A stretch of 64,000 nucleotides of DNA from Maribacter spongiicola (GTDB taxonomy: Bacteria; Bacteroidota; Bacteroidia; Flavobacteriales; Flavobacteriaceae). The DNA lies in contig NZ_SOAY01000010.1 in the NCBI RefSeq assembly GCF_004364165.1, forward strand, positions 1,019,098-1,083,097, in the 5' to 3' direction. Under the pieces are notes generated by a model. That model saw nothing but the letters and a program-made list of their open reading frames with translations, was not told the origin of the DNA and ran no database searches. Each line of letters begins with the position of its first letter. The first letter of the stretch is position 1. Below are positions 1-64,000 of this stretch, piece by piece. The position numbers and the translations under genes are program-made.

Positions 1-165
1 ATCGAGAAAAAGGAAGATTCAAAAAATTATATGGATTGTTTGATCAGTTCTCCAACTAAAAAAGAAGCTAACGGTTTCTATTCATTAAAGCTAGAACCAG
101 GTTTTGGTTTAAATATAGATACAGAAGGCTTGAGGAAAGTATCTGCCAAATATATTACAGTCTAG
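1..165 (+). CDS. C-terminal 54 codons of an unidentified protein
   Basis: An open frame runs in from the left edge and ends at TAG (163-165). The visible tail contains the stretch PGFGLNID followed by a basic, amphipathic end (LRKVSAKYITV). A Gly-rich turn like this near the C-terminus is reminiscent of enolase-superfamily dehydratases and epimerases, but 54 residues are too few to assign a family. It converges on the RadC-like gene. It could be the chromosomal gene flanking the mobile element or part of its cargo. Confidence 0.5.
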   Translation: MEKKEDSKNYMDCLISSPTKKEANGFYSLKLEPGFGLNIDTEGLRKVSAKYITV

Positions 166-228
166 ATTATGGGGGAAATTTACTATTTAATTCAAACATT
201 TTATCTTAGAGATTAGCATATATGGGGC

Positions 229-257
229 GAAAAAAAAAGGGGGTCATATGACCCCTT
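229..257 (-). terminator. Intrinsic terminator overlapping the stop codon of the RadC-like gene
   Basis: Read on the minus strand, the palindrome GGGGTCATATGACCCC (240-255) is followed directly by a run of T. The TGA stop codon of the gene (244-246) lies inside the stem, so the terminator is built into the coding end. Confidence 0.75.
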
Positions 258-699
258 CATCTTTCATTGAGCTATGTTTCTCTCTAGTGATTACTATGCT
301 ATCGACAAATCTTATATCAAAGTAATTACAGGCTATTTCTAATTTTTTACTAACGGCAATATCTGCTTTTGAAAATTTTGTTTGACCGCTAGGGTGATTA
401 TGAACCAGTATTATACCTGTAGTAGGTAGCATTATAGCATCTCTGACAATGGCTTTTATTGGTATTAAACAGGCTATGTCTGTACCAGAGCTTGCATGAT
501 GTACATTTATAACTCTGTTTTCGTGATTCAGATGAATTACCTTGACAACTTCATGGTCGTCCATAACATGGTCGAAATAGGGTCTAATAAAATCTGCTGC
601 GTCTTCTGAACTGGAGATTTTCTGTGCTTGTTGTTTAGTTCGTTTGTAGTTTACGGTTAACTCTCCTACCAAATTCTTGTAAATGGTCACTTTTTTCAT
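244..699 (-). CDS. RadC-like JAB/MPN domain protein
   Basis: A 151-residue protein of the RadC family that lacks the N-terminal helix-hairpin-helix of chromosomal RadC, as is usual for copies carried on mobile elements. A complete JAMM zinc signature is visible: H100-N-H102-P-S-G, then S110 and D113 with the canonical HxH-x7-S-xx-D spacing, after an upstream acidic strand. The residues fit a metal-dependent isopeptidase or hydrolase, but the substrate of RadC proteins is unknown and the old link to DNA repair is not well supported. Short RadC copies are frequent on Bacteroidota integrative elements and phages, and here it lies next to a mobilisation module. Its stop codon is inside a terminator hairpin. 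Confidence 0.9.
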   Translation of the reverse strand: MKKVTIYKNLVGELTVNYKRTKQQAQKISSSEDAADFIRPYFDHVMDDHEVVKVIHLNHENRVINVHHASSGTDIACLIPIKAIVRDAIMLPTTGIILVHNHPSGQTKFSKADIAVSKKLEIACNYFDIRFVDSIVITREKHSSMKDEGVI

Positions 700-1003
700 T
701 TTAAATGATTTTTAGATTGAACAATATTTGCGCAATCACAAGTGGTAGTAAAATTTCAGCTCTAAAGGAAACGGAATAAATAAGAGCGAATCATGAGCCT
801 GGTTTATGCCGTAGTCTTTTGATGGGAATATTTTACGTGCTTAATTTTGTGTAGATGTTGTTATGATATTCTTCTCTTATTTTGTTTTTAATGTATTGAA
901 AATCTGCATATTATACATTTTAGGATGCAATTAGCACAAATTTATTATCAATCGATAGTCGTAGTGGATATCTTTTATCTATAAACAGAAATAACCTATT
1001 ATT
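700..1003. other. Intergenic region without a recognisable gene
   Basis: About 300 bases separate the divergent RadC-like gene and the 217-residue unknown gene, so it should hold both promoters. The only local structure I see is the palindrome TTGCGCAA at 728-735, upstream of the RadC-like gene. No exact TAnnTTTG box was found for either gene. Confidence 0.4.
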
Positions 1004-1657
1004 ATGGCTACCAATATATTTGCATACTTTAATTTAACCGTTCGTGAGGCAGAAGATTTTTCAGGTGATGAACCAAGGTTGTTAATTGCTTTCGTAACTC
1101 TAGATGTTAATGGTCCTGGTGATGTCCAAGTTGATGTTATAAATACTGATAAACTGGGTTCTGGAATGGATGATGAGGATAATGTTCGAGGGATGGTGAC
1201 TTCAACAAATGCACCTACTATAGATGCTCCTTTTGTCGGGTTAATTGTAATGGCAATAGACAACGATAAATCTCGGGGCAGTCACAGAGTAAATCATTTA
1301 AACAGTTTCCGTGAAAGCGTACAAGAAGTTTTCACTTCACTTCATCAGCAACCGGGTGGTATACCTAGAATAAATACAGAAATAGGAAACAGTTATTCTG
1401 AAAGACAGCTAGAAGTATTGCAATCAATTCGAGAATCATGCAGTAATCAGTTGCAAAGGCATTGGTTAATTAGAGATAGAGATGATATTATTGGACTAAC
1501 ATCGGTTAACATCTTTAGTGATTTAGGTAATCAATTTCATGATTCTGGCTTAGCAAGCGATGGACACACTTTCAATTATAGAAAAAGATTTCTTAATATT
1601 TTTGGAGGTGATGGTCTTTACAATGTGAACTTTACATTAACAGCAAATAATTTGTAA
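1004..1657 (+). CDS. Unrecognised 217-residue protein
   Basis: I do not recognise a family. The protein starts MATNIFAYFNLTV without a signal peptide or membrane segment. The first 95 residues alternate hydrophobic strands with acidic turns (EDFSGDEP, DVNGPGD, GMDDEDN, AIDNDKS), which suggests a beta-sandwich with possible metal-binding loops. Residues 95-160 look helical (ESVQEVFTSL, RQLEVLQSIRESCSNQLQ). The end returns to strands rich in Gly, Asn and aromatics. It stands alone on the plus strand between minus-strand element genes, which is typical of cargo with its own promoter. Its last 21 bases overlap a small convergent gene. A secreted, effector or toxin role cannot be judged from sequence. 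Confidence 0.75.
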   Translation: MATNIFAYFNLTVREAEDFSGDEPRLLIAFVTLDVNGPGDVQVDVINTDKLGSGMDDEDNVRGMVTSTNAPTIDAPFVGLIVMAIDNDKSRGSHRVNHLNSFRESVQEVFTSLHQQPGGIPRINTEIGNSYSERQLEVLQSIRESCSNQLQRHWLIRDRDDIIGLTSVNIFSDLGNQFHDSGLASDGHTFNYRKRFLNIFGGDGLYNVNFTLTANNL

Positions 1658-1786
1658 TGAAGCTGTATTTCCGCCATCGTAACTTGGATGAGGATTAATT
1701 TGTTTGTCAATGCTATAGGTCGTTTCACAAATTAAACAGGTGGATGAGTGATTATCACTCTTGAATGTTTTTATCTCTTTGTTCAT
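1637..1786 (-). CDS. Small Cys-rich protein, possible zinc ribbon (49 aa)
   Basis: ATG at 1786 opens a 49-residue frame ending at TAA (1637-1639). It contains a C-x2-C pair (TCLICETTY) and ends in CC, so four cysteines are available for metal. The residue mix (Asp, Lys, Ser, Thr, Pro) is like a real soluble protein rather than a random AT-rich frame. It lies 39 bases downstream of another small minus-strand gene and may be co-transcribed with it. Only its length and the 21-base overlap with the convergent 217-residue gene argue against it. Function unknown. Confidence 0.4.
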   Translation of the reverse strand: MNKEIKTFKSDNHSSTCLICETTYSIDKQINPHPSYDGGNTASLQIICC

Positions 1787-1825
1787 TTAGATATAATTTT
1801 CTAGTTAATTAGATTTTAGTGTAAC

Positions 1826-1978
1826 TTATAAAAATGATATAATACCTATTATGATTAAACCTATAAATATAATAATGGCTTGTTGGTTCATTTTTTTTAT
1901 CATGGATTTATGAAAGTTATCTAACTCCTTGGTAAATTCATTTCTAAAGACTTTAATTTCATTCTTTATTTCTTCCAT
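1826..1978 (-). CDS. Small membrane protein with charged N-terminus (50 aa)
   Basis: A 50-codon frame from ATG (1976-1978) to TAA (1826-1828). Residues 1-30 form a charged, probably coiled-coil helix (EEIKNEIKVFRNEF and so on), and residues 32-50 are almost entirely Ile, Leu, Phe and Gly, a clear single membrane segment at the very C-terminus. This layout resembles phage XhlA-like and other tail-anchored small proteins, but there is no sequence match I can claim. It sits between two other small minus-strand genes in the element. Confidence 0.6.
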   Translation of the reverse strand: MEEIKNEIKVFRNEFTKELDNFHKSMIKKMNQQAIIIFIGLIIIGIISFL

Positions 1979-2023
1979 TTTGATAAGCTTTTTTGTGATA
2001 AATAAGGAATTAGGACTTAATGA

Positions 2024-2269
2024 TTAATTGCCCCAATTGGCTAATTGTTCTTCACTAAACAAAGGTTGCTGTCTTGGAAGTTGCTTCTCTTTCTCTCTTT
2101 GCATACAGCTTTCTTTAAAGTCTCTTAGTCCACCTTCAAAAGCTAATCTGGCTGCTTCTTCATCTCGTTCTCTTAGCAATCTATAATCTGTTTGCCAACA
2201 TTTAAATCCTTCTTCATGTTGGTCTAAGTAATCAAAATCTTCAAATTCAAATTTATCTATGTAGCTCAT
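2024..2269 (-). CDS. Hypothetical acidic protein (81 aa)
   Basis: An unrecognised 81-residue protein, MSYIDKFEFEDFDYLDQ at the start, rich in Asp, Glu, aromatics and then Arg/Glu (RLLRERDEEAARLAFEGG). It has no membrane segment. It is probably a soluble helical protein. A single orientation and short spacing group it with the two smaller genes downstream (towards 1637) as a likely small-gene operon of the mobile element. Confidence 0.6.
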   Translation of the reverse strand: MSYIDKFEFEDFDYLDQHEEGFKCWQTDYRLLRERDEEAARLAFEGGLRDFKESCMQREKEKQLPRQQPLFSEEQLANWGN

Positions 2270-2337
2270 GTTCTCGTTTCTATGGTGTTAATGTTTATTT
2301 TTTAGTTATTTGAAAATAGCAGTAAAGAGGCAGACTT

Positions 2338-2499
2338 ATGAAATATGAAATTAGCCAAAAGATGCTTGGTTCAGATGAAAGCCTTATTACTAATGGTGAA
2401 ATTATCCAAAGCATAAATAATGCTCTGCGTACTATCGCTGTATTTAAAGTCATGTCTTTGAACTTTAAGTTATTAAAAATTAATCGAACAATGTTTTAG
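2338..2499 (+). CDS. Possible small protein overlapping the 3' end of the coupling-protein gene
   Basis: ATG at 2338 opens 53 codons (starts MKYEISQKMLGSDESL, ends at TAG 2497-2499). It is convergent to and overlaps the last 20 bases of the TraG-like gene, and a purine-rich AAAGAGG lies just upstream. The N-terminal half looks protein-like and the C-terminal half is basic. No family recognised; it may be chance. Confidence 0.3.
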   Translation: MKYEISQKMLGSDESLITNGEIIQSINNALRTIAVFKVMSLNFKLLKINRTMF

Positions 2500-4333
2500 C
2501 TATATTGTTAATTTCTAAATAATTATTATCCAAATCAAACTGAGATATTGAAGTTGATAGTTTTCTAATATTCTGTGCGTTATAGTTTTCTTTATGTGCC
2601 TTTTCTTTTTTTAATTGAATATGTTGATTGTGAGATTTTTTATCACCTATTATGGAATAGAATTCACCGGGCTTAAGTTTTAACAGTTCATTACTAGTTA
2701 CAGTGTACCTTTGTTGTATACTTTCAGATTGTCCGTTATTCACTTGCATATTGCCTGTATTTAATAATTCAGAAGACTTTCCTTTACTCTTTGTTTTGAA
2801 CACCTTATCATATTTTCCAAATAGTTCTGAAATCTGTTTCATACTTTCTACATTGGTAGTTCTACCGTAAAATTGAGAACCAAGATTACTGATGATAGTT
2901 TGGGCTTTTTCTTTACCGTATTTATCAAGTATTTGTGTGTAATCTTGAGTAGTAAACACAGTGGCAATTTTATTACTCCTTGCTGTTGCCGGTATTTGTT
3001 CAAATTCTGGAATGAACAAGGTTGGTGCTTCGTCAAGGAAAATGGCACTTTTGTGCTTGTCTGCTACATTCATCTTTTTAAGACAATTGTTGATTATCAT
3101 TGATATAAGTGGTGCGTAAAAGCTTGGAAGACTTGAATCGTTAACTATACACAATCGATTTGGTTTTTCTGGGTCGTTTAATTCAGGTGAGAAATCACTC
3201 TTCGATAAAATATAGAACAACTCCTTTGAAGTGAATTTTGCAAGGCTACCCTGTAGAGAGCCTATTACACCTGCTACTTGTTTCTCCGCTTTTAATTCAA
3301 TTACATTTTTAAGAGAAGATATATAAGGTAATGCTTCAAATTCTGTACTTATTTTTAATATTACTTTATCTATACTATTATTTGAAAGTCCTGCTATTAT
3401 ATGGGGGATGGTACAATAATCAGGTTTATTATTTTTCAGAAAAATTACAATTGAAGTAAAGAGGTTAATAGCTTCATCTAAGAAGTAATTATTAGTCGTT
3501 TTTTTAATTGAAGCAGGATTAAGATTATAAAACAAGGTTTTAGTCAATTCAACTACTTCTGCAGTATTTCTAATATGCGATGGGTTTAATGGATTGAACC
3601 GATCACTTAATAAGGGTTCTTTAAAATTTAAGGTATTGAATTGATTTATATTTTGAGTTTCCATCACTTCATTAGCAAATGGAGTAAGTTCCCCTTTGAA
3701 ATCATAGATGATAAAAGCAAAATTGTTTTCGATACATTGCTTCATCATGGGTTTTAATAAACTTTCTGTTTTACCGCTTCCGGCACCACCCTGAATATAA
3801 ATTCCGGCAAAAGGATTTTTAATTTCTACATTTCTCTTTTTAGTTGCTAAAATGATATTTGATAATTCTTGTGATTGCTTCCTTCTTATAAATTTAGAGC
3901 GTAAAAAGCTAAATACTTTAGGTCTGTAAAAAAGTAATGAAAGCTTTACGATACTTATAGTTATTGCGAAAAACGTATACCAATCTAAATCTATGTTGAA
4001 TAGTAAGCCTAAATCTAAAGTAGAGGGTATAGATGCAATACAGAGTACAAGGTATAGTTTGTACAACCATTTAGTTTTCCAATTCTTAAATAGCCTGAAT
4101 GTTAACAATATGCTTATGATATAAGAGAATACTAGGTAAGACGTTATTTTACCGAATGGAGTTGAAATAAACTCATTTAGCCTGCATAATTCATATGCTA
4201 CATCCATATGAATTATATAGAGAAATGAGTTTTTTATGAAATTGAATAATGCAATTAATAGTATTATTAATATTACAGCTGCCGCGGTTTTACCTAAGCC
4301 TGAGCTTTCTCTGTTTGCTTCTGAAAGTGACAT
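2480..4333 (-). CDS. TraG/VirD4-type coupling protein (mobilisation ATPase, MobC-like)
   Basis: Type IV coupling proteins link the relaxase-DNA complex to the conjugation channel. At 617 residues it has the expected layout: hydrophobic segments near residues 16-33, 63-80, 92-104 and 118-136, then a cytosolic RecA-like ATPase. The Walker A motif is GGAGSGKT (182-189), the Walker B is IFLDEA (431-436), and the region IATVFTTQD (456-464) fits the family's motif 3. It lies 11 bases downstream of the relaxase gene and belongs to the same minus-strand operon (accessory protein, relaxase, coupling protein). No mating-pair genes are present, so the element would need a helper conjugation apparatus, the definition of a mobilisable element. 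Confidence 0.88.
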   Translation of the reverse strand: MSLSEANRESSGLGKTAAAVILIILLIALFNFIKNSFLYIIHMDVAYELCRLNEFISTPFGKITSYLVFSYIISILLTFRLFKNWKTKWLYKLYLVLCIASIPSTLDLGLLFNIDLDWYTFFAITISIVKLSLLFYRPKVFSFLRSKFIRRKQSQELSNIILATKKRNVEIKNPFAGIYIQGGAGSGKTESLLKPMMKQCIENNFAFIIYDFKGELTPFANEVMETQNINQFNTLNFKEPLLSDRFNPLNPSHIRNTAEVVELTKTLFYNLNPASIKKTTNNYFLDEAINLFTSIVIFLKNNKPDYCTIPHIIAGLSNNSIDKVILKISTEFEALPYISSLKNVIELKAEKQVAGVIGSLQGSLAKFTSKELFYILSKSDFSPELNDPEKPNRLCIVNDSSLPSFYAPLISMIINNCLKKMNVADKHKSAIFLDEAPTLFIPEFEQIPATARSNKIATVFTTQDYTQILDKYGKEKAQTIISNLGSQFYGRTTNVESMKQISELFGKYDKVFKTKSKGKSSELLNTGNMQVNNGQSESIQQRYTVTSNELLKLKPGEFYSIIGDKKSHNQHIQLKKEKAHKENYNAQNIRKLSTSISQFDLDNNYLEINNIAKTLFD

Positions 4334-4344
4334 ATTATTTTGTT

Positions 4345-5235
4345 TTAAATTCCTAATTCGTTTTGTGAGTTTTTTGTTTTGGCTATTTCATTATCCTTCT
4401 CGATTGTTTTTATGACTTTGGCTTTTTCTGAAGGACTGCCATTTTTCAAAATATTTTGATTTTGAAATTTTTCTATTTCCTGTCGCTTATATTGAAATTG
4501 TTGGTCAAATGCTTTTTCATTGGCTTGAATCCATTCTTTTCTGTCAAATCCAACTTTATATTCATTGCCTCCTATTTTTCTAGTCTTATTACGTTCGTTA
4601 GCCATAGGCGAAAGCTTTAGTTTTTGAGTTTTATCTTTTCTTGAAACTATAAGGTGAACATGGCTTTGTAAACCTTTTTTATATTCACCAGACTTAACTT
4701 TACCCTGCTGTACTTCTTTATCTGTACCCTTATATTTTCTCATGTGCTCAACCTTACCATAGTAGACCAAATCTTTTCCTGTTTCTAAGCCTTTGTCCTT
4801 ACGGTTAAAATTTTTCGCATAATTGTCCATAACCTTTCTTGCATAGTCCTGTATAGCTTTATTATAGGCTTTGAATTCTTTTACATTCAAGTCTTTGATG
4901 TTCTCGATATTTCTGCCCGTTACCATCTTAGCTATTTGCTGCTGTTCTTTTTCACTGAAATTGATTGTTGGAGCGAAAAATTTAGCGTCTTCTTTTCCTA
5001 ACTTCTTTTTATTATTATCAATACTTGAGATGACTTCTGTATGACTGACATCAGATTTTTCATGAGTAAAAAACTGTTGTTTCATCGATTCAATATTCAT
5101 TTTCTTGTCCTGGTCTTTTTCCTGGTCCGACATCTTATCCAATTCCATATTTTCCTTTTCTAAATAGTTGGCTAAACTTGAACAAGAACCCGTATTATTT
5201 CCTCCAGATGAGCTATGTACTTTAGATATTGGCAT
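4345..5235 (-). CDS. Relaxase / mobilisation protein (Bacteroidota MobB-type, DUF5712-like)
   Basis: Relaxases nick one strand at oriT and lead it into the recipient. The N-terminus (GSCSSLANYLEKEN, near 17-30) is the usual start of Bacteroidota mobilisation relaxases, with Tyr25 a candidate nucleophile. The metal-binding histidine motif is HVHLIVSRKD (193-202), and EH at 164-165 lies upstream. The remainder is a basic helical tail. The start is ATG at 5233-5235; a GTG one codon upstream overlaps the TAG of the preceding gene (TAGTGATG), so translation is likely coupled to it. The coupling protein follows 11 bases downstream. Confidence 0.82.
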   Translation of the reverse strand: MPISKVHSSSGGNNTGSCSSLANYLEKENMELDKMSDQEKDQDKKMNIESMKQQFFTHEKSDVSHTEVISSIDNNKKKLGKEDAKFFAPTINFSEKEQQQIAKMVTGRNIENIKDLNVKEFKAYNKAIQDYARKVMDNYAKNFNRKDKGLETGKDLVYYGKVEHMRKYKGTDKEVQQGKVKSGEYKKGLQSHVHLIVSRKDKTQKLKLSPMANERNKTRKIGGNEYKVGFDRKEWIQANEKAFDQQFQYKRQEIEKFQNQNILKNGSPSEKAKVIKTIEKDNEIAKTKNSQNELGI

Positions 5236-5237
5236 CA

Positions 5238-5690
5238 CTATTTAAGTATCGATTGTACTCTGTTCAGTAAGCCAGTTTTATTTTTAGAATCTAAAAACAG
5301 AACTACCTCTAAATGCACCTGTCTTTGCTTTCTAATCTCCATTAGAATGTTATCGAGCTTGTCATTCGTTTCGTTGAGTTTAGAGGTTAAAAAATCTCTT
5401 TCTGCATGTACACGGTCATCATTAGATTTATGATATTGGTAAATGTCGGCACGCATAGGTTTCAAAATATCTCGTTCTTGAACCTTTAAAAAAGAGACAA
5501 TTCTATTGTCTAACTTTTTAACCAATATGGACGGATTATCCTTTAATGGTTCATTAGGATTGATACCAGTTTTCTTAAAAAACTGAATCATAGAACCTAC
5601 TAATTGTCCGAAATTAGAATTGAATTGAACTACCAATTTAGAAAGGTCTTTATGGGCGATTTCATTAACTAAGATGCTTTTTTTAGACAT
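5238..5690 (-). CDS. BfmA/BtgA-type mobilisation accessory protein
   Basis: A 150-residue protein directly upstream of the relaxase, with the composition and position of the BfmA/BtgA accessory proteins of Bacteroides mobilisable elements, which bind oriT and help the relaxase. The N-terminal 40 residues (VNEIAHKDLSKLVVQFNSNF) fit a small DNA-binding domain, and residues 90-140 (LTSKLNETNDKLDNILMEIRK and after) form a coiled coil. Its stop overlaps the alternative GTG start of the relaxase. The 120 bases upstream carry no gene and lead to a large hairpin, a reasonable place for oriT. Confidence 0.75.
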   Translation of the reverse strand: MSKKSILVNEIAHKDLSKLVVQFNSNFGQLVGSMIQFFKKTGINPNEPLKDNPSILVKKLDNRIVSFLKVQERDILKPMRADIYQYHKSNDDRVHAERDFLTSKLNETNDKLDNILMEIRKQRQVHLEVVLFLDSKNKTGLLNRVQSILK

Positions 5691-5809
5691 GGTTTATATT
5701 TTAAAGTGCTTATTATCAATTGTATAGATGCTATTTTATAAATATTCTATAAATGGCTATATGAACTAGTAGAATTAAATACCTGAATATGAGTTGTTTA
5801 GCCTCGCAG

Positions 5810-5850
5810 AGCAAGTCGGAGACAGGGGTATCGCCCCTGTCCGACTTGCT
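5810..5850. other. Long interrupted hairpin, candidate oriT or terminator
   Basis: Arms AGCAAGTCG (5810-5818) and CGACTTGCT (5842-5850) enclose a second stem GACAGGGG (5821-5828) / CCCCTGTC (5834-5841), with a GA bulge and a 5-base loop. The GC-rich stem is striking in AT-rich DNA. A T-rich stretch (TTCTTTTT) follows on the plus strand, but no plus-strand gene ends here; the primase gene ends 7 bases away on the minus strand and has no T run on its side. Its position in the 166-base gap just upstream of the mobilisation genes fits an oriT. Confidence 0.5.
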
Positions 5851-5856
5851 TTCTTT

Positions 5857-6714
5857 TTAAGAAACCTCCACTAAGTAGTCATTCACATCTTTGAAGGGTT
5901 CATATTTAGAAGAGCAATCTTGGGCAAAAGAATATTTTTCCTTTACTAGATTGGTTGTTCTTTTACCGGCATCATCGTTATCTAAGTAGCAATCTATATG
6001 GCTATATTTAGATAAAATTGTCCAGCAATTTTTCAGTTGTGAAATGGAATTTAAAATCAAATAATCTTCATCTGTATTTCTTGAAAAAAGCTCTTTGTAG
6101 GATAAGAAATCTAAAAAGCCTTCGAAGAGAAGTAGCTTTTGATTTCCATTATTAAAATGTGTTACTCCCTTGTTGCCTAGACATCCTTTAAAATATTTAT
6201 TGCGTATTTCATAGCCACCTACATCGTTTTTAAAAGCTATTGCAAAATAGGTTTTGCCATTAATGGTGTAATGAATTTCTTGGCAATAGGTCAACGCAAC
6301 TCTCGCAGTAATACGTCTCATAATCAAATACCATAGTAAGACATCATTTTCCAAATCAATGACCTTTTCAATAGTGTAATTTGGTGTCAAATCTTGTGCG
6401 GAAACGGTCGGCTTTTGAAAAGAAAAACTATTTGAATTGCTTAGAAATTCTAAAGTTTCTTTTATAGTGTAACCAGAAATTTTAATAACTAAATCAATTA
6501 CATTTCCACCGACAGCTTCGCCATGATCATACCACCGGTTAAGTTTTAAGTCCACTTTAAACGATGGCGTTTTCTCAGATCTGAACGGACTAAGAAACCA
6601 ACATTCTTTTTCTTTTGTTTTTTTAGGATAAAAACCAAGCCTTTGTAGTGTATCTATAATAGATATATCTCTAGCTGTTTTACAGTCTAGGTTATGATGT
6701 TTTTCATTTTTCAT
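5857..6714 (-). CDS. DNA primase with CHC2 zinc-finger and TOPRIM domains
   Basis: A 285-residue mobile-element primase. The N-terminal part carries the CHC2-type core: C38-W-F-L-S-P-F-R-S-E-K-T-P-S-F (38-52), then the N-x-W-x-D-x-G and GGNVIDLV (69-76) segments. The TOPRIM half shows LLFEGFLDFLS (195-205, catalytic Glu198) and CYLDNDDAGKRTT (242-254, acidic D245/D247). It is far shorter than chromosomal DnaG (around 600-650 residues) and lacks the DnaB-interaction domain, as in plasmid and mobilisable-element primases. It would prime single-stranded DNA after transfer or during element replication. The SF3-like helicase gene lies 195 bases upstream. Confidence 0.88.
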   Translation of the reverse strand: MKNEKHHNLDCKTARDISIIDTLQRLGFYPKKTKEKECWFLSPFRSEKTPSFKVDLKLNRWYDHGEAVGGNVIDLVIKISGYTIKETLEFLSNSNSFSFQKPTVSAQDLTPNYTIEKVIDLENDVLLWYLIMRRITARVALTYCQEIHYTINGKTYFAIAFKNDVGGYEIRNKYFKGCLGNKGVTHFNNGNQKLLLFEGFLDFLSYKELFSRNTDEDYLILNSISQLKNCWTILSKYSHIDCYLDNDDAGKRTTNLVKEKYSFAQDCSSKYEPFKDVNDYLVEVS

Positions 6715-6935
6715 GATTAATAGTGTTTTAAAATTAAAATTGAGGTTTTGATGATAATTGTTGATATTAGCAGTATGAATGGGCTTTGCTCAATTCATCA
6801 TTATTTCATCAATCATCAAAAAGCCCTTTTTTCTTCATCAGTATTTTTTTGATGATAGTTTGATGATAAAATGATGACGATGTAGTTATTTGATTTTCAA
6901 TGACTACAATCACTCTATCATCATTTCATCATAAA
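6715..6935. repeat. TGATGA-rich iteron-like block, candidate replication origin
   Basis: Short TGATGA/TCATCA units recur on both strands: in TCATCATTATTTCATCAATC (6797-6816), in TTGATGATAGTTTGATGAT (around 6848-6866), in ATGATGACGATG just after, and again as TATCATCATTTCATCATAA over the end of the helicase gene. GGGCTTT (6781-6787) and AAAGCCC (6820-6826) form a stem around the first cluster, followed by a T run. Repeats of this kind between a replicative helicase and a primase suggest initiator binding sites, though no Rep initiator was identified. Confidence 0.45.
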
Positions 6936-8121
6936 TCTTAAGTATATAGTCTTTCTTAATTGTGAAGTATCTCCCTTTACGATCTATCTGAACAAATTCA
7001 CCATAACTTGTATATTCAAAACCTTGATAAGAATTAGCATTATCAGAAGGTATTAGGTTCCATTTCTTTTTTAGAATCTTTCGAATATCATTCATCGCAA
7101 AATGCTTTTTGCGTGACTTGCCTAAATTCGAAACAACTTCTCTAGGTGTTGCTTTTAATTGATCTTCGGCAAATGAGTCAAACAGCTCGTAGAACAAGAA
7201 TATCATTTCACGTTCTATTTCGTTATTATTAAGCCATACCAGTTTTTGTAATGCTTCTGTTTTTAGTTGCTTAGGTGTAAACCACATTCGGGTGGTTTTA
7301 GGTGTACTAAAGGGTCTATCGATTAAGTATTGAAGAAAGGCAGGTATTTCTTTGTATAGTTTGTTTAGATACTCTGTGTCTTCCGTTTCAAACGGAATAA
7401 CCTTACGAACCCAAAACCGTATCTCGTCACTATCTATAAGAATAAAGGTGTCTTCATTGTTACTGCATAAAATGAATTTGCCAAAGAATTCAATTTCTTC
7501 CCTGTCCTTACCTTTAGCTTCAACTTTATCCTTATCTGTAGTAGAGAGGTATTTAAGCCTTTCGGTAATTTCCTTTTTATCAAAGAAGACTTCATCAACA
7601 GCTATTATGGTTTTACTTGCCCAATCGGCATTGAATTGACTGGAGAAACTATCACCTTTTATATAGGTCATGTTCTCACCGAATATAGCTTTAAGCCATT
7701 TAATAAATGTGCTTTTTCCAGTACCTCGTTCTTTACTTACTAAGCAAAGTATAGGTAGTATTTGAGTGGGCTTCATGAAAATGAGCTTCAAATAGTCCAA
7801 ACCTAGTTCTTGCTGCTCGCCAAAGATGTGCTTCACAAAATCTATAGATTTCTCAACACTACCTTTTTTTGGTTTTTGTGGCAACTCATGATAGGTATTG
7901 TAAAAAGTACCTAGTATTTGCTGATAGTTTAAATGATCGGGTATACAGCAAAAACCATCTAGCTTGGGTATATCAGATAAAAATACCTTACCGTGATCGG
8001 CAATAATAGTATCCTTGTTCCATCGAACCATGACGGGTACGGTGTCACCAGATATTAAGGGTCTCTCAATGTGTTTGTGATAAACAGTTCCAATTCTTAA
8101 ATAGGGTGCTTTCTTTTTCAT
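6910..8121 (-). CDS. SF3-like / VapE-type replicative helicase of the mobile element
   Basis: A 403-residue protein of the primase-helicase / DUF5906 type found on phages and integrative elements. The ATPase core is clear: Walker A ERGTGKST (131-138), Walker B IIAVDEV (172-178), and the sensor-like strand FILCSNNED (near 217-225). The C-terminal 100 residues (EVVSNLGKSRKKHFAMNDI and after) look like a small winged-helix DNA-binding domain. No primase active site is visible, so priming probably comes from the CHC2 primase gene downstream. The gene begins 6 bases after the excisionase-like gene, and its 3' end contributes to the TGATGA repeat block. Confidence 0.82.
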   Translation of the reverse strand: MKKKAPYLRIGTVYHKHIERPLISGDTVPVMVRWNKDTIIADHGKVFLSDIPKLDGFCCIPDHLNYQQILGTFYNTYHELPQKPKKGSVEKSIDFVKHIFGEQQELGLDYLKLIFMKPTQILPILCLVSKERGTGKSTFIKWLKAIFGENMTYIKGDSFSSQFNADWASKTIIAVDEVFFDKKEITERLKYLSTTDKDKVEAKGKDREEIEFFGKFILCSNNEDTFILIDSDEIRFWVRKVIPFETEDTEYLNKLYKEIPAFLQYLIDRPFSTPKTTRMWFTPKQLKTEALQKLVWLNNNEIEREMIFLFYELFDSFAEDQLKATPREVVSNLGKSRKKHFAMNDIRKILKKKWNLIPSDNANSYQGFEYTSYGEFVQIDRKGRYFTIKKDYILKIYDEMMIE

Positions 8122-8127
8122 AGCACT

Positions 8128-8430
8128 CTATTTTCTTGCAGACTTAATTAAACTGTTATTCTTTCTTGCTAAAGCAAGTAATTCACTTTTAGAAAAGAAG
8201 ATTGATCTGCCTATTTGAAAGTAGGGTACATGCCCTTTTTTCTTCCAGGCTATTAATGAGGTTACAGAGATACCTAGAAACTGTGCAGCTTCTTTTTGCG
8301 ATAGGCGGTCTTCTTTGGGTAAGTTAGAATTACTTTCAATGATTTCTGTTTTACGAACTTCATCTATAACGAGACGAACAGTTCGTTCTAAATCTTTTTT
8401 GTTGAAACCAAATAGAATAGAGTTTGACAT
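8128..8430 (-). CDS. Excisionase-like helix-turn-helix protein
   Basis: A 100-residue protein with a MerR/excisionase-type (HTH_17) domain at about 44-92: LSQKEAAQFLGIS, then SLIAWKKKGHVPYFQIGR and a C-terminal SELLAL helix. Such proteins direct integrase towards excision and often also regulate replication genes. It is the first gene of the minus-strand replication module (helicase, primase) and is divergent from the restriction operon. A partner integrase is not present in the window. Confidence 0.82.
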   Translation of the reverse strand: MSNSILFGFNKKDLERTVRLVIDEVRKTEIIESNSNLPKEDRLSQKEAAQFLGISVTSLIAWKKKGHVPYFQIGRSIFFSKSELLALARKNNSLIKSARK

Positions 8431-8662
8431 AATTGAACTTGTTTTAGTGTTATACTTTACAAAGGTTCAATCTATCTAGAGTTATTAAAACCCAACTCAA
8501 TGAGGGTGGGGGATTGGGGGAATTATATTATTTTCATCTGATAAGATTCTTGTATATATTGTGAAATATACGGTTTTCCGTAATTTCTTAAGTGACCATT
8601 TAATTAACTTAGTCGTTTACACTAAATGGTGTATATGATAATTTAAACTAACTATTTGATTA
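8431..8662. promoter_or_regulatory. Divergent control region between excisionase and restriction operon
   Basis: This 232-base gap must drive both the minus-strand replication module and the plus-strand nuclease/hsd operon. It holds an inverted repeat ACCATTTA ... TAAATGGT (about 8597-8632, 20-base loop) and a small palindrome TACGG-TTTT-CCGTA (about 8570-8583), either of which could be an operator. A G-rich run (GGGTGGGGGATTGGGGG) lies near 8505-8520. No exact TAnnTTTG box was found. Confidence 0.45.
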
Positions 8663-9418
8663 ATGGATGCTGAAAATTTCAAAAAATGGCTAGAATTCAA
8701 TGGTAAGCCAAAAGTTACTATACAAAATAGAATATCGAATTGTAGAAATGTTGAAAATTATGAAGGTGATTTAGATGAACATTTTAGAAAGGATTATGGT
8801 CTGTCTTTACTAGCTAAACTTTCTTATTCGGCAGAAGATGAGAGAAATAATGCTCCTTCGACGCACAATATTCCAATTCAAGGAAATATTAGAAATGGCT
8901 CTGCAACTTTAAAACAGGCTACCAATCTTTATATGGCTTTCAAAAAAGATAAAGGTTCAGATTTTTTAGAGTTTAGTTCTTTGTCAAATATCGAAAATGA
9001 TTTTTCTGAAGACGACGATAATGACCCTATAAATAATATAACCAATTTTAGTTATGAGAAAGATTTAAAAAATTCAATGGTAACTCAAGTTGATGAATTA
9101 TTTCCTGAGTATAAAATATATGGTGAAAACAATGAGGGAATAGAGTACTTAATAGAAGGCAAAAGAATAGATTTACTATTAGAAAAAAAAGATAGTAGTT
9201 TACTTGCAATTGAATTAAAATCAGGTGTAGCTACTTTTAAAGCCTTTGGGCAAATATCAATGTATTTAGGGTTGCTAATGGATAAATTTCCAAATAAATC
9301 AATATCAGGTTGTATTATAGCAGGTGAAATAGATAGCTCTTTAAAAAATGCGGCACGTATTTCTCAACTAATTACTTTGAAAACTTATAAAATGAGATTA
9401 GAACTTTTAAACAATTAA
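8663..9418 (+). CDS. PD-(D/E)XK nuclease, NucS-like, upstream of the hsd genes
   Basis: A 251-residue two-part protein. Residues 130-205 carry a complete PD-(D/E)XK core like that of NucS-type nucleases: Glu132 in YEKDLK, D170 in GKRIDLLL, E184-L-K186 in AIELKSG, and Q197 in GQISMYLG. Residues 1-95 form a separate helical N-terminal domain (FKKWLEFNG, NRISNCRNVE, HNIPIQGNIRNGSATL) that resembles modules I have seen in front of other bacterial restriction-type nucleases; this is an impression, not a match. A very acidic linker (115-122) joins the two. It is the first gene of the operon and ends 26 bases before hsdM, so a role beside the type I enzyme in defence is likely. Confidence 0.78.
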   Translation: MDAENFKKWLEFNGKPKVTIQNRISNCRNVENYEGDLDEHFRKDYGLSLLAKLSYSAEDERNNAPSTHNIPIQGNIRNGSATLKQATNLYMAFKKDKGSDFLEFSSLSNIENDFSEDDDNDPINNITNFSYEKDLKNSMVTQVDELFPEYKIYGENNEGIEYLIEGKRIDLLLEKKDSSLLAIELKSGVATFKAFGQISMYLGLLMDKFPNKSISGCIIAGEIDSSLKNAARISQLITLKTYKMRLELLNN

Positions 9419-9444
9419 AATTTCTATTAAATCGTATAAAAATA

Positions 9445-12207
9445 ATGAACAAACAACAACTAGCTGCTAAAATATGGGAATCTGCAAACCAAATGCGTTC
9501 TAAAATTGAAGCAAATGAATACAAGGATTACATACTTGGATTCATCTTTTACAAATACCTATCTGAGAAACAAATACAGTTCGCTAAAAATCAAGATTTC
9601 ACCCAAGATGATATTGAAGCCCTGAACGAAGAAGATACAGAAACGGTAGAATTTATAAAAAAGAGCATAGGCTACTTTATAGCTTATGATGATTTGTTCA
9701 GCACTTGGATTAGTGCGGGTAAAGATTTTGATGTTTCCAATGTACGCGAAGCGCTCTCTGCCTTTAGCCGATTAATTAGCCCAAAGCACAAAAAGCTTTT
9801 TGACGGTATTTTTAATACGTTGGAGACTGGTTTAAGTAAACTTGGAGATACCGCAGCGAAGCAGACTAAGGCAATTGCAGACTTGCTCCATTTAATTAAG
9901 GGCATCCCTATGGATGGCAAACAAGACTATGATGTTCTTGGATTTATCTACGAATACCTTATTGAAAAATTTGCAGCCAACGCTGGTAAAAAAGCAGGTG
10001 AGTTTTATACACCACATGAGGTATCTGTATTGATGTCAGAAATTATATCGGACCATTTAAAAGACCGAAAGCAAATTGAGATTTATGATTCTTGCAGTGG
10101 CTCCGGTTCGTTGCTTATTAACATAGGTAACAGTATTGCAAAGTATATGGATGATGAAAACAACATCAAATACTATGCACAAGAACTAAAGCAGAACACC
10201 TATAACCTTACCAGAATGAACTTGGTAATGCGTGGTATTTTACCAACGAATATTCAAACCAGAAACGGCGATACTTTAGAAGATGACTGGCCGTTCTTTG
10301 ATGAGAACGACCCTGTGCATACGTATAATGCTTTATATCTTGATGCAGTAGTGTCTAACCCGCCATACTCTCAAAAATGGACACCTACAAATAAAGAAGC
10401 AGACCCACGTTATGCTCGTTTTGGTCTAGCTCCAAAAACGAAGGCGGATTTTGCATTTCTATTACACGACCTTTATCATTTGAAACCAGATGGAATTATG
10501 AATATAGTACTACCACATGGCGTACTTTTTCGTGGTGGTGAAGAAGGTAGAATACGTGAACAACTTATTGAAAAAAACCATATTGATGCCATTATTGGTT
10601 TACCGTCAGGTATCTTTTTTGGCACAGGCATCCCCACTATTATTATAGTTTTAAAACAAAAACGAGCAAATACCGATACGTTAATTATAGATGCCTCAAA
10701 AGGCTTTGTAAAAGATGGCAAAAACAACAAGCTGCGTGCTAGTGATATTAGGCGTATTGCAGATGCCGTACGTGACAGAGCTACTATACCTAAATTTTCT
10801 AGAACTGTAGAACGTGATGAAATACGTAATAACGAATATAACTTAAACATACCACGCTATGTAGACTCTTCAGAGCCTGCTGAAAAATGGGATATCTATG
10901 CATCTATGTTCGGTGGCATTCCGGTAAACGAAATAGATGAACTTCAAAAGTATTGGAATGCGTTCCCAGACTTACGTGAAACATTGTTTGAAAGAACCAC
11001 AGCCGTAAATGCCAAGCTTAAAGTAAACGATTTAAAAGAAAGCATCGCAAATCACCCTAATGTTGAAGCTTTTACGAAAGCGTATACGCTAGCATTTCAA
11101 AATTTTGACCAATACCTTACCCAACATTTAGTTAGTAATACTGCAACCGTTAAGGTTAACAAAGAGAAAACCATACTAAGCAACGATATTTTTAAACGAT
11201 TAGAGACCATACCACTTATTGATAAGTATGAAGCCTACCAACTGTTAGACGATAAGTGGGAAACCATAAAAGTGGACTTAGAGATTATACAGACCGAGGG
11301 CTTTGCTGCTACAGGTGTAGTAGATCCTAATATGGTTATAAAAAAGAAAAACGGTAAAGATACCGAAGTACAAGAAGGTTGGAAGGGTCGTATTATGCCT
11401 TTTAAATTAGTTCAAGAAGAGTATTTAAGTAAAGAACTTGAAGCACTCACTATAAAAGAAAACCGACTTACGGCTATTGCTACAGAGATAGAGGAACTTA
11501 TTGAGGCCTTACCAGAAGAAGAAAAAGATAGTAGCCTGCTCAATGACAAAAGTGATGCCTTTGTTGCTAAAGAATTAAACGAGGTGGTAAAAGAAGCCTA
11601 TGCAGATGTAGAAACTCCTGAGATTAATGCACTTAAAGCCTGCCAAGACTTATTAGATAAAAAAGCACGTAAGCCCGAGAAAGAAGCATTTATCAAAGCC
11701 AATAAAGTTGTACAATGGAAGGCTATGGATGCCAATAAAGATGGAACTTATAGTAAAACTACCGTAAACAAATACTTGTCTCAATTACAGAGCGTTTTTA
11801 CGTTCAAAGAAGACACTTTTGAGTTCCAATTAGTAAAGGCAAGCCAGTTACTTATAGAACAAAAGGACATAAAAGCAAAAATTAAAAAAGAAGCTGCTGC
11901 ACTCCATATGCTTACCAAAGAAACCATTGAAAACTTAACTGCTGCACAGGTAAACAACTTATTAGAACATAAATGGGTAAAACCATTAGTAAAGTCACTA
12001 GATAATATGCCAGATGCGATTATAGATACGCTTTTGAGAAAGCTGCAGCAACTTGCAGATAAATACGCCACTACATATAGTGATGTTGCCAAAGACATTA
12101 AACAAGCCGAAAATGAACTTGCAGGACTATTAGATGATCTTACAGGAAACGAGCACGATATTAAAGCGTTGAGCGAGTTTAAGAACCTTTTAAAAACCGA
12201 TGCGTAA
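9445..12207 (+). CDS. hsdM: Type I restriction-modification methyltransferase subunit, long form
   Basis: HsdM methylates adenine in the target set by HsdS and forms M2S1 and R2M2S1 complexes. The N-terminal helical HsdM_N domain starts at AAKIWESANQMRSKI. The SAM-binding motif I is DSCSGSGSLL (215-224; the usual form is DPACGSG), and the catalytic motif is NPPY (305-308). At 920 residues it is far longer than classical HsdM (about 500-550): residues from about 480 on form an additional, mostly helical, Lys/Glu-rich region with predicted coiled coils. Long HsdM proteins occur in EcoR124-like systems, but the role of the tail is not established. The gene overlaps hsdS by 8 bases. Confidence 0.93.
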   Translation: MNKQQLAAKIWESANQMRSKIEANEYKDYILGFIFYKYLSEKQIQFAKNQDFTQDDIEALNEEDTETVEFIKKSIGYFIAYDDLFSTWISAGKDFDVSNVREALSAFSRLISPKHKKLFDGIFNTLETGLSKLGDTAAKQTKAIADLLHLIKGIPMDGKQDYDVLGFIYEYLIEKFAANAGKKAGEFYTPHEVSVLMSEIISDHLKDRKQIEIYDSCSGSGSLLINIGNSIAKYMDDENNIKYYAQELKQNTYNLTRMNLVMRGILPTNIQTRNGDTLEDDWPFFDENDPVHTYNALYLDAVVSNPPYSQKWTPTNKEADPRYARFGLAPKTKADFAFLLHDLYHLKPDGIMNIVLPHGVLFRGGEEGRIREQLIEKNHIDAIIGLPSGIFFGTGIPTIIIVLKQKRANTDTLIIDASKGFVKDGKNNKLRASDIRRIADAVRDRATIPKFSRTVERDEIRNNEYNLNIPRYVDSSEPAEKWDIYASMFGGIPVNEIDELQKYWNAFPDLRETLFERTTAVNAKLKVNDLKESIANHPNVEAFTKAYTLAFQNFDQYLTQHLVSNTATVKVNKEKTILSNDIFKRLETIPLIDKYEAYQLLDDKWETIKVDLEIIQTEGFAATGVVDPNMVIKKKNGKDTEVQEGWKGRIMPFKLVQEEYLSKELEALTIKENRLTAIATEIEELIEALPEEEKDSSLLNDKSDAFVAKELNEVVKEAYADVETPEINALKACQDLLDKKARKPEKEAFIKANKVVQWKAMDANKDGTYSKTTVNKYLSQLQSVFTFKEDTFEFQLVKASQLLIEQKDIKAKIKKEAAALHMLTKETIENLTAAQVNNLLEHKWVKPLVKSLDNMPDAIIDTLLRKLQQLADKYATTYSDVAKDIKQAENELAGLLDDLTGNEHDIKALSEFKNLLKTDA

Positions 12208-13438
12208 TATGGGAGAACTAAAGAAAAGCCCAGAAGTGCGGTTTAATAGTTATACGGAGGATTGGCAATTAACCCAGCTCAAAGATGTTTCAACTTATGC
12301 GAATGGCGGAAGTTTTGAAGAACACGTAAAAAAAATAGGTAAATATGAATTGATTACATTGAAATCTGTTGATGTAAATGGAAATTTAGTCTCCTCACAG
12401 AAATTTATTGACATCGATGCCCCTACATTACCAAAAGATACTTTAGTAATGATTTTAAGCGAACAATCACCCGGTTTACTTGGTGTTACAGCTCAAATAC
12501 CTGCACCTAATAAATACGTACTTAATCAAAGAGTTGCAGAAATAAGACCAAACGCAGGGATAAACAGTTCATTTCTATCTATGGTCATTAATAGAAACCA
12601 GCAGTATTTTGGAAAGCGAGGAGCTGGCACCAAAGTTCAAAACATTTCTAAACCAAATGTAGAAAACTATACTTTTTATGCGCCAGAGATTAATGAACAA
12701 AACAAAATTAGCAGCCTAATATCCAATCTTGATTCATCGATAAAAAACCACCAAACCCAACTCACCAAACTCAAAAACCTAAAAAAAGCAATGCTAGTTA
12801 AAATGTTTCCTCAAGAGGGCGCTACCGTCCCAGAGATACGTTTTAAAGGCTTTGATGGGGAGTGGGAGAGTTATCAACTTGGTAATATCGGTAACACGTT
12901 TACAGGTCTCTCAGGAAAAACCAAAGAGGACTTCGGAAAAGGAGAAGCACGTTATATTCCTTACACAAACGTTTTCAACAATGAGGTTACTGACAGAAAT
13001 CAATTAGAAAAAATTGAAATTGATGAATCACAGAGTACTGTTCATTATGGTGATGTGCTATTTACGACTTCTTCAGAAACACCAGAAGAGGTTGGTATGT
13101 CTTCCGTATGGTTGGAGAAAGATGAAAACGTTTATTTAAACAGTTTCTGTTTCGGATATCGATTTAAAGAAAAGGTAGATAATTATTTTATAGCTTATTA
13201 TATGCGCTCTCAATATTTTAGGGAAAATATGAAAATTTTAGCTCAGGGTATATCAAGATTTAATATATCTAAAACTAAAGTTATGGAGATAGATATTTTA
13301 CTACCTGAAGAGACAGAACAAACAAAAGTAGGTAAGTATTTCACAAATCTTGATAAGATTATTATTGGACATGAAGTACAACTCAAAAAACTCAACAACA
13401 TTAAAAAAGCCTGCCTTACTAAAATGTTTGTAGCTTAA
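12200..13438 (+). CDS. hsdS: Type I restriction-modification specificity subunit
   Basis: HsdS recognises a split DNA sequence through two target-recognition domains. Both are visible: the first at about 15-175 and the second at about 215-375, each introduced by a PE[VI]RF motif (PEVRF near 11, PEIRF near 212). Each is followed by a conserved helix ending in an almost repeated KLxxxKKAxLxKMF segment (near 187-201 and at the C-terminus), which form the antiparallel spacer coiled coil. Length 412 is normal and no frameshift is seen. The ATG at 12200 overlaps the hsdM stop, so expression is coupled; ATG at 12209 is an alternative start. No second hsdS or inverted partner is present. Confidence 0.93.
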   Translation: MRNMGELKKSPEVRFNSYTEDWQLTQLKDVSTYANGGSFEEHVKKIGKYELITLKSVDVNGNLVSSQKFIDIDAPTLPKDTLVMILSEQSPGLLGVTAQIPAPNKYVLNQRVAEIRPNAGINSSFLSMVINRNQQYFGKRGAGTKVQNISKPNVENYTFYAPEINEQNKISSLISNLDSSIKNHQTQLTKLKNLKKAMLVKMFPQEGATVPEIRFKGFDGEWESYQLGNIGNTFTGLSGKTKEDFGKGEARYIPYTNVFNNEVTDRNQLEKIEIDESQSTVHYGDVLFTTSSETPEEVGMSSVWLEKDENVYLNSFCFGYRFKEKVDNYFIAYYMRSQYFRENMKILAQGISRFNISKTKVMEIDILLPEETEQTKVGKYFTNLDKIIIGHEVQLKKLNNIKKACLTKMFVA

Positions 13439-13467
13439 AACCAACCCAACTAGTACCGTTTATAATT

Positions 13468-16400
13468 ATGATTTTTAATAAAGAAAGTGATTTTGAAGAA
13501 GCTTTAATAACGCATTTATTAAACCAAAGTTGGAAAGGTGGTGTTATTAAAAATCCCACAGAAAAAGACCTGTTAGACAATTGGGCAAACATTCTGTTTG
13601 ATAATAACCGCGATATAGACCGTCTTAATGACCACCCGCTTACAGAGGGAGAGATGCAGCAGATACTAGAGCAGGTAAACACGCTACGTACACCGCTTAA
13701 GCTTAATGGTTTTATAAATGGTAAAACGGTAGCAATTACTAGAGATAATGAAAAGGACAATTTGCATTTTGGTAAAGAGGTAAGTCTTAAAATTTATGAC
13801 CGCCACGAAATTGCTGCTGGGCAAAGTAGGTATCAAATAGCGCAACAACCACAATACAAAAGTAAGTCTAACATACTAGGAGACCGCCGTGGCGATTTGA
13901 TATTGCTAATAAACGGTATGCCACTTATACATATAGAGCTTAAAAAAAGTAACGTGCCGGTAAGTCAGGCATACCACCAAATAGAAAAATACGCACGTGC
14001 AGGGGTCTTTACAGGCTTGTTTTCATTGGTTCAAGTTTTTGTAGCTATGGAGCCAAACGAAACCCGGTACTTTGCAAACCCTGGTCCAGATGGCAAATTC
14101 AACAAAGACTATTATTTTCAATGGGCAGATTTCAACAACGAACCCATAAATTTATGGAGTGACATAGCTAGAGAATTACTCTCTATACCTATGGCGCATC
14201 AGCTAATAGGGTTTTACACCGTACCAGATACTAGTGATGGTGTGCTTAAAGTAATGCGCAGTTACCAGTACTATGCAGCAAGTGCCATAAGTGATAAAGT
14301 AGCAAAAAATGATTGGAAGAGTAGACAGGCATTAGGCGGCTTTATATGGCACACTACGGGTTCTGGTAAAACAATGACCAGTTTTAAAAGTGCACAGCTT
14401 ATAGCCAATTCAAAAGATGCTGACAAAGTTGTCTTCTTAATGGATAGAATAGAGCTTGGCACACAATCTTTAAAAGAATATCGTGGCTTTAGTGATGATA
14501 ACGAAGATGTACAAGCAACGGAGAACACTGGTGTTTTGGTAACGAAACTTAAAAGTGACGACCCCGCAAACACTTTGATAGTTACCTCTATCCAAAAAAT
14601 GAGCCTTATTACCGAGGAGGAAGGAACTAAAGGTGCGGACATAGCCATAATGAATAGTAAGCGAATTGTCTTCATTGTAGATGAAGCACACCGTAGCACT
14701 TTTGGCGACATGTTGATCACTATAAAAAAGACCTTTCCATGGGCTATATTTTTCGGCTTTACAGGCACGCCTATACAAGATGAAAATCAAAAGAAGCTTA
14801 ACACAACCTCCACCGTTTTTGGAGACGAGTTACACCGTTACAGTATTGCAGACGGAATACGGGATGGCAACGTCTTAGGTTTTGACCCATACAAGGTTCT
14901 TACCTATAAAGATAAAGACCTGCGTAGAGCAGTAGCATTAGAAAAATCTAAAGCATCTAGTGTTGAAGATGCATTGGGCGATACAAAAAAGAAGACGATA
15001 TTTCTAAAGTATATGAACGATGTGCCCATGGCAGGTTCTTATAACGATGCAGGTATCTATGAAACAGGTATAGAAGACCATTTGTCTAATGCCCAGTATG
15101 ACCGTGAACAGCACATTTCAAAAGTAGTAGAAGACATTTTGGACAATTGGCTCATATTAAGTCAGAACGGAAAATTCCATGCCATATTTGCTACCAGTAG
15201 TATTCCTATGGCAGTACGTTATTACAGAACGTTGAAGCGTGTTAAGCCAGATTTAAAGACCACAGCTCTATTTGACCCTACTATAGACAATAATGGCAAT
15301 TCTGAATACAAGGAAGATGCGCTTATAGAAATTATAGAAGACTACAATGCGCAATATGACCAAGATTTCAAATTAGCAAATTACGCTAAAATGAAAAAGG
15401 ACATTGCTTCTAGAATGTCTCATAAAACACCATACCTAAGAATAGAGAAAGAACCCGAGAAGCAATTGGATATTTTAATTGTAGTAGACCAAATGCTTAC
15501 AGGTTTTGATAGTAAGTGGGTAAACACTTTGTATATGGACAAGAAAATGGAGTATGAAAACATCATACAAGCATTTTCACGTACCAACCGTCTTTTTAAA
15601 CGTGATGAAAAACCCCATGGCACCATTCGTTATTACCGTAAGCCACATACAATGGAGCGCAATATTAATGCAGCCATAAAATTATATTCTGGTGATAGAG
15701 TAACCGGCTTGTTTGTGGAGCGTTTACCGCACAATTTAAAAGCAATGAATGCAGTGTATGATGAGATTGCACAACTATTTGAGCTAGCGGGAGTTGCTAA
15801 TTTTGAAAAATTACCAGACGACCTTACGGAACGTGGTCGCTTTGCCAAGTTATTTAACACCTTCAATATGTACTTAGAAGCAGCTAAAGTACAACGCTTT
15901 GTGTGGGAAAAACTAGAATATACTTTCGGAGAAGGTAAAAAGAAAGAAACTATTAAGCTAGCTTTAGATAAACATACCTATGATATCTTAGTTTTACGTT
16001 ATAAAGAGCTTTCAGGGTCTGGTGATGGAGGAATGGGTTCTGGCATTCCTTATGAGATTGAAGGACATATAACAGAAATAGACACGGGTAAAATTGATGC
16101 CGATTATATGAACTCTCGTTTTGCAAAATACCTAAAAAAACTGCAAGATGAAGACGTGAGCAAAGAAGAGGTACAACAAACACTTAACGAGTTGCACAAA
16201 TCTTTTGCTAGCCTTACCCAAGAACAACAGAAGTATGCTAATTTATTCCTGCACGATGTACAGCGTGGTAGTGTAAAGCTTGAAGCAGGTAAAACACTTA
16301 AAGACTACATTACACTATACCAGTACAATGCAAAAAATGATCAAATACGAAAAATAGCTACAGTATTAGGTTTAGACGAAACTCGCCTACGTGGTATGAT

Positions 16401-16593
16401 GGATGCAGGTCTTACCGCAAAAAACATCAACGAGTACGGTAGATTCACAGAATTAAAGGATACTGTAGACAAAGAAAAAGCTAAAAATTATTTTGAAACA
16501 TTGGAGGGTAAAAAGCTACCTCAGTTCAAAGTTAATATCCGTGTTGATAGTTTACTGCAGAGTTTTATTTTGGAAGGCGGATTTGAAATTTAG
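13468..16593 (+). CDS. hsdR: Type I restriction-modification endonuclease/translocase subunit
   Basis: HsdR cleaves DNA far from the recognition site after ATP-driven translocation. The N-terminal nuclease shows the PD-(D/E)XK residues D143 (RRGDLILL) and E157-L-K159 (IHIELKKSN). The SF2 motor follows with Walker A TTGSGKT (296-302), DEAH box DEAHRS (405-410), GFTGTP motif III (near 431-436) and the C-terminal motor motif AFSRTNR. Residues beyond about 750 are the helical domain that contacts HsdM. All catalytic motifs are intact and the length (1041) is normal, so the system looks active. It starts 29 bases after hsdS, and the helicase gene follows after 30 bases. Confidence 0.94.
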   Translation: MIFNKESDFEEALITHLLNQSWKGGVIKNPTEKDLLDNWANILFDNNRDIDRLNDHPLTEGEMQQILEQVNTLRTPLKLNGFINGKTVAITRDNEKDNLHFGKEVSLKIYDRHEIAAGQSRYQIAQQPQYKSKSNILGDRRGDLILLINGMPLIHIELKKSNVPVSQAYHQIEKYARAGVFTGLFSLVQVFVAMEPNETRYFANPGPDGKFNKDYYFQWADFNNEPINLWSDIARELLSIPMAHQLIGFYTVPDTSDGVLKVMRSYQYYAASAISDKVAKNDWKSRQALGGFIWHTTGSGKTMTSFKSAQLIANSKDADKVVFLMDRIELGTQSLKEYRGFSDDNEDVQATENTGVLVTKLKSDDPANTLIVTSIQKMSLITEEEGTKGADIAIMNSKRIVFIVDEAHRSTFGDMLITIKKTFPWAIFFGFTGTPIQDENQKKLNTTSTVFGDELHRYSIADGIRDGNVLGFDPYKVLTYKDKDLRRAVALEKSKASSVEDALGDTKKKTIFLKYMNDVPMAGSYNDAGIYETGIEDHLSNAQYDREQHISKVVEDILDNWLILSQNGKFHAIFATSSIPMAVRYYRTLKRVKPDLKTTALFDPTIDNNGNSEYKEDALIEIIEDYNAQYDQDFKLANYAKMKKDIASRMSHKTPYLRIEKEPEKQLDILIVVDQMLTGFDSKWVNTLYMDKKMEYENIIQAFSRTNRLFKRDEKPHGTIRYYRKPHTMERNINAAIKLYSGDRVTGLFVERLPHNLKAMNAVYDEIAQLFELAGVANFEKLPDDLTERGRFAKLFNTFNMYLEAAKVQRFVWEKLEYTFGEGKKKETIKLALDKHTYDILVLRYKELSGSGDGGMGSGIPYEIEGHITEIDTGKIDADYMNSRFAKYLKKLQDEDVSKEEVQQTLNELHKSFASLTQEQQKYANLFLHDVQRGSVKLEAGKTLKDYITLYQYNAKNDQIRKIATVLGLDETRLRGMMDAGLTAKNINEYGRFTELKDTVDKEKAKNYFETLEGKKLPQFKVNIRVDSLLQSFILEGGFEI

Positions 16594-16623
16594 AGCTCTA
16601 TAATAGAATAGTAAATATTAATA

Positions 16624-19596
16624 ATGGATAACGAAAAATGGCTAAAATATTGGAGAAAATGCTTAATTGATTCGCTTAAAAATGATATTAAAATTACGGA
16701 GCAGAAGCATTTTGAAATTAAAAATTTTGATATTAATAATTCGTCAATTTATGACATAGAAAGAATTAATGAGCTTATTAATTACGAGGAGTATTTATTG
16801 AACACACGAAATGGTGTCTTAAAAGATGATATTGATAATTGGATTAAACTAGACAATATTCTAGTTTTAATTGCTCCTTTTAAACTTATTCAAATCGAAC
16901 AATATCGAGCGAACAATAGAAATAAATTTCCCTTTTGGTATTATGCAAATGTCAATAGACAAGGCGTACTTTGGGTGCCAGAAGAAATTGCTCCCTTTTA
17001 TCAAAGAAAGTATTTAGAGCCTCAGGCAGACGAAAGTACAGAGTTTATTTTTTCTTCAGTTGACAAAATTAATCAGCAGAATAATGTAAAAAGAGAAGAT
17101 TTAGATACTTACCAACGTTACATTGATTATATAAAAACAAATTTTAAGAAAGTTGCTGATTATAATATATCAGATTATCGGTGTTATAATCATAAGAAAC
17201 TGAATGATGCAGTGGTAATCCTTTCGGATATTCAAATTGGAGCAGCTCAAAGTATTGTAGATTTATATGATAAAATATTAAAAAATAAAGAACAGCCTGA
17301 ACTATTAAAGGCGTTTATTAATATCGAAAACAACCGAGCAATAAAGCCACTTCAGGTTGAAGAGTTCACCAGTGCTAATCACTTACACATTGGGCAAATG
17401 GGGTATGAGTTTCCCATTTCTATTTCGCAGAGGAAAAGTTTATATACGCTATTAAATTCTGATGATAATGTTTTTGCAATTAATGGGCCACCAGGAACAG
17501 GAAAAACAACCTTGTTACAAAGTATTGTAGCCAATAAAATAGTAGAGACAGCTATTGAAGGCGGAAATCCTGCGGTTATTTTAGCTTGTTCAACTAACAA
17601 TCAGGCGGTAACAAATATTATAGAGAGCTTCTCCAAATCAAATACCAAAGATGGTCCTTTGCGAGGAAGGTGGCTTCCAGACGTTGATGGCTATGCAACC
17701 TATTTACCTGCTAGTGGTAAAAACGAAGATCAACTAAGAGGTATTAACTATAAGAAATTAGTTGGTGGTGGTTTGTTTGGTGATATTGAGAATGAGGAAT
17801 TTGTTGGAAGAGCTTTAGATTTCTATTTAGTAAAGAGTGAGACTTATTTTGGTGAAAATCTAAATATACCAGATACCCTTTTAAAACTTCAATCTGAAAT
17901 AAAGGAAATAAAGTACACTTTAATTCATTCGAAGGAAAAGTGGGAAAACTACTTAAAAGGTGAATCTCTTTTTAAGTCGCTAAAAGTAGATGAAGAGCAG
18001 AAATTCTTTTCTGATAATTTTTTATCGGCAGATCAGTTACGAGACTTGGCAAGGTCATTGCAAAAATCAGAACATGCTATTTTAAGTTATTTCAATTCTG
18101 AATCTATATTTAGAAAGTTGTTCTGTATTCTTGGAATTAAATCATCATTAAGAAGTCGGCAGAATGAATTAAATATTATTTTGAGAGATTCTATTCTTGA
18201 AAATAGAATCAAAGATTATTCTAAAAACTCGCTATTAGAACAATGTAATGCCACTATTAAAACGGTTAGAAAAATTACTAAGCTAACTACTGATTGGGAA
18301 AGTTTTAAGGAGAGAAATGATTTAACGGGAAACCCACCTAGAAATAAGGAGGAGTATTGGGATTTAGAAATGCTCAAAATTAGAAATAAGGTAGCTCCAA
18401 ATTGTTTTTATGACGAGTTAGATGTTAGTATACGGCATAAAGCATTTCAATTGGCTATTCATTACTGGGAAGGAAGATATCTTCAACGATTAGAAAGTGA
18501 TTTAAGAGATCCCAACTTCACAAAAAAAGGTAAATCTACAGTAATCAGTAGATGGCAAAGACATGCTATGCTGACCCCATGTTTTGTTAGTACCTTTTAT
18601 ATGGCTCCGAAATTTTTTAGTTATTACAAGTTTTTACAAAAAGATAATAATGGAAAAGCTGTTTTTGACAATCCTGCTCTATTCAATTTTGTGGATTTAC
18701 TACTAGTTGATGAATCTGGTCAAGTAACGCCAGAAGTAGGTACTGCAATATTTTCATTGGCTAAAAAAGCGGTAGTTGTCGGTGATGTAAAACAGATTGA
18801 GCCCGTATGGAATATATCTAATAAAATTGATGTAGGTAATTTAAAGAACAGTCAACTCATTGTTGATTACGACGATGAGATTTATGAAACACTTTTTGAT
18901 CCAAAGGGATATTTAGCTTCAACTGGTAGTATAATGAAAATGGCTCAAAACGCGAGCAGTTTTAAGGAGCCAGAGTTAGAAGAAAAAGGGGTTATACTAC
19001 AAGAGCATAGAAGGTGTTATAACGAGATTATTAATTATTGTAATGAGTTAGCTTATAATGGTCTTTTAATACCGTTAAAAGGTAGGTCTGGGAACGACTT
19101 ACTATTTCCTCCTATGTACTGCATTCATGTAGAAAGTAATTCGGTTACAAATAATACAAGTAGGCAAAACTATCAAGAAGCAGAAGAGTTGGTCAAATGG
19201 TTGTTGTTGAATAGAAATAGAATCGAAGGCAAGTATGAGATGAAGGTAGAGGAAGCTGTAGGGGTAATAACCCCGTTTACAGGTCAAAAGAATGTTCTAA
19301 GAAGCTTACTAAAGCAAAATGGTATAAATACCAGTATTATGAAATTAGGAACCGTACATGCCTTGCAAGGGGCAGAACGACCTATTATTCTTTTTTCAAT
19401 GGTTTATGGTGATGGTGATTCGGGAACAATGTTCTTTGATAGGGATAATAAACCCAATATGTTGAATGTGGCAGTTTCAAGGGCAAAGGATAATTTTATA
19501 GTCTTTGCGAATACTAAGATTTTAGACAAGAGTAGTAAGAGCCCGTCTGGCATCTTAGCGAATCATTTAAAATACGAGGATAATAGTTTGTCTTAG
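16624..19596 (+). CDS. Large SF1 (AAA_11/AAA_12, Upf1/Dna2-like) helicase linked to the restriction operon
   Basis: A 990-residue superfamily 1 helicase. Motif I is GPPGTGKTT (288-296), motif II is VDESGQ (695-700, with the Ser-Gly form seen in Upf1/Dna2-like helicases), followed by motif III VVGDVKQIEP (near 719-728). Late motifs are GVITPFTGQ (about 880), GTVHALQGAE (about 910) and NVAVSRAKD (near the C-terminus). Residues 1-270 form an N-terminal domain I do not recognise, and a helical insertion of roughly 300 residues separates motif I from motif II. No kinase, nuclease or phospholipase-D signature is seen, which sets it apart from helicase fusions such as Mokosh. The 30-base spacing to hsdR places it in the same operon; a defence role is inferred from context. 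Confidence 0.82.
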   Translation: MDNEKWLKYWRKCLIDSLKNDIKITEQKHFEIKNFDINNSSIYDIERINELINYEEYLLNTRNGVLKDDIDNWIKLDNILVLIAPFKLIQIEQYRANNRNKFPFWYYANVNRQGVLWVPEEIAPFYQRKYLEPQADESTEFIFSSVDKINQQNNVKREDLDTYQRYIDYIKTNFKKVADYNISDYRCYNHKKLNDAVVILSDIQIGAAQSIVDLYDKILKNKEQPELLKAFINIENNRAIKPLQVEEFTSANHLHIGQMGYEFPISISQRKSLYTLLNSDDNVFAINGPPGTGKTTLLQSIVANKIVETAIEGGNPAVILACSTNNQAVTNIIESFSKSNTKDGPLRGRWLPDVDGYATYLPASGKNEDQLRGINYKKLVGGGLFGDIENEEFVGRALDFYLVKSETYFGENLNIPDTLLKLQSEIKEIKYTLIHSKEKWENYLKGESLFKSLKVDEEQKFFSDNFLSADQLRDLARSLQKSEHAILSYFNSESIFRKLFCILGIKSSLRSRQNELNIILRDSILENRIKDYSKNSLLEQCNATIKTVRKITKLTTDWESFKERNDLTGNPPRNKEEYWDLEMLKIRNKVAPNCFYDELDVSIRHKAFQLAIHYWEGRYLQRLESDLRDPNFTKKGKSTVISRWQRHAMLTPCFVSTFYMAPKFFSYYKFLQKDNNGKAVFDNPALFNFVDLLLVDESGQVTPEVGTAIFSLAKKAVVVGDVKQIEPVWNISNKIDVGNLKNSQLIVDYDDEIYETLFDPKGYLASTGSIMKMAQNASSFKEPELEEKGVILQEHRRCYNEIINYCNELAYNGLLIPLKGRSGNDLLFPPMYCIHVESNSVTNNTSRQNYQEAEELVKWLLLNRNRIEGKYEMKVEEAVGVITPFTGQKNVLRSLLKQNGINTSIMKLGTVHALQGAERPIILFSMVYGDGDSGTMFFDRDNKPNMLNVAVSRAKDNFIVFANTKILDKSSKSPSGILANHLKYEDNSLS

Positions 19597-19646
19597 TTAA
19601 GGAAAACTACATTACTTAACTTTTTTTACATCTACTTTACTGAAAA

Positions 19647-19667
19647 GTTGCCCTAAAGGTTGCCCTA
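19647..19667. repeat. Direct repeat GTTGCCCTA x2 near the element end
   Basis: Two copies of GTTGCCCTA at 19647-19655 and 19659-19667, 12 bases apart, lie between the helicase gene and tRNA-Leu. Paired short direct repeats next to a tRNA 3' end are typical of integrase arm-type sites, so this may be part of an att region. They are too short to be conclusive. Confidence 0.35.
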
Positions 19668-19673
19668 TAAAAT

Positions 19674-19709
19674 AAAAAAACCCCTGAAATCAGATGATTT
19701 CAGGGGTTT
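19674..19709 (-). terminator. Terminator of the tRNA-Leu/tRNA-Gly transcript
   Basis: A near-perfect stem, CCCCTGAAATCA (19681-19692) with TGATTTCAGGGG (19695-19706), is followed on the minus strand by a T run. It lies directly after the CCA end of tRNA-Leu. A run of A and T on both sides could also stop the helicase transcript arriving from the left. Confidence 0.85.
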
Positions 19710-19710
19710 G

Positions 19711-19797
19711 TGGTACTCGAGGCGGGACTTGAACCCGCACGCCCCAAAGAGCACAGGATTTTAAGTCCGGCGTGTCTACCAATTCCACCACTCGAGC
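19711..19797 (-). tRNA. tRNA-Leu (anticodon TAA)
   Basis: The minus strand folds as a class II tRNA: acceptor GCTCGAG at the 5' end (19797 downward) pairs with CTCGAGT, the anticodon loop is CTTAAAA, a long variable arm (CTCTTTGGGGC) follows, then GGTTCAAGTCC in the T arm, and CCA is encoded. 87 bases with CCA. Its 3' end points into the accessory region, the usual geometry for an integration target. Confidence 0.96.
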
Positions 19798-19838
19798 ATA
19801 CTTGGCTTTAAAAAAATGTTGACCGGCAACATTTTCTG

Positions 19839-19910
19839 AGCGAAAAACGGGATTCGAACCCGCGACCTCCACCTTGGCAAGGTGATGCTCTACCCCTGAG
19901 CTACTTTCGC
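19839..19910 (-). tRNA. tRNA-Gly (anticodon GCC)
   Basis: The minus strand reads GCGAAAGTAGCTCAGGGGT at the 5' end, with anticodon loop TTGCCAA and the T-arm GGTTCGAAT; the acceptor closes with TTTTCGC and discriminator T. CCA is not encoded. It is 41 bases upstream of tRNA-Leu and probably in the same transcript. Confidence 0.96.
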
Positions 19911-20008
19911 AAATTTTTTAAGAACGTGCATCTCTTAAAAGATGCGGGTGCAAATTTAAAACAATTCTGTAAAAACCAAAGTAAAAATTGACAAAAGAAT
20001 TAAAAATA

Positions 20009-22633
20009 TTATGATGTTGCCTTTTTGTCCTTGGTTAACAGCCTTTTAATCTCATTTAATTTCATCAATGCCTCTACCGGAGTTAGGGTATCGATGTCCA
20101 AATTCGTGATTTCTTCCTTGATTTCTTCTAATAATGGGTCGTCTAAATTGAAAAAACTCAATTGCAATTCGTCAGAACTACTTTTAAGCTTATCTCCCAT
20201 ATCTTCGTTAACATGCTTATTTTCCAACTTCTTCAAAATTTTATTTGCCTTCTGAATTACTTGTTGGGGCATACCTGCCATTTTAGCCACATGTATACCA
20301 AAACTATGTTCACTACCACCCGGAACTAATTTTCGTAGAAATAAAACCGTATCCTTTAGTTCTTTTATAGCAACATTATAATTTTTGATGCGATTAAAAG
20401 TATTGGTCATCTCATTAAGCTCATGGTAATGTGTGGCAAACATTGTTTTAGATCTTGCTGGGTGCTCATGTAGATATTCAGAAATTGCCCAAGCAATCGA
20501 TATACCATCATAGGTACTTGTGCCACGACCAATTTCATCTAAAAGCACAAGGCTTCGCTCAGAGAGATTATTAAGTATTGATGCCGTTTCGTTCATTTCT
20601 ACCATAAAAGTAGATTCGCCCATTGAAATATTGTCGCTAGCACCAACGCGGGTAAATATTTTATCTACAACACCGATTTTAGCCGATTCTGCAGGTACAA
20701 AGCTTCCCATTTGTGCAAGAAGTACAATTAATGCTGTTTGTCTTAATAGGGCAGATTTACCACTCATATTTGGACCGGTAATCATTATAAACTGTTGGTT
20801 CGATCTATCTAGCTGTAAGTCATTGGCAATATATTGCTCACCTAACGGCAATTGTTTTTCAATTACCGGGTGTCTACCGTCTTTTATTTCTAAATCTGTA
20901 GAATCATTTAGGGTAGGGCGGTTATATGCATTTTCTTTCGCTAGTTGTGCAAAACCACATAAGCAGTCTAATTGCGCTATTAGATGTGCGTTATTCTGAA
21001 CAGGAGCGATGTATTCTTGCATCCATACGACCAATTGAGAGAATATTTGTTGCTCTAATGTTGAAATACGGTCTTCTGCTCCTAGAATTTTTGCTTCGTA
21101 TTCTTTAAGTTCTTCGGTAATATAGCGTTCAGCATTTACCAAAGTTTGCTTACGCGTCCATGTTTCAGGTACTTTATCTTTATGCGTATTTCTAACTTCT
21201 ATATAATATCCGAAGACATTATTAGAGGCTATTTTAAGGGATGTTATGCCAGTTGCGGCAGTTTCCCTTTCAAGCATTTTGATTAGATAGTTTTTTCCTG
21301 AAGTTGCTAATCCTCTAAGCTCGTCTAATTCTTCGGAAAATCCTTTAGCGATCGTACTTCCTTTTAAAATATTTACAGGTGCTTCTTCGCTAAGCATCTC
21401 TTTTATTTTAGCACGCAATAAATCGCAAGATTGTATTTGGTCTCCTGTTAAAGCGAGCGATTCGTTTTTTGAAGAGGTGGCTAATTGCTTTATGGGAATT
21501 AAAGCTTCTAAAGAATTTTTTAGCTGAACTACTTCTTTAGGGTTTACCTTGCCTGTAGCGACTTTGGAAATCAAACGCTCTAAATCGCCCATTTGTTTAA
21601 TATGGTGCTGAAACTTTTCTAAGACAACTTCTTCTTCATGATATAAGAAAGAAACAATTTGTTGTCTCCTTTTAATTTTTTCAAGATTTTTAAGTGGTAA
21701 GGCAAGCCATCTTTTAATCATTCGCCCACCCATGGGTGAGATTGTTTTATCTATAATATCTAATAGTGTAACCGCATTTACATTGGTAGAATGATAAAGT
21801 TCTAGATTTTTGATGGTGAAGCGATCCATCCATATATAATCATCTTCAGCAATACGTTGTAATTTAGAAATATGCTGTAGTTGTCGATGTTGGGTTTCGC
21901 CTAAATAATGTAAAACTACCCCAGATGCTATTATACCACAGGTTAAATGGTCAACGCCAAAACCTTTAAGCGTGTTTGTATTAAAGTGCGATGTAAGGTT
22001 TTCTAGCGCATAATCTTCTTGAAAAACCCAGTCTTCTAGATAGAAAAGGTGATAGTTTTTGCCGAATACCTCTAAGAATTCTTTTTTATGTGCTTTAGAT
22101 ATTAAAATCTCGTTTGGTGAAAAATTCTGTAACAGTTTGTCAATCTGCTCTTCATTTCCTTCTGAGGTTAAAAACTCACCAGTAGAAATATCAACAAACG
22201 AAATTCCTGTTTTTTTTCTTCCGAAGTGCACGGCACAGAGAAAATTATTGGTCTTAGAGTTTAAGATATCGTCATTCATTGCCACGCCTGGTGTAACCAA
22301 TTCGGTAACACCTCTTTTGACAATTGTTTTTGTTTGTTTGGGATCTTCTAACTGGTCGCATATGGCAACACGTTGACCTGCTTTTACCAATTTGGGTAAG
22401 TAGGTGTTTATTGAATGATGCGGAAAACCAGCTAGTTCGGTTCGCTCGCCACCATTATTTCTATTCGTTAGAATAATGCCTAATATGCGTGAAGCCTTTA
22501 CTGCATCTTCACCAAAAGTTTCATAAAAATCGCCAACTCTAAAAAGTAATAACGCATCAGGATATTTGTTCTTGATGGTATTATATTGCTTCATTAAAGG
22601 GGTCACCTTTTTTGTCTTGCTTTTATCCGCCAC
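20009..22633 (-). CDS. mutS: DNA mismatch repair protein MutS
   Basis: MutS recognises mismatches and loops and starts repair together with MutL. The mismatch-reading motif F36-Y-E38 is in VGDFYETF. The connector, core and clamp domains follow, and the ATPase carries Walker A GPNMSGKS (about residue 620), Walker [15 protein letters not shown] and the FATHYHEL signature. The C-terminal 100 residues are the usual short helical tail. Length 874 is normal. The first in-frame start is GTG at 22631-22633; the next Met is residue 14 and would remove part of the conserved PLMKQY start, so GTG is preferred. It is divergent from the SpoU methyltransferase gene. Confidence 0.97.
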
Positions 22634-22759
22634 TTTATCTTTATCTCATTAATTTTGCACCTTCACGAAAGTATGGTTTTATCCCTTGAATTTTAATAAT
22701 TGTTGATATTTGAGGATAAGTTTATAGCCATTAAAATTTTTGGAATTGAACAGTAAAGT

Positions 22760-23290
22760 ATGAGAAAATTAAGAAATGAGGAGTTAGATAGAATTGATGT
22801 GGAAGGCTATAAGCTTGCTGGTAAATCTCCCATTATTATAGTTCTGGATAATATTCGTAGTTTAAATAATATTGGGTCTGTCTTTAGAAGTGCCGATGCT
22901 TTTTTGATTGAAAAAATATACCTGTGTGGCATTACTGCTACACCTCCTCATAAAGATATTCATAAAACGGCCCTTGGTGCTACCGATAGTGTTGAGTGGG
23001 AGCATGTAGAGAATACGATGGAGTTGGTCAATAGATTAAAAAAAGATAGTTGCCATGTTGTTTCTGTTGAACAGGCTGAAAATGCGACCCAACTAAATAA
23101 TTACCGGCCTGCCAAAGATAAAAAGCAAGTATTCATTTTTGGAAACGAGGTCAAGGGCGTTGCCCAAAATGTGGTTAGCGCTAGTGATGAGGTTTTAGAA
23201 ATACCGCAGTTCGGCACCAAGCATTCATTAAATATTTCGGTAAGTGTTGGGATTGTAATTTGGGATTGCTGGAGCAAAATTACCGCATAA
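22760..23290 (+). CDS. SpoU/TrmH-family RNA 2'-O-ribose methyltransferase
   Basis: A 176-residue SPOUT methyltransferase. The three trefoil-knot motifs are present: NNIGSVFRSADAF (motif 1, near 36-48, with catalytic Arg), FGNEVKGV (motif 2, near 127-134) and HSLNISVSVGI (motif 3, near 154-164). It has no extra RNA-binding domain, so the substrate (tRNA Gm18 or an rRNA position) cannot be assigned. A TAATTTTG box lies at 22650-22657, about 100 bases upstream. A terminator follows the stop codon directly. Confidence 0.9.
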   Translation: MRKLRNEELDRIDVEGYKLAGKSPIIIVLDNIRSLNNIGSVFRSADAFLIEKIYLCGITATPPHKDIHKTALGATDSVEWEHVENTMELVNRLKKDSCHVVSVEQAENATQLNNYRPAKDKKQVFIFGNEVKGVAQNVVSASDEVLEIPQFGTKHSLNISVSVGIVIWDCWSKITA

Positions 23291-23318
23291 AAAAACCTGG
23301 TCGTAGACCAGGTTTTTT
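23289..23318 (+). terminator. Intrinsic terminator after the SpoU methyltransferase
   Basis: Stem CCTGGTC / GACCAGG with loop GTA, flanked by A and T runs, begins at the TAA stop. The A run on the other side means it could also act for the convergent folK-dNK gene. Confidence 0.85.
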
Positions 23319-23407
23319 AGTATAGTTTGAGTTAGTTAGTTGCACGAATGCCTGCACAATAAAAGATTTTCTTTTCATTTACGCAAGAAATAACGCGAAT
23401 TATATTA

Positions 23408-24550
23408 TCATAAGTTAGCTAAAGCAAAGTCTTCAATCTTGCTTAAAATAGTTTCGTAATCACGTTCATGGGTCACGAAATCTAACTCGCTTACATCTAT
23501 AATAAGCTGATTTTCTTTAGGGTAGGTTCTTAAAAAATCAAAATAACCACGGTTAATTTTCTCTAAATAGGTCAGTTCTATATTCTGTTCATAATCTCTA
23601 CCTCGTTGCTTTATTTGCTGTAATAATCTCTCTGTTGTTTGATATAGGTAAACGTATATCTTGGGCTTTTTAACCTCTTTGTACATAAAGTTAAAAACCT
23701 TTCTATACAGGTCAAATTCATTTTGTTGTAGAGTAATCTTCGCGAAAATCAACGATTTGTATATGTCGTAATCGCTGACCATAAAACTTTTAAAAAGATC
23801 TAGTTGATTGGTGTCTTCTGTAAACTGCTGATACCGGTCTGCCAAAAATGACATCTCTAGAGGAAAAGCGTATCTGTCTTGATCATTGTAGAAATTTGGT
23901 AAAAAAGGATTTTCGGCAAATCTCTCCAATATTAATTTAGCATTAAAGTCTTCAGAAATTTTAGTAGCCAATGTTGTTTTACCTGCTCCAATATTTCCCT
24001 CTATTGCGACATATTCTAAACTGGCAAAAAAGGCGTGGCGATTTTTGAATAATCTTCTGAACTGTTTGGTAATAGTGCTTTTATCTTTACATTCCTGTAA
24101 TAGATTTCTAGTGTCTTTATTAAAAATTGGGTGGTAAAACTGCGGCGTAATATCTGCAAGTGGTTTCAAGATGAACTTTCTGTCTTGCATTTTAGGGTGC
24201 GGTATCGTTAAAACTGCAGTGTCAATAACATCCTTCTCATAATAAATGATATCAATGTCAAGTGTTCTGCTTTGATAACTATCACTCTCTTTTCTTTCTC
24301 TGCCAAAATCAGTTTCTATGGCTAGTAATTTAACAAGTAATTCTTCGGGCGAGAGAAGTGTTTGTAATTCTAAACATGCATTTAGAAAATCTTCTCCGTC
24401 AAATCCCCACGCAGGCGTTTCATATATAGCTGAAACCTGCCTAATTTCGCCGGTAACATTGCCGATTTCGAAAATTGCTTTCTGTAATAATAAAAGGCGA
24501 TTGCCTAAATTACTACCAATAGATAAAAATGCCGTTTTGTATACTCCCAT
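23408..24550 (-). CDS. folK: Fusion of HPPK (FolK) and a deoxynucleoside kinase
   Basis: Two enzymes on one 380-residue chain. Residues 1-160 are 6-hydroxymethyl-7,8-dihydropterin pyrophosphokinase of folate synthesis: SIGSNLGNR (10-18), YETPAWGFDGEDFLN (43-57) and RTLDIDIIYY (95-104) are its hallmark motifs. Residues 178-380 are a deoxynucleoside kinase of nucleotide salvage: P-loop EGNIGAGKTT (184-193), the LERFAENPF substrate motif (208-216), and the RGRDYE lid segment. The fusion is known from Flavobacteriia, where the kinase half has been linked with deoxyadenosine; the specificity here is not visible. Both active sites look intact. It is monocistronic and divergent from sppA. Confidence 0.94.
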   Translation of the reverse strand: MGVYKTAFLSIGSNLGNRLLLLQKAIFEIGNVTGEIRQVSAIYETPAWGFDGEDFLNACLELQTLLSPEELLVKLLAIETDFGRERKESDSYQSRTLDIDIIYYEKDVIDTAVLTIPHPKMQDRKFILKPLADITPQFYHPIFNKDTRNLLQECKDKSTITKQFRRLFKNRHAFFASLEYVAIEGNIGAGKTTLATKISEDFNAKLILERFAENPFLPNFYNDQDRYAFPLEMSFLADRYQQFTEDTNQLDLFKSFMVSDYDIYKSLIFAKITLQQNEFDLYRKVFNFMYKEVKKPKIYVYLYQTTERLLQQIKQRGRDYEQNIELTYLEKINRGYFDFLRTYPKENQLIIDVSELDFVTHERDYETILSKIEDFALANL

Positions 24551-24589
24551 AATAATAGAACAAAATAACTAAAACATATTCACATTACT

Positions 24590-24597
24590 TATCTTTG
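24590..24597 (+). promoter_or_regulatory. -7 box (TATCTTTG) of the sppA operon
   Basis: TATCTTTG matches the Bacteroidota TAnnTTTG box and lies 25 bases upstream of the sppA start codon, giving a very short leader. No clear TTG at -33 was found. Confidence 0.7.
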
Positions 24598-24622
24598 TTC
24601 ACTATTTAAAATAAAGATTTCA

Positions 24623-26383
24623 ATGAATTTTTTAAGAAATTTTCTTGCCTCTATTTTAGGTTCCTTATTTGCTTTTGGAATCTTATTTGTTATGTTTTTA
24701 ATTTTTGTTAGCCTTGTTAGTAGTAGCGAAGATAGTGTAGCGATAAAAGATAATTCTATTTTAGAATTGCAATTAAAAAGACCAATTTCAGATTATACGG
24801 GTAATGACGAGTTAGACCCTTTTGCCGGTATTTTTCAAGAATCGCAGGGTTTAGACGAAATAATACAAGCTATTGATGTGGCGAAAAATGATGACCGTAT
24901 AAAGGGAATCAGTATTAATAACAATTTTATAATGGCAGGTTTGGCACAAACTCAGGCTATTAGAAAATCATTAGAAGATTTTAAGGAAGAAGGTAAATTT
25001 ATTTACGCATACGCAGATTTTTTTATGCAACGCGATTATTATTTGGCTAGTGTGGCGGATTCTATTTTTATAAATCCGGTAGGGGTTTTAGATTTTAAAG
25101 GTTTGTCTACCGAGGTGCTTTATTTTAAAGAACTGCAAGAGAAATCTGGAATTAAAATGGAGGTTATTCGACATGGTAAGTACAAAAGTGCTGTTGAGCC
25201 ATATCTTGAAAATAACATGAGTGAAGCCAATAGAAGCCAATTAACTTCTTTACTACAGTCTCTTTGGAATTCTATGGTCGTTGATATTTCAAAAACAAGA
25301 TCGATTTCTGAATCTGATTTAAATGTTATAGCTGATACCTTAGGTGGTAGAACTCCGAAATACGCGAAGCAATCAGGATTGATTGATGATGTTGTTTTTT
25401 ATGATGAGTACGAGAGTAAATTGGCAAATGCTCTAAAAATTAAGAAAGACGACGACATTAACTATAGCACTTTAGATGACTACGTAAAGTATTCGAACAA
25501 GAAGACTTTAAAATCTGGTGATGATAAAATAGCGGTTATTTTTGCCCAAGGTGAAATTTTCTACGGTGAAGGAGGACCAAATATTATTGGGCAAGGTATT
25601 ATAAACGAAGCTTTAATTAAAGCTCGTGATGATAAAAAAGTGAAAGCAATTGTATTGCGTGTAAACTCACCTGGTGGTAGTGCTTTAACTTCAGATATTA
25701 TTTGGAGAGAGGTTGCACTTGCCAAGAAAGTGAAGCCGGTAATTGTATCAATGGGTAATGTAGCAGCTTCAGGCGGATACTATATAGCCGCAGGTGCCGA
25801 TAAAATTTTTGCCGAACCAACGACAATAACTGGTTCTATTGGTGTTTTCGGTACTGTACCGAATATGACAGAATTGGCAGATAATATTGGTATTAATGCA
25901 GAACAAGTAGGTACTAATAAAAATGCGGTCGAGTATTCATTATTTGAACCTATGCAAGAAAGTTTCAAAAATCAAATTCAAGAGAGTATTGAAGAAACCT
26001 ATCAAACATTTCTTCAACGGGTATCTGAAGGTAGAAATATGACCATGGCACAAGTAGATAGTGTTGCCCAAGGTAGGGTGTGGAGTGGTACTGAGGCTTT
26101 GGAAGTTGGTTTGGTAGATGAATTGGGTAATTTAGATGATGCTATTGAAGCAGCAGCTGAGCTTGCTTCTTTAAACTCTTATGGGGTCAAAAAATTCCCT
26201 AAGTACAAAAGCGGATTCGAACGCTTTATGGAAGATTTGGAAGGAGCTAGTCTACAAATAAAAGAGAACGTATTAAAAGATGAAATAGGTGATGAGGCAT
26301 ATAAGGTGTTGAAAGAGTTACAGTCTTTTAAAGAGCAAAAGGGTATACAGGCTAGAATGCCGTTTGCATTAGATATTAAGTAA
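24623..26383 (+). CDS. sppA: Signal peptide peptidase SppA, long (67K) type
   Basis: A membrane-bound serine protease that degrades cleaved signal peptides. It has an N-terminal membrane anchor (residues 6-33) and tandem ClpP-like domains. The catalytic pair of the long form is visible: Lys188 in KYKSAVEP in the first domain and Ser383 in AASGGYY in the second. Length 586 is normal for the tandem form. It is first in a tight three-gene plus-strand set; the transporter gene starts 4 bases after its stop. Confidence 0.94.
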   Translation: MNFLRNFLASILGSLFAFGILFVMFLIFVSLVSSSEDSVAIKDNSILELQLKRPISDYTGNDELDPFAGIFQESQGLDEIIQAIDVAKNDDRIKGISINNNFIMAGLAQTQAIRKSLEDFKEEGKFIYAYADFFMQRDYYLASVADSIFINPVGVLDFKGLSTEVLYFKELQEKSGIKMEVIRHGKYKSAVEPYLENNMSEANRSQLTSLLQSLWNSMVVDISKTRSISESDLNVIADTLGGRTPKYAKQSGLIDDVVFYDEYESKLANALKIKKDDDINYSTLDDYVKYSNKKTLKSGDDKIAVIFAQGEIFYGEGGPNIIGQGIINEALIKARDDKKVKAIVLRVNSPGGSALTSDIIWREVALAKKVKPVIVSMGNVAASGGYYIAAGADKIFAEPTTITGSIGVFGTVPNMTELADNIGINAEQVGTNKNAVEYSLFEPMQESFKNQIQESIEETYQTFLQRVSEGRNMTMAQVDSVAQGRVWSGTEALEVGLVDELGNLDDAIEAAAELASLNSYGVKKFPKYKSGFERFMEDLEGASLQIKENVLKDEIGDEAYKVLKELQSFKEQKGIQARMPFALDIK

Positions 26384-26387
26384 TTTT

Positions 26388-27104
26388 ATGACTTTAAAAG
26401 ATAGAAAACTAGCACAACGTATTTATTTGTATTTAGGGGCTTTGTTTATCACTTCTTTAGTGGTTTCTAACCTTATATTTCAAAAGTTTTTTTATTGGAA
26501 TCCCTTCGGGGATTTCACCGTTTTCGGGGTTTCGCTATTTGAAGTTTCGGTTGGTATTTTACCTTACCCCATAACTTTTTTGATTACTGATCTTATTTCT
26601 GAGATTTATGGTAGAAAGATGGCAAACCAAATTGTTACTGCCGGTATTTTTGCTTCTTTCTTTTCTATGGGTATTATTTTATTGGCAGAAGTAGCCCCAG
26701 CGATTCCTTCTTCACCTATAAATGATGAAACATTTACACAAGTTTTTGCACTGTCGCCAATAGCCGTGTTAGCTTCTATGATAGCTTATTTACTGGCGCA
26801 GTATGTAGATGTGGCTATTTATCATTTCTGGAAAAAATTGACCAAAGGCAAGTATTTATGGTTGCGTAATAATTTTTCTACATTTCTGTCACAATTTCTA
26901 GATACGTTTACCGTTGTGGGGTTGTTATGTGTCTTCAAAGTATTGCCGTGGGATCTTTTTTTCGGACTCGTAGTTAGCGGATTTATTTTTAAGATTTTTA
27001 TAGCATTTTTTGACACCCCTTTTCTCTATTTCTTCGTATATATTATGAGAAAACGTTTTGATCTAAAGCCAAATGAAGAATTGGACTTAGATGTTTTAGA
27101 GTAA
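26388..27104 (+). CDS. Queuosine-precursor transporter, YhhQ/VUT family
   Basis: A 238-residue integral membrane protein of the YhhQ (COG1738) family, which imports the 7-deazaguanine precursors used for queuosine in tRNA. About six hydrophobic segments are visible (12-31, 44-66, 84-104, 119-143, 164-186, 193-215). The conserved features PYPITFLITDLISEIYGRK (near 56-74) and the polar positions in the middle helices are characteristic. It is translated directly after sppA and followed after 30 bases by the AsmA-like gene; the three probably share a transcript without an obvious functional link. Confidence 0.88.
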   Translation: MTLKDRKLAQRIYLYLGALFITSLVVSNLIFQKFFYWNPFGDFTVFGVSLFEVSVGILPYPITFLITDLISEIYGRKMANQIVTAGIFASFFSMGIILLAEVAPAIPSSPINDETFTQVFALSPIAVLASMIAYLLAQYVDVAIYHFWKKLTKGKYLWLRNNFSTFLSQFLDTFTVVGLLCVFKVLPWDLFFGLVVSGFIFKIFIAFFDTPFLYFFVYIMRKRFDLKPNEELDLDVLE

Positions 27105-27134
27105 TAGCATTAATAAACTGTATAAAAATATACG

Positions 27135-29873
27135 ATGGGTAAGAAAATTTTAAAAATTGTTGGGGTACTTTTATTATTAATCATTGTTGTAATTGTTGCG
27201 GCGCCTTTTTTCTTAGAAGCTAAAATTGGCGATATTATTAAAAATAACGTCAATAATAATGTGAATGCTACGCTAGATTTTTCTGAAGCAAATTTAAGTT
27301 TGGTACGAAGTTTTCCGAATGCAGAAGTGAATTTTAAAGATGTAGTTTTAATAAACAAAGCTCCATTTCAAGGTGATACTTTATTTAAAGCAGTAAATTT
27401 AGATTTGACCATGGGTATCATGCAATTGTTTAAAGGTACTGGTGATGCTATTGCCATTAACAATATAAATTTAGATGGCGCCTTAGTCAATATTGTTGTT
27501 GACGAAGAAGAAAATGCTAATTACGATATTGCCATAGCTTCAGAAACTACAACAACTGTTGAAGAGCCAAGTACAACCGACGGATTTGCTTTTGACCTAC
27601 AGTCCTATGAAATAACGAATTCCAGAATTTACTACACCGACAATTCTACTGGTATAACTTTTAAGTTAGATGATTTTCAGCATAAAGGAACTGGAGATTT
27701 ATCATTGGCTACTTCAGAACTTGATACACATACCAATGCTTTTATTTCTTTAGAAATGGATAGTGTAAACTATTTAAACAAGAATAAAATAAAATTAGAT
27801 GCACTTATTGGTATCGATTTAAATGAAAATAAGTACTCTTTTTTAAAGAATGAGGCTTTACTAAACCAACTGCCACTGGTATTCGATGGTTTTGTAAAAC
27901 TTAATGAAACTAATCAAGAAGTAGATTTGACCTTTAAAACTCCCTCGTCAGATTTTAAAAATTTCTTAGGGGTAATTCCTGAAGTTTATTCTAAAGATAT
28001 TGCAACCGTCAGTACTACCGGAGATTTTATCGTTAATGGTAATTTTAGCGGTATTGTTGATGATACCCATATTCCTAAATTTAATATTGAGATTAAATCT
28101 GATAATGCTTCTTTCAAATATCCAGATTTACCGAAAGCGGTTCGTAATGTGTTTTTTGATATTCAATTGAATAATAAGACTGGTGTTACAGAAGATACTT
28201 ATGTCGATATTAATAAGGCTTCTTTTATGATTGATGAAGATAAGTTCAATCTTACTTCACATATTACAGAGCTTATGGGTAATACAAAGGTAAAAGCGCA
28301 TATTGATGGTGCTATGAACTTGGCAAATATTTCAAAAGCTTACCCTGTTCCTGCAGAATATAATTTAAAGGGGTTGTTAAAAGCAGATATTACAACGGCT
28401 TTTGATATGGCATCTGTTGAAAAGCAACAGTACGAGAAAACAAATACAACCGGAGATTTAAGTGTAACCAATTTTGAATATAGTTCAGATGAATTGGCAA
28501 ACCCAGTTAAGTTTAATACCGCAAAATTAACTTTTAATCCAAAGACGGTAACCTTAAATCAATTGAACGGTATCACAGGTACAACCGATTTTGATGCAAC
28601 AGGTACTATCAATAACCTTCTAGGGTTTATGTTCAATGATGAAAAGGTAGAGGGTAATTTCAGCCTTAAATCAAATAGTTTTGCGTTAAGCGATTTTATG
28701 GTTGCTGAAACAAATGCGCCTGCAGCCACAAACGAGAGCAAGTCAAATTCAGGTGAGGTTGTACAAGAAGAAAAAATTAAAATTCCATCTTTTTTAGATG
28801 CGACCATCAATGCAGATGCAAAAAAAGTATTTTATGATGATATCGTGTTAAATGACGTTAAGGGGGTTTTAAAGATTAAAGATGAAACTGCTACTTTAAG
28901 TAATATGACCGCGGGTATGTTTGGGGGTAAAATCGCATTTAATGGCGACGTGTCTACGAAAAATGAGATACCTACTTTTAATATGAAGTTAGATTTAAAT
29001 CAACTTGGTATTCAAGAAACATTTGCTTCTGTTGATTTGTTCAAGACCGTTGCACCCATTGCTAAAATGTTGAACGGTAAATTAACTTCAGACATTTCTT
29101 TGTCAGGTAATTTGACGGACGATTTAATGCCAAATCTTTTATCATTGAGCGGAGACTTGTTTGCTGATATAATGACAGAGGAAGTTAATACCGAAGCCTC
29201 GCCGGTGTTGAGCTCATTGGTTTCGAAATTAAATTTTATAGATCTTAAAGAGTTAAGTCTAAAAGAACTTAAGACTTCATTGTCTTTTAAAGATGGTATC
29301 GTGGTTGTAAAACCATTTACTTTAAACTATAAGGATATTGCCATAAATGTTGATGGGAGCCATTCGTTTGATCAAAAACTGAATTACAAAGCTACTTTGC
29401 AAGTACCTGCGAAATATTTAGGTTCAGATATTACAAAGTTGATTGCTAAAATAGATGATCCTTCTCTGGCTGATTTAACGATACCTGTTGTCGCTAATAT
29501 CGGTGGTCTTTACAATAGCCCTACGGTTACCACAGATATGACGTCTGGTGTTAAGCAATTAACTACTCAGCTTATTGAGGTTGAAAAGCAAAAACTAATT
29601 GCTAAAGGTACCGATAAGGCTAAAGATTTAATTGGTGGTTTAATTAGTGGAAATAAAACAACGACAGATTCTACCAGCCAAAAATCGACGGACACTAAAA
29701 CAGCTGCTAAAGATCTTTTAGGCGGAATCTTATCTACTAAGAAAGATACTGCCGCTACCACATCTGTAAAGAAAGATACAACTCCTGTTAAAACAGAAGA
29801 AGCTGTAAAAGAAAAGGCAAAAGATATCTTAGGTGGCTTATTCGGTAAAAAGAAAAAAGATAGTACTAACTAA
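27135..29873 (+). CDS. AsmA-family envelope protein with a repeated C-terminal tail
   Basis: A 912-residue AsmA-like protein: an N-terminal membrane anchor (residues 7-25) followed by a very long beta-rich periplasmic region, as in the AsmA/TamB-type bridge-like lipid-transport proteins. The conserved AsmA N-terminal part (FSEANLSLVRSFPNAEVNF) and the C-terminal AsmA_2 region are visible. The tail (about 825-912) is low complexity, rich in Thr, Lys and Asp, and carries the unit AKDLIGGL three times (as KAKDLIGGLIS, AAKDLLGGILS and KAKDILGGLFG). Its last 8 bases overlap the convergent DUF2797 gene. A role in outer-membrane lipid homeostasis is inferred from the family. Confidence 0.88.
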   Translation: MGKKILKIVGVLLLLIIVVIVAAPFFLEAKIGDIIKNNVNNNVNATLDFSEANLSLVRSFPNAEVNFKDVVLINKAPFQGDTLFKAVNLDLTMGIMQLFKGTGDAIAINNINLDGALVNIVVDEEENANYDIAIASETTTTVEEPSTTDGFAFDLQSYEITNSRIYYTDNSTGITFKLDDFQHKGTGDLSLATSELDTHTNAFISLEMDSVNYLNKNKIKLDALIGIDLNENKYSFLKNEALLNQLPLVFDGFVKLNETNQEVDLTFKTPSSDFKNFLGVIPEVYSKDIATVSTTGDFIVNGNFSGIVDDTHIPKFNIEIKSDNASFKYPDLPKAVRNVFFDIQLNNKTGVTEDTYVDINKASFMIDEDKFNLTSHITELMGNTKVKAHIDGAMNLANISKAYPVPAEYNLKGLLKADITTAFDMASVEKQQYEKTNTTGDLSVTNFEYSSDELANPVKFNTAKLTFNPKTVTLNQLNGITGTTDFDATGTINNLLGFMFNDEKVEGNFSLKSNSFALSDFMVAETNAPAATNESKSNSGEVVQEEKIKIPSFLDATINADAKKVFYDDIVLNDVKGVLKIKDETATLSNMTAGMFGGKIAFNGDVSTKNEIPTFNMKLDLNQLGIQETFASVDLFKTVAPIAKMLNGKLTSDISLSGNLTDDLMPNLLSLSGDLFADIMTEEVNTEASPVLSSLVSKLNFIDLKELSLKELKTSLSFKDGIVVVKPFTLNYKDIAINVDGSHSFDQKLNYKATLQVPAKYLGSDITKLIAKIDDPSLADLTIPVVANIGGLYNSPTVTTDMTSGVKQLTTQLIEVEKQKLIAKGTDKAKDLIGGLISGNKTTTDSTSQKSTDTKTAAKDLLGGILSTKKDTAATTSVKKDTTPVKTEEAVKEKAKDILGGLFGKKKKDSTN

Positions 29874-30660
29874 TAGTTAAGCCTACGTAATAACCTTCGC
29901 TACCTCTTACATTGAAAACGGTGTTGTCTTCAAAGATGAGGTATTGACCTTTAATACCTTTTAGCTTACCTTCAAAAGTGGGAGTTTTACTTAGGTTTAA
30001 ACTTTTTACTTTGGTTGGATACTGAAGTACCGGGAATTCCAATTCGGTTTCTGTATTAGAATCTAAAAAATAGGGTAGTGCCTCTTCGGGTATATATTGT
30101 TTTAGTCTATCGCGCCATTCTTGAAGATTTTCATCAACAACTGTATTAGTAAGCATGGTGCGCCAATTGGTTTTGTCGCCCACATGGTCTTTTAGGGCAA
30201 CTTCTGTTATGCCAGCTAAATACCTATTTGGTACTTCTACAATTTCAATTGCTTCATGAGCACCTTGGTCAATCCATCTTGTTGGTATTTGCCCTTTTCT
30301 GGTTACACCTACTTTTACATTGCTAGAATTGGCTAAGTATACAATATGTGGTTGTAATTGCACTTTTTTTTCATATGCTAAATCTCGGTCTTCTTGGTCT
30401 AAGTGCGCTTTGCTTAATTCTGGGCGCATGATCCAATCTCCGGCAGATGGAATTTCAAAAAAGCAAGTTCTACAAAATCCTTGTCTATAAATAGGTCGAT
30501 CATTACTGCAATTTAGACATTGGTGCTTAATGAAATTTACTTTTACATTTTTGTCCAAAACTTGATTTACATTCAAAAAGTCAGATTCGAACAACATATA
30601 ATATTGAATTGGACTTCCTATTTCTGTCTGCATTTTTCTAAGTACTCCCTCGTATTGCAT
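29866..30660 (-). CDS. DUF2797 family protein
   Basis: A 264-residue protein of the uncharacterised DUF2797 family. Residues 48-66 hold a zinc-ribbon-like set, C-L-N-C followed by C-R-T-C. Downstream, the stretch HIVYLANSSNVKVGVTRKG, then RWIDQGA, resembles the first strands and helix of a GIY-YIG nuclease fold (Tyr in the first strand, Lys-x-Gly-x-Thr-Arg in the second). No experimental role is known to me. A TATCTTTG box on the minus strand (30725-30732) is its likely promoter, shared back to back with the GH3 gene. It overlaps the asmA-like gene by 8 bases at the 3' end. Confidence 0.85.
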   Translation of the reverse strand: MQYEGVLRKMQTEIGSPIQYYMLFESDFLNVNQVLDKNVKVNFIKHQCLNCSNDRPIYRQGFCRTCFFEIPSAGDWIMRPELSKAHLDQEDRDLAYEKKVQLQPHIVYLANSSNVKVGVTRKGQIPTRWIDQGAHEAIEIVEVPNRYLAGITEVALKDHVGDKTNWRTMLTNTVVDENLQEWRDRLKQYIPEEALPYFLDSNTETELEFPVLQYPTKVKSLNLSKTPTFEGKLKGIKGQYLIFEDNTVFNVRGSEGYYVGLTIS

Positions 30661-30710
30661 GTAATTTCGGCTTATTGAATGTTCAATTTGAAAATGATAG
30701 TAAGATGCCC

Positions 30711-30732
30711 TACTTTTAGCAATACAAAGATA
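30711..30732. promoter_or_regulatory. Overlapping divergent promoter boxes for DUF2797 and GH3 genes
   Basis: CAAAGATA at 30725-30732 is TATCTTTG on the minus strand (exact TAnnTTTG) for the DUF2797 gene. TACTTTTA just before it (about 30711-30719) is a 7/8 match on the plus strand for the GH3 gene. The two boxes nearly abut, so the transcripts may compete. Confidence 0.55.
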
Positions 30733-30739
30733 CCTATAA

Positions 30740-32254
30740 ATGCCAATTACCCTATTTAATTCAATTGCCTCTTGGTTACTGAAAAAACGTTTTCATCAAA
30801 TAGAACTTTTTTTAAAATATCCTGAAGAGGTACAAGAAGAGGTTTTATTGCAATTGCTTGAATTTGCCGAAGACACTGAAATTGGTAGAACATATGATTT
30901 TGATTCGATAGGTTCATATGCAGATTTTAAAGAACGCTTACCTATAGTTTCTTATGAAGAAATTCAGCCTATAATTGAACGTACTAGAAAAGGGGAGCAA
31001 AATTTATTTTGGCCCACTAAAGTAAAATTATTTGCTAAAAGTAGTGGCACTACAGATGCGAAAAGCAAGTTTATACCTGTGAGCGGTGAGGCTTTAGAAG
31101 ATTGTCATTACAAATCCAGCAAAGATTTATTGTGCCTGTATCTGAATAATAACGAAAATTCACAATTATTTACGGGTAAGAGTTTGCGTTTAGGTGGTAG
31201 TAAGGAGTTGTACGAGGATAATGGGTCGTTATTTGGTGACTTATCTGCAATTCTTATAGATAACATGCCTTTGTGGGCAGAGTACAGTAGCACGCCTAGT
31301 AATAAGGTTTCTTTAATGAGCGAATGGGAGAGTAAGCTAATGGCTATCATTCATGAAAGTGTTCAAGAAAATGTAACTAGTTTGGCTGGTGTACCATCTT
31401 GGATGTTGGTATTAATGAACAAAGTACTTGAAGAAACTGGTAATGAGAATCTGTTTCAAGTTTGGGAAAATTTAGAAGTGTACTTTCACGGTGGTGTAAA
31501 TTTTAGTCCTTATAAAGAGCAATACAAAAAAATACTACCGAATAATGATTTCAGGTACTACGAAATTTATAATGCCTCTGAAGGTTTTTTTGCTATTCAA
31601 GACAGAAATGGTGCAGATGATTTGCTCTTGATGTTGGACTATGGAATTTTCTATGAGTTTATACCTATGGATGTTTATGGCGCTTTAAATGAAGAGGCGA
31701 TTGCTCTATGGGATGTTGAGTTGGGTGTAAATTATGCTATAGTAATTACTACAAATTCAGGTTTGTGGAGATATAGAATTGGGGATACCGTTCGTTTTAC
31801 TTCTAAAAGTCCATATCGTATTAAAGTATCCGGTCGTACCAAACATCATATTAATGTGTTTGGTGAAGAATTGATTATCGAAAATGCAGAAGAGGCATTA
31901 AAAATAGCCTGTGCAAAAACGGGAGCTGAAATTATAGATTATACTGCCGGACCTATTTTTATGGTAGGTAAAGAAAAAGGTGCCCATGAGTGGATAATGG
32001 AATTTAGAACCCTACCACAAGATTTCAGCGCCTTCGTAGAGATTTTTGATAATGCCTTAAAATCTCTAAATTCAGATTATGAAGCCAAAAGGTTAAATAA
32101 TATTACACTGAACTCTCCTTTGGTACACATAGCACGAGAGAACTTGTTTTATGATTGGTTGAAGTTAAATGATAAACTTGGAGGGCAGCATAAAATTCCT
32201 AGATTATCAAATAAGAGAGATTATTTAGAAGAACTTTTACGAATAAACAAGTAA
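30740..32254 (+). CDS. GH3-family acyl-adenylating protein
   Basis: A 504-residue member of the GH3 auxin-responsive-promoter family, part of the ANL adenylate-forming superfamily. The ATP-binding motif I is KSSGTTDAKSKFIPV (near 95-109, a P-loop-like SSGTT), the Y-x-A-S-E-G motif appears as YNASEGFFA (near 277-285), and the GLWRYRIGDTV segment (near 345-355) supplies the motif III residues. Plant GH3 enzymes conjugate amino acids to hormones; bacterial homologues have unknown substrates. Length and motifs are complete. It is monocistronic. Confidence 0.87.
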   Translation: MPITLFNSIASWLLKKRFHQIELFLKYPEEVQEEVLLQLLEFAEDTEIGRTYDFDSIGSYADFKERLPIVSYEEIQPIIERTRKGEQNLFWPTKVKLFAKSSGTTDAKSKFIPVSGEALEDCHYKSSKDLLCLYLNNNENSQLFTGKSLRLGGSKELYEDNGSLFGDLSAILIDNMPLWAEYSSTPSNKVSLMSEWESKLMAIIHESVQENVTSLAGVPSWMLVLMNKVLEETGNENLFQVWENLEVYFHGGVNFSPYKEQYKKILPNNDFRYYEIYNASEGFFAIQDRNGADDLLLMLDYGIFYEFIPMDVYGALNEEAIALWDVELGVNYAIVITTNSGLWRYRIGDTVRFTSKSPYRIKVSGRTKHHINVFGEELIIENAEEALKIACAKTGAEIIDYTAGPIFMVGKEKGAHEWIMEFRTLPQDFSAFVEIFDNALKSLNSDYEAKRLNNITLNSPLVHIARENLFYDWLKLNDKLGGQHKIPRLSNKRDYLEELLRINK

Positions 32255-32507
32255 TTATCTCTATTCATACCAAATATTAACCTAATCACAACAATTTTAC
32301 ATATTTCCTCATTGCTTGCCATACATTTGCCTTAGTTAAGGTGGCTTTTACCTTACAACACAATTGTAGCTTTTTTAGTTCTAATAAGTATCAATATTTG
32401 GGACTACAACGATATTTTTAACCCGCTAAACAATTAAATTGTTGTAAGTGCAGTTATTATTTCAACTTGCTGAAGCAAAACTTAACCAAACTATAAATAC
32501 TATTATT

Positions 32508-33065
32508 ATGGCAGACAAATTAGTGATCGTTTCCGACATGTGGGGCGCTAAGAAAGGTTTATGGATTACTTCATATTTAGGGTATCTACAACAATATTTT
32601 GACATAACTTTTTACGATAGTCAACAACTGGCAAATCTAGATATTCTTATTCAAACTGAAGAGAATGTTCACAATGCTTTTATAGAGGGCGGTACAGATA
32701 CTGCTGCATCTCATTTATTAAAAAAAGAAACAGAAGCTTGTTATTATCTTGCTTTTAGTACCGGCGCCACCATTGTTTGGGAAGCTGCTAAGAGGGGTTT
32801 ACCAGTAAAGTCTTTATATGGTGTATCTCCTACGAGAATACGTAAAAATAATGATCGTCCTAATGTACCTTTTCAATTGGTGTACGGAGCTAATGATGAG
32901 TTTAAACCAAGCGATGAATGGGCAAATAAATTAGGGATAGATATGGAAGTATTACCTAATTACGGACATACATTATACACCGATGAGAAAATCATTCAGA
33001 AAGTATGTATGGATCTATTGCAAGAAGTAACACAAATTACACCACAAATTAAAAAAGTGGTTTGA
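32508..33065 (+). CDS. Alpha/beta-hydrolase-like protein of unknown substrate
   Basis: A 185-residue compact protein (MADKLVIVSDMWGAKKG start). A strand, then a possible nucleophile-elbow-like segment (LAFSTGATIVWEAA, Ser in the FSTGA turn), and a late PNYGHTLY (possible catalytic His) with the preceding YGANDE Asp give a plausible serine-hydrolase triad. The elbow lacks the normal GxSxG form, so activity is uncertain. I chose ATG at 32508; an in-frame GTG at 32448 would add 20 residues that do not look conserved. The 253 bases upstream hold no other gene; an imperfect palindrome ACAATTAAATTGT is near 32431. A strong terminator follows. Confidence 0.7.
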   Translation: MADKLVIVSDMWGAKKGLWITSYLGYLQQYFDITFYDSQQLANLDILIQTEENVHNAFIEGGTDTAASHLLKKETEACYYLAFSTGATIVWEAAKRGLPVKSLYGVSPTRIRKNNDRPNVPFQLVYGANDEFKPSDEWANKLGIDMEVLPNYGHTLYTDEKIIQKVCMDLLQEVTQITPQIKKVV

Positions 33066-33087
33066 GATAAATAAAAGTACAAAGCAT

Positions 33088-33121
33088 AAAAAAAGCGAAG
33101 ATGTAAATCTTCGCTTTTTTT
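33088..33121. terminator. Bidirectional intrinsic terminator
   Basis: Stem AGCGAAGAT / ATCTTCGCT with loop GTAA, flanked by A and T runs on opposite sides, lies between two convergent genes (hydrolase-like gene and clpX) and can serve both. Confidence 0.88.
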
Positions 33122-33144
33122 GTATTCTATTTTTTACTATAGTA

Positions 33145-34380
33145 TTATGAAACAGCCTTTAGCTTTTTAATGGTATCGTGAGATAGCATTTCTTCGGCAT
33201 AAGGTTTTGTTACTTTGAAGTTTTTATCACTTGTACTTGGCATTTCGAACATTGCGTCAGTAAAAATGGCTTCACATAAAGATCTTAAACCTCTAGCTCC
33301 AAGTTTATACTCTATTGCTTTTTCTACGATATAATCTAAAGCTTGGTCTGTAATGGTGAAGGTAATATCATCCATTGCAAATAACTTCTCATATTGTTTT
33401 ATAATCGCATTTTTGGGCTCGGTTAATATAGCTCTTAATGTCTTCTTGTCTAACGGATTCATGTGCGTAAGAACAGGAAGCCTACCAATAATTTCAGGTA
33501 TAAGTCCAAAATCTTTCAAATCTCTTGGTATAATGTATTGTAATAAATTACTATCATCTAAAAAACTATCGGATTTTGAAGCGCTATAACCAACAGCTTG
33601 CATATTCAAACGTTTTGTAATAGCACGTTCGATACCATCAAAAGCTCCACCGGCAATAAATAAGATATTTTCGGTATTTACTTCTATAAATTTCTGGTCT
33701 GGGTGCTTTCTTCCTCCTTTTGGTGGAACATTCACAACTGTACCTTCTAACAATTTTAAAAGACCTTGTTGAACACCTTCCCCAGATACATCTCTTGTTA
33801 TAGAGGGATTATCACCTTTACGCGCAATTTTATCGATTTCATCAATAAAAACGATACCTCGTTCTGCTTTTTCAAGATTGTAATCTGCTGCTTGTAAAAG
33901 ACGGGTAAGAATACTTTCTACATCTTCACCAACATAACCGGCTTCGGTCAATACTGTAGCATCAACAATGGCTAATGGTACATTAAGCAATTTAGCAATG
34001 GTCTTTGCCATAAGGGTTTTACCGGTACCGGTTTGCCCAACCATTACAATGTTACTTTTTTGAATTTCTATATCATCCTCTTTTGAAGAAGGTTGTAGTA
34101 ACCTTTTGTAGTGGTTATAAACAGCTACAGACATTACCTTTTTAGTACGATCTTGCCCAATGATAAAAGTGTCTAAAAATTCTTTTATTTCTTGTGGTTT
34201 TTTTAGAACAAGTTCAGAAGAAAGATCATTGGTCTTTGTCTGTTTTGACTCTTCGGCAACAATACCGTGAGCTTGCTCAATACAGCGATCACAAATATGG
34301 GCATCAAGACCAGCAATCAATAAATTGGTTTCTGGCTTTTTTCTGCCGCAAAATGAACACTCTAAATTTTCCTTTGCCAT
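33145..34380 (-). CDS. clpX: ClpX, ATPase subunit of the ClpXP protease
   Basis: ClpX unfolds tagged substrates and feeds them into ClpP. The N-terminal zinc-binding domain shows C9-x2-C12 and C-D-R-C (30-33). The AAA+ core follows with Walker A GQTGTGKT (near 115-122), Walker [12 protein letters not shown] (near 177-187) and the RGLRSLCE sensor-2 Arg region. The IGF-type ClpP-contact loop cannot be pinned with certainty. Length 411 is normal. It is third in the minus-strand set tig-clpP-clpX. Confidence 0.97.
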
Positions 34381-34467
34381 TATCTATCTTCTCTATTCTA
34401 TTCCTTAACGATCAAAAATCGTTTTTGGTTTAAAAATCATTAATTTATTTGATTCAATTAGTCGGGT

Positions 34468-35148
34468 TTACTTCTTTTCCCTTACCAAAATTTCATCAAT
34501 CATACCGTATTTAAGAGCTTCGTCGGCTTTCATCCAATAATCACGGTCACTATCATCACGAACTTTTTCAATATCTGTGCCCGAGTGGTCAGCGATAATC
34601 TGATATAATTCGTCTTTAAGCTTCAAAATCTCTCTAGCTGTAATTTCAATATCACTCGCTTGCCCTTGCGCACCCCCAAGTGGTTGGTGAATCATAACGC
34701 GAGAGTGTTGCAAACCACTACGTTTACCTTTTTCACCTGCACATAAAAGAACGGCTCCCATAGAAGCGGCCATACCTGTACAAATAGTAGCAACGTCAGG
34801 AGTGATAAACTGCATAGTGTCATAAATACCTAAACCTGCATATACACTACCACCTGGAGAGTTGATATAAATTTGAATATCTTTTTTAGCGTCAACACTT
34901 GCTAAAAACAATAATTGTGCTTGAATAATGTTGGCTACTTGGTCATTAATACCAGTACCCATAAAAATGATGCGATCCATCATTAAACGCGAATAAACGT
35001 CCATTGCAACAATGTTCATAGAACGCTCTTCAATAATGTTTGGCGTCATGTTCGTCGGGTACATGCTGCTCATTATAGAATCGTAATAAGTGCTGCTAAT
35101 GCCTTGATCGTTTATAGCGAAATTCTTGAATTCTTTTCCGTAATCCAT
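34468..35148 (-). CDS. clpP: ClpP, proteolytic subunit of the ClpXP protease
   Basis: The catalytic triad is complete: Ser129 in GMAASMGA, His154 in RVMIHQPLGG, and Asp203 in SDRDYWM. Length 226 is normal and includes a 30-residue N-terminal extension that is probably processed, as in other ClpP proteins. It lies downstream of tig (88 bases, with a hairpin between) and upstream of clpX (87 bases). Confidence 0.97.
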   Translation of the reverse strand: MDYGKEFKNFAINDQGISSTYYDSIMSSMYPTNMTPNIIEERSMNIVAMDVYSRLMMDRIIFMGTGINDQVANIIQAQLLFLASVDAKKDIQIYINSPGGSVYAGLGIYDTMQFITPDVATICTGMAASMGAVLLCAGEKGKRSGLQHSRVMIHQPLGGAQGQASDIEITAREILKLKDELYQIIADHSGTDIEKVRDDSDRDYWMKADEALKYGMIDEILVREKK

Positions 35149-35177
35149 AAATTGTATGTCTATATTTTAGAGTAAAA

Positions 35178-35209
35178 AAAGGTGCCGAAAATTTTATTTC
35201 CGGCACCGT
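35178..35209 (-). terminator. Terminator or attenuator between tig and clpP
   Basis: GGTGCCG (35181-35187) pairs with CGGCACC (35201-35207), and a T run follows on the minus strand. It would end or attenuate the tig transcript before clpP. Confidence 0.75.
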
Positions 35210-35236
35210 AAAGATACTTAATTTATTGTTTGGAAT

Positions 35237-36559
35237 TTATCCGTAAACTTCTTTCACGAAATTTTCATAGGTAACTTCCTTTGTCTTAAGGTTTGCCTTT
35301 TCTTTGTAAAGATTTAATAATTTCTGACTCATCAATTGTTCTGATAGTCTTTTTACTTCATCTTGGTTACCAAGAACTCTTGCGGCAATACTATCTAATT
35401 CTTCTTCTTTAGGGTCTAACTGACCGAATTGCGCCATTTGAGAACGAATAAATCCTTTAGAGAATTCTTTCAATTCATCAAACTGAACTTGTAACTCGTT
35501 TTCACGAATTATTTTACCTTCAATAAGTTGGTAACGTAAACCTTTTTCAGATTTAGCATATTCTTCAACAGCTTGTTCTTCAGATAAAGGCTCTTCACCT
35601 GTCATTTGAATCCACTTGGTTAAAAAACCGGTTGGTAATTCAAATTTGGTGTTGTCAATAAAGTATTCAGTAACGTCGTTCAATAATTTTTGATCGGACT
35701 GTTGCTCGAATTGCTTTTCAGAATCTTCTTTGATACGTTCTTTTAATTCCTTTTCAGATTTTACGCTGTCAGGGCCAAAAAGTTTATCGAATAACTCTTG
35801 ATTTAATTCAGCAGCTTCTCTTTCGTTAATTTCAGAAATAGTGAAAGTAACTTCGGTATCTAATGATTCAGCTTTTTGTTTATCAATGCCTAATGCACTT
35901 GATAACATATAATCTTCATTAAATAGACCTTTTGTTTTTAAAGTAACAACATCCCCAACTTTTTTACCTTGTAGGGCATCTATAGCTTTTTTACTTTTCA
36001 ACTTATCAGTTTCAAGCATGGTTTTGTTATCGATTTCTTCAGCCTCGTTAGTGAAAGTGCCGCTTACTTCATCATTCTTGCCAACAACATCTTTGCTTAT
36101 AAGCTTGCCATATTGCTTTTGAATACGCTCAACTTGCTCGTCGATCATTTTCTTGTCTGCAACTATTTTATACTGGGTAATCGCATTTTTTGTTTTCAAT
36201 GAAACTTCAAAATTAGGCGCTAAACCTAATTCGAACTCAAATGCCAACTCTTCTTTATCCCAATCAAAATTATCTTGTTGTTTTGGTAAAGGGTTACCAA
36301 GAACATCTAATTTCTCTTCGGTTAAATATTTGTTTAGATTGTCTTGCAACAATTTATTTACTTCATCAACCAATACAGCTTTACCATATTGCTTCTTTAT
36401 TAGGCCCATAGGAACTTGACCTTTTCTAAAGCCAGGAATATTAGCTTGTTTTCTATAATCCTTTAAAATGGTATCTACCTTGTCTTGGTAATCTTCTTTT
36501 GTGATAGCAACTTTAACTACTGCATTTAAATCGTCTATCTGCTCTTTCGTAATATTCAT
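35237..36559 (-). CDS. tig: Trigger factor (ribosome-associated chaperone)
   Basis: A 440-residue trigger factor. The N-terminal ribosome-binding region carries a form of the signature loop, IPGFRKGQVP (near 38-47). A divergent PPIase-like middle domain and a helical C-terminal arm follow. The PPIase domain has lost the typical FKBP signature, as often in Bacteroidota. It heads the proteostasis group tig-clpP-clpX. A strong promoter pair lies upstream. Confidence 0.95.
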   Translation of the reverse strand: MNITKEQIDDLNAVVKVAITKEDYQDKVDTILKDYRKQANIPGFRKGQVPMGLIKKQYGKAVLVDEVNKLLQDNLNKYLTEEKLDVLGNPLPKQQDNFDWDKEELAFEFELGLAPNFEVSLKTKNAITQYKIVADKKMIDEQVERIQKQYGKLISKDVVGKNDEVSGTFTNEAEEIDNKTMLETDKLKSKKAIDALQGKKVGDVVTLKTKGLFNEDYMLSSALGIDKQKAESLDTEVTFTISEINEREAAELNQELFDKLFGPDSVKSEKELKERIKEDSEKQFEQQSDQKLLNDVTEYFIDNTKFELPTGFLTKWIQMTGEEPLSEEQAVEEYAKSEKGLRYQLIEGKIIRENELQVQFDELKEFSKGFIRSQMAQFGQLDPKEEELDSIAARVLGNQDEVKRLSEQLMSQKLLNLYKEKANLKTKEVTYENFVKEVYG

Positions 36560-36594
36560 TCCTTAATATCTATTTGCATGTATAAAATGGGATG

Positions 36595-36625
36595 CAAAAA
36601 TACTATATTTTGCAAAGTCAACCAA
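36595..36625 (-). promoter_or_regulatory. Promoter of tig
   Basis: On the minus strand, TATTTTTG (36595-36602) matches TAnnTTTG and a TTG at 36623-36625 lies 20 bases upstream, fitting the -33/-7 spacing of Bacteroidota promoters. The start codon is 36 bases downstream. Confidence 0.7.
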
Positions 36626-36659
36626 TTTTTTAAAGTATTGAATTTCAAATCACAAGCAA

Positions 36660-37007
36660 CTACGACTTGTCATCTTTTAGTAGGGTAAAAAAGATTGATT
36701 GTAAAAACGACAGCAAGAGGCTAAAAATCAATGCCCACCAAATGTTGCCTACCGAAAAACCATCGATAAGTTTATCTGCTAAAAGTATAATTAACGCATT
36801 AATAATTAATAGAAAAAGACCAAAGGTAATTACTGTTACAGGTAGGGTAAGAATAACTAAAATGGGTTTTACCAATAAATTTAAAAGGCTTAATACTATA
36901 GCTACAACAATAGCTGTCGTAAAACCATCTACAGATACATTTGGTAGTACATTCGCCAAGATGATAACGGCAACGGCACTTAATAGAATTCGTAAAATTA
37001 GTTTCAT
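36660..37007 (-). CDS. Small PF04020-type membrane protein
   Basis: A 115-residue, very hydrophobic protein with four membrane segments (near 4-22, 32-55, 60-82, 90-110) and the conserved LNLLVKPILVILTLPVT stretch of the family that Pfam calls phage holin 4_2. The name is historical; these chromosomal proteins are not phage lysis genes. Function unknown. It lies between the tig promoter region and an alpha/beta-hydrolase gene, 29 bases downstream of the latter. Confidence 0.85.
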   Translation of the reverse strand: MKLILRILLSAVAVIILANVLPNVSVDGFTTAIVVAIVLSLLNLLVKPILVILTLPVTVITFGLFLLIINALIILLADKLIDGFSVGNIWWALIFSLLLSFLQSIFFTLLKDDKS

Positions 37008-37036
37008 AGGTTTTGGTTTTAAATTAAGATAGTTAT

Positions 37037-37813
37037 TTATCCTTGGTTTAGAAAGGTAAGTGATTTTTTAAAAAATTGATCAGGGTTTTCAGCATGCAAC
37101 CAATGACCTGCATTATCTATGGTTTCTACTGTTGCGTTTGGAAAATGTCTATGAATGATTTCAGCATCATTTTTGGTAACATATTCAGATTTATCTCCTC
37201 TTAAAAATAATGTTGGTCCGTCGTAGCTATCGGTGCTATTGATGTTGTCGCCAATTTCTTCCATCTTTTCACTTAAAACTTCTAGGTTAAATTTGAAACA
37301 CAATTTTTTATTTTCATCTCTATCAAGATTTTTCAATAAAAACTGACGTATACCTGGGTTTGAGATGTATTTTTTTAACTGCTGGTCGGCATCATTACGA
37401 GATTTTAAATTGGTGGTATCTATAGCATTTAAACCATTAATAATATCTTGATGATGTGGTGGGTAATATTTTGGGGCTATATCTGCGATGAGCAATCTAT
37501 TGACTCGCTCAGGGTATGTGCATGCAAATTGCATAGCTGTTTTTCCGCCCATAGAATGACCAATTAAAGCGGTACTTGGAATATGGTGTTCGTCTAGGTA
37601 ATTTAGAAGGTCGTCCGCTAAAATGTCATAATTGAAATCGGGCGAATGAAAACTTTTACCATGATTTCTTTGGTCGATTAGGTGGACACAAAATCCATTT
37701 TCTGCATATAAAGTCCCTAAAGTTTTCCAATTGTCGAGCATCCCTAGAAATCCGTGTAAAATACACAATGGTTTGCCTTCGCCTAAAATTACCGAATGTA
37801 AAATCTGCTTCAT
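37037..37813 (-). CDS. Alpha/beta hydrolase, YbfF-like esterase
   Basis: A 258-residue serine hydrolase. The oxyanion HG motif is LHGFLG (18-23), the nucleophile elbow is GHSMGG (near 85-90, Ser at the centre), the acid is in [10 protein letters not shown] (near 205-214), and the catalytic His is NAGHWLH (near 234-240). It resembles E. coli YbfF, an acyl-CoA/ester hydrolase; the substrate is not predicted. Its start overlaps the pdxJ stop by 4 bases, so translation is coupled. Confidence 0.87.
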
Positions 37814-38523
37814 TTTAATCTGTGTAAATACATGTTTACTACATTATCTAAACCTATATAAAGCGCCTCGCTAATAAGTGCATGACCAATAGATACCTCT
37901 AATAAATTAGGTATGTTTTTAGCAAAATATTCAATATTATCTAAGCTTAAATCATGCCCGGCGTTAATGCCAATGCCTAGTTCATTAGCTTTTTGGGCAG
38001 CTATAATAAAAGGACGTATTGCTTCTTCTTTATTTTTCTCGTAATCGGCGGCGTAACTTTCAGTATATAATTCTATTCTATCTGCACCCACCGCTTTTGC
38101 GCCTACTATCATTTTTGGGTCTGGATCTACAAATATAGATGTGCGAATACCTGCGTCTTTAAAGGTTTTGATAACATCGGTTAAAAAATCTTTATACTTT
38201 ACAGTATTCCAACCAGCATTTGAGGTAATGGCATCTACAGAATCGGGTACCAGTGTTACCTGCTCAGGGTTAACTTCTAGCACTAATGCTATAAATTTAG
38301 GAACAGGATTGCCCTCGATATTAAATTCGGTCTTCACCGTTTTCTTTAAATCTCTGGCATCTTGGTATCTAATATGGCGTTCATCTGGTCTTGGGTGTAT
38401 AGTGATGCCTTGTGCGCCAAAGCCCTCTAAATCGTTTGCAACTTTAAGCAAGTCTGGAACATTGCCACCACGGGCATTTCTGAGAGTTGCAATTTTGTTC
38501 ACGTTAACGCTAAGTTTTGTCAT
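37810..38523 (-). CDS. pdxJ: Pyridoxine 5'-phosphate synthase
   Basis: PdxJ closes the pyridoxine ring from 1-deoxy-xylulose phosphate and amino-acetone phosphate in the vitamin B6 pathway. The TIM barrel starts with [16 protein letters not shown] and the conserved [13 protein letters not shown] (39-51), and later NAGHDLS (near 189-195) carries family residues. Length 237 is normal. A CAAAAATA sequence (38551-38558) is a TAnnTTTG box on the minus strand 28 bases upstream of the start. Confidence 0.96.
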
Positions 38524-38615
38524 TATGTCTTATTTACCTTTTAAGAGCTTCAAAAATACGAATAAGGCACGCCTTTTGATATTATTAATTGTTATTTTGC
38601 GTTATATATAGGCTT

Positions 38616-39272
38616 ATGGATATTCAAGAACATATCATTGCGAATTTACCGGTATTCGATATTAAAGATACCACTGAAAAAGTTTTAGAATTTTTTCAAG
38701 ATTCTACATATTCTCATGTGGCTATTTTAGACGATGGACGGTTTTTAGGACTTTTTTCTGAAAATGATGCAGACGGATTACAACCGGATGCCAAAATCGA
38801 TGAATTTAGATATGAACTGCAAAGTTTTTTTGTGCGTCGAGATACCAATTGGTTAGATGTTTTAGAGGTGTTTGCACGTAATGAAGCCAATCTTTTGCCT
38901 GTTTTAAATAAAAAGGAAGAGGTTACTGGCTATTACTGCCTTACCGATATTGTAGCTGTTTTCATAGATATGCCTTTTTTTACTGATCCAGGTAGTATTT
39001 TGGTTGTTGCAACCGGAGTAAAAGATTATTCGTTTAGCCAGATTGCCCAAATAGTTGAAAGTAATAACGCTAAGCTTTATGGCGGTTTTATTTCTGACAC
39101 CCAAAATGATATTATTCAAGTGACCCTAAAGATTACTGCGAATAATTATAATAAGGTAGTGCAGACTTTTAGACGATATAACTATAATATTATATTCGGA
39201 AATAGCGATGATGAATTTCTTGAAGATTTAAAGAACCGGTCAGACTATTTAGAGAAATATCTTAATGTTTAA
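38616..39272 (+). CDS. CBS-domain protein
   Basis: A 218-residue protein with a pair of CBS motifs (about 10-65 and 70-130), a small-ligand (adenine nucleotide) sensor, followed by a C-terminal ACT-like part (SQIAQIVESNNAKLYGGFIS) with beta-alpha-beta character. I use ATG at 38616; an in-frame TTG at 38589 is less likely. It immediately precedes nadK (1 base), a conserved Bacteroidota pairing that suggests linkage with NAD or nucleotide status. Confidence 0.85.
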   Translation: MDIQEHIIANLPVFDIKDTTEKVLEFFQDSTYSHVAILDDGRFLGLFSENDADGLQPDAKIDEFRYELQSFFVRRDTNWLDVLEVFARNEANLLPVLNKKEEVTGYYCLTDIVAVFIDMPFFTDPGSILVVATGVKDYSFSQIAQIVESNNAKLYGGFISDTQNDIIQVTLKITANNYNKVVQTFRRYNYNIIFGNSDDEFLEDLKNRSDYLEKYLNV

Positions 39273-39273
39273 T

Positions 39274-40155
39274 ATGAAAGTAGCTATATACGGTCAAACC
39301 TATCAAGATAATGCCATTGAATATCTTATCGAATTATTAGATGAGTTAAGCAAGGTTTCTGCCGAAGTTTATATTGAAAAAGATTTTTACGATTTATATA
39401 GAACAAACAAAACAGCTCAGACATTTCCTGTATTTACTATTGACGAAGGTTTAAATGCATCTTTTGATATGTTCGTTAGTTTTGGTGGTGATGGTACCAT
39501 ATTAAGAGCTACCACTTTTGTAAAAGATCTAGGTATTCCTATTGTTGGTGTTAATACCGGTAGGTTAGGTTTTCTTTCCACCTTCAAAAAAGAAGATGTT
39601 AGAAAAGTAGTTCAAGAGTTTAAGCAAGGTGCGTATACCGTTGTAGAGCGTAGTTTGGTGCAGTTGAATACCGAGAAATTGGATGCTGAATTTGGAGATT
39701 TGAATTTTGCGTTGAACGAGATTACCGTGAGTAGAAAAGAGACTACTTCTATGATTACGGTAGAAACTTATTTAAATAACGAGTACTTAACGTCTTATTG
39801 GGCAGACGGATTAATAATATCTACCCCAACTGGCTCAACGGGGTATTCTTTAAGTTGTGGTGGGCCAGTAATTGTGCCTACTGCTAAATCTTTGGTGTTG
39901 ACACCAATTGCTCCACACAATTTAAATGCGAGACCATTGGTAATTTCAGATGATACCGTAATACGTTTAAAAGTATCTGGTAGAGAAGAAAACCACTTGG
40001 TTTCTTTAGATTCGAGAATAGCATCTTTAGAAAATGGAGAGGAAATCACTATTAGTAAGGCTCCTTATACCATTAAAATGATAGAATATACTTCAGAAAG
40101 TTTTTTAAAGACCCTTAGGAATAAGCTGCTTTGGGGTGAGGATAGGCGAAATTGA
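39274..40155 (+). CDS. nadK: NAD kinase
   Basis: Phosphorylates NAD to NADP with ATP or polyphosphate. The catalytic GGDG motif is in FGGDGTILRA (near 68-77), NTGRLGFL follows (near 92-99), and the NE and TPTGSTGYSLSCGGP (near 186-200) motifs complete the active site. I use ATG at 39274 (MKVAIYGQ); an ATG three codons upstream (39265) overlaps the stop of the CBS gene. Length 293 is normal. Confidence 0.95.
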   Translation: MKVAIYGQTYQDNAIEYLIELLDELSKVSAEVYIEKDFYDLYRTNKTAQTFPVFTIDEGLNASFDMFVSFGGDGTILRATTFVKDLGIPIVGVNTGRLGFLSTFKKEDVRKVVQEFKQGAYTVVERSLVQLNTEKLDAEFGDLNFALNEITVSRKETTSMITVETYLNNEYLTSYWADGLIISTPTGSTGYSLSCGGPVIVPTAKSLVLTPIAPHNLNARPLVISDDTVIRLKVSGREENHLVSLDSRIASLENGEEITISKAPYTIKMIEYTSESFLKTLRNKLLWGEDRRN

Positions 40156-40268
40156 GCCCACTTTCAAACAATAATTGTCTTTAATCACTGTTTATCTTTT
40201 GAGAACATAAAAATTATTGCTTTTTCAATATTCAATATGATAACTGCAATAATTATAAAATCTATTTT

Positions 40269-40955
40269 ATGCGTTATATAACGTTATTAGTATTGCTTTT
40301 TTTACTTTCGGGTTTGCAGGCGCAGACGTATGAAGTAGGTATTTTTGCGGGTGGTGCCAATACTATTAGTGATGTTGGTAGAACAGATTATCTTTTGCCG
40401 TCTAATATTGCTTTTGGCGGATTGTTTAAATGGAACATAAGTAAAAGGTATGCATGGCGTGGTAGTTTAACATATGGTAAATTTACTGCCGATGATACTA
40501 AATCTAATTCTACGGCAAGACAACAAAGGGGGTACGTAGTAGATAACTCTATTTTAGAAGGTTCTGTTGGTCTAGAATTTAACTTTGTAGAATATAATTT
40601 ACACAAACTCGGGCCAGCTTTTACTCCCTATTTATATACGGGTCTTACGTATTTTAGGTATGATTATCAGTACTTTAATGGTGGTATTCTTCAAGATATC
40701 AATCAAAAAGAAGGTAGTTTTGCAGTGCCAATGACCGTAGGTTTTAAGTATCGTATCAATCAGTTTCTTATTTTTGGGGGCGAAATTGGTGCTAGATATA
40801 CCTTTACAGATAACCTAGATGGCAGTAATCCTGAGGGTTCTAACTTTGAAGAATTTCAATTCGGTAATATTTTTAGTGATGACTGGTATGTTTTTTCTGG
40901 TTTAACACTAACGTATACCTTTGGCAGAAAACCTTGTATGGATTGTTTTGAGTAA
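40269..40955 (+). CDS. DUF6089-type outer-membrane beta-barrel protein
   Basis: A 228-residue protein with a signal peptide (residues 1-19, cleavage after LQA-Q) and an aromatic/Gly-rich beta-strand pattern of a small porin-like barrel (YEVGIFAGGAN, FTPYLYTGLTYFRY, FSGLTLTYTFGRK at the end). A gene of this family occurs regularly before uppS-bamA in Flavobacteriia. Its role is not established; outer-membrane location is inferred. The stop is 8 bases before uppS. Confidence 0.85.
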   Translation: MRYITLLVLLFLLSGLQAQTYEVGIFAGGANTISDVGRTDYLLPSNIAFGGLFKWNISKRYAWRGSLTYGKFTADDTKSNSTARQQRGYVVDNSILEGSVGLEFNFVEYNLHKLGPAFTPYLYTGLTYFRYDYQYFNGGILQDINQKEGSFAVPMTVGFKYRINQFLIFGGEIGARYTFTDNLDGSNPEGSNFEEFQFGNIFSDDWYVFSGLTLTYTFGRKPCMDCFE

Positions 40956-40963
40956 ATTTTAAG

Positions 40964-41704
40964 ATGAGTGATATAAACGATATTGACAAACTGAATGTTC
41001 CAAAGCACCTTGCTATTATCATGGACGGTAATGGTAGGTGGGCAAAAGAACGTGGTAAATTAAGAGTTTTTGGTCACGAACATGGTGTAAAAACTGTCAG
41101 AATTATTGTTGAACAATGTGTTCAGCTAAAGATTGATTACCTAACATTATATACGTTTTCTACAGAAAATTGGAACAGACCAAAGATAGAAGTGCAAACC
41201 CTTATGCGCTTATTGGTGTCTTCATTAAAGAAAGAACTTAAAACTTTTAACAAAAACAACATTCGTTTAAATACCATCGGTAATATAGATGCACTGCCAT
41301 CTAAAGCGTTTAAGGAATTGGTCGAAGTAATGGATCAAACTAAGCAAAACACAGGCATGACGTTGACTTTGGCTTTGAGTTATGGTGCACGCGAAGAGCT
41401 GCAGTCTATGGTAAAAGAGATAAGTGCCAAAGTTAAAAATAATATAATTTCAATTGAAAACATTGACCAAGAAATTATTAATAGCCATCTTTACACGCAT
41501 GATTTACCAGACGTAGATTTGCTTATCCGTACTAGTGGAGAACATCGGATCAGCAATTTTCTATTATGGCAAATAGCCTATGCAGAGTTATATTTTATTG
41601 ACGTATATTGGCCTGATTTTAGAGAGCACCACTTGGTGGAAGCCATAAAAAATTACCAGAACAGAGAACGAAGATTTGGAAAAACAAGCGAACAACTCAC
41701 TTAA
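40964..41704 (+). CDS. uppS: Undecaprenyl diphosphate synthase (UppS)
   Basis: Makes the C55 lipid carrier for peptidoglycan and other glycans. The conserved start IIMDGNGRWAKERG (near 18-31) carries catalytic Asp21 and the substrate-binding Arg; YTFSTENWNRP (near 63-73) and DLLIRTSGEHRISNFLLWQ (near 184-202) complete the cis-prenyltransferase signature. Length 246 is normal. The bamA start follows after 4 bases. Confidence 0.96.
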   Translation: MSDINDIDKLNVPKHLAIIMDGNGRWAKERGKLRVFGHEHGVKTVRIIVEQCVQLKIDYLTLYTFSTENWNRPKIEVQTLMRLLVSSLKKELKTFNKNNIRLNTIGNIDALPSKAFKELVEVMDQTKQNTGMTLTLALSYGAREELQSMVKEISAKVKNNIISIENIDQEIINSHLYTHDLPDVDLLIRTSGEHRISNFLLWQIAYAELYFIDVYWPDFREHHLVEAIKNYQNRERRFGKTSEQLT

Positions 41705-41708
41705 AGAT

Positions 41709-44318
41709 ATGGCTAGGTTCATATCCTTGAACCACTTTTTAACTACCCTTTTATTTTTAACCACCTTTATTGCCGCCGCACAGGATGCTTCCTATGAGGA
41801 CGGAAAAAGTTATATTTTAGGAGGATTAGATGTTACCGGACTGCAGAGCTATAATGAACAAACCGTTAAAACGTATACCGGTCTTAGAGTAGGGCAACCT
41901 ATTACTTTGCCAGGAGAGCAAATTAGCGAGGTTATTAAGAAATTATGGGGTCTTGAGCTTTTTAGCGAGATTGAGTTTTTTATAACTAACATAGAAGAAA
42001 ACACCGTTTTCTTAGAACTTAATATTATCGAAAGGCCAACTTTAACTAATGTAAAATTTTACGGTGTTAAAAAAGGTAAAATCGAAGGACTAATTAAGGA
42101 TACAGATCTTAAGAAAGGAAAAAAAATCACCGAAAGTTTAATTTCTAATTCTAAGAACTACATTGCCAACAAGTATAAGAAGCAAGGGTATTTAAATGCT
42201 AATGTAACCATTGCAACTGCTAAAGACACTACCGATACCAATACTCAAAGTATGGTGGTAAATGTTGATAAAGGTGATAAGGTTAAAATTCGTGACATTA
42301 TTTTTGAAGGTAACGAGCAGTTAGCCGATAAGAAATTACGTAAGGCTTTAAAGAGCACAAAGCAGAAGAAATTTGGTCGTTTCTGGAAAAAATCTAAATA
42401 CATTCAAGAAGATTACGAAGAGGATCTTGGGCTATTGGTTGATAAATTTGCTGAAAATGGATACCGAGATGCAAGGGTAATTTCTGATTCTATTATTAAG
42501 GTCGATGAAAATAACATCGATATCAAAATAAAAGTTGAAGAAGGCGATAAGTACTATTTTGGTAATATCGACTTTGTAGGTAACACGGTTTATACGGATC
42601 GTCAATTAAATCAAGTTTTAGGTATTAAAAAAGGTGATACTTATAATGGAGTATTATTACGCGAAAGAATTGCAGATAATTCTAAGCCAGACCCAACTGA
42701 TGTTACAAGTCTTTATCAAAATAACGGATATTTGTTTTCTACGATTAACCCAGTAGAGATTTCAGCTGCTAATGATACTATTGATTTTGAAATAAGAATT
42801 ATAGAAGGTAAAGAAACGTTCTTGGATCATGTTACCGTTTCTGGTAACGATAAAACGAATGACCACGTTATCTATCGTGAACTTCGTACAAGACCAGGTC
42901 AAAAGTATAATAAAGCTGATATTATTAGAACTATTCGTGAATTAGGTCAGCTTGGCTTTTTCGATGCAGAACAGATTACACCAGATGTTTTAAACGCAAA
43001 CCCTAATGAAGGTACTGTTGATTTAGCATGGAATTTGGTAGAATCTGGATCTAGCCAAATAGAATTACAAGGTGGTTATGGTGGCGGTGGCTTCATAGGT
43101 ACATTAGGGTTGTCTTTTAGTAACTTCTCTATACAGAATTTATTTAAAGGTGAGAAGTATAAGCCAGTGCCTATGGGTGACGGTCAAACCTTTGCACTTC
43201 GTTTACAGGCAAGTCGTACTTACAGAGTATACAGTTTAAATTTTGCCGAGCCATGGTTAGGAGGCAAAAAGCCGGTACGTTTTAACTTAAGTATGTCTAG
43301 AACACAACAATTTAATGCTACGTATGGTAATAACGGTAACATTGAGGTAGATAAAGATCAACAATTTTCTATAACAGGTATCACAGCTGGTTTGGCAAAA
43401 CGTGTACAATGGCCAGATGATTTCTTTACCATTTCTCATTCACTGAGTTATCAATTATATGATTTTAGAAACTACAACATCGGTCTATTTAACTTTGGAG
43501 ATGGTAAGGCAAATTCTGTAGCTTATACCTTTGGTATTTCAAGAAGTTCTCAAGGACCTAGTCGTATTTTTCCGATGTCTGGATCTACATTTGAATTATC
43601 TGCTAAATTTACACCACCTTGGTCGTTATTCAGTAATAAAGATTTTAGAGCATTAAAGAATAGATCTGAAGAACTTGAAGATTTAAAAAATGCTCAGGGT
43701 GGTGCTTTAAGTACTACTGATCAAGCTGAATTGTCGTCTATTGATCAAGAGCGTTTTAGATTACTTGAATATTATAAAGTTAAATTTAAAGGAGATTGGT
43801 ATACTACGTTAGTAGATAAATTGGTATTGAAGACAAATGCTGAATTTGGCTTTTTGGGTAGTTATAACAGTGCAGTTGGTAATGTGCCTTTCGAAAGATT
43901 TTATGTGGGTGGTGACGGTTTAGGTAATTTTACATTAGATGGTAGAGATGTTGTACAACTTAGAGGGTACGATAATCAATCAATAACGCCTTATGCAAAT
44001 GGATCTAATACACCAGATGGTGCATTGATTTACAATAAATTCTCATTAGAATTACGTTACCCATTAACCTTAAAGCCCTCGGCATCTATTTACGGACTGG
44101 CATTTTTAGAGGGTGGTAATTCGTTCAACAATTTTCAGGACTTTAATCCGTTTGAATTAAAACGATCGGCCGGTGTGGGGCTGCGAATCTTTATGCCAGC
44201 ATTTGGTTTGTTGGGTATTGATTTTGGATACGGATTCGATGAGGATCTTAGGCCACAATCTGCTGGGCAAGGTCCAAGCGGATGGCAAACACACTTCATT
44301 ATTGGTCAACAGTTTTAA
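41709..44318 (+). CDS. bamA: BamA, outer-membrane protein assembly factor
   Basis: The central Omp85 protein that inserts beta-barrels. It has a signal peptide (NHFLTTLLFLTTFIAAAQ, cleaved near residue 25), then five POTRA repeats (to about 430) and a C-terminal 16-stranded barrel ending in the Phe-terminated IIGQQF. The VRFNLS and Gly-rich GGYGGGGFIGTLGL strands fit the family, and a long insertion (residues about 650-700, EELEDLKNAQGGAL) is likely an extracellular loop. I choose ATG at 41709, 4 bases after uppS, over an overlapping TTG at 41676. Length 869 is normal. Confidence 0.96.
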   Translation: MARFISLNHFLTTLLFLTTFIAAAQDASYEDGKSYILGGLDVTGLQSYNEQTVKTYTGLRVGQPITLPGEQISEVIKKLWGLELFSEIEFFITNIEENTVFLELNIIERPTLTNVKFYGVKKGKIEGLIKDTDLKKGKKITESLISNSKNYIANKYKKQGYLNANVTIATAKDTTDTNTQSMVVNVDKGDKVKIRDIIFEGNEQLADKKLRKALKSTKQKKFGRFWKKSKYIQEDYEEDLGLLVDKFAENGYRDARVISDSIIKVDENNIDIKIKVEEGDKYYFGNIDFVGNTVYTDRQLNQVLGIKKGDTYNGVLLRERIADNSKPDPTDVTSLYQNNGYLFSTINPVEISAANDTIDFEIRIIEGKETFLDHVTVSGNDKTNDHVIYRELRTRPGQKYNKADIIRTIRELGQLGFFDAEQITPDVLNANPNEGTVDLAWNLVESGSSQIELQGGYGGGGFIGTLGLSFSNFSIQNLFKGEKYKPVPMGDGQTFALRLQASRTYRVYSLNFAEPWLGGKKPVRFNLSMSRTQQFNATYGNNGNIEVDKDQQFSITGITAGLAKRVQWPDDFFTISHSLSYQLYDFRNYNIGLFNFGDGKANSVAYTFGISRSSQGPSRIFPMSGSTFELSAKFTPPWSLFSNKDFRALKNRSEELEDLKNAQGGALSTTDQAELSSIDQERFRLLEYYKVKFKGDWYTTLVDKLVLKTNAEFGFLGSYNSAVGNVPFERFYVGGDGLGNFTLDGRDVVQLRGYDNQSITPYANGSNTPDGALIYNKFSLELRYPLTLKPSASIYGLAFLEGGNSFNNFQDFNPFELKRSAGVGLRIFMPAFGLLGIDFGYGFDEDLRPQSAGQGPSGWQTHFIIGQQF

Positions 44319-44377
44319 TTTTCATTGAATTATTAAAATCGTGCTTAGTGCTAATCCTTTAATTTTAAAAGATTTAG

Positions 44378-44385
44378 TAATTTTG
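44378..44385 (+). promoter_or_regulatory. -7 box (TAATTTTG) for the two OmpH genes
   Basis: TAATTTTG matches TAnnTTTG, 37 bases before the first OmpH-like gene. It implies extra transcription of the chaperones independent of uppS-bamA. Confidence 0.65.
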
Positions 44386-44421
44386 GCACGATATTTTCTA
44401 TAGGATTAAACGACATTAACA

Positions 44422-45255
44422 ATGAGTACAAAAACAAAAGTTCTATTAGTAGTTTCGGTCATCTTTATGACAATACAGGGTTTTGCCCAAAGAGGGGTAA
44501 GAATGGCCTACGTAGATATGGAGTACATTTTACAGAATGTAGATGAGTACAGAGAAGCGACCGAACAGTTAGAAACTAAAGTACAACGTTGGAAGGTTGA
44601 AGTAGAGCAGAAGCAAAGTATAGTGGAGCAAATGAAGAAAGATTTAATGGCAGAGAAAGTGCTATTGACTCCAGAGCTAATTGCTGAGCGCGAAGAGGAG
44701 ATTCAAATTTTAGAACGAGAAATGATCGAGTATCAACAAGATCGTTTTGGTCCTCAAGGGGATTTAGTGTTACAGAAGCGCAGGCTCATACAGCCAATTC
44801 AGGATCAAGTGTTCAATGAAGTACAATCAATTGGCACGAATAAAAAGTATGATTTTATTTTTGATAAATCTGCGGATGTTGTAATGTTGTATTCTGAAAA
44901 AAGACATGATATCAGTGATTTGGTATTAAGAGGTATTGCTAGAACAAGAAAAACTAGCAAACCAACAAAAAAATCAGAAGATCTTAGTAGATTAGATGAT
45001 TTTGAAGGCGAAGATGAAGAAGTGGTTAGTGAGGCATTACAGGATCGTTTAGATAAAGCGGCCCAAGCAGCAGAAACTAGAGCGAAAAGTGCGGCCGATA
45101 CGAAAGCCGAACAACTGAAATTGCGAGAAGAGCGTAAAAAAGCGTACGAAGAGAGAAGAAAGAAATTGTTAGAGGAGCGCGAAGCTAAGAAGCAAGAAAA
45201 ATTAAAAGAGAGAAATAGCGATACCGAAAAAGATGATAACAACGGTACTATTTAA
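44422..45255 (+). CDS. OmpH/Skp-like periplasmic chaperone (long form)
   Basis: A 277-residue OmpH/Skp-like protein. It has a signal peptide (1-22, MTIQGFA-Q), then the short strand MAYVDMEYIL, a long coiled coil (about 40-115), and a distinct C-terminal extension (190-277) that is a highly charged Glu/Arg/Lys helix. The tail is absent from Skp (about 160 residues) and from the next gene. It probably holds unfolded outer-membrane proteins on the way to BamA. Confidence 0.9.
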   Translation: MSTKTKVLLVVSVIFMTIQGFAQRGVRMAYVDMEYILQNVDEYREATEQLETKVQRWKVEVEQKQSIVEQMKKDLMAEKVLLTPELIAEREEEIQILEREMIEYQQDRFGPQGDLVLQKRRLIQPIQDQVFNEVQSIGTNKKYDFIFDKSADVVMLYSEKRHDISDLVLRGIARTRKTSKPTKKSEDLSRLDDFEGEDEEVVSEALQDRLDKAAQAAETRAKSAADTKAEQLKLREERKKAYEERRKKLLEEREAKKQEKLKERNSDTEKDDNNGTI

Positions 45256-45308
45256 ATAGGTTTAACGACCATAAAAATTAACACTCAATTAGAATTAAAA
45301 TTACACTC

Positions 45309-45818
45309 ATGAAACAAGTAAAACAAATTGCGGTAGCCTTATTGTTGTTCGTAGCAACAACAAGTTTTGTAAATGCCCAAAGTAAGGTAGCTCATATAGA
45401 CGTTACTCAATTATTATCAGCAATGCCAGAAATGAAATCTGCAGAAGCTGAACTTAAGAAATTGCAAGAAACTTACAATGCAGACATTCAAGCTTCAATG
45501 ACAGAATTGCGTAATAAGTACACACAGTACCAAAACGAAGCGGCCTCTAAGTCTAAAGAAGAGAATGAAAAAAGAGCTATAGAATTACAAGGTTACGAAA
45601 AGAATATTGGTGAGGCGCAGCAAGCTGCACAACAAGAATTCCAAAAGAAGCAAGGTGAGTTATTCGCTCCTATTTCTGAAAAAGCTAAAGCGGCTATTGA
45701 AAAAGTTGCAGCTGCACAAGGTTTTGACTACGTTATCGATGCGCAAGCGGGTGGTGGTCTAATCGTAGCAAAAGGTAAAGACCTTTTAGCCGATGTTAAA
45801 AAACAATTAGGTTTTTAA
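45309..45818 (+). CDS. OmpH/Skp-like periplasmic chaperone (short form)
   Basis: A 169-residue Skp-type chaperone: signal peptide (1-23, ending VNAQ), strand KVAHIDVTQLL, a coiled-coil arm (about 45-120) and a closing beta strand (FDYVIDAQAGGGLIVA). Classical size for Skp. It lies 53 bases after the long paralogue, so the pair arose by tandem duplication. Confidence 0.93.
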   Translation: MKQVKQIAVALLLFVATTSFVNAQSKVAHIDVTQLLSAMPEMKSAEAELKKLQETYNADIQASMTELRNKYTQYQNEAASKSKEENEKRAIELQGYEKNIGEAQQAAQQEFQKKQGELFAPISEKAKAAIEKVAAAQGFDYVIDAQAGGGLIVAKGKDLLADVKKQLGF

Positions 45819-45840
45819 TTAGAGCCTTATAGTATAAAAG

Positions 45841-45869
45841 AAAAGCCATCTATTTAGATGGCTTTTTTT
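45841..45869. terminator. Bidirectional terminator between ompH and the glycosyltransferase gene
   Basis: Stem AAGCCATCTA / TAGATGGCTT with A and T runs on opposite sides; it abuts the stop codon of the convergent glycosyltransferase gene (45868). Confidence 0.85.
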
Positions 45870-46722
45870 ATGCTTTTATTTTTCTTTTAATATTCGTCCA
45901 ACGTAGATTTTTGATGAACTTGCCTTCTTCTTCAGTTACCAGGTAAGAGGTTTTGTTTCGACTGGCTTGTATGTACCCAGACATATTGTTCCAGAATGAT
46001 TTTACAGATTTATTTTTCATTGCCATTTTCATAGAAGCAATACAGGTGATCACGAATCCATAACGCATCGTGTACATTGCTTTACCTTGTAACCTTTTCG
46101 CTTTTGCGTTATATGCCCTTCCTGTAGGTCTGAGATGTTTTACTTTAAGTGTTGCATCTGTTTGTAATGAGTAGCCGTTAAACTGAGCTAAGAGCTCATC
46201 TACAGTGTCCCATCCCATTGCGTTCTTCAATCCTCCTATTGCTTTAAAACAAGCTTTAGAATAGGCTTTGATGGCACCTCTAACATGGTTTTTGTCCATC
46301 GGGTGATTTAAAATCCATTCTTTAGCATTATTCTGTTCGTAAATGAATCCACCACAAATGCCTAAATTTTGATTTTTTTTGAAGTGCTGACTAATAACAT
46401 CAAAGTAATTCAACGGTAGAATAATATCTGCATCTAATTTTACAATAAAATCATAGTTGTCGTCTAATAATTCAAGTCCCTTATTAAACGCATTAATGAC
46501 TTTACTGCCGGGCATATGCTGTGTAGACGAAGTAGTGTTTACCTTTTTAAACAGGTTGCTCGTTGTACAGTATTCATCTATGATGTTTTCTGTACCATCG
46601 GTAGAATTATCATTAACTAGAATAACCTGTTTTGCGGCTAACGTCTGAAGTAAAATAGAGTCTAAGGTGCTTTTTAAAAAAGCCTCTTCGTTGTGTATAG
46701 GAATAACTATGTAGTAATTCAT
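45868..46722 (-). CDS. Family 2 glycosyltransferase
   Basis: A GT-A fold transferase of 284 residues. The N-terminal YYIVIPIHNEEAFLKSTLDS and the VNDNSTDGT motif (near 37-45, nucleotide-sugar binding) are typical of GT2, and VKLDADIILP (near 93-102) is the metal-binding DXD. The C-terminal third is basic, with a poorly hydrophobic segment, and is probably membrane-associated. The acceptor is unknown. It is the last gene of a minus-strand set: ketoacyl synthase, methyltransferase, glycosyltransferase. Confidence 0.88.
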   Translation of the reverse strand: MNYYIVIPIHNEEAFLKSTLDSILLQTLAAKQVILVNDNSTDGTENIIDEYCTTSNLFKKVNTTSSTQHMPGSKVINAFNKGLELLDDNYDFIVKLDADIILPLNYFDVISQHFKKNQNLGICGGFIYEQNNAKEWILNHPMDKNHVRGAIKAYSKACFKAIGGLKNAMGWDTVDELLAQFNGYSLQTDATLKVKHLRPTGRAYNAKAKRLQGKAMYTMRYGFVITCIASMKMAMKNKSVKSFWNNMSGYIQASRNKTSYLVTEEEGKFIKNLRWTNIKRKIKA

Positions 46723-46737
46723 ATGAATTATAGTCTC

Positions 46738-47259
46738 TTATTTTCTGGTAGCGTAAACTATATAATACCTTGGGGTGAATAATCGTAGAAAAGGTCTAAA
46801 CCCTATTTTTTTAACAGGATGAGCCCATTTCTGAGAATCTTGAATTACCCAACCTGCTTTCTCTAATAACCAATCGAATTGCCAATCTTCAAACTCATGG
46901 TAATGTCTATCCCATTTATCAGTTTTACTTCTGTAAGCAGGGGAAAACCATAATTTTAGCGGTATGCTGGCAACTAATTTAGTAGCCTTGGTATTAGATA
47001 ATAAGTTTAGCGGAGCTAAAAGATGTTCAAAAATTTCGAATGCAGTAATTACTTCAGCGTCAGTATTAGTTACTGTGCCATAATCGATATCTAAATCTTC
47101 ACCTTCGGTATTCGCAACAGAATAACCGTCTTCTTTCATTATTTTGGCGAATGGATTATCGACACCTAAATCTAAAATTGATTCGTCGGTGGTAATATGT
47201 TTGCGTAAAAAATGAAGTGTATGCTTATATCGTTTGTTTGGAAAGCTGTTTTCGTACAT
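46738..47259 (-). CDS. SAM-dependent methyltransferase-like protein
   Basis: A 173-residue class I methyltransferase-like fold. The SAM motif I is degenerate: ILDLGVDNPFA (near 28-38) lacks the usual GxGxG, but ITAFEIFEHLLAPLN (near 70-84) is the common methyltransferase motif II/III region. It may be active on a lipid or glycan, or be a degenerate relative. It starts 2 bases after the ketoacyl-synthase stop and 15 bases before the glycosyltransferase, so all three are one operon. Confidence 0.75.
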   Translation of the reverse strand: MYENSFPNKRYKHTLHFLRKHITTDESILDLGVDNPFAKIMKEDGYSVANTEGEDLDIDYGTVTNTDAEVITAFEIFEHLLAPLNLLSNTKATKLVASIPLKLWFSPAYRSKTDKWDRHYHEFEDWQFDWLLEKAGWVIQDSQKWAHPVKKIGFRPFLRLFTPRYYIVYATRK

Positions 47260-47261
47260 GT

Positions 47262-48320
47262 TTAGATTCTGTATACCATTGCATTGACGTTCATTCCGGC
47301 GCCAACACTAGCAAATATAACAACATCTCCCTTTTTAATTTCCTGATTTTCTAATTTCCCGTTTTTTACTAGGTCGTATAACGTGGGTATGGTCGCTACA
47401 GAGCTATTGCCTAACTTTGAAATACTCATTGGCATAACACCTTCTGGCATTTCTTTACCGTAAATTTTGTAGAAGCGTTTTACGATTGCCTCATCCATTT
47501 TTTCATTGGCTTGGTGAATAAATATCTTTTTTACTTCGTCAATGTTAATACCACTATCGTCTAGACATGATGCCATCGCCGCAGGAACATTGGTAACCGC
47601 AAATTCATATATTTTTCTACCATGCATTTTAATGTAGAATTTCTTTTTTTCATCGTCCTTGTCATAGGTTTCTCCGAAAAATAGAAAATTAGCTTCATCA
47701 TTAGCGTAAGTAGCAGACTCGTGTGCTATTATTTCGCCACCATCATCAGATTTTTCAACCACCGCAGCACCAGCGCCATCAGAATATATCATAGAATCGC
47801 GGTCGAAATCATCTACTATTCTTGATAAGGTTTCAGCACCAATAACCAAGCATCTTTTTGCAATACCACTCTTAATAAAAGCATTGGCTTGTATCATACC
47901 TTCGAGCCAACCTGGGCAGCCAAAGATTAAATCGTAAGCAACACACTTCGGATTCTTAATCTGTAATTGGTGTTTTACTCTAGTAGCTAAACTAGGTAAT
48001 GTATCGCCTTGAATATACCCGTCTTTTAAGTCCCCAAAATTATGGGCAACAATAATATAGTCTAATGTTTCTTTGTCTATGCTAGCATTTTCAATTGCCT
48101 TTTCAGCAGCGAAAAAAGCCAAGTTAGATGTGGTGTATTCTTGGGGAGCATATCTTCTTTCTTCTATACCGGTAATAGCTTTGAACTTTTCAATAATGAC
48201 CTCATTATTATGTTTAAAAGTAGTTCCGTCTAAATTTAGAAAATTATGATTATTGAAATCTTTATTGGTAACTTTTAATTCAGGTATATAGCTTCCTGTT
48301 CCCGTAATTGATATGCTCAT
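47262..48320 (-). CDS. 3-oxoacyl-ACP synthase III (FabH-like) family protein
   Basis: A thiolase-fold condensing enzyme of 352 residues. The catalytic triad is complete: Cys135 in IFGCPGWLEG, His in FIHQANEKM (near 268), and Asn in LGNSSVATIP (near 300). I use ATG at 48318-48320 (MSISITGTGSYIPEL), since the longer frame upstream adds 27 hydrophobic residues without family features. It starts a minus-strand operon with a methyltransferase and a glycosyltransferase, which suggests a specialised lipid or pigment product rather than housekeeping fatty-acid synthesis; this is inferred from context. Confidence 0.88.
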   Translation of the reverse strand: MSISITGTGSYIPELKVTNKDFNNHNFLNLDGTTFKHNNEVIIEKFKAITGIEERRYAPQEYTTSNLAFFAAEKAIENASIDKETLDYIIVAHNFGDLKDGYIQGDTLPSLATRVKHQLQIKNPKCVAYDLIFGCPGWLEGMIQANAFIKSGIAKRCLVIGAETLSRIVDDFDRDSMIYSDGAGAAVVEKSDDGGEIIAHESATYANDEANFLFFGETYDKDDEKKKFYIKMHGRKIYEFAVTNVPAAMASCLDDSGINIDEVKKIFIHQANEKMDEAIVKRFYKIYGKEMPEGVMPMSISKLGNSSVATIPTLYDLVKNGKLENQEIKKGDVVIFASVGAGMNVNAMVYRI

Positions 48321-48428
48321 TTTTAATAATTGAATTGTAACCGAATTTAAGCAAATTGTTAAAATATAATATGCATGCATAGTAAAATTTACGATGCTCA
48401 ATGAAGATTGTTGAAAGTAAGCTTCATT

Positions 48429-48460
48429 AAAAAAGCCTTTTCGATTTCTCGAAAAGGCTT
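48429..48460 (-). terminator. Terminator downstream of gcvP
   Basis: Arms AAGCCTTTTCGA (48433-48444) and TCGAAAAGGCTT (48449-48460) with loop TTTC; on the minus strand a run of T follows. Confidence 0.85.
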
Positions 48461-48481
48461 GCTAGTATAGGTTTAGAGGGT

Positions 48482-51334
48482 TTATTCAGCTTCCATATAC
48501 GCTTCAATTGGTGCGCATGTGCAAATTAAATTACGGTCTCCATAAGCATCGTCAACTCTACGTACCGTAGGCCAAAATTTATTTTCGGCAATATATGGTA
48601 ACGGGAAAGTTGCTTTTTGTCTTGAGTACGGTAATTGCCAATCATCTGTTGTGGCCATTTCTAAAGTATGCGGTGCATTCTTAAGTACATTGTTTGGTTC
48701 GTCAGTTTTAGATTCATCTATCTCTGCTCGAATAGATACCATAGCTTCACAGAATCTATCTAGCTCTGCTAAGTTTTCACTTTCCGTTGGTTCTATCATC
48801 ACCGTTCCTGCAACAGGAAAGGATACGGTTGGTGCGTGAAAACCATAGTCCATAAGTCGTTTGGCAATATCGGTCACCTCAATTCCATTTTGTTTAAATG
48901 GTCTACAGTCCAATATCATTTCGTGGGCTGCTCTACCTTTTTCACCTGTATACAAAACATCGAACTTACCTTCAAGTTTGTGCTTAATATAATTGGCGTT
49001 CAGTATGGCAATTTTTGTAGAATGTGTTAAGCCATATTCACCCAGCATTTTAATATATCCGTAAGAAATAAGGCATACCAATGAGCTTCCCCATGGTGCT
49101 GCTGAAATTGCGGTTATGGCATCTTTGCCGCCGGTTTTTATTACTGGGTTGCTTGGTAGAAATGGTACAAGTTGTGGTGCCACGCATATTGGTCCTACAC
49201 CTGGTCCGCCACCTCCATGTGGTATAGCGAATGTTTTATGTAAGTTTAGGTGACAAACGTCTGCGCCAATAGTAGCCGGGTTCGTTAAGCCAACTTGTGC
49301 ATTCATGTTTGCACCATCCATATAAACTTGACCACCGTGATCATGAATTAATTGTGTGATTTTCTTTATCGATGATTCGAATACGCCATGTGTAGATGGG
49401 TATGTGATCATTAACGCAGCCAAGTTGTCTGAATGTAATAATGCTTTTTCTTCTAAATCGGCAACATCGATATTTCCTTTTTCATCAGTTTTTGTTACCA
49501 CAACCTTCATACCTGCCATAACAGCAGAAGCTGGGTTGGTACCGTGTGCTGATGAAGGAATCAAGCATATGTTTCTATGAGATTCCCCTCTAGATTCATG
49601 GTATGCTCTAATAACCATCAACCCTGCATATTCACCTTGTGCACCAGAATTTGGTTGTAACGAAGTATCTGCGAAACCAGTGATTGTAGAAAGGTCTTTT
49701 GCCAATTCGCGTAAAATAATTTGATAGCCTTCTGCTTGTTGAACTGGTACAAATGGATGAATGTTTCCCCAGTTCGATGAGCTTAATGGCAACATTTCAC
49801 TTGCGGCATTCAATTTCATGGTACAGCTACCTAGTGAAATCATGCTATGGTTTAAAGCTAAATCTTTACGCTCCAACTTTTTAATATAACGCATTAACTC
49901 TGTCTCTGAATGGTAAGAGTTAAATACCTTATTTTCCATGAAAGTAGTAGTACGTTGATTATTTTCTGGTATTGAAGTTGAATTCAATAAACTGCTAACC
50001 TCAGATGCAGTTTTGCCAAGTGCTTCAGAGAAAATGGCAATAATCTGATTTAAGTCTTCTAACGATGTCGCTTCGTTTATAGCTATTGAAATAGTTTCAT
50101 TATCTACGTAGCAAAAATTAACTTCATTTGCTTCTGCAATTGGGCGTACTTTACTTGAATTTGCTTTTACCGTTATAGTATCGAAATAGGCAGTATTTAG
50201 TTGGTATAGCCCTAAATTTTCAAGAGCATCAGCCAAAGTAACGGCCGTGGAATGAATTTTAGTTGCGATATAGGTAAGGCCTTTCGGGCCGTGATATACG
50301 CCATACATACCTGCCATTACAGCCAATAAGACTTGAGCTGTACAAATGTTAGAGGTTGCCTTGTCTCTTTTAATATGTTGCTCTCTGGTCTGCAATGCCA
50401 TACGTAATGCAGGTTTGCCATCGGTGTCTTTTGTAAGACCGATTATTCTACCAGGTATACTTCTTTTATATTCATCTTTAGTGGCAAAGAAAGCTGCATG
50501 CGGACCACCATAACCTAACGGAATTCCGAAACGCTGGGTAGTACCGACAACTACATCTACACCGAAATCGCCCGGTGGGGTCAATAAAACCAAACTCATG
50601 ATATCAGCGGCTACCGCAACTTTAATATCATTTTCTTTTGCTTTAGCGACAAAACTGGAGTAGTCATATACTTGTCCATATTTGCCCGGGTATTGTAATA
50701 ATACACCGTAAAAATCAGTACCAAAATCAAACTCTTCATGATTGCCAACCACCAACTCTATACCTAAAGGAATAGAACGGGTTTTTAAAAGCGATAACGT
50801 TTGTGGTAATATTTCTTCTGATACAAAGAATTTTACTACATCGTTCTTCTTTTGATCTCGACTTCTTACATCAAAAAGCATTGTCATTGCCTCGGCTGCT
50901 GCCGTACTTTCGTCAAGTAGCGAAGCATTGGCCAATTCCATACCTGTTAAATCGGCAACTATGGTTTGGAAATTTAATAGCGCTTCTAGTCTACCTTGTG
51001 CTATTTCTGCTTGATACGGAGTATAGGCGGTATACCATCCCGGATTTTCGAGAATATTTCTTTTAATTACCGAAGGGGTCAAACTTTCATGATAACCTAA
51101 ACCAATATAAGTTCTAAAAACTTTATTCTTTTTAGATAAAGCCTCGGTGTGTGCAAGAAATTTATGCTCACTCATAGGCGCATCTAATTTCAAAGGCTGC
51201 TTTAGGCGAATATGATCCGGTATGGTCTCACTAATTAGTTGTTCCAAATTTTCAACACCGACAGTGTTGAACATGGTATTTAAATCTTCTTCCCTAATGC
51301 CGATATGGCGCAGAGCAAACACGTCAGTCTTCAT
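48482..51334 (-). CDS. gcvP: Glycine dehydrogenase (decarboxylating), P-protein
   Basis: The PLP-dependent decarboxylase of the glycine cleavage system. It is the single-chain form (950 residues), two fused homologous halves. The PLP lysine lies in CHLNLHKTFAIPHGGGGPG (near 697-715), in the C-terminal half. The N-terminal half shows FLGLGYHESLTP-type features (YIGLGYHESLTPSVIKRNI). Both are intact. gcvT and gcvH are not in the window, so the genes are scattered as usual in Flavobacteriia. Monocistronic, with a strong terminator. Confidence 0.97.
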   Translation of the reverse strand: MKTDVFALRHIGIREEDLNTMFNTVGVENLEQLISETIPDHIRLKQPLKLDAPMSEHKFLAHTEALSKKNKVFRTYIGLGYHESLTPSVIKRNILENPGWYTAYTPYQAEIAQGRLEALLNFQTIVADLTGMELANASLLDESTAAAEAMTMLFDVRSRDQKKNDVVKFFVSEEILPQTLSLLKTRSIPLGIELVVGNHEEFDFGTDFYGVLLQYPGKYGQVYDYSSFVAKAKENDIKVAVAADIMSLVLLTPPGDFGVDVVVGTTQRFGIPLGYGGPHAAFFATKDEYKRSIPGRIIGLTKDTDGKPALRMALQTREQHIKRDKATSNICTAQVLLAVMAGMYGVYHGPKGLTYIATKIHSTAVTLADALENLGLYQLNTAYFDTITVKANSSKVRPIAEANEVNFCYVDNETISIAINEATSLEDLNQIIAIFSEALGKTASEVSSLLNSTSIPENNQRTTTFMENKVFNSYHSETELMRYIKKLERKDLALNHSMISLGSCTMKLNAASEMLPLSSSNWGNIHPFVPVQQAEGYQIILRELAKDLSTITGFADTSLQPNSGAQGEYAGLMVIRAYHESRGESHRNICLIPSSAHGTNPASAVMAGMKVVVTKTDEKGNIDVADLEEKALLHSDNLAALMITYPSTHGVFESSIKKITQLIHDHGGQVYMDGANMNAQVGLTNPATIGADVCHLNLHKTFAIPHGGGGPGVGPICVAPQLVPFLPSNPVIKTGGKDAITAISAAPWGSSLVCLISYGYIKMLGEYGLTHSTKIAILNANYIKHKLEGKFDVLYTGEKGRAAHEMILDCRPFKQNGIEVTDIAKRLMDYGFHAPTVSFPVAGTVMIEPTESENLAELDRFCEAMVSIRAEIDESKTDEPNNVLKNAPHTLEMATTDDWQLPYSRQKATFPLPYIAENKFWPTVRRVDDAYGDRNLICTCAPIEAYMEAE

Positions 51335-51452
51335 AGATACTAATTGTTATATAATGTGTAAAATTACCACTTTTATGTGTTTAAATTAGGGTTGTAAGTT
51401 GTTCAACTATTGAAAGTTTTTAACCAAAGCTAAAGGTTATAAACACTTTAGC

Positions 51453-51460
51453 TACTTTTG
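51453..51460 (+). promoter_or_regulatory. -7 box (TACTTTTG) of the UbiA-like gene
   Basis: TACTTTTG matches TAnnTTTG and ends 4 bases before the ATG at 51465, so the transcript would be leaderless or nearly so. Confidence 0.6.
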
Positions 51461-51464
51461 TTTA

Positions 51465-52298
51465 ATGAGCTTAATCAACAAGATATTTGATTTTTATCTC
51501 GATGCCAGTATACACGTTGCCTTAGGTATCTTTAGTTTGGTACATGTAACTGCACTTACCTTAAACATAAATGTGCCTCTTGAGCTTTATTTTTTTATTT
51601 TTTTCGGGTCGATAAGCTGTTATAATTTTGTGAAATTCGGAGTTGAGGCCGAGAAATATATTCTTGTTGCCAATACGTATCAAAAAAACATACAATTTTT
51701 TAGTTTTGGATGCCTTCTTGTTGCAGGTTATCAATTGTTTTTTCTTTCGGAAAGAGTATTTGTAGGATTATTGATTTTAGCGGCTATTACCGGATTGTAT
51801 GCGTTACCTGTTTTGCCGAAGAATAAGAATTTTAGAAGCTTTAGCGGATTAAAAATATTAATAGTTGCCGCAGTTTGGGCAGGTACAACGGTAATTTTAC
51901 CCGCAATATCTCAATTAGATACTATCTCTTGGAATGTGAAGATAGAAACTTTTCAACGTTTTCTTTTTGTACTGATACTATTGGTACCTTTTGAAATACG
52001 AGATCTGAAATATGATAATGATGAATTGAAAACATTACCACAACGAGTAGGGGTAAAAGGGGCGAAAATGATTGGTTACGGGTGGACAATTCTATTCTAC
52101 TTAATCACCTTTCTAAAAACAGATTTAGATAGTACACACATTTTAGTCAAAACAATGCTGTTCTTAGTTTTATTGATAGTGATTTATAAGACGAAATTAA
52201 ACCAAAAGAAATATTTTTCCTCTTTTTGGGTAGAGGCAATTCCGTTGCTTTGGTGGTTGTTTTTTATAGTAAGTAAAAAGTGTATTATTTTGCTTTAG
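51465..52298 (+). CDS. UbiA-like prenyltransferase family membrane protein
   Basis: A 277-residue membrane protein with about eight hydrophobic segments. The second UbiA motif is recognisable: FEIRDLKYDNDELKTLPQRV (near 175-194), with DxxYD and the following KTLPxRxG. The first Asp-rich motif, NxxxD, is degenerate (CYNFVKFGVEAEK near 50-62), so substrate binding may differ. The substrate is unknown. Its last 14 bases overlap the convergent anti-sigma-like gene. Confidence 0.78.
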   Translation: MSLINKIFDFYLDASIHVALGIFSLVHVTALTLNINVPLELYFFIFFGSISCYNFVKFGVEAEKYILVANTYQKNIQFFSFGCLLVAGYQLFFLSERVFVGLLILAAITGLYALPVLPKNKNFRSFSGLKILIVAAVWAGTTVILPAISQLDTISWNVKIETFQRFLFVLILLVPFEIRDLKYDNDELKTLPQRVGVKGAKMIGYGWTILFYLITFLKTDLDSTHILVKTMLFLVLLIVIYKTKLNQKKYFSSFWVEAIPLLWWLFFIVSKKCIILL

Positions 52299-52515
52299 AA
52301 AAAGTTTCTTTCATTTTCTTTTTTTCCTCATCAGACAATACAGCTAGTCGTGCTTGATTGCAAAGCGATGTTAATTTCGTATTGTCTTTGCTGTGCTTTG
52401 CACAGGTTTTACATAATAGTAAGTGAAACTTTAATTTTATTTTTTCCCAACCCGTAGCTTCTTTGTATTGTGCTTTATCACAAATATTTGCTGCCTTTTC
52501 ACATGAAATCATCAT
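52285..52515 (-). CDS. Small zinc-binding anti-sigma-like protein
   Basis: A 76-residue protein. ATG ATG at 52510-52515 is chosen; a longer frame overlaps the sigma gene. The HLLLCKTCAKH segment gives the H-x3-C-x2-C of zinc-anti-sigma (ZAS) domains, with an upstream Cys (CEKAANICDKA). It has no membrane segment, so it would be a cytoplasmic anti-sigma factor. It lies 2 bases after the ECF sigma gene and is presumably its regulator. Confidence 0.78.
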   Translation of the reverse strand: MMISCEKAANICDKAQYKEATGWEKIKLKFHLLLCKTCAKHSKDNTKLTSLCNQARLAVLSDEEKKKMKETFSKAK

Positions 52516-52517
52516 AA

Positions 52518-53072
52518 CTAAAACCAATTTTGATTTAAACAACCCATTAAGCCTGTTCTGGCCCTATGTATCATTACCCAGAGGTTAGACGCATTTATTC
52601 CTAATGCATTACAAATATCTTCAGTTTCCATGCCTTCAATAGTTTTCATGGTAAAAACCTGAGCTTGCTTTTTAGGTAATTTTGATATGCAGTTTTGAAT
52701 CGCAAGACCTAATTCTTCATTTTCAAGAGCGTCATTTTCAAAATTGCTATTAGGATCGGCAATACGCTCTTCTAACCAATCACCTTCAGCGTCTGTTTGC
52801 GAACTGTAACTCATGCGAACCTCTGCCTTGCCTTTTTTTGAATTTATTTTGCGGTAGTGGTCAATTACCTTACGTTTTAATATGGCTATTAACCACGTGC
52901 GTTCTGCTGCATCGCCTTTGAAATTTTTTGCAGATTTTAATCCCGCTATAAAAGTATCTTGAACAAGATCTTTCGCGATTTCTGTATCACTTACTCTTGT
53001 TACGGCGTAATTGAAGAGGTAGTCTGCATAGAGATCTACCCATTTATCAGGATTTAGGCTGTTTGTTTCCAT
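52518..53072 (-). CDS. ECF RNA polymerase sigma factor
   Basis: A 184-residue sigma-70 family protein with only regions 2 and 4. Region 2 contains LVQDTFIAGLKSAKNF and RTWLIAILKRKVIDHYRK (near 36-76); region 4 is the HTH around CISKLPKKQAQVFTMKTIEGMETEDICNALG (near 129-160). The target regulon is unknown. It is co-transcribed with a zinc anti-sigma-like gene. A TACTTTTG box on the minus strand (53089-53096) lies 17 bases upstream and is part of a perfect inverted repeat with the promoter of the divergent rhodanese gene. Confidence 0.93.
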   Translation of the reverse strand: METNSLNPDKWVDLYADYLFNYAVTRVSDTEIAKDLVQDTFIAGLKSAKNFKGDAAERTWLIAILKRKVIDHYRKINSKKGKAEVRMSYSSQTDAEGDWLEERIADPNSNFENDALENEELGLAIQNCISKLPKKQAQVFTMKTIEGMETEDICNALGINASNLWVMIHRARTGLMGCLNQNWF

Positions 53073-53088
53073 TTTATAATCTGCTCTT

Positions 53089-53126
53089 CAAAAGTAATTT
53101 AATTTTGTGTATTATGATTACTTTTG
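53089..53126. promoter_or_regulatory. Symmetrical divergent promoters (inverted repeat CAAAAGTAAT / ATTACTTTTG)
   Basis: CAAAAGTAAT at 53089-53098 and its exact complement ATTACTTTTG at 53117-53126 each contain a TACTTTTG box (7/8 positions TAnnTTTG, exact) pointing outwards, to the ECF sigma gene and the rhodanese gene. The arms are separated by 18 bases. Either both are plain housekeeping promoters or the repeat is a regulator's operator. Confidence 0.65.
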
Positions 53127-53144
53127 AGTATAAACACTTATGTA

Positions 53145-53498
53145 ATGAAGAATATACTTTTTTTCGTTTTGATACTTAGCTCACATTTTGTTTTGGCGCA
53201 AATAGTATCGCAACCAATTGTTGAATTTGAAGGCTTCGATGAAACAAAAGCAATATTACTTGATGTAAGAACACCAGAAGAATATGCTGCTGGTTGTATT
53301 AATGGAGCTCTGAATATGAATTGGTTGTCAAGCGAGTTCAACCAAAAAGTAGCATCACTCGATAAAACCAAAAAGATTTATGTTTATTGTAAAAAAGGCG
53401 GTAGAAGCTTAAAGTCTCAAGCAAGACTTCTCGAACTCGGATTTAAAAATGTAGTGGATTTAGAAGGTGGCTATGATGCATATTTGGCTAAAAAATAA
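53145..53498 (+). CDS. Periplasmic rhodanese-like sulfurtransferase
   Basis: A 117-residue single-domain rhodanese. A signal peptide is present (1-19, SHFVLAQ), then the typical ILLDVRTPEEYAAGCINGALNM (near 41-62) and the active-site loop YCKKGGRSL (Cys near 89). The loop is CKKGGRS, 6 residues from Cys to Ser, fitting the sulfurtransferase class. I use ATG at 53145; an upstream TTG (53124) is unlikely. It is divergent from the ECF sigma gene. Confidence 0.88.
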   Translation: MKNILFFVLILSSHFVLAQIVSQPIVEFEGFDETKAILLDVRTPEEYAAGCINGALNMNWLSSEFNQKVASLDKTKKIYVYCKKGGRSLKSQARLLELGFKNVVDLEGGYDAYLAKK

Positions 53499-53524
53499 TT
53501 TAGAAGAGCATTTTAATCCCCCTA

Positions 53525-53938
53525 TTAATTTTTATTCATTACCAATTCAGCCAGAATTTTTGTCAACTGAGGTTCTCGTATAGGTTTAATAATATAATCT
53601 GATACCTCTTTTATATTTTTCGTCTTTTCAAAATCTACTAAATCTACTGAAGAGGATAAGATGTAAATGGTTATTTTCTTGACAACTTCGGGTATTATTT
53701 TAGTGTATTCATCCATAAATCTATACCCGTCCATTACCGGCATATTTACATCTAAAAAAATGACATCTGGTAATTTGTCAAGATTGTCTAAGTTTTCATT
53801 AAAAAAGGTCATAGCTTCGGCACCATCTGTAAATGGCATTATGTTACCAACAGATTTATGGGCCTCTAATGTATGAAGTATGGTGTATTGAAAAACTTCA
53901 TCATCATCTATTATGCAAACATTTATACTTTTGTCCAT
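53525..53938 (-). CDS. Single-domain response regulator
   Basis: A 137-residue receiver with no output domain. Acidic pocket D11-D12, phosphorylation site Asp63 in VIFLDVNMPVMDG, the T/S of ILSSSVD (near 94-100) and Lys of YIIKPIRE (near 115-122) are all present. It starts 7 bases after the stop of the large PAS histidine kinase, so it is probably that kinase's partner, passing phosphate or binding another protein. Confidence 0.93.
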   Translation of the reverse strand: MDKSINVCIIDDDEVFQYTILHTLEAHKSVGNIMPFTDGAEAMTFFNENLDNLDKLPDVIFLDVNMPVMDGYRFMDEYTKIIPEVVKKITIYILSSSVDLVDFEKTKNIKEVSDYIIKPIREPQLTKILAELVMNKN

Positions 53939-53945
53939 CTATTTA

Positions 53946-56900
53946 TTAGTTTAAGGTGATGAAAAATGTGGTGCCCACATTAACTTCACTTTCCGCCGAA
54001 ATTGAGCCGTTCATTGCTACTATTTGTGCTTTGGTTAAAAATAAACCAACCCCCCTTGCATCTGGGTGTTTATGAAATACTTTATTAAGTCCGAATAATT
54101 TATCACCGTAATTTTTCATGTCTATACCTAATCCGTTATCCTTAAATTCTAAAGTTGTTTTTCCATTTACCACATTCGAAATTATTAAAATTTCGGGTGC
54201 TCTGTCAGGAGCTTTATATTTTAAAGAATTACTAATTAGATTTAGAAATACACTTTCCAAATATATGGGGTTATACAGTACGTTTTCAATTTTAGAAAAA
54301 TCATATTTTATAATGGCACCTGTATTCATTATTTCAGCAGCTAGGATCTCTTTTGTTTTGCTTAAGGTTTGTTCAAAGTAAAGGTTTTCTTTGATCCCGC
54401 CAGCGTTGTGTTTAACTGTTATGGTTTCGATCAGGGTATTTAGTGTTTCTGTTAAATGATGTATTACAATTTCGAATTTTTCAAAAATTTCTACTTTTTT
54501 ACTTTCGCTCTCTGAATTTTTAAATAAACCGAGCAATGCATTTAAATTACTAACAGGAGACCTTAAATTATGAGATGTAATATGATTAAATTCTGCTAAT
54601 TGTTCATTTTTGGAAGTCAAAATGATTGTTGATTCTTCTAAATTTTTATTTGCTTTTATGATTTTTTGCTGAGCTTCTACCTGTTCAGTAATATCTTGAC
54701 TTGATCCAATAAGTTCAACAACATCACCTGCTTCATTTAGTAACACGGCGCCAATAATTTCTATAGTTCTTATGTTACCGTTATCTCTAATTATTCTGTG
54801 TTGAAATTTATCAAAGTTTTTAGAGTCAAGAATTTTTTCAATTTCAGAAATGACCTTGTCTCTGTCATCTGGGTGTACCCTATCTAAATAGGTTTTAAAA
54901 TCTAAGTGCGTATTTTTATTAAAATCCAAAATTTTCAACAGGTTTGCCGACTTTTCCATTATGTCGTTCACAATATCCCATTTCCAATGCCCAAGGCTAG
55001 ATAGTTGCTCGGCAAAATTTAAAAGTTGGTTTTTTTCTATTAAATCTTGTTCTCTTCTTATGCGATCTGTAACGTCTTGTGCGGTACCTATCATTTCTAA
55101 TATATTTCCTTGTCGGTCTTTTATAACCTCTGCTAAAAGCTCAATAGAACGAATGTTTCCATTGGTTAAAACAATTCGGAATGACAGTATAGTTTTGCTG
55201 GTTTTAGCTTTAACAATGGTCTCTAATTCTTTTTTTATCCTATTAGTATCATCTGTATGTACTCTTGATAAAAATAAATCCATATCTATTGGATGGCCCG
55301 GCTCTATATCATAAATCTTGTACAGATTGTCTGACCAATTAGACGTGCCTGTATTCGGGTTCCATTGCCAAGACCCCATTAGTGCCATTTCTTCGGTAAA
55401 AGAGAGTAATTGGTTTTTCTCTTTAATTAGTTGTTCTGCTTTTACACGGCTTGTAATGTCTTGGCTAGTGCCTTTAAATAAGATAATATTACCTTCTTGA
55501 TCAGTAATAGCTTGACCTATAACCTCTACCGTTTTAGTTGTTTCGTTATTTAATTTTAAACGGAATATTATTTTTTCAAACTTCTTATCAATAAAAATTT
55601 GGTTTTTTAACTCTTGAACGACCCTGATATCTTCTGGGTGAATGCGAGAGAGTATGGTTTCTATATGTAATGAACAGCCAATTTCAAATTCATAAATTCT
55701 GTAATGGTTGTCTGACCATTTAATTTCTTTAGTTTTTGGGTTCCACTGCCAAGAACCAATATTCGCTATTTTTTCTGCAAAATTAAATTGATCATTTTTT
55801 TGTAATAATTCTAATTCTTTTCTTTTTACCTCAGTTATATCTTGGCACGTGCCAGACATTTTTAATACTTCACCTTGGTTATTACGATCTATTTGACCTA
55901 CAGTTTTAATAGTTTTTACACTACCATCGTTTAATTGAATTTTATAAGTTGATTCAGGGAATTTGCCAGTTAACATGGCGTTTTCTAGGCTAGAAACTAC
56001 CCTTTCTCTATCTTCATCATGTATATAGCTAATGTAAGTTTCAAAGGTTAAATCGTCACTTTTGTCATGACCGTATATAGCGTGTAAGTTATCTGACCAA
56101 TACACTTTGTTTGTAGGTGTGTCCCATTGCCAATACCCTATCATAGCCAATTTTTCGGCAAAGTTTAGCTGTTGATTTTTTTTTGTAAGTTCAAACTCTC
56201 TAGATTCATTTTCTGTAATATCGAGGCATGTTCCCAGTAATTCTTGCGAACCATCATTTTCGTTTATCGTTACCTTACCGATAATTTGAATAATTTTTAT
56301 AGAGTTATTACGATGAATAATTCTATGTGTAAAGTCATAAAATTGATGATCAGTAATAGATTGGTCTATTTTTTCTTTTACAAATGCTTTGTCATCTGGG
56401 TGAACTTTATTGAAATACGAACTAAATGATAATTTATCGGTTTTTGGTTGGTCGAAAATTTGAAAAAGGTTGTCTGACCAAAAAACATCATTTGTTTCGG
56501 GTTTATATCTCCAATAACCCATTGTGGTTAGATGCTCAGTAAAATTAAGTAATTGGTTTTTTTCTATTAGTTCATGTTCAATTTTTACTTTATTGGTAAT
56601 ATCGAGTGCAGTGCCTATTAATTCTTTACTATTACTTATTTTATTTGATACGAGATCTGCAGTTATCTCTAGTGTTCTAACACAGCCATTTCTGGTGATA
56701 AGTCGGTGAATGAAGGTGTGCTTTATACCATTTTTTTGTACACATTTTAAAGCCTCATCAACATGCGATTTGTCTTCTGGGTGTATTCTGGCGTAAAGAA
56801 CTTCGAAACTCATGGGTTCCCCATATTCAAAATCTGTTATCTTGTATAGATTTTCTGACCATTTAAACGCACCTGTTTTTGTATTCAATTGCCATGTGCC

Positions 56901-57731
56901 TGCTTCAGTACTGCTTTCAGTTAATTGTAATTGTTTGTTTTTTTGTTTTAGCTGGTGATCTCTTACTTTGCTTTCGGTAATATCTTGGCAGGTGCCCATT
57001 ATTGTTATTACTTTTCCATGTGTATCGGTTATTACCTCACCAATAGATTTCATGGTTTTGATGGAGCCGTCTTTTAATACGATACGATAATTTGAATCAG
57101 GAAAATGCTTTGTTTTTAAGGCTAGGTCAAATTTTGCAACTATTTTTTCTTTATCTTCTTCATGAACATATTCTAAAAATGTATCGAAGGACAAAGGGTT
57201 TTCTTTATTGCGATTTAGAATATGGTAAAAATTACCTGACCAGGTCAGCGTGTCTAAATTTATATCCCATTTCCAGGAGCCTGAATTTGCTAATTTCTCA
57301 GCATAGGCTAGTTGTTTTTTTAACAAATGAGTCTCAATGTTTTTCACTTTAGAATGCGTAATGTCTGTGATGAAACCATGTAAGCTTGTGCATTTAGCAT
57401 CACTTTTAAAAGCATGTGTTGCTATGCTTAGAAAACGAGAATTTCCTTTACTGGTCAACACTTCATATTCCAGTTCAAATGAAACTCCGTTTAATAAAGC
57501 CTGTGTGTGTGCTTTTAGAAGATTTTCTTTAAGAGTACCTTCTTTGCAATTTCCGTAGATATTATCTGTATGGGGTATATATGTTTTTTGTACTTGATGA
57601 ATTTCTTTCAAGGCATCGTTCCAATATACCTTATTAGAATCTACTTCAAATTTGAATATACCTATATCAGTATTGCTGTTGATGGCTGCATCAACTTGGT
57701 CTGTTTGAAGAAGAGTGTTCTCTTTACTCAT
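53946..57731 (-). CDS. Soluble histidine kinase with eight tandem PAS units
   Basis: A 1261-residue kinase without membrane segments. One divergent N-terminal PAS unit (about 17-130) is followed by seven clearly homologous units of about 127 residues (roughly 139-1028). Each opens with a LNFAEKLAxxGxWxW-like segment, contains YxxxxHPxDxxxV and closes with a GTxQDITxxK-like PAC end. The dimerisation domain (near 1040-1110) has the phospho-acceptor H1054 in TSHNLRSP. The ATPase domain shows NLISNSLKY (N box), DNGLGID (G1) and GVGLFLTK (G2). The repeats suggest recent tandem duplication. The response regulator gene follows 7 bases later. Confidence 0.93.
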   Translation of the reverse strand: MSKENTLLQTDQVDAAINSNTDIGIFKFEVDSNKVYWNDALKEIHQVQKTYIPHTDNIYGNCKEGTLKENLLKAHTQALLNGVSFELEYEVLTSKGNSRFLSIATHAFKSDAKCTSLHGFITDITHSKVKNIETHLLKKQLAYAEKLANSGSWKWDINLDTLTWSGNFYHILNRNKENPLSFDTFLEYVHEEDKEKIVAKFDLALKTKHFPDSNYRIVLKDGSIKTMKSIGEVITDTHGKVITIMGTCQDITESKVRDHQLKQKNKQLQLTESSTEAGTWQLNTKTGAFKWSENLYKITDFEYGEPMSFEVLYARIHPEDKSHVDEALKCVQKNGIKHTFIHRLITRNGCVRTLEITADLVSNKISNSKELIGTALDITNKVKIEHELIEKNQLLNFTEHLTTMGYWRYKPETNDVFWSDNLFQIFDQPKTDKLSFSSYFNKVHPDDKAFVKEKIDQSITDHQFYDFTHRIIHRNNSIKIIQIIGKVTINENDGSQELLGTCLDITENESREFELTKKNQQLNFAEKLAMIGYWQWDTPTNKVYWSDNLHAIYGHDKSDDLTFETYISYIHDEDRERVVSSLENAMLTGKFPESTYKIQLNDGSVKTIKTVGQIDRNNQGEVLKMSGTCQDITEVKRKELELLQKNDQFNFAEKIANIGSWQWNPKTKEIKWSDNHYRIYEFEIGCSLHIETILSRIHPEDIRVVQELKNQIFIDKKFEKIIFRLKLNNETTKTVEVIGQAITDQEGNIILFKGTSQDITSRVKAEQLIKEKNQLLSFTEEMALMGSWQWNPNTGTSNWSDNLYKIYDIEPGHPIDMDLFLSRVHTDDTNRIKKELETIVKAKTSKTILSFRIVLTNGNIRSIELLAEVIKDRQGNILEMIGTAQDVTDRIRREQDLIEKNQLLNFAEQLSSLGHWKWDIVNDIMEKSANLLKILDFNKNTHLDFKTYLDRVHPDDRDKVISEIEKILDSKNFDKFQHRIIRDNGNIRTIEIIGAVLLNEAGDVVELIGSSQDITEQVEAQQKIIKANKNLEESTIILTSKNEQLAEFNHITSHNLRSPVSNLNALLGLFKNSESESKKVEIFEKFEIVIHHLTETLNTLIETITVKHNAGGIKENLYFEQTLSKTKEILAAEIMNTGAIIKYDFSKIENVLYNPIYLESVFLNLISNSLKYKAPDRAPEILIISNVVNGKTTLEFKDNGLGIDMKNYGDKLFGLNKVFHKHPDARGVGLFLTKAQIVAMNGSISAESEVNVGTTFFITLN

Positions 57732-58321
57732 TTCATTTCAAGAGTTTACTATTAAACATGTGAAAACAAAACGGGGGAGGTTTTGATTGTAAAGCTGTGT
57801 TGTGGCTAATTAGCTACAATATAATTAATAAATAATTGATTTATAGAAGGTTCGTAGCTTTCTTGAAATGTAAATATCTTTTCCGTTAGGCAACTATTGT
57901 TACTAATCGTAGCATTTAACAGGCTATTAAACATAATACCGTTTAGTTTTGGGTTAAATTTTTTTTATCACTTTTAGTTGATATTAATTTAACCACATAT
58001 AATACAGTAAAATTTTATTTGTGAGAAGGATTTGAATCTTTAAATAGATAACAGGGAGATACAGCGAATATATTAAGTTAAAAAGGATTGATAAGCAGAT
58101 AAATAGAGGTAAAATTATAAACGGTATATGGTTTTTTGAGGGCTTAACATTGAATTCAAATTAAGGTGTCTTATTATGTTAATAATAACAATAATTAAAT
58201 CAGATATTTTCTTATTTATTGAATAAATTTAACCTGATATTGATTCTGAATTGTATTCATAAGTTAATATCAGGCTATTTCTTTATTCTAAAATAAAATG
58301 CTATGCAATTTTAAGTATAAG
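57732..58321. other. 590-base AT-rich intergenic region, no gene seen
   Basis: No convincing protein frame, tRNA or known RNA was found. It must carry the promoter of the PAS kinase (minus strand). Near its right end CCTGATATT (58233-58241) pairs with AATATCAGG (58265-58273) around a 23-base loop; on the plus strand a T-rich stretch follows. Such a stem with a long loop could be a weak terminator or an unannotated RNA structure. Confidence 0.4.
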
Positions 58322-60343
58322 CTAGTTTAGCAACCCGGCTCTTTCTAACAAAGCCTCAACCTTTGGTTCTGCGCCTCTAAACCTTTTGTAAAGTGTCATA
58401 GGGTTTTCAGTACCACCTTGCGACAGTACATTGTCTTTAAACTTAGTTGCAACTTCTTTATTGAAAATGCCTTCTTCTTTAAAGTAAGCAAAAGCATCTG
58501 CATCTAAAACTTCTGCCCATTTGTAACTGTAATAGCCAGATGAGTAGCCTCCTTGAAAAATATGAGAGAATGCTGTACTCATGCAGGTTTCCGGTGTTTC
58601 GGGGTATAGACTAGTATCTTTAAATGCTTCGTCTTCATGTGCTTTTACATTGGTAATACTTGTTGGGTCAATTCCGTGCCAAGACATATCTAATAAGCCA
58701 AAACTTAATTGACGTAAGGTCTGCATCCCTTCTTGGAAGGTGGCCGATTCCTTTATTTTTTCAACTAGTTTCATCGGTATGGTTTCTCCAGTTTCATAAT
58801 GCTTTGCAAACAATTCTAATGCTTCTTTTTCATAACACCAGTTTTCTAAAACCTGACTCGGTAATTCTACAAAATCCCAAAATACAGATGTTCCAGATAG
58901 GCTAGGGTAGGTGGTGTTTGCCAGCATACCATGCAAACCGTGACCGAATTCATGAAATAAAGTGGTAACCTCGTTAAATGTTAATAAAGATGGTTTGCTT
59001 TTCGTGGACGGAGTAAAGTTGCAAACGTTTGATATATGCGGACGCACATTTTCGCCATTACGCCTCCATTGCGATTTGTAAGATGTCATCCAAGCGCCAC
59101 CTCTTTTACCTGCTCTTGGGTGAAAATCGGCATAGAATAACGAAATGAAGTTTTTATCGGCGTCGTAAACTTTATAGGTTTTTACTTCGTCATGATATTT
59201 ATCTATGTCGTTTACTTCTTCAAACTGTAAATCGAATAGGTTTTCCGCTACTTTAAAAACACCGTTTATAACATTTTCCAGCTTAAAGTAGGGCTTCAGT
59301 TTTTCATCATCTAAGTTAAATAACTCTTGCTTTAATTTTTCAGAATAAAAACTACTGTCCCATTTTTCTAAGCGGTCAATATTATCTAATTTTTTTGCAA
59401 AATCTTCTAATTGCTTGAACTCACGCTCTGCAGCTGGCTTCGCCTTTGCTAGTAATTCATTTAAAAAAGAATGTACTTTCTCAGGCGTCTCTGCCATTCG
59501 TTCTTCTAGAACAAAATTTGCATGTGTTTTATAACCTAATAGGTTAGCTCTCTCAAAGCGTAACTTGGCAATATCAAGAACGTTTTCTTGGTTGTCTAGT
59601 TTGTCGTTATGAAATGCTCTACTGCCAAATGCCATTGAAAGTTCTTTTCTTAACTTCCTATTTTTGGCGTACTTCATAAAAGGAATATAGCTTGGGTAAT
59701 CTAACGTAATCATCCAACCATCCTCTTTGCCTTTTGAAATAGCCAATTGGGCTGCTGCTTCTTTTTCTCCTTCCGGTAATCCGTCCAGATCAGCTTCATC
59801 CGTTAGGTGCAATTGATATTTATTGGTTTCGGCTAGTACATTCTCGCCAAAAGTCAATTTTAACTTGGCAAGTTTTGCATCTATCTCACGTAAACGCTTC
59901 TTATTATCTTCGGATAAATTGGCTCCGTTTCGGCTAAAACTTTTATATTTCTTATCTAAAAGAGTGTTTTGCTCAATAGTAAGGTCCAAATCATCCTTTT
60001 GGTCATAAACTGCTTTTACTCTTTTGAATAACGCTTCGTTTAAGGTAATATCGTTCCCGAATTCTGATAATAACGGAGAAATTTCTTGTGCAATTTTCTG
60101 AATTTCCTCATTTGTTTCTGCGGAATTCAAGTTGAAAAACACACTTGAAATTCGGTCTAATTGCTGACCTGAAAATTCTAATGCTTCTATCGTGTTTTCA
60201 AATGTCGGAGCATCTGTATTTCCTGTAATGGCATCTATTTCCGCTCGTGCATCTTCTATAGATTGTAAAAATGCAGGCTTAAAATGCTCATTTTTTATTT
60301 GTGAAAACGGAGCGGTATCAAAAGGGGATAATAATGGATTCAT
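58322..60343 (-). CDS. M3-family zinc metallopeptidase (oligopeptidase A / Dcp-like)
   Basis: A 673-residue M3 peptidase that trims short peptides. The zinc site HEFGH (464-468) is followed by the third ligand Glu in the ELPSQVLENW segment (near 491-500). The N-terminal helical domain starts NPLLSPFDTAPFSQIKNEHF. It resembles oligopeptidase A and dipeptidyl carboxypeptidase, and has no signal peptide, so it is cytoplasmic. It is downstream of purE on the same strand but 123 bases away. Confidence 0.92.
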   Translation of the reverse strand: MNPLLSPFDTAPFSQIKNEHFKPAFLQSIEDARAEIDAITGNTDAPTFENTIEALEFSGQQLDRISSVFFNLNSAETNEEIQKIAQEISPLLSEFGNDITLNEALFKRVKAVYDQKDDLDLTIEQNTLLDKKYKSFSRNGANLSEDNKKRLREIDAKLAKLKLTFGENVLAETNKYQLHLTDEADLDGLPEGEKEAAAQLAISKGKEDGWMITLDYPSYIPFMKYAKNRKLRKELSMAFGSRAFHNDKLDNQENVLDIAKLRFERANLLGYKTHANFVLEERMAETPEKVHSFLNELLAKAKPAAEREFKQLEDFAKKLDNIDRLEKWDSSFYSEKLKQELFNLDDEKLKPYFKLENVINGVFKVAENLFDLQFEEVNDIDKYHDEVKTYKVYDADKNFISLFYADFHPRAGKRGGAWMTSYKSQWRRNGENVRPHISNVCNFTPSTKSKPSLLTFNEVTTLFHEFGHGLHGMLANTTYPSLSGTSVFWDFVELPSQVLENWCYEKEALELFAKHYETGETIPMKLVEKIKESATFQEGMQTLRQLSFGLLDMSWHGIDPTSITNVKAHEDEAFKDTSLYPETPETCMSTAFSHIFQGGYSSGYYSYKWAEVLDADAFAYFKEEGIFNKEVATKFKDNVLSQGGTENPMTLYKRFRGAEPKVEALLERAGLLN

Positions 60344-60466
60344 ATTTCAAGTTCAAGTTTAAGAGTCAAATTCAAGACCACTCAAATAAATTAAAATTAG
60401 TTTTACTCGATCATCGAGATTTAAATACTCCGACGTTTCAGTCGAAGTTCCGAGGTTGTTTATTAA
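60344..60466. other. Short intergenic region with two palindromes
   Basis: CTCGATCATCGAG (60406-60418) is a perfect 6-base-arm palindrome. Just after it, CTCCGACGTTTCAGTCGAAG contains CGAC / GTCG arms. Such GC-containing clusters stand out in AT-rich DNA and resemble small dispersed repeats, but no family is assigned. Confidence 0.35.
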
Positions 60467-60955
60467 CTATTTGCCATTTACAGCTTTTGCGCCTTCAATT
60501 ACCTTTTGCTTCAGACCTTCTTTATATAGAATAATTTTATCTAAAACACATTTGTCTGAGCTACCAATAATTTGTGCAGCTAAAATTCCTGCATTTTTTG
60601 CGCCATTAAGTGCAACAGTAGCAACTGGTACGCCGCCTGGCATTTGAAGAATAGATAACACAGAATCCCATCCATCAATAGAATTACTACTTTTTACAGG
60701 AACTCCGATTACAGGTAACGGAGACATAGAAGCAACCATACCTGGTAAATGTGCGGCACCACCAGCACCGGCAATAATTACAGAATACCCATTAGTGTGT
60801 GCGTTTTTGCTGAAATCGAACAATTTTTCTGGTGTTCTATGGGCAGATACAATATCTACATCTACCTCTATATCAAAACCTTTTAAAATATCTATGGCAT
60901 CTTGCATTACGGGCATGTCACTTGTACTACCCATTACTACGGCTACTTTACTCAT
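60467..60955 (-). CDS. purE: N5-carboxyaminoimidazole ribonucleotide mutase
   Basis: PurE interconverts N5-CAIR and CAIR in purine synthesis. A 162-residue class I PurE: VMGSTSDMPVMQ (near 7-18) is the active-site phosphate loop, SAHRTPEKL (near 38-46) carries the catalytic His, and AGAGGAAHLPGM (near 62-73) is the AIR-binding loop. It follows purK after 5 bases, the classical purK-purE pair. Confidence 0.97.
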   Translation of the reverse strand: MSKVAVVMGSTSDMPVMQDAIDILKGFDIEVDVDIVSAHRTPEKLFDFSKNAHTNGYSVIIAGAGGAAHLPGMVASMSPLPVIGVPVKSSNSIDGWDSVLSILQMPGGVPVATVALNGAKNAGILAAQIIGSSDKCVLDKIILYKEGLKQKVIEGAKAVNGK

Positions 60956-60960
60956 TTTTT

Positions 60961-62115
60961 TTATTTTGAAATCACTTGAATTGTTTCCTTTACTTTTTCG
61001 GCAATGGCTCTTGCTTTTGCTAAATCATTATTTACGATGGTAACATGTCCCATTTTACGAAATGGTCTTGTTTGTGCCTTTCCGTATATATGCGGGGTTA
61101 CACCTTCCATTGCTAAAATTTCTTCTATATTTTCATATACAACATCACCGGTATGGCCTTCTGCACCTACTAGATTTACCATTACACCTGCTACTTTGCT
61201 ATCGGTGTTTCCTAATGGTAAACCTAGAATACTGCGTATATGTTGTTCAAACTGATTGGTGTAACTAGCTTCTATACTATAATGCCCACTGTTATGTGGT
61301 CTTGGTGCTACTTCGTTGACCAATATTTTATCATCTACTGTTTGGAACATCTCTACAGCCAATAAACCTGTAAGTCCTATTTTATCTGCTACTTTTAAAG
61401 CTAAGGCTCTCGCTTTTTCAGCCACTTTTTCATCTATACGTGCAGGACAAATTACATACTCTACTTGGTTGGCTTCTGGGTGAAATTCCATCTCTACAAC
61501 TGGGTAAGTTTTGATTTCTCCTTCCGCATTTCTAGAAACAATAACGGCTAATTCGTTTTTAAAAGGTATCATAGTTTCAGTAATGCATTCTCCCGTAGGT
61601 AATCCGTTCAAATCGGCAAGACTGCGAACCACTTTTACTCCTTGTCCGTCATACCCAAATCGAGCTACTTTCCACACAAATGGAAATTGTAAACCGCCGT
61701 TTTCAATACTATCTTCAATTTCACTCAAGTATGCAAAGCGCTGAAAATCGGCAGTGGGTATTTCGTTATCGACATAAAACAATTTTTGTTTTGCTTTATT
61801 TTGAATTATACGTAATGCTTTTGGTTGTGGATATACTTTTACGCCTTCATCCTCTAATTTTTCTAAAGCATCAAGATTTACATTTTCAATTTCAATTGTC
61901 AATACATCTACATCTTTGCCAAAATTGTAAACGGTATTAAAATCCAATAAACTGCCTTCTACGAATTCATTACATGACATTCTACTTGGCGCTTCAGAAG
62001 AAGCGTCTAGAACTTTAGTGTAAATATCCCATTTTCGAGTTTCGTACAACATCATTTTACCGAGTTGACCGCCACCTAAAATGCCTAATTTAAAACCTGA
62101 AGAAAAATAATCCAT
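60961..62115 (-). CDS. purK: N5-carboxyaminoimidazole ribonucleotide synthase
   Basis: PurK carboxylates AIR with bicarbonate and ATP. An ATP-grasp protein of 384 residues: GILGGGQLGKMM (near 11-22) opens the pre-ATP-grasp domain, and EVAPRPHNSGHYSIEA (near 267-282) holds the metal-binding Glu and Asn of the grasp. A TATTTTTG box on the minus strand (62159-62166) with a TTG 18 bases upstream drives purK-purE. Confidence 0.96.
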   Translation of the reverse strand: MDYFSSGFKLGILGGGQLGKMMLYETRKWDIYTKVLDASSEAPSRMSCNEFVEGSLLDFNTVYNFGKDVDVLTIEIENVNLDALEKLEDEGVKVYPQPKALRIIQNKAKQKLFYVDNEIPTADFQRFAYLSEIEDSIENGGLQFPFVWKVARFGYDGQGVKVVRSLADLNGLPTGECITETMIPFKNELAVIVSRNAEGEIKTYPVVEMEFHPEANQVEYVICPARIDEKVAEKARALALKVADKIGLTGLLAVEMFQTVDDKILVNEVAPRPHNSGHYSIEASYTNQFEQHIRSILGLPLGNTDSKVAGVMVNLVGAEGHTGDVVYENIEEILAMEGVTPHIYGKAQTRPFRKMGHVTIVNNDLAKARAIAEKVKETIQVISK

Positions 62116-62158
62116 ATAATTGTAGCTTTTAGCAGTTGAGAAAACGCCTTAAGTACAA

Positions 62159-62228
62159 CAAAAATACGGTTAAATCTTAGAAACCAATTCCTTTCTAATC
62201 AAAAACACAAGGCAATACCTTATCTTTG
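62159..62228. promoter_or_regulatory. Divergent promoters of purK-purE and hpt-adk
   Basis: On the minus strand TATTTTTG (62159-62166) with TTG at 62185-62187 serves purK. On the plus strand TATCTTTG (62221-62228) is an exact TAnnTTTG box 23 bases before the hpt-adk start. Both purine synthesis and purine salvage genes therefore leave one short region. Confidence 0.7.
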
Positions 62229-62251
62229 CAAACCTTGATAATTTATGAAAA

Positions 62252-63361
62252 TTGATACAAATTCACGACAAGTTTTTTAAACCTTATCTCAGCGAATCTG
62301 AAATTTTACAGGCCGTAAAAACCGTTGCCGATAAAATTGCCGAAGATTACAAAGATGAAACACCCATTTTTGTTGGTGTGTTGAACGGATCATTCATGTT
62401 CATTTCAGATTTAATGAAAGCCTATGAGCACCCTTGCGAAGTTTCTTTTGTAAGACTTAGTTCTTATCAAGGCTTAACATCTACGGGTATTGTAGAGACA
62501 TTATTAGATGTCCCAGAAAATATTGAAGGGCGTAGTGTTATTATTTTAGAAGATATTATTGATACAGGGCGTACCTTGCAGAAATTGGTGCATTTATTTT
62601 CTAAAACCAAGGTGAAAGAATTTAAAATAGCCAGTCTTTTTTATAAACCAGATGTGTATAAAGGTGAATATGCAATTGACTATTTTGGCTTGGCAATACC
62701 CGACAATTTTATTGTTGGTTATGGTCTAGATTATAAAGAACAAGGAAGAAATTTAAAAGAAGTATACCAACTAAACCAGAAACATATGATTAATCTTGTA
62801 CTCTTTGGTAAGCCGGGAGCCGGCAAGGGCACGCAAGCAGAATTCCTAAAAGAAAAATATAATTTGAAGCATATTTCTACCGGAGATGTTTTTAGATTCA
62901 ATATTAAAAACGGAACGGATTTAGGAACTTTGGCAAAGTCATATATTGATAAGGGAGATTTGGTGCCAGATGAGGTGACTATTAAAATGTTACAAGAAGA
63001 GGTAGAGAAAAACCCCGATGCAGATGGATTCATTTTTGACGGTTTCCCTAGAACTGCGGCACAAGCCGAAGCTCTTGATAATTTTTTGGAGTCTAAAGAC
63101 ATGAAAATCAATGCTACCATTGCATTAGAAGCCAATGATGAAGTTCTATTGGAGCGCCTATTGGAACGTGGTAAAGTAAGTGGTCGTAGTGATGATCAAG
63201 ATATTGCCAAAATTAGAAACCGTTTTGATGAGTATAATGTAAAAACTACCCCTGTTAAGGAGTTTTACGAATCTCAAGATAAGTTCTATACTGTAGACGG
63301 AATCGGGACTTTAGCTGAAATTACCGAGCGTTTAACAAAGGTGATAGAAGATCTAGAGTAA
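62252..63361 (+). CDS. adk: Fusion of hypoxanthine phosphoribosyltransferase and adenylate kinase
   Basis: Two purine enzymes on one 369-residue chain. Residues 1-175 are a hypoxanthine-type phosphoribosyltransferase; VIILEDIIDTGRTL (96-109) is the PRPP-binding motif, and VGVLNGSF (41-48) is the PPi loop. Residues 180-369 are adenylate kinase: P-loop GKPGAGKGT (186-194), STGDVFR (209-215), FDGFPRT (near 264-270) and GRSDD; the lid is the short, zinc-free type. Upstream of 62252 the frame has a TGA, so translation must start at the TTG (62252) or at a later codon; Met179 could start a free Adk. The fusion is known in Flavobacteriaceae. Confidence 0.94.
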   Translation: MIQIHDKFFKPYLSESEILQAVKTVADKIAEDYKDETPIFVGVLNGSFMFISDLMKAYEHPCEVSFVRLSSYQGLTSTGIVETLLDVPENIEGRSVIILEDIIDTGRTLQKLVHLFSKTKVKEFKIASLFYKPDVYKGEYAIDYFGLAIPDNFIVGYGLDYKEQGRNLKEVYQLNQKHMINLVLFGKPGAGKGTQAEFLKEKYNLKHISTGDVFRFNIKNGTDLGTLAKSYIDKGDLVPDEVTIKMLQEEVEKNPDADGFIFDGFPRTAAQAEALDNFLESKDMKINATIALEANDEVLLERLLERGKVSGRSDDQDIAKIRNRFDEYNVKTTPVKEFYESQDKFYTVDGIGTLAEITERLTKVIEDLE

Positions 63362-63393
63362 AGAATTTCTAAAACGGATTATAGCACATACCT

Positions 63394-63540
63394 ATGCCAG
63401 ACGAAGTAATAAGACCTAAAGATGGTTTAAAGAGTTGCATGCTTACGGTAGGTTTTGCTATTTTGACATTTATAATCATCGCCATAATTTATCTAATTTA
63501 TGTTTTTTACATAGATGACTCTTTAGATTTTGGCTTATAG
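63394..63540 (+). CDS. Small single-span membrane protein (48 aa)
   Basis: ATG at 63394 opens 48 codons: a short charged start (MPDEVIRPKDGLKS), a long hydrophobic segment (near 17-40, rich in Ile, Leu, Tyr) and an acidic tail (DDSLDFGL). It lies between adk and obg on the same strand (33 bases after adk) and is likely co-transcribed. Function unknown. Confidence 0.6.
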   Translation: MPDEVIRPKDGLKSCMLTVGFAILTFIIIAIIYLIYVFYIDDSLDFGL

Positions 63541-63631
63541 AACAACCACTAGCAATATTCATTTATTTCGTAAACAATTTGCTAGCTGTACACCCTAAAA
63601 AATGGGTTTATTGAATAATTAAAAATATACC

Positions 63632-64000
63632 ATGACAGAAGGCAATTTTGTAGATTATGTAAAGGTGGGTTTGACTTCTGGTAAAGGAGGCAAGGGATCT
63701 GTGCATTTGCACCGTGAAAAATTTATTACCAAAGGCGGACCAGATGGTGGTGATGGTGGTCGTGGCGGACATATAATTGTTCGGGGTAACGAGAATCTTT
63801 GGACCTTGATCAACTTTAAATATACCAAACATTTTAAAGCCGGTCATGGTGAGCACGGTAGTAAAAGTCGAAGTACAGGTGCAGATGGCGAAGACGTGTA
63901 TTTAGATGTGCCGTTAGGTACCGTTGTTAAAGATTTTGAAACTAAAGATGTGCTTTTTGAAATTACAGAACATGGCGAAGAGAAAATTCTGCTGAAAGGT
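63632..64000 (+). CDS. obg: GTPase Obg, N-terminal part (cut by window edge)
   Basis: The first 123 codons of Obg/CgtA, an essential ribosome-assembly GTPase. The start [20 protein letters not shown] and the [16 protein letters not shown] stretch are the glycine-rich Obg fold. The GTPase domain lies past the right edge. ATG at 63632 is clear. In Bacteroidota obg commonly follows adk, which supports the reading. Confidence 0.95.

Follow-up and report, generated by a model that had tools for sequence, protein, structure and literature searches.

In Maribacter spongiicola the genes of a type I restriction-modification system stand in one row with a predicted nuclease gene in front and a helicase gene behind, which raises the question whether the five form a single composite defence system or a series of modules that work independently. 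The row was studied in a window of 64,000 nucleotides (assembly GCF_004364165.1, contig NZ_SOAY01000010.1, positions 1,019,098 to 1,083,097 of the forward strand). According to the ORF calls and translations all five genes lie on the plus strand (Table 1). They are spaced by 26, -8, 29 and 30 bases, as stated in the original prediction, with which the ORF coordinates agree. Its gene calls and its defence context were likewise correct, the five proteins being placed by Pfam and PADLOC; in PADLOC each has a match among known or candidate defence families, which for the first protein covers its C-terminal half only. The catalytic motifs, which had been described as intact, could be read from the translations of HsdM (NPPY), HsdR (GD-ELK and GSGKT/DEAH), the nuclease (RIDLL-x10-IELK) and the helicase (GPPGTGKTT, DESGQ, LQEHRR and GTVHALQGAER). 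Judged from the spacing, co-transcription of the five genes is plausible. Promoter and terminator scans of the row were uninformative: sigma-70 promoters were found at the level of shuffled sequence (48 versus 43.6 expected), and the Bacteroidetes-type promoter motif TTTG/TAnnTTTG had a single match in 8001-19700, inside hsdR. The GC content by module is 28.4% for the nuclease, 36.8, 34.1 and 37.8% for hsdM, hsdS and hsdR, and 32.6% for the helicase. A second instance of the five-gene order was not encountered in any search made.

Table 1. Features of the five-gene row and of the adjoining part of the element (positions in the window).
Feature	Position	Strand	Basis
Mobilisation/replication part: TraG/TraD coupling protein, DUF5712, Toprim/CHC2 primase-like, DUF5906, HTH_17	2480..8430	-	Pfam
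Predicted nuclease, 251 aa	8663..9418	+	Pfam NucS_C, PADLOC PDC-S02
hsdM, type I methyltransferase with long C-terminal part, 920 aa	9445..12207	+	N6_Mtase E=7e-101; PADLOC MTase_I
hsdS, specificity subunit with two Methylase_S stretches, 412 aa	12200..13438	+	Methylase_S E=2.2e-24
hsdR, restriction/translocase subunit, 1041 aa	13468..16593	+	HSDR_N, SWI2_SNF2, EcoR124_C
UPF1/Senataxin-like SF1 helicase, MkoC-like, no C-terminal PLD nuclease domain, 990 aa	16624..19596	+	PADLOC, alignment, tree, fold
attR, 62-bp direct repeat over the 3' end of tRNA-Leu	19666..19727	.	repeat, 2 mismatches
tRNA-Leu	19711..19797		

The row forms the right end of a 36-kb element that is integrated at tRNA-Leu. 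The attL copy of the border repeat lies beyond the edge of the window, beginning 36,067 bp upstream, and the ORF beside it reads by eye as a tyrosine integrase. The mobilisation part of the element contains a DUF5712 protein, which we take to be the relaxase. Relatives of the neighbouring DUF5906 gene were fetched from 12 of the 30 other genomes found in a search of 249, and the first 16 ORFs listed to that side included none of the five proteins. A row that sits on a probably mobilisable element might serve the establishment of the element by self-methylation, post-segregational killing or help in replication. However, the matches of the five genes to defence families, over the C-terminal half in the case of the first, argue against such a role, which we regard as exceedingly improbable.

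The three middle genes are, by their sequences, an ordinary EcoR124-like (type IC) set, complete and intact. HsdM also has an HsdM_N domain, and HsdR matches EcoR124_C (PF12008) with E=9.6e-32 and the TIGR00348 hsdR model above its cut-off. With the EcoR124 kind the set shares HsdM, an HsdS with two target domains, an HsdR with nuclease, motor and EcoR124_C parts, and the order M-S-R. It differs in being flanked by two extra genes and in the long C-terminal part of HsdM, which is common to five close relatives (861-922 aa). The close relatives of HsdR are 94% (G129, of which HsdM is 92% identical to that of the window), 80% (G051), 73% (G349) and 68% (G314 and G309) identical. All five are encoded in a plain hsdM-S-R set, with neither extra gene in the approximately 20 kb fetched.

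The protein encoded in front of this set consists of an N-terminal domain (residues ~1-100) without family assignment and a NucS_C-like PD-(D/E)XK domain (residues ~121-251). Its match to Pfam NucS_C is weak (E=2.4e-5; 24.7 bits at a cut-off of 24), and that to PADLOC PDC-S02 (E=1.8e-17) is partial, aligning residues 103-249 with positions 153-306 of the 308 in the model. The window nuclease has its C-terminal PD-(D/E)XK domain in common with PDC-S02 and NucS and differs from them in its N-terminal domain. A structure model of the protein was unusable (mean pLDDT 29.9) and no match was obtained among solved structures. The two halves recur, separately, in restriction loci in five of eight matches from other genomes, but no full-length relative turned up beside an hsd operon; the link of the nuclease with hsd genes that had been predicted is in this respect half right. 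In other settings the N-terminal domain stands alone, as a protein of 100 aa in restriction loci, or forms the front part of an AAA ATPase. On plasmids, part or whole of the nuclease occurs in four records and its N-terminal domain in three; the viral contigs searched yielded no relative.

Members of the nuclease domain family also occur at three further type I loci, immediately 3' of hsdS in L051 and in L052 (a 3957-bp contig on which only hsdS is visible, by Methylase_S) and between hsdS and hsdR in L046. This would suit a coupling in which the nuclease and/or the helicase is restrained by the type I enzyme and freed upon its inhibition by a phage. The precedent, as described in passages of two papers, is the anticodon nuclease PrrC, which is embedded in the type IC operon EcoprrI and is freed when the T4 protein Stp inhibits the enzyme (PMC3874165, PMC12707154). 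The hsd set of the window is of the same broad kind as EcoprrI (EcoR124_C), and here too an extra gene would be read with the type I set, as with other accessory genes of hsd operons. In contrast to EcoprrI, the window is without an anticodon nuclease, its extra genes are placed outside hsdMSR and not between, and the coupling is putative. In addition, the five hsd sets closest to that of the window have no such nuclease, and its domain is also present in L048, L049 and L050, where no match to the HsdM, HsdS or HsdR of the window was found in the fetched stretch. A coupling of the PrrC kind is therefore rather unlikely.

Behind hsdR lies the gene of a helicase with the Pfam domains AAA_11/AAA_12. 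Its best PADLOC match is MkoC of Mokosh (E=4.9e-283, model positions 5-971 of 1136), with 940.2 bits versus 99.7 bits for the best MkoA match. With its structure model (pLDDT 87.6), Foldseek retrieved SETX, UPF1, IGHMBP2, Sen1 and Aquarius. The region that aligns with the MkoC model is COG1112-like, the name given to the SF1 helicase domain of Mokosh in a passage of PMC11672841. The defining feature of Mokosh II is a C-terminal PLD nuclease, and such a domain was found in the window helicase neither by the MkoC match, which stops at 971/1136, nor by alignment with PLD-bearing relatives. The locus also differs from Mokosh type I, in which the MkoA helicase is accompanied by a separate PLD gene: no PLD (HKD) motif was present in the 87 ORF fragments of the 36-kb element.

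In a quickly built tree with long branches outside this group, the window helicase falls in a clade of 36 rows, and the PLD motif is missing from 36/36; the remaining 35 members are 877-1026 aa long. The tree rows L022 and L115 are identical proteins. The 51 rows called short include L117, whose PLD domain is encoded in a shifted frame, L098, at 1144 aa a probable failure of the motif search, and L121, an ORF of 730 aa from a short contig; all three stand outside the clade. The stop 69 bases before attR had suggested that the helicase gene was recently cut short at the att site. This was rejected because the whole clade is without PLD, and five aligned members end within a few residues of one another. 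Eight Tenacibaculum relatives, T. larymnensis not among them, are 990-1021 aa long and have no PLD motif; in passages of two papers, Mokosh II in Tenacibaculum is explained by the PLD effector.

The association of the helicase with type I genes was determined at 89 loci, of which 80, from genome contigs, are the best 80 of at least 452 confirmed relatives. In this set, type I genes were contiguous with the helicase at three loci (two in Marinomonas, one in Halomonas) and matched anywhere in the fetched flanks at seven, numbers that may be under-counted: 10 of 14 phmmer queries plus neighbour lists were used, several contigs are short or start at the helicase, and the EcoEI-type HsdR of L112 was missed by the phmmer queries and caught by reading and Pfam. 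The eight rows nearest to the window helicase (L053-L059 and L103; 47-58% identical) showed no type I match in their flanks, L058 and L059 being short contigs and L103 having an adjoining type IIG enzyme. In 299 genomes of the family, seven helicase matches were obtained outside Maribacter spongiicola's own genome, none with any of the other four proteins of the row in the fetched stretch. Helicase relatives were present in 77 plasmid records and absent from the viral contigs searched.

It had been proposed that the five genes make up one composite system, for example one in which helicase or nuclease acts on DNA that escapes the type I enzyme; the processing of DNA ends would be another task for them. 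The tight gene spacing and the three contiguous type I plus MkoC operons are consistent with this, the HsdR of L112 being of another family (EcoEI_R_C). In these three, however, the helicase bears its own PLD nuclease and stands on another branch of the tree than the window helicase; the Marinomonas and Halomonas operons are therefore not the same system. For the helicase, the outcome named beforehand as refuting its tie to hsd genes holds: as far as the 10 type I queries and the neighbour lists show, the two are not contiguous at 86 of the 89 loci (the best 80 of at least 452 among them). A single system finds no support in these data, nor in the five close relatives, where hsdMSR is complete without the extras. 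With type I genes in the flanks of 0/8 nearest helicases, a true composite is very unlikely.

The absence of PLD across the clade would also fit a helicase that partners a nuclease in trans, either the front PD-(D/E)XK protein or HsdR. Hachiman (HamA nuclease and HamB helicase) is alike in the idea of a helicase sensor with a nuclease in trans; its helicase belongs to another superfamily than the SF1 helicase of the window, where the pairing is putative. In PMC12278908 this precedent is described as a helicase that acts as the sensor, its nuclease being a separate protein. In four clade members a nuclease or HEPN gene adjoins on the same strand, at no more than 120 bp (PDDEXK_4 in both L070 and L075, HEPN_Apea in L057, Mrr_cat in L078), and a fifth, L103, has the type IIG enzyme mentioned above. 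In a first count, with controls judged by eye, adjacent nucleases seemed enriched in the clade (4/36 versus 0/39 PLD-bearing loci; p=0.048). Pfam then showed that the control L091 has HNH and SNase genes as neighbours and L104 a ResIII gene. The completed control gave no significant difference, with 4/36 PLD-less versus 1/39 PLD-bearing loci (p=0.19), or 6/36 versus 5/39 including restriction enzymes (p=0.75); it covers 15 of 19 control ORFs under Pfam plus one scanned earlier, and 13 of 25 neighbours of short forms. Many helicases of the Tenacibaculum/Polaribacter/Wenyingzhuangia branch look solo, and in the window the nuclease does not adjoin the helicase. Action with a nuclease in trans is consequently quite improbable. 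The PLD-less MkoC-like clade might also be a defence system distinct from Mokosh II, a UPF1-like helicase module with no covalently attached nuclease that acts solo or uses whichever nuclease adjoins, such as the PDDEXK_4, Mrr, HEPN and type IIG proteins of the relatives. Because of the completed neighbour control the likelihood of this was lowered slightly, and we now hold it to be unlikely. If true, the window would contain a natural restriction-plus-helicase machine, in which the helicase draws on the front nuclease or on the type I enzyme as a whole.

The row is probably defence cargo on a mobile element, read as one transcript and made up of modules that work independently. This is favoured by the plain hsdMSR relatives, the occurrence of the helicase apart from hsd genes, the GC differences between the modules, the element borders and the DUF5906 relatives. 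Against it count the operon-tight spacing, the nuclease halves in restriction loci and the Marinomonas and Halomonas operons, as well as the fact that defence modules sharing an operon can be coupled, as PrrC is with EcoprrI. The cargo would occupy the right end of a mobilisable element at the 3' end of tRNA-Leu, with the type IC operon set, at gaps of 26-30 bases, between the gene of a restriction-linked PD-(D/E)XK nuclease and that of a UPF1-like helicase. The modules would probably be read together and act separately. As expected from its family, HsdMSR would methylate and restrict at its own bipartite site. The helicase, by its predicted fold, may bind phage nucleic acid and remodel it by ATP-driven translocation with no nuclease of its own, and the small nuclease may serve as an additional effector of restriction or of cell shutdown.

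The MkoC model of PADLOC scores very high on a protein without a nuclease domain, from a clade without one. This raises the question how a PLD-less MkoC-like helicase could defend without a nuclease. Stacked cargo is a usual way in which defence is carried on mobile elements, and the five-gene row of Maribacter spongiicola is probably an instance of it.

The five ORFs and the spacing from which the original prediction had read a single transcript were borne out by an ORF recheck in the window, and hsdM, hsdS and hsdR proved intact by domain matches and motifs. The C terminus of HsdR was of the EcoR124 kind in a domain search. Promoter scans spoke neither for nor against a single transcript of the five genes. 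Ahead of the first gene, at a distance of some 30 bases, stands a short inverted repeat (TACAC/GTGTA) that may be an operator or due to chance.

Five close relatives of HsdR were compared, G129 and G051 reached through HsdM and G349, G314 and G309 through HsdR (94, 80, 73, 68 and 68% HsdR identity to the window, respectively). In the approximately 20 kb fetched for these genomes the front nuclease and the helicase were both absent beside hsdM-hsdS-hsdR in all five. Type I operons that are less closely related, but from the same phylum, have different extra genes, which separate hsdS from hsdR or flank the two; additional genes in such operons are thus not unusual. Partial matches to the front nuclease were present in eight other genomes (395 Bacteroidota genomes searched), six to its C-terminal PD-(D/E)XK half and two to its N-terminal half. 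Type I loci hold three of the six: two with hsdM, hsdS and hsdR all beside the match (L046 and L051) and one in which it adjoins hsdS on a contig of only 3957 bp (L052). The fetched stretches of L048, L049 and L050 gave no match to HsdM, HsdS or HsdR of the window. The N-terminal half was matched by a 101-aa gene within a type I operon (L045) and by a 100-aa gene in L047 whose neighbours read, by eye, as cytosine methyltransferases and a nuclease of the very-short-patch-repair-like kind. This domain of about 100 aa forms the N-terminal part of an AAA ATPase on a Croceicoccus plasmid and of the nuclease in the window, and exists as a free-standing protein in restriction loci. The one full-length relative (28% identical) is on a Nitrosospira plasmid, where an hsd operon was absent and an annotated N-6 DNA methylase lies a few genes away. 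The front nuclease thus combines two parts both often met in restriction loci, yet it is no fixed partner of the window hsd set.

The best PADLOC match of the helicase was MkoC, the Mokosh type II protein, over the helicase part only; its predicted structure (pLDDT 87.6) resembles Senataxin, UPF1, IGHMBP2, Sen1 and Aquarius. As far as the available text of the literature goes, Mokosh type II is defined by the C-terminal nuclease domain PLD. In an alignment the PLD-bearing relatives ran about 200 residues further, with an HxK...D...GSFNW motif that was absent from the window helicase. A tree of 90 sequences placed the latter in a clade of 36 members (SH-aLRT 99), none of which had the motif and which are Bacteroidota except for one Campylobacterota and one Myxococcota bin. 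Seven of the eight nearest relatives were 55-58% identical and L059 47%. Among the papers listed by searches on Mokosh, no title or abstract opening mentions a PLD-less MkoC clade or MkoC within a type I operon. The PLD motif was absent from eight Tenacibaculum MkoC-like proteins of 990-1021 aa (L062-L066, L069, L097 and L107), although papers on this genus, in the portions available, describe its Mokosh II by the PLD effector. The MkoC-like gene of L117 looks short because the frame shifts, the PLD domain being in the next overlapping ORF. Proteins of 372-373 aa with N-termini alike by eye (no Pfam match for those of L053 and L137) occur 84 bp past a PLD-less helicase and also adjoining an hsdR.

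Among 299 genomes of the family, helicase relatives were found in seven others (four short and three long). The five-gene row, first proposed to be a composite defence system, did not recur there: the stretches fetched for these seven encode none of the four remaining proteins. Of 89 helicase loci, which include the best 80 of at least 452 relatives, seven had a type I match in their flanks and three a contiguous one. These are HsdR-HsdM-HsdS-MkoC in Marinomonas communis and a Marinomonas sp., where 33 and 8 bases separate hsdS from mkoC, and a comparable set in Halomonas citrativorans, whose hsdS is split in two and overlaps mkoC. By Pfam, L112 has an HsdR of EcoEI type, the other two reading alike by eye, and all three helicases keep their own PLD domain. 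They are separate joinings, of another system than that of the window.

The most economical reading is that of independent modules read together. HsdMSR would restrict phage DNA on its own, the helicase would act on phage nucleic acid, the small nuclease would be a third module, and the carrier element would profit from phage exclusion. Less probably, the modules may be coupled, for which there are analogies in the available text of the reports: PrrC shows that the product of an additional gene in a type IC operon may serve as a guarded effector (PMC3874165, PMC12707154), and Hachiman has its helicase on one subunit and its nuclease on another (PMC12278908). Neighbour counts gave no support to a nuclease acting in trans in the PLD-less clade, since a stand-alone nuclease or HEPN gene was adjacent in 4/36 PLD-less against 1/39 PLD-bearing loci (p=0.19), the neighbours of the latter, as controls, being scored after a Pfam scan. 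With restriction enzymes counted too, the figures were 6/36 and 5/39 (p=0.75); this comparison did not support a special helicase-nuclease pairing. An Anaerolineae bin (L091) has a PLD-bearing relative flanked within 80 bp by HNH and staphylococcal-nuclease-like genes.

The five-gene row lies between two copies of a repeat, as do Pfam-matched genes for a coupling protein, DUF5712, a primase-like protein, DUF5906 and HTH_17; beyond the two tRNA genes is an ORF reading as mutS. The helicase was absent from both other searched genomes of the genus, and 12 relatives of the neighbouring DUF5906 gene had none of the five proteins among the first 16 ORFs listed on the cargo side. Upstream of the window, ORFs reading by eye as SusC/SusD, sulfatase and glycosidase seem to be cargo of the same element, which may therefore bring both sugar use and defence.

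Coordinates of features in the window and in compared loci (L002, stretch upstream of the window)
Feature	Position	Remarks
Inverted repeat	window 8618-8633	
Domain of about 100 aa or gene with it	window 8663-8960; L045:9587-9892; L047:9838-10140; L025:7986-10766	no Pfam match
62-bp repeat	window 19666-19727	2 mismatches; ends within tRNA-Leu; second copy 36,067 bp upstream
tRNA-Leu	window 19711-19797	3' of last gene of row
tRNA-Gly		3' of last gene of row; opposite strand
Tyrosine integrase-like ORF	L002:3822-5057	by reading; adjoins upstream repeat copy
Putative sugar-use ORFs	L002:9964-18899	
Type I genes with PLD-bearing MkoC	L112:2666-12913; L113:2892-13168; L099:1449-13519	Marinomonas (2), Halomonas (1)
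MkoC-like gene	L117:424-3895	
PLD-bearing MkoC relative	L091:273-5029	
Proteins of 372-373 aa	L053:13067-14185; L055:13067-14185; L137:5104-6225
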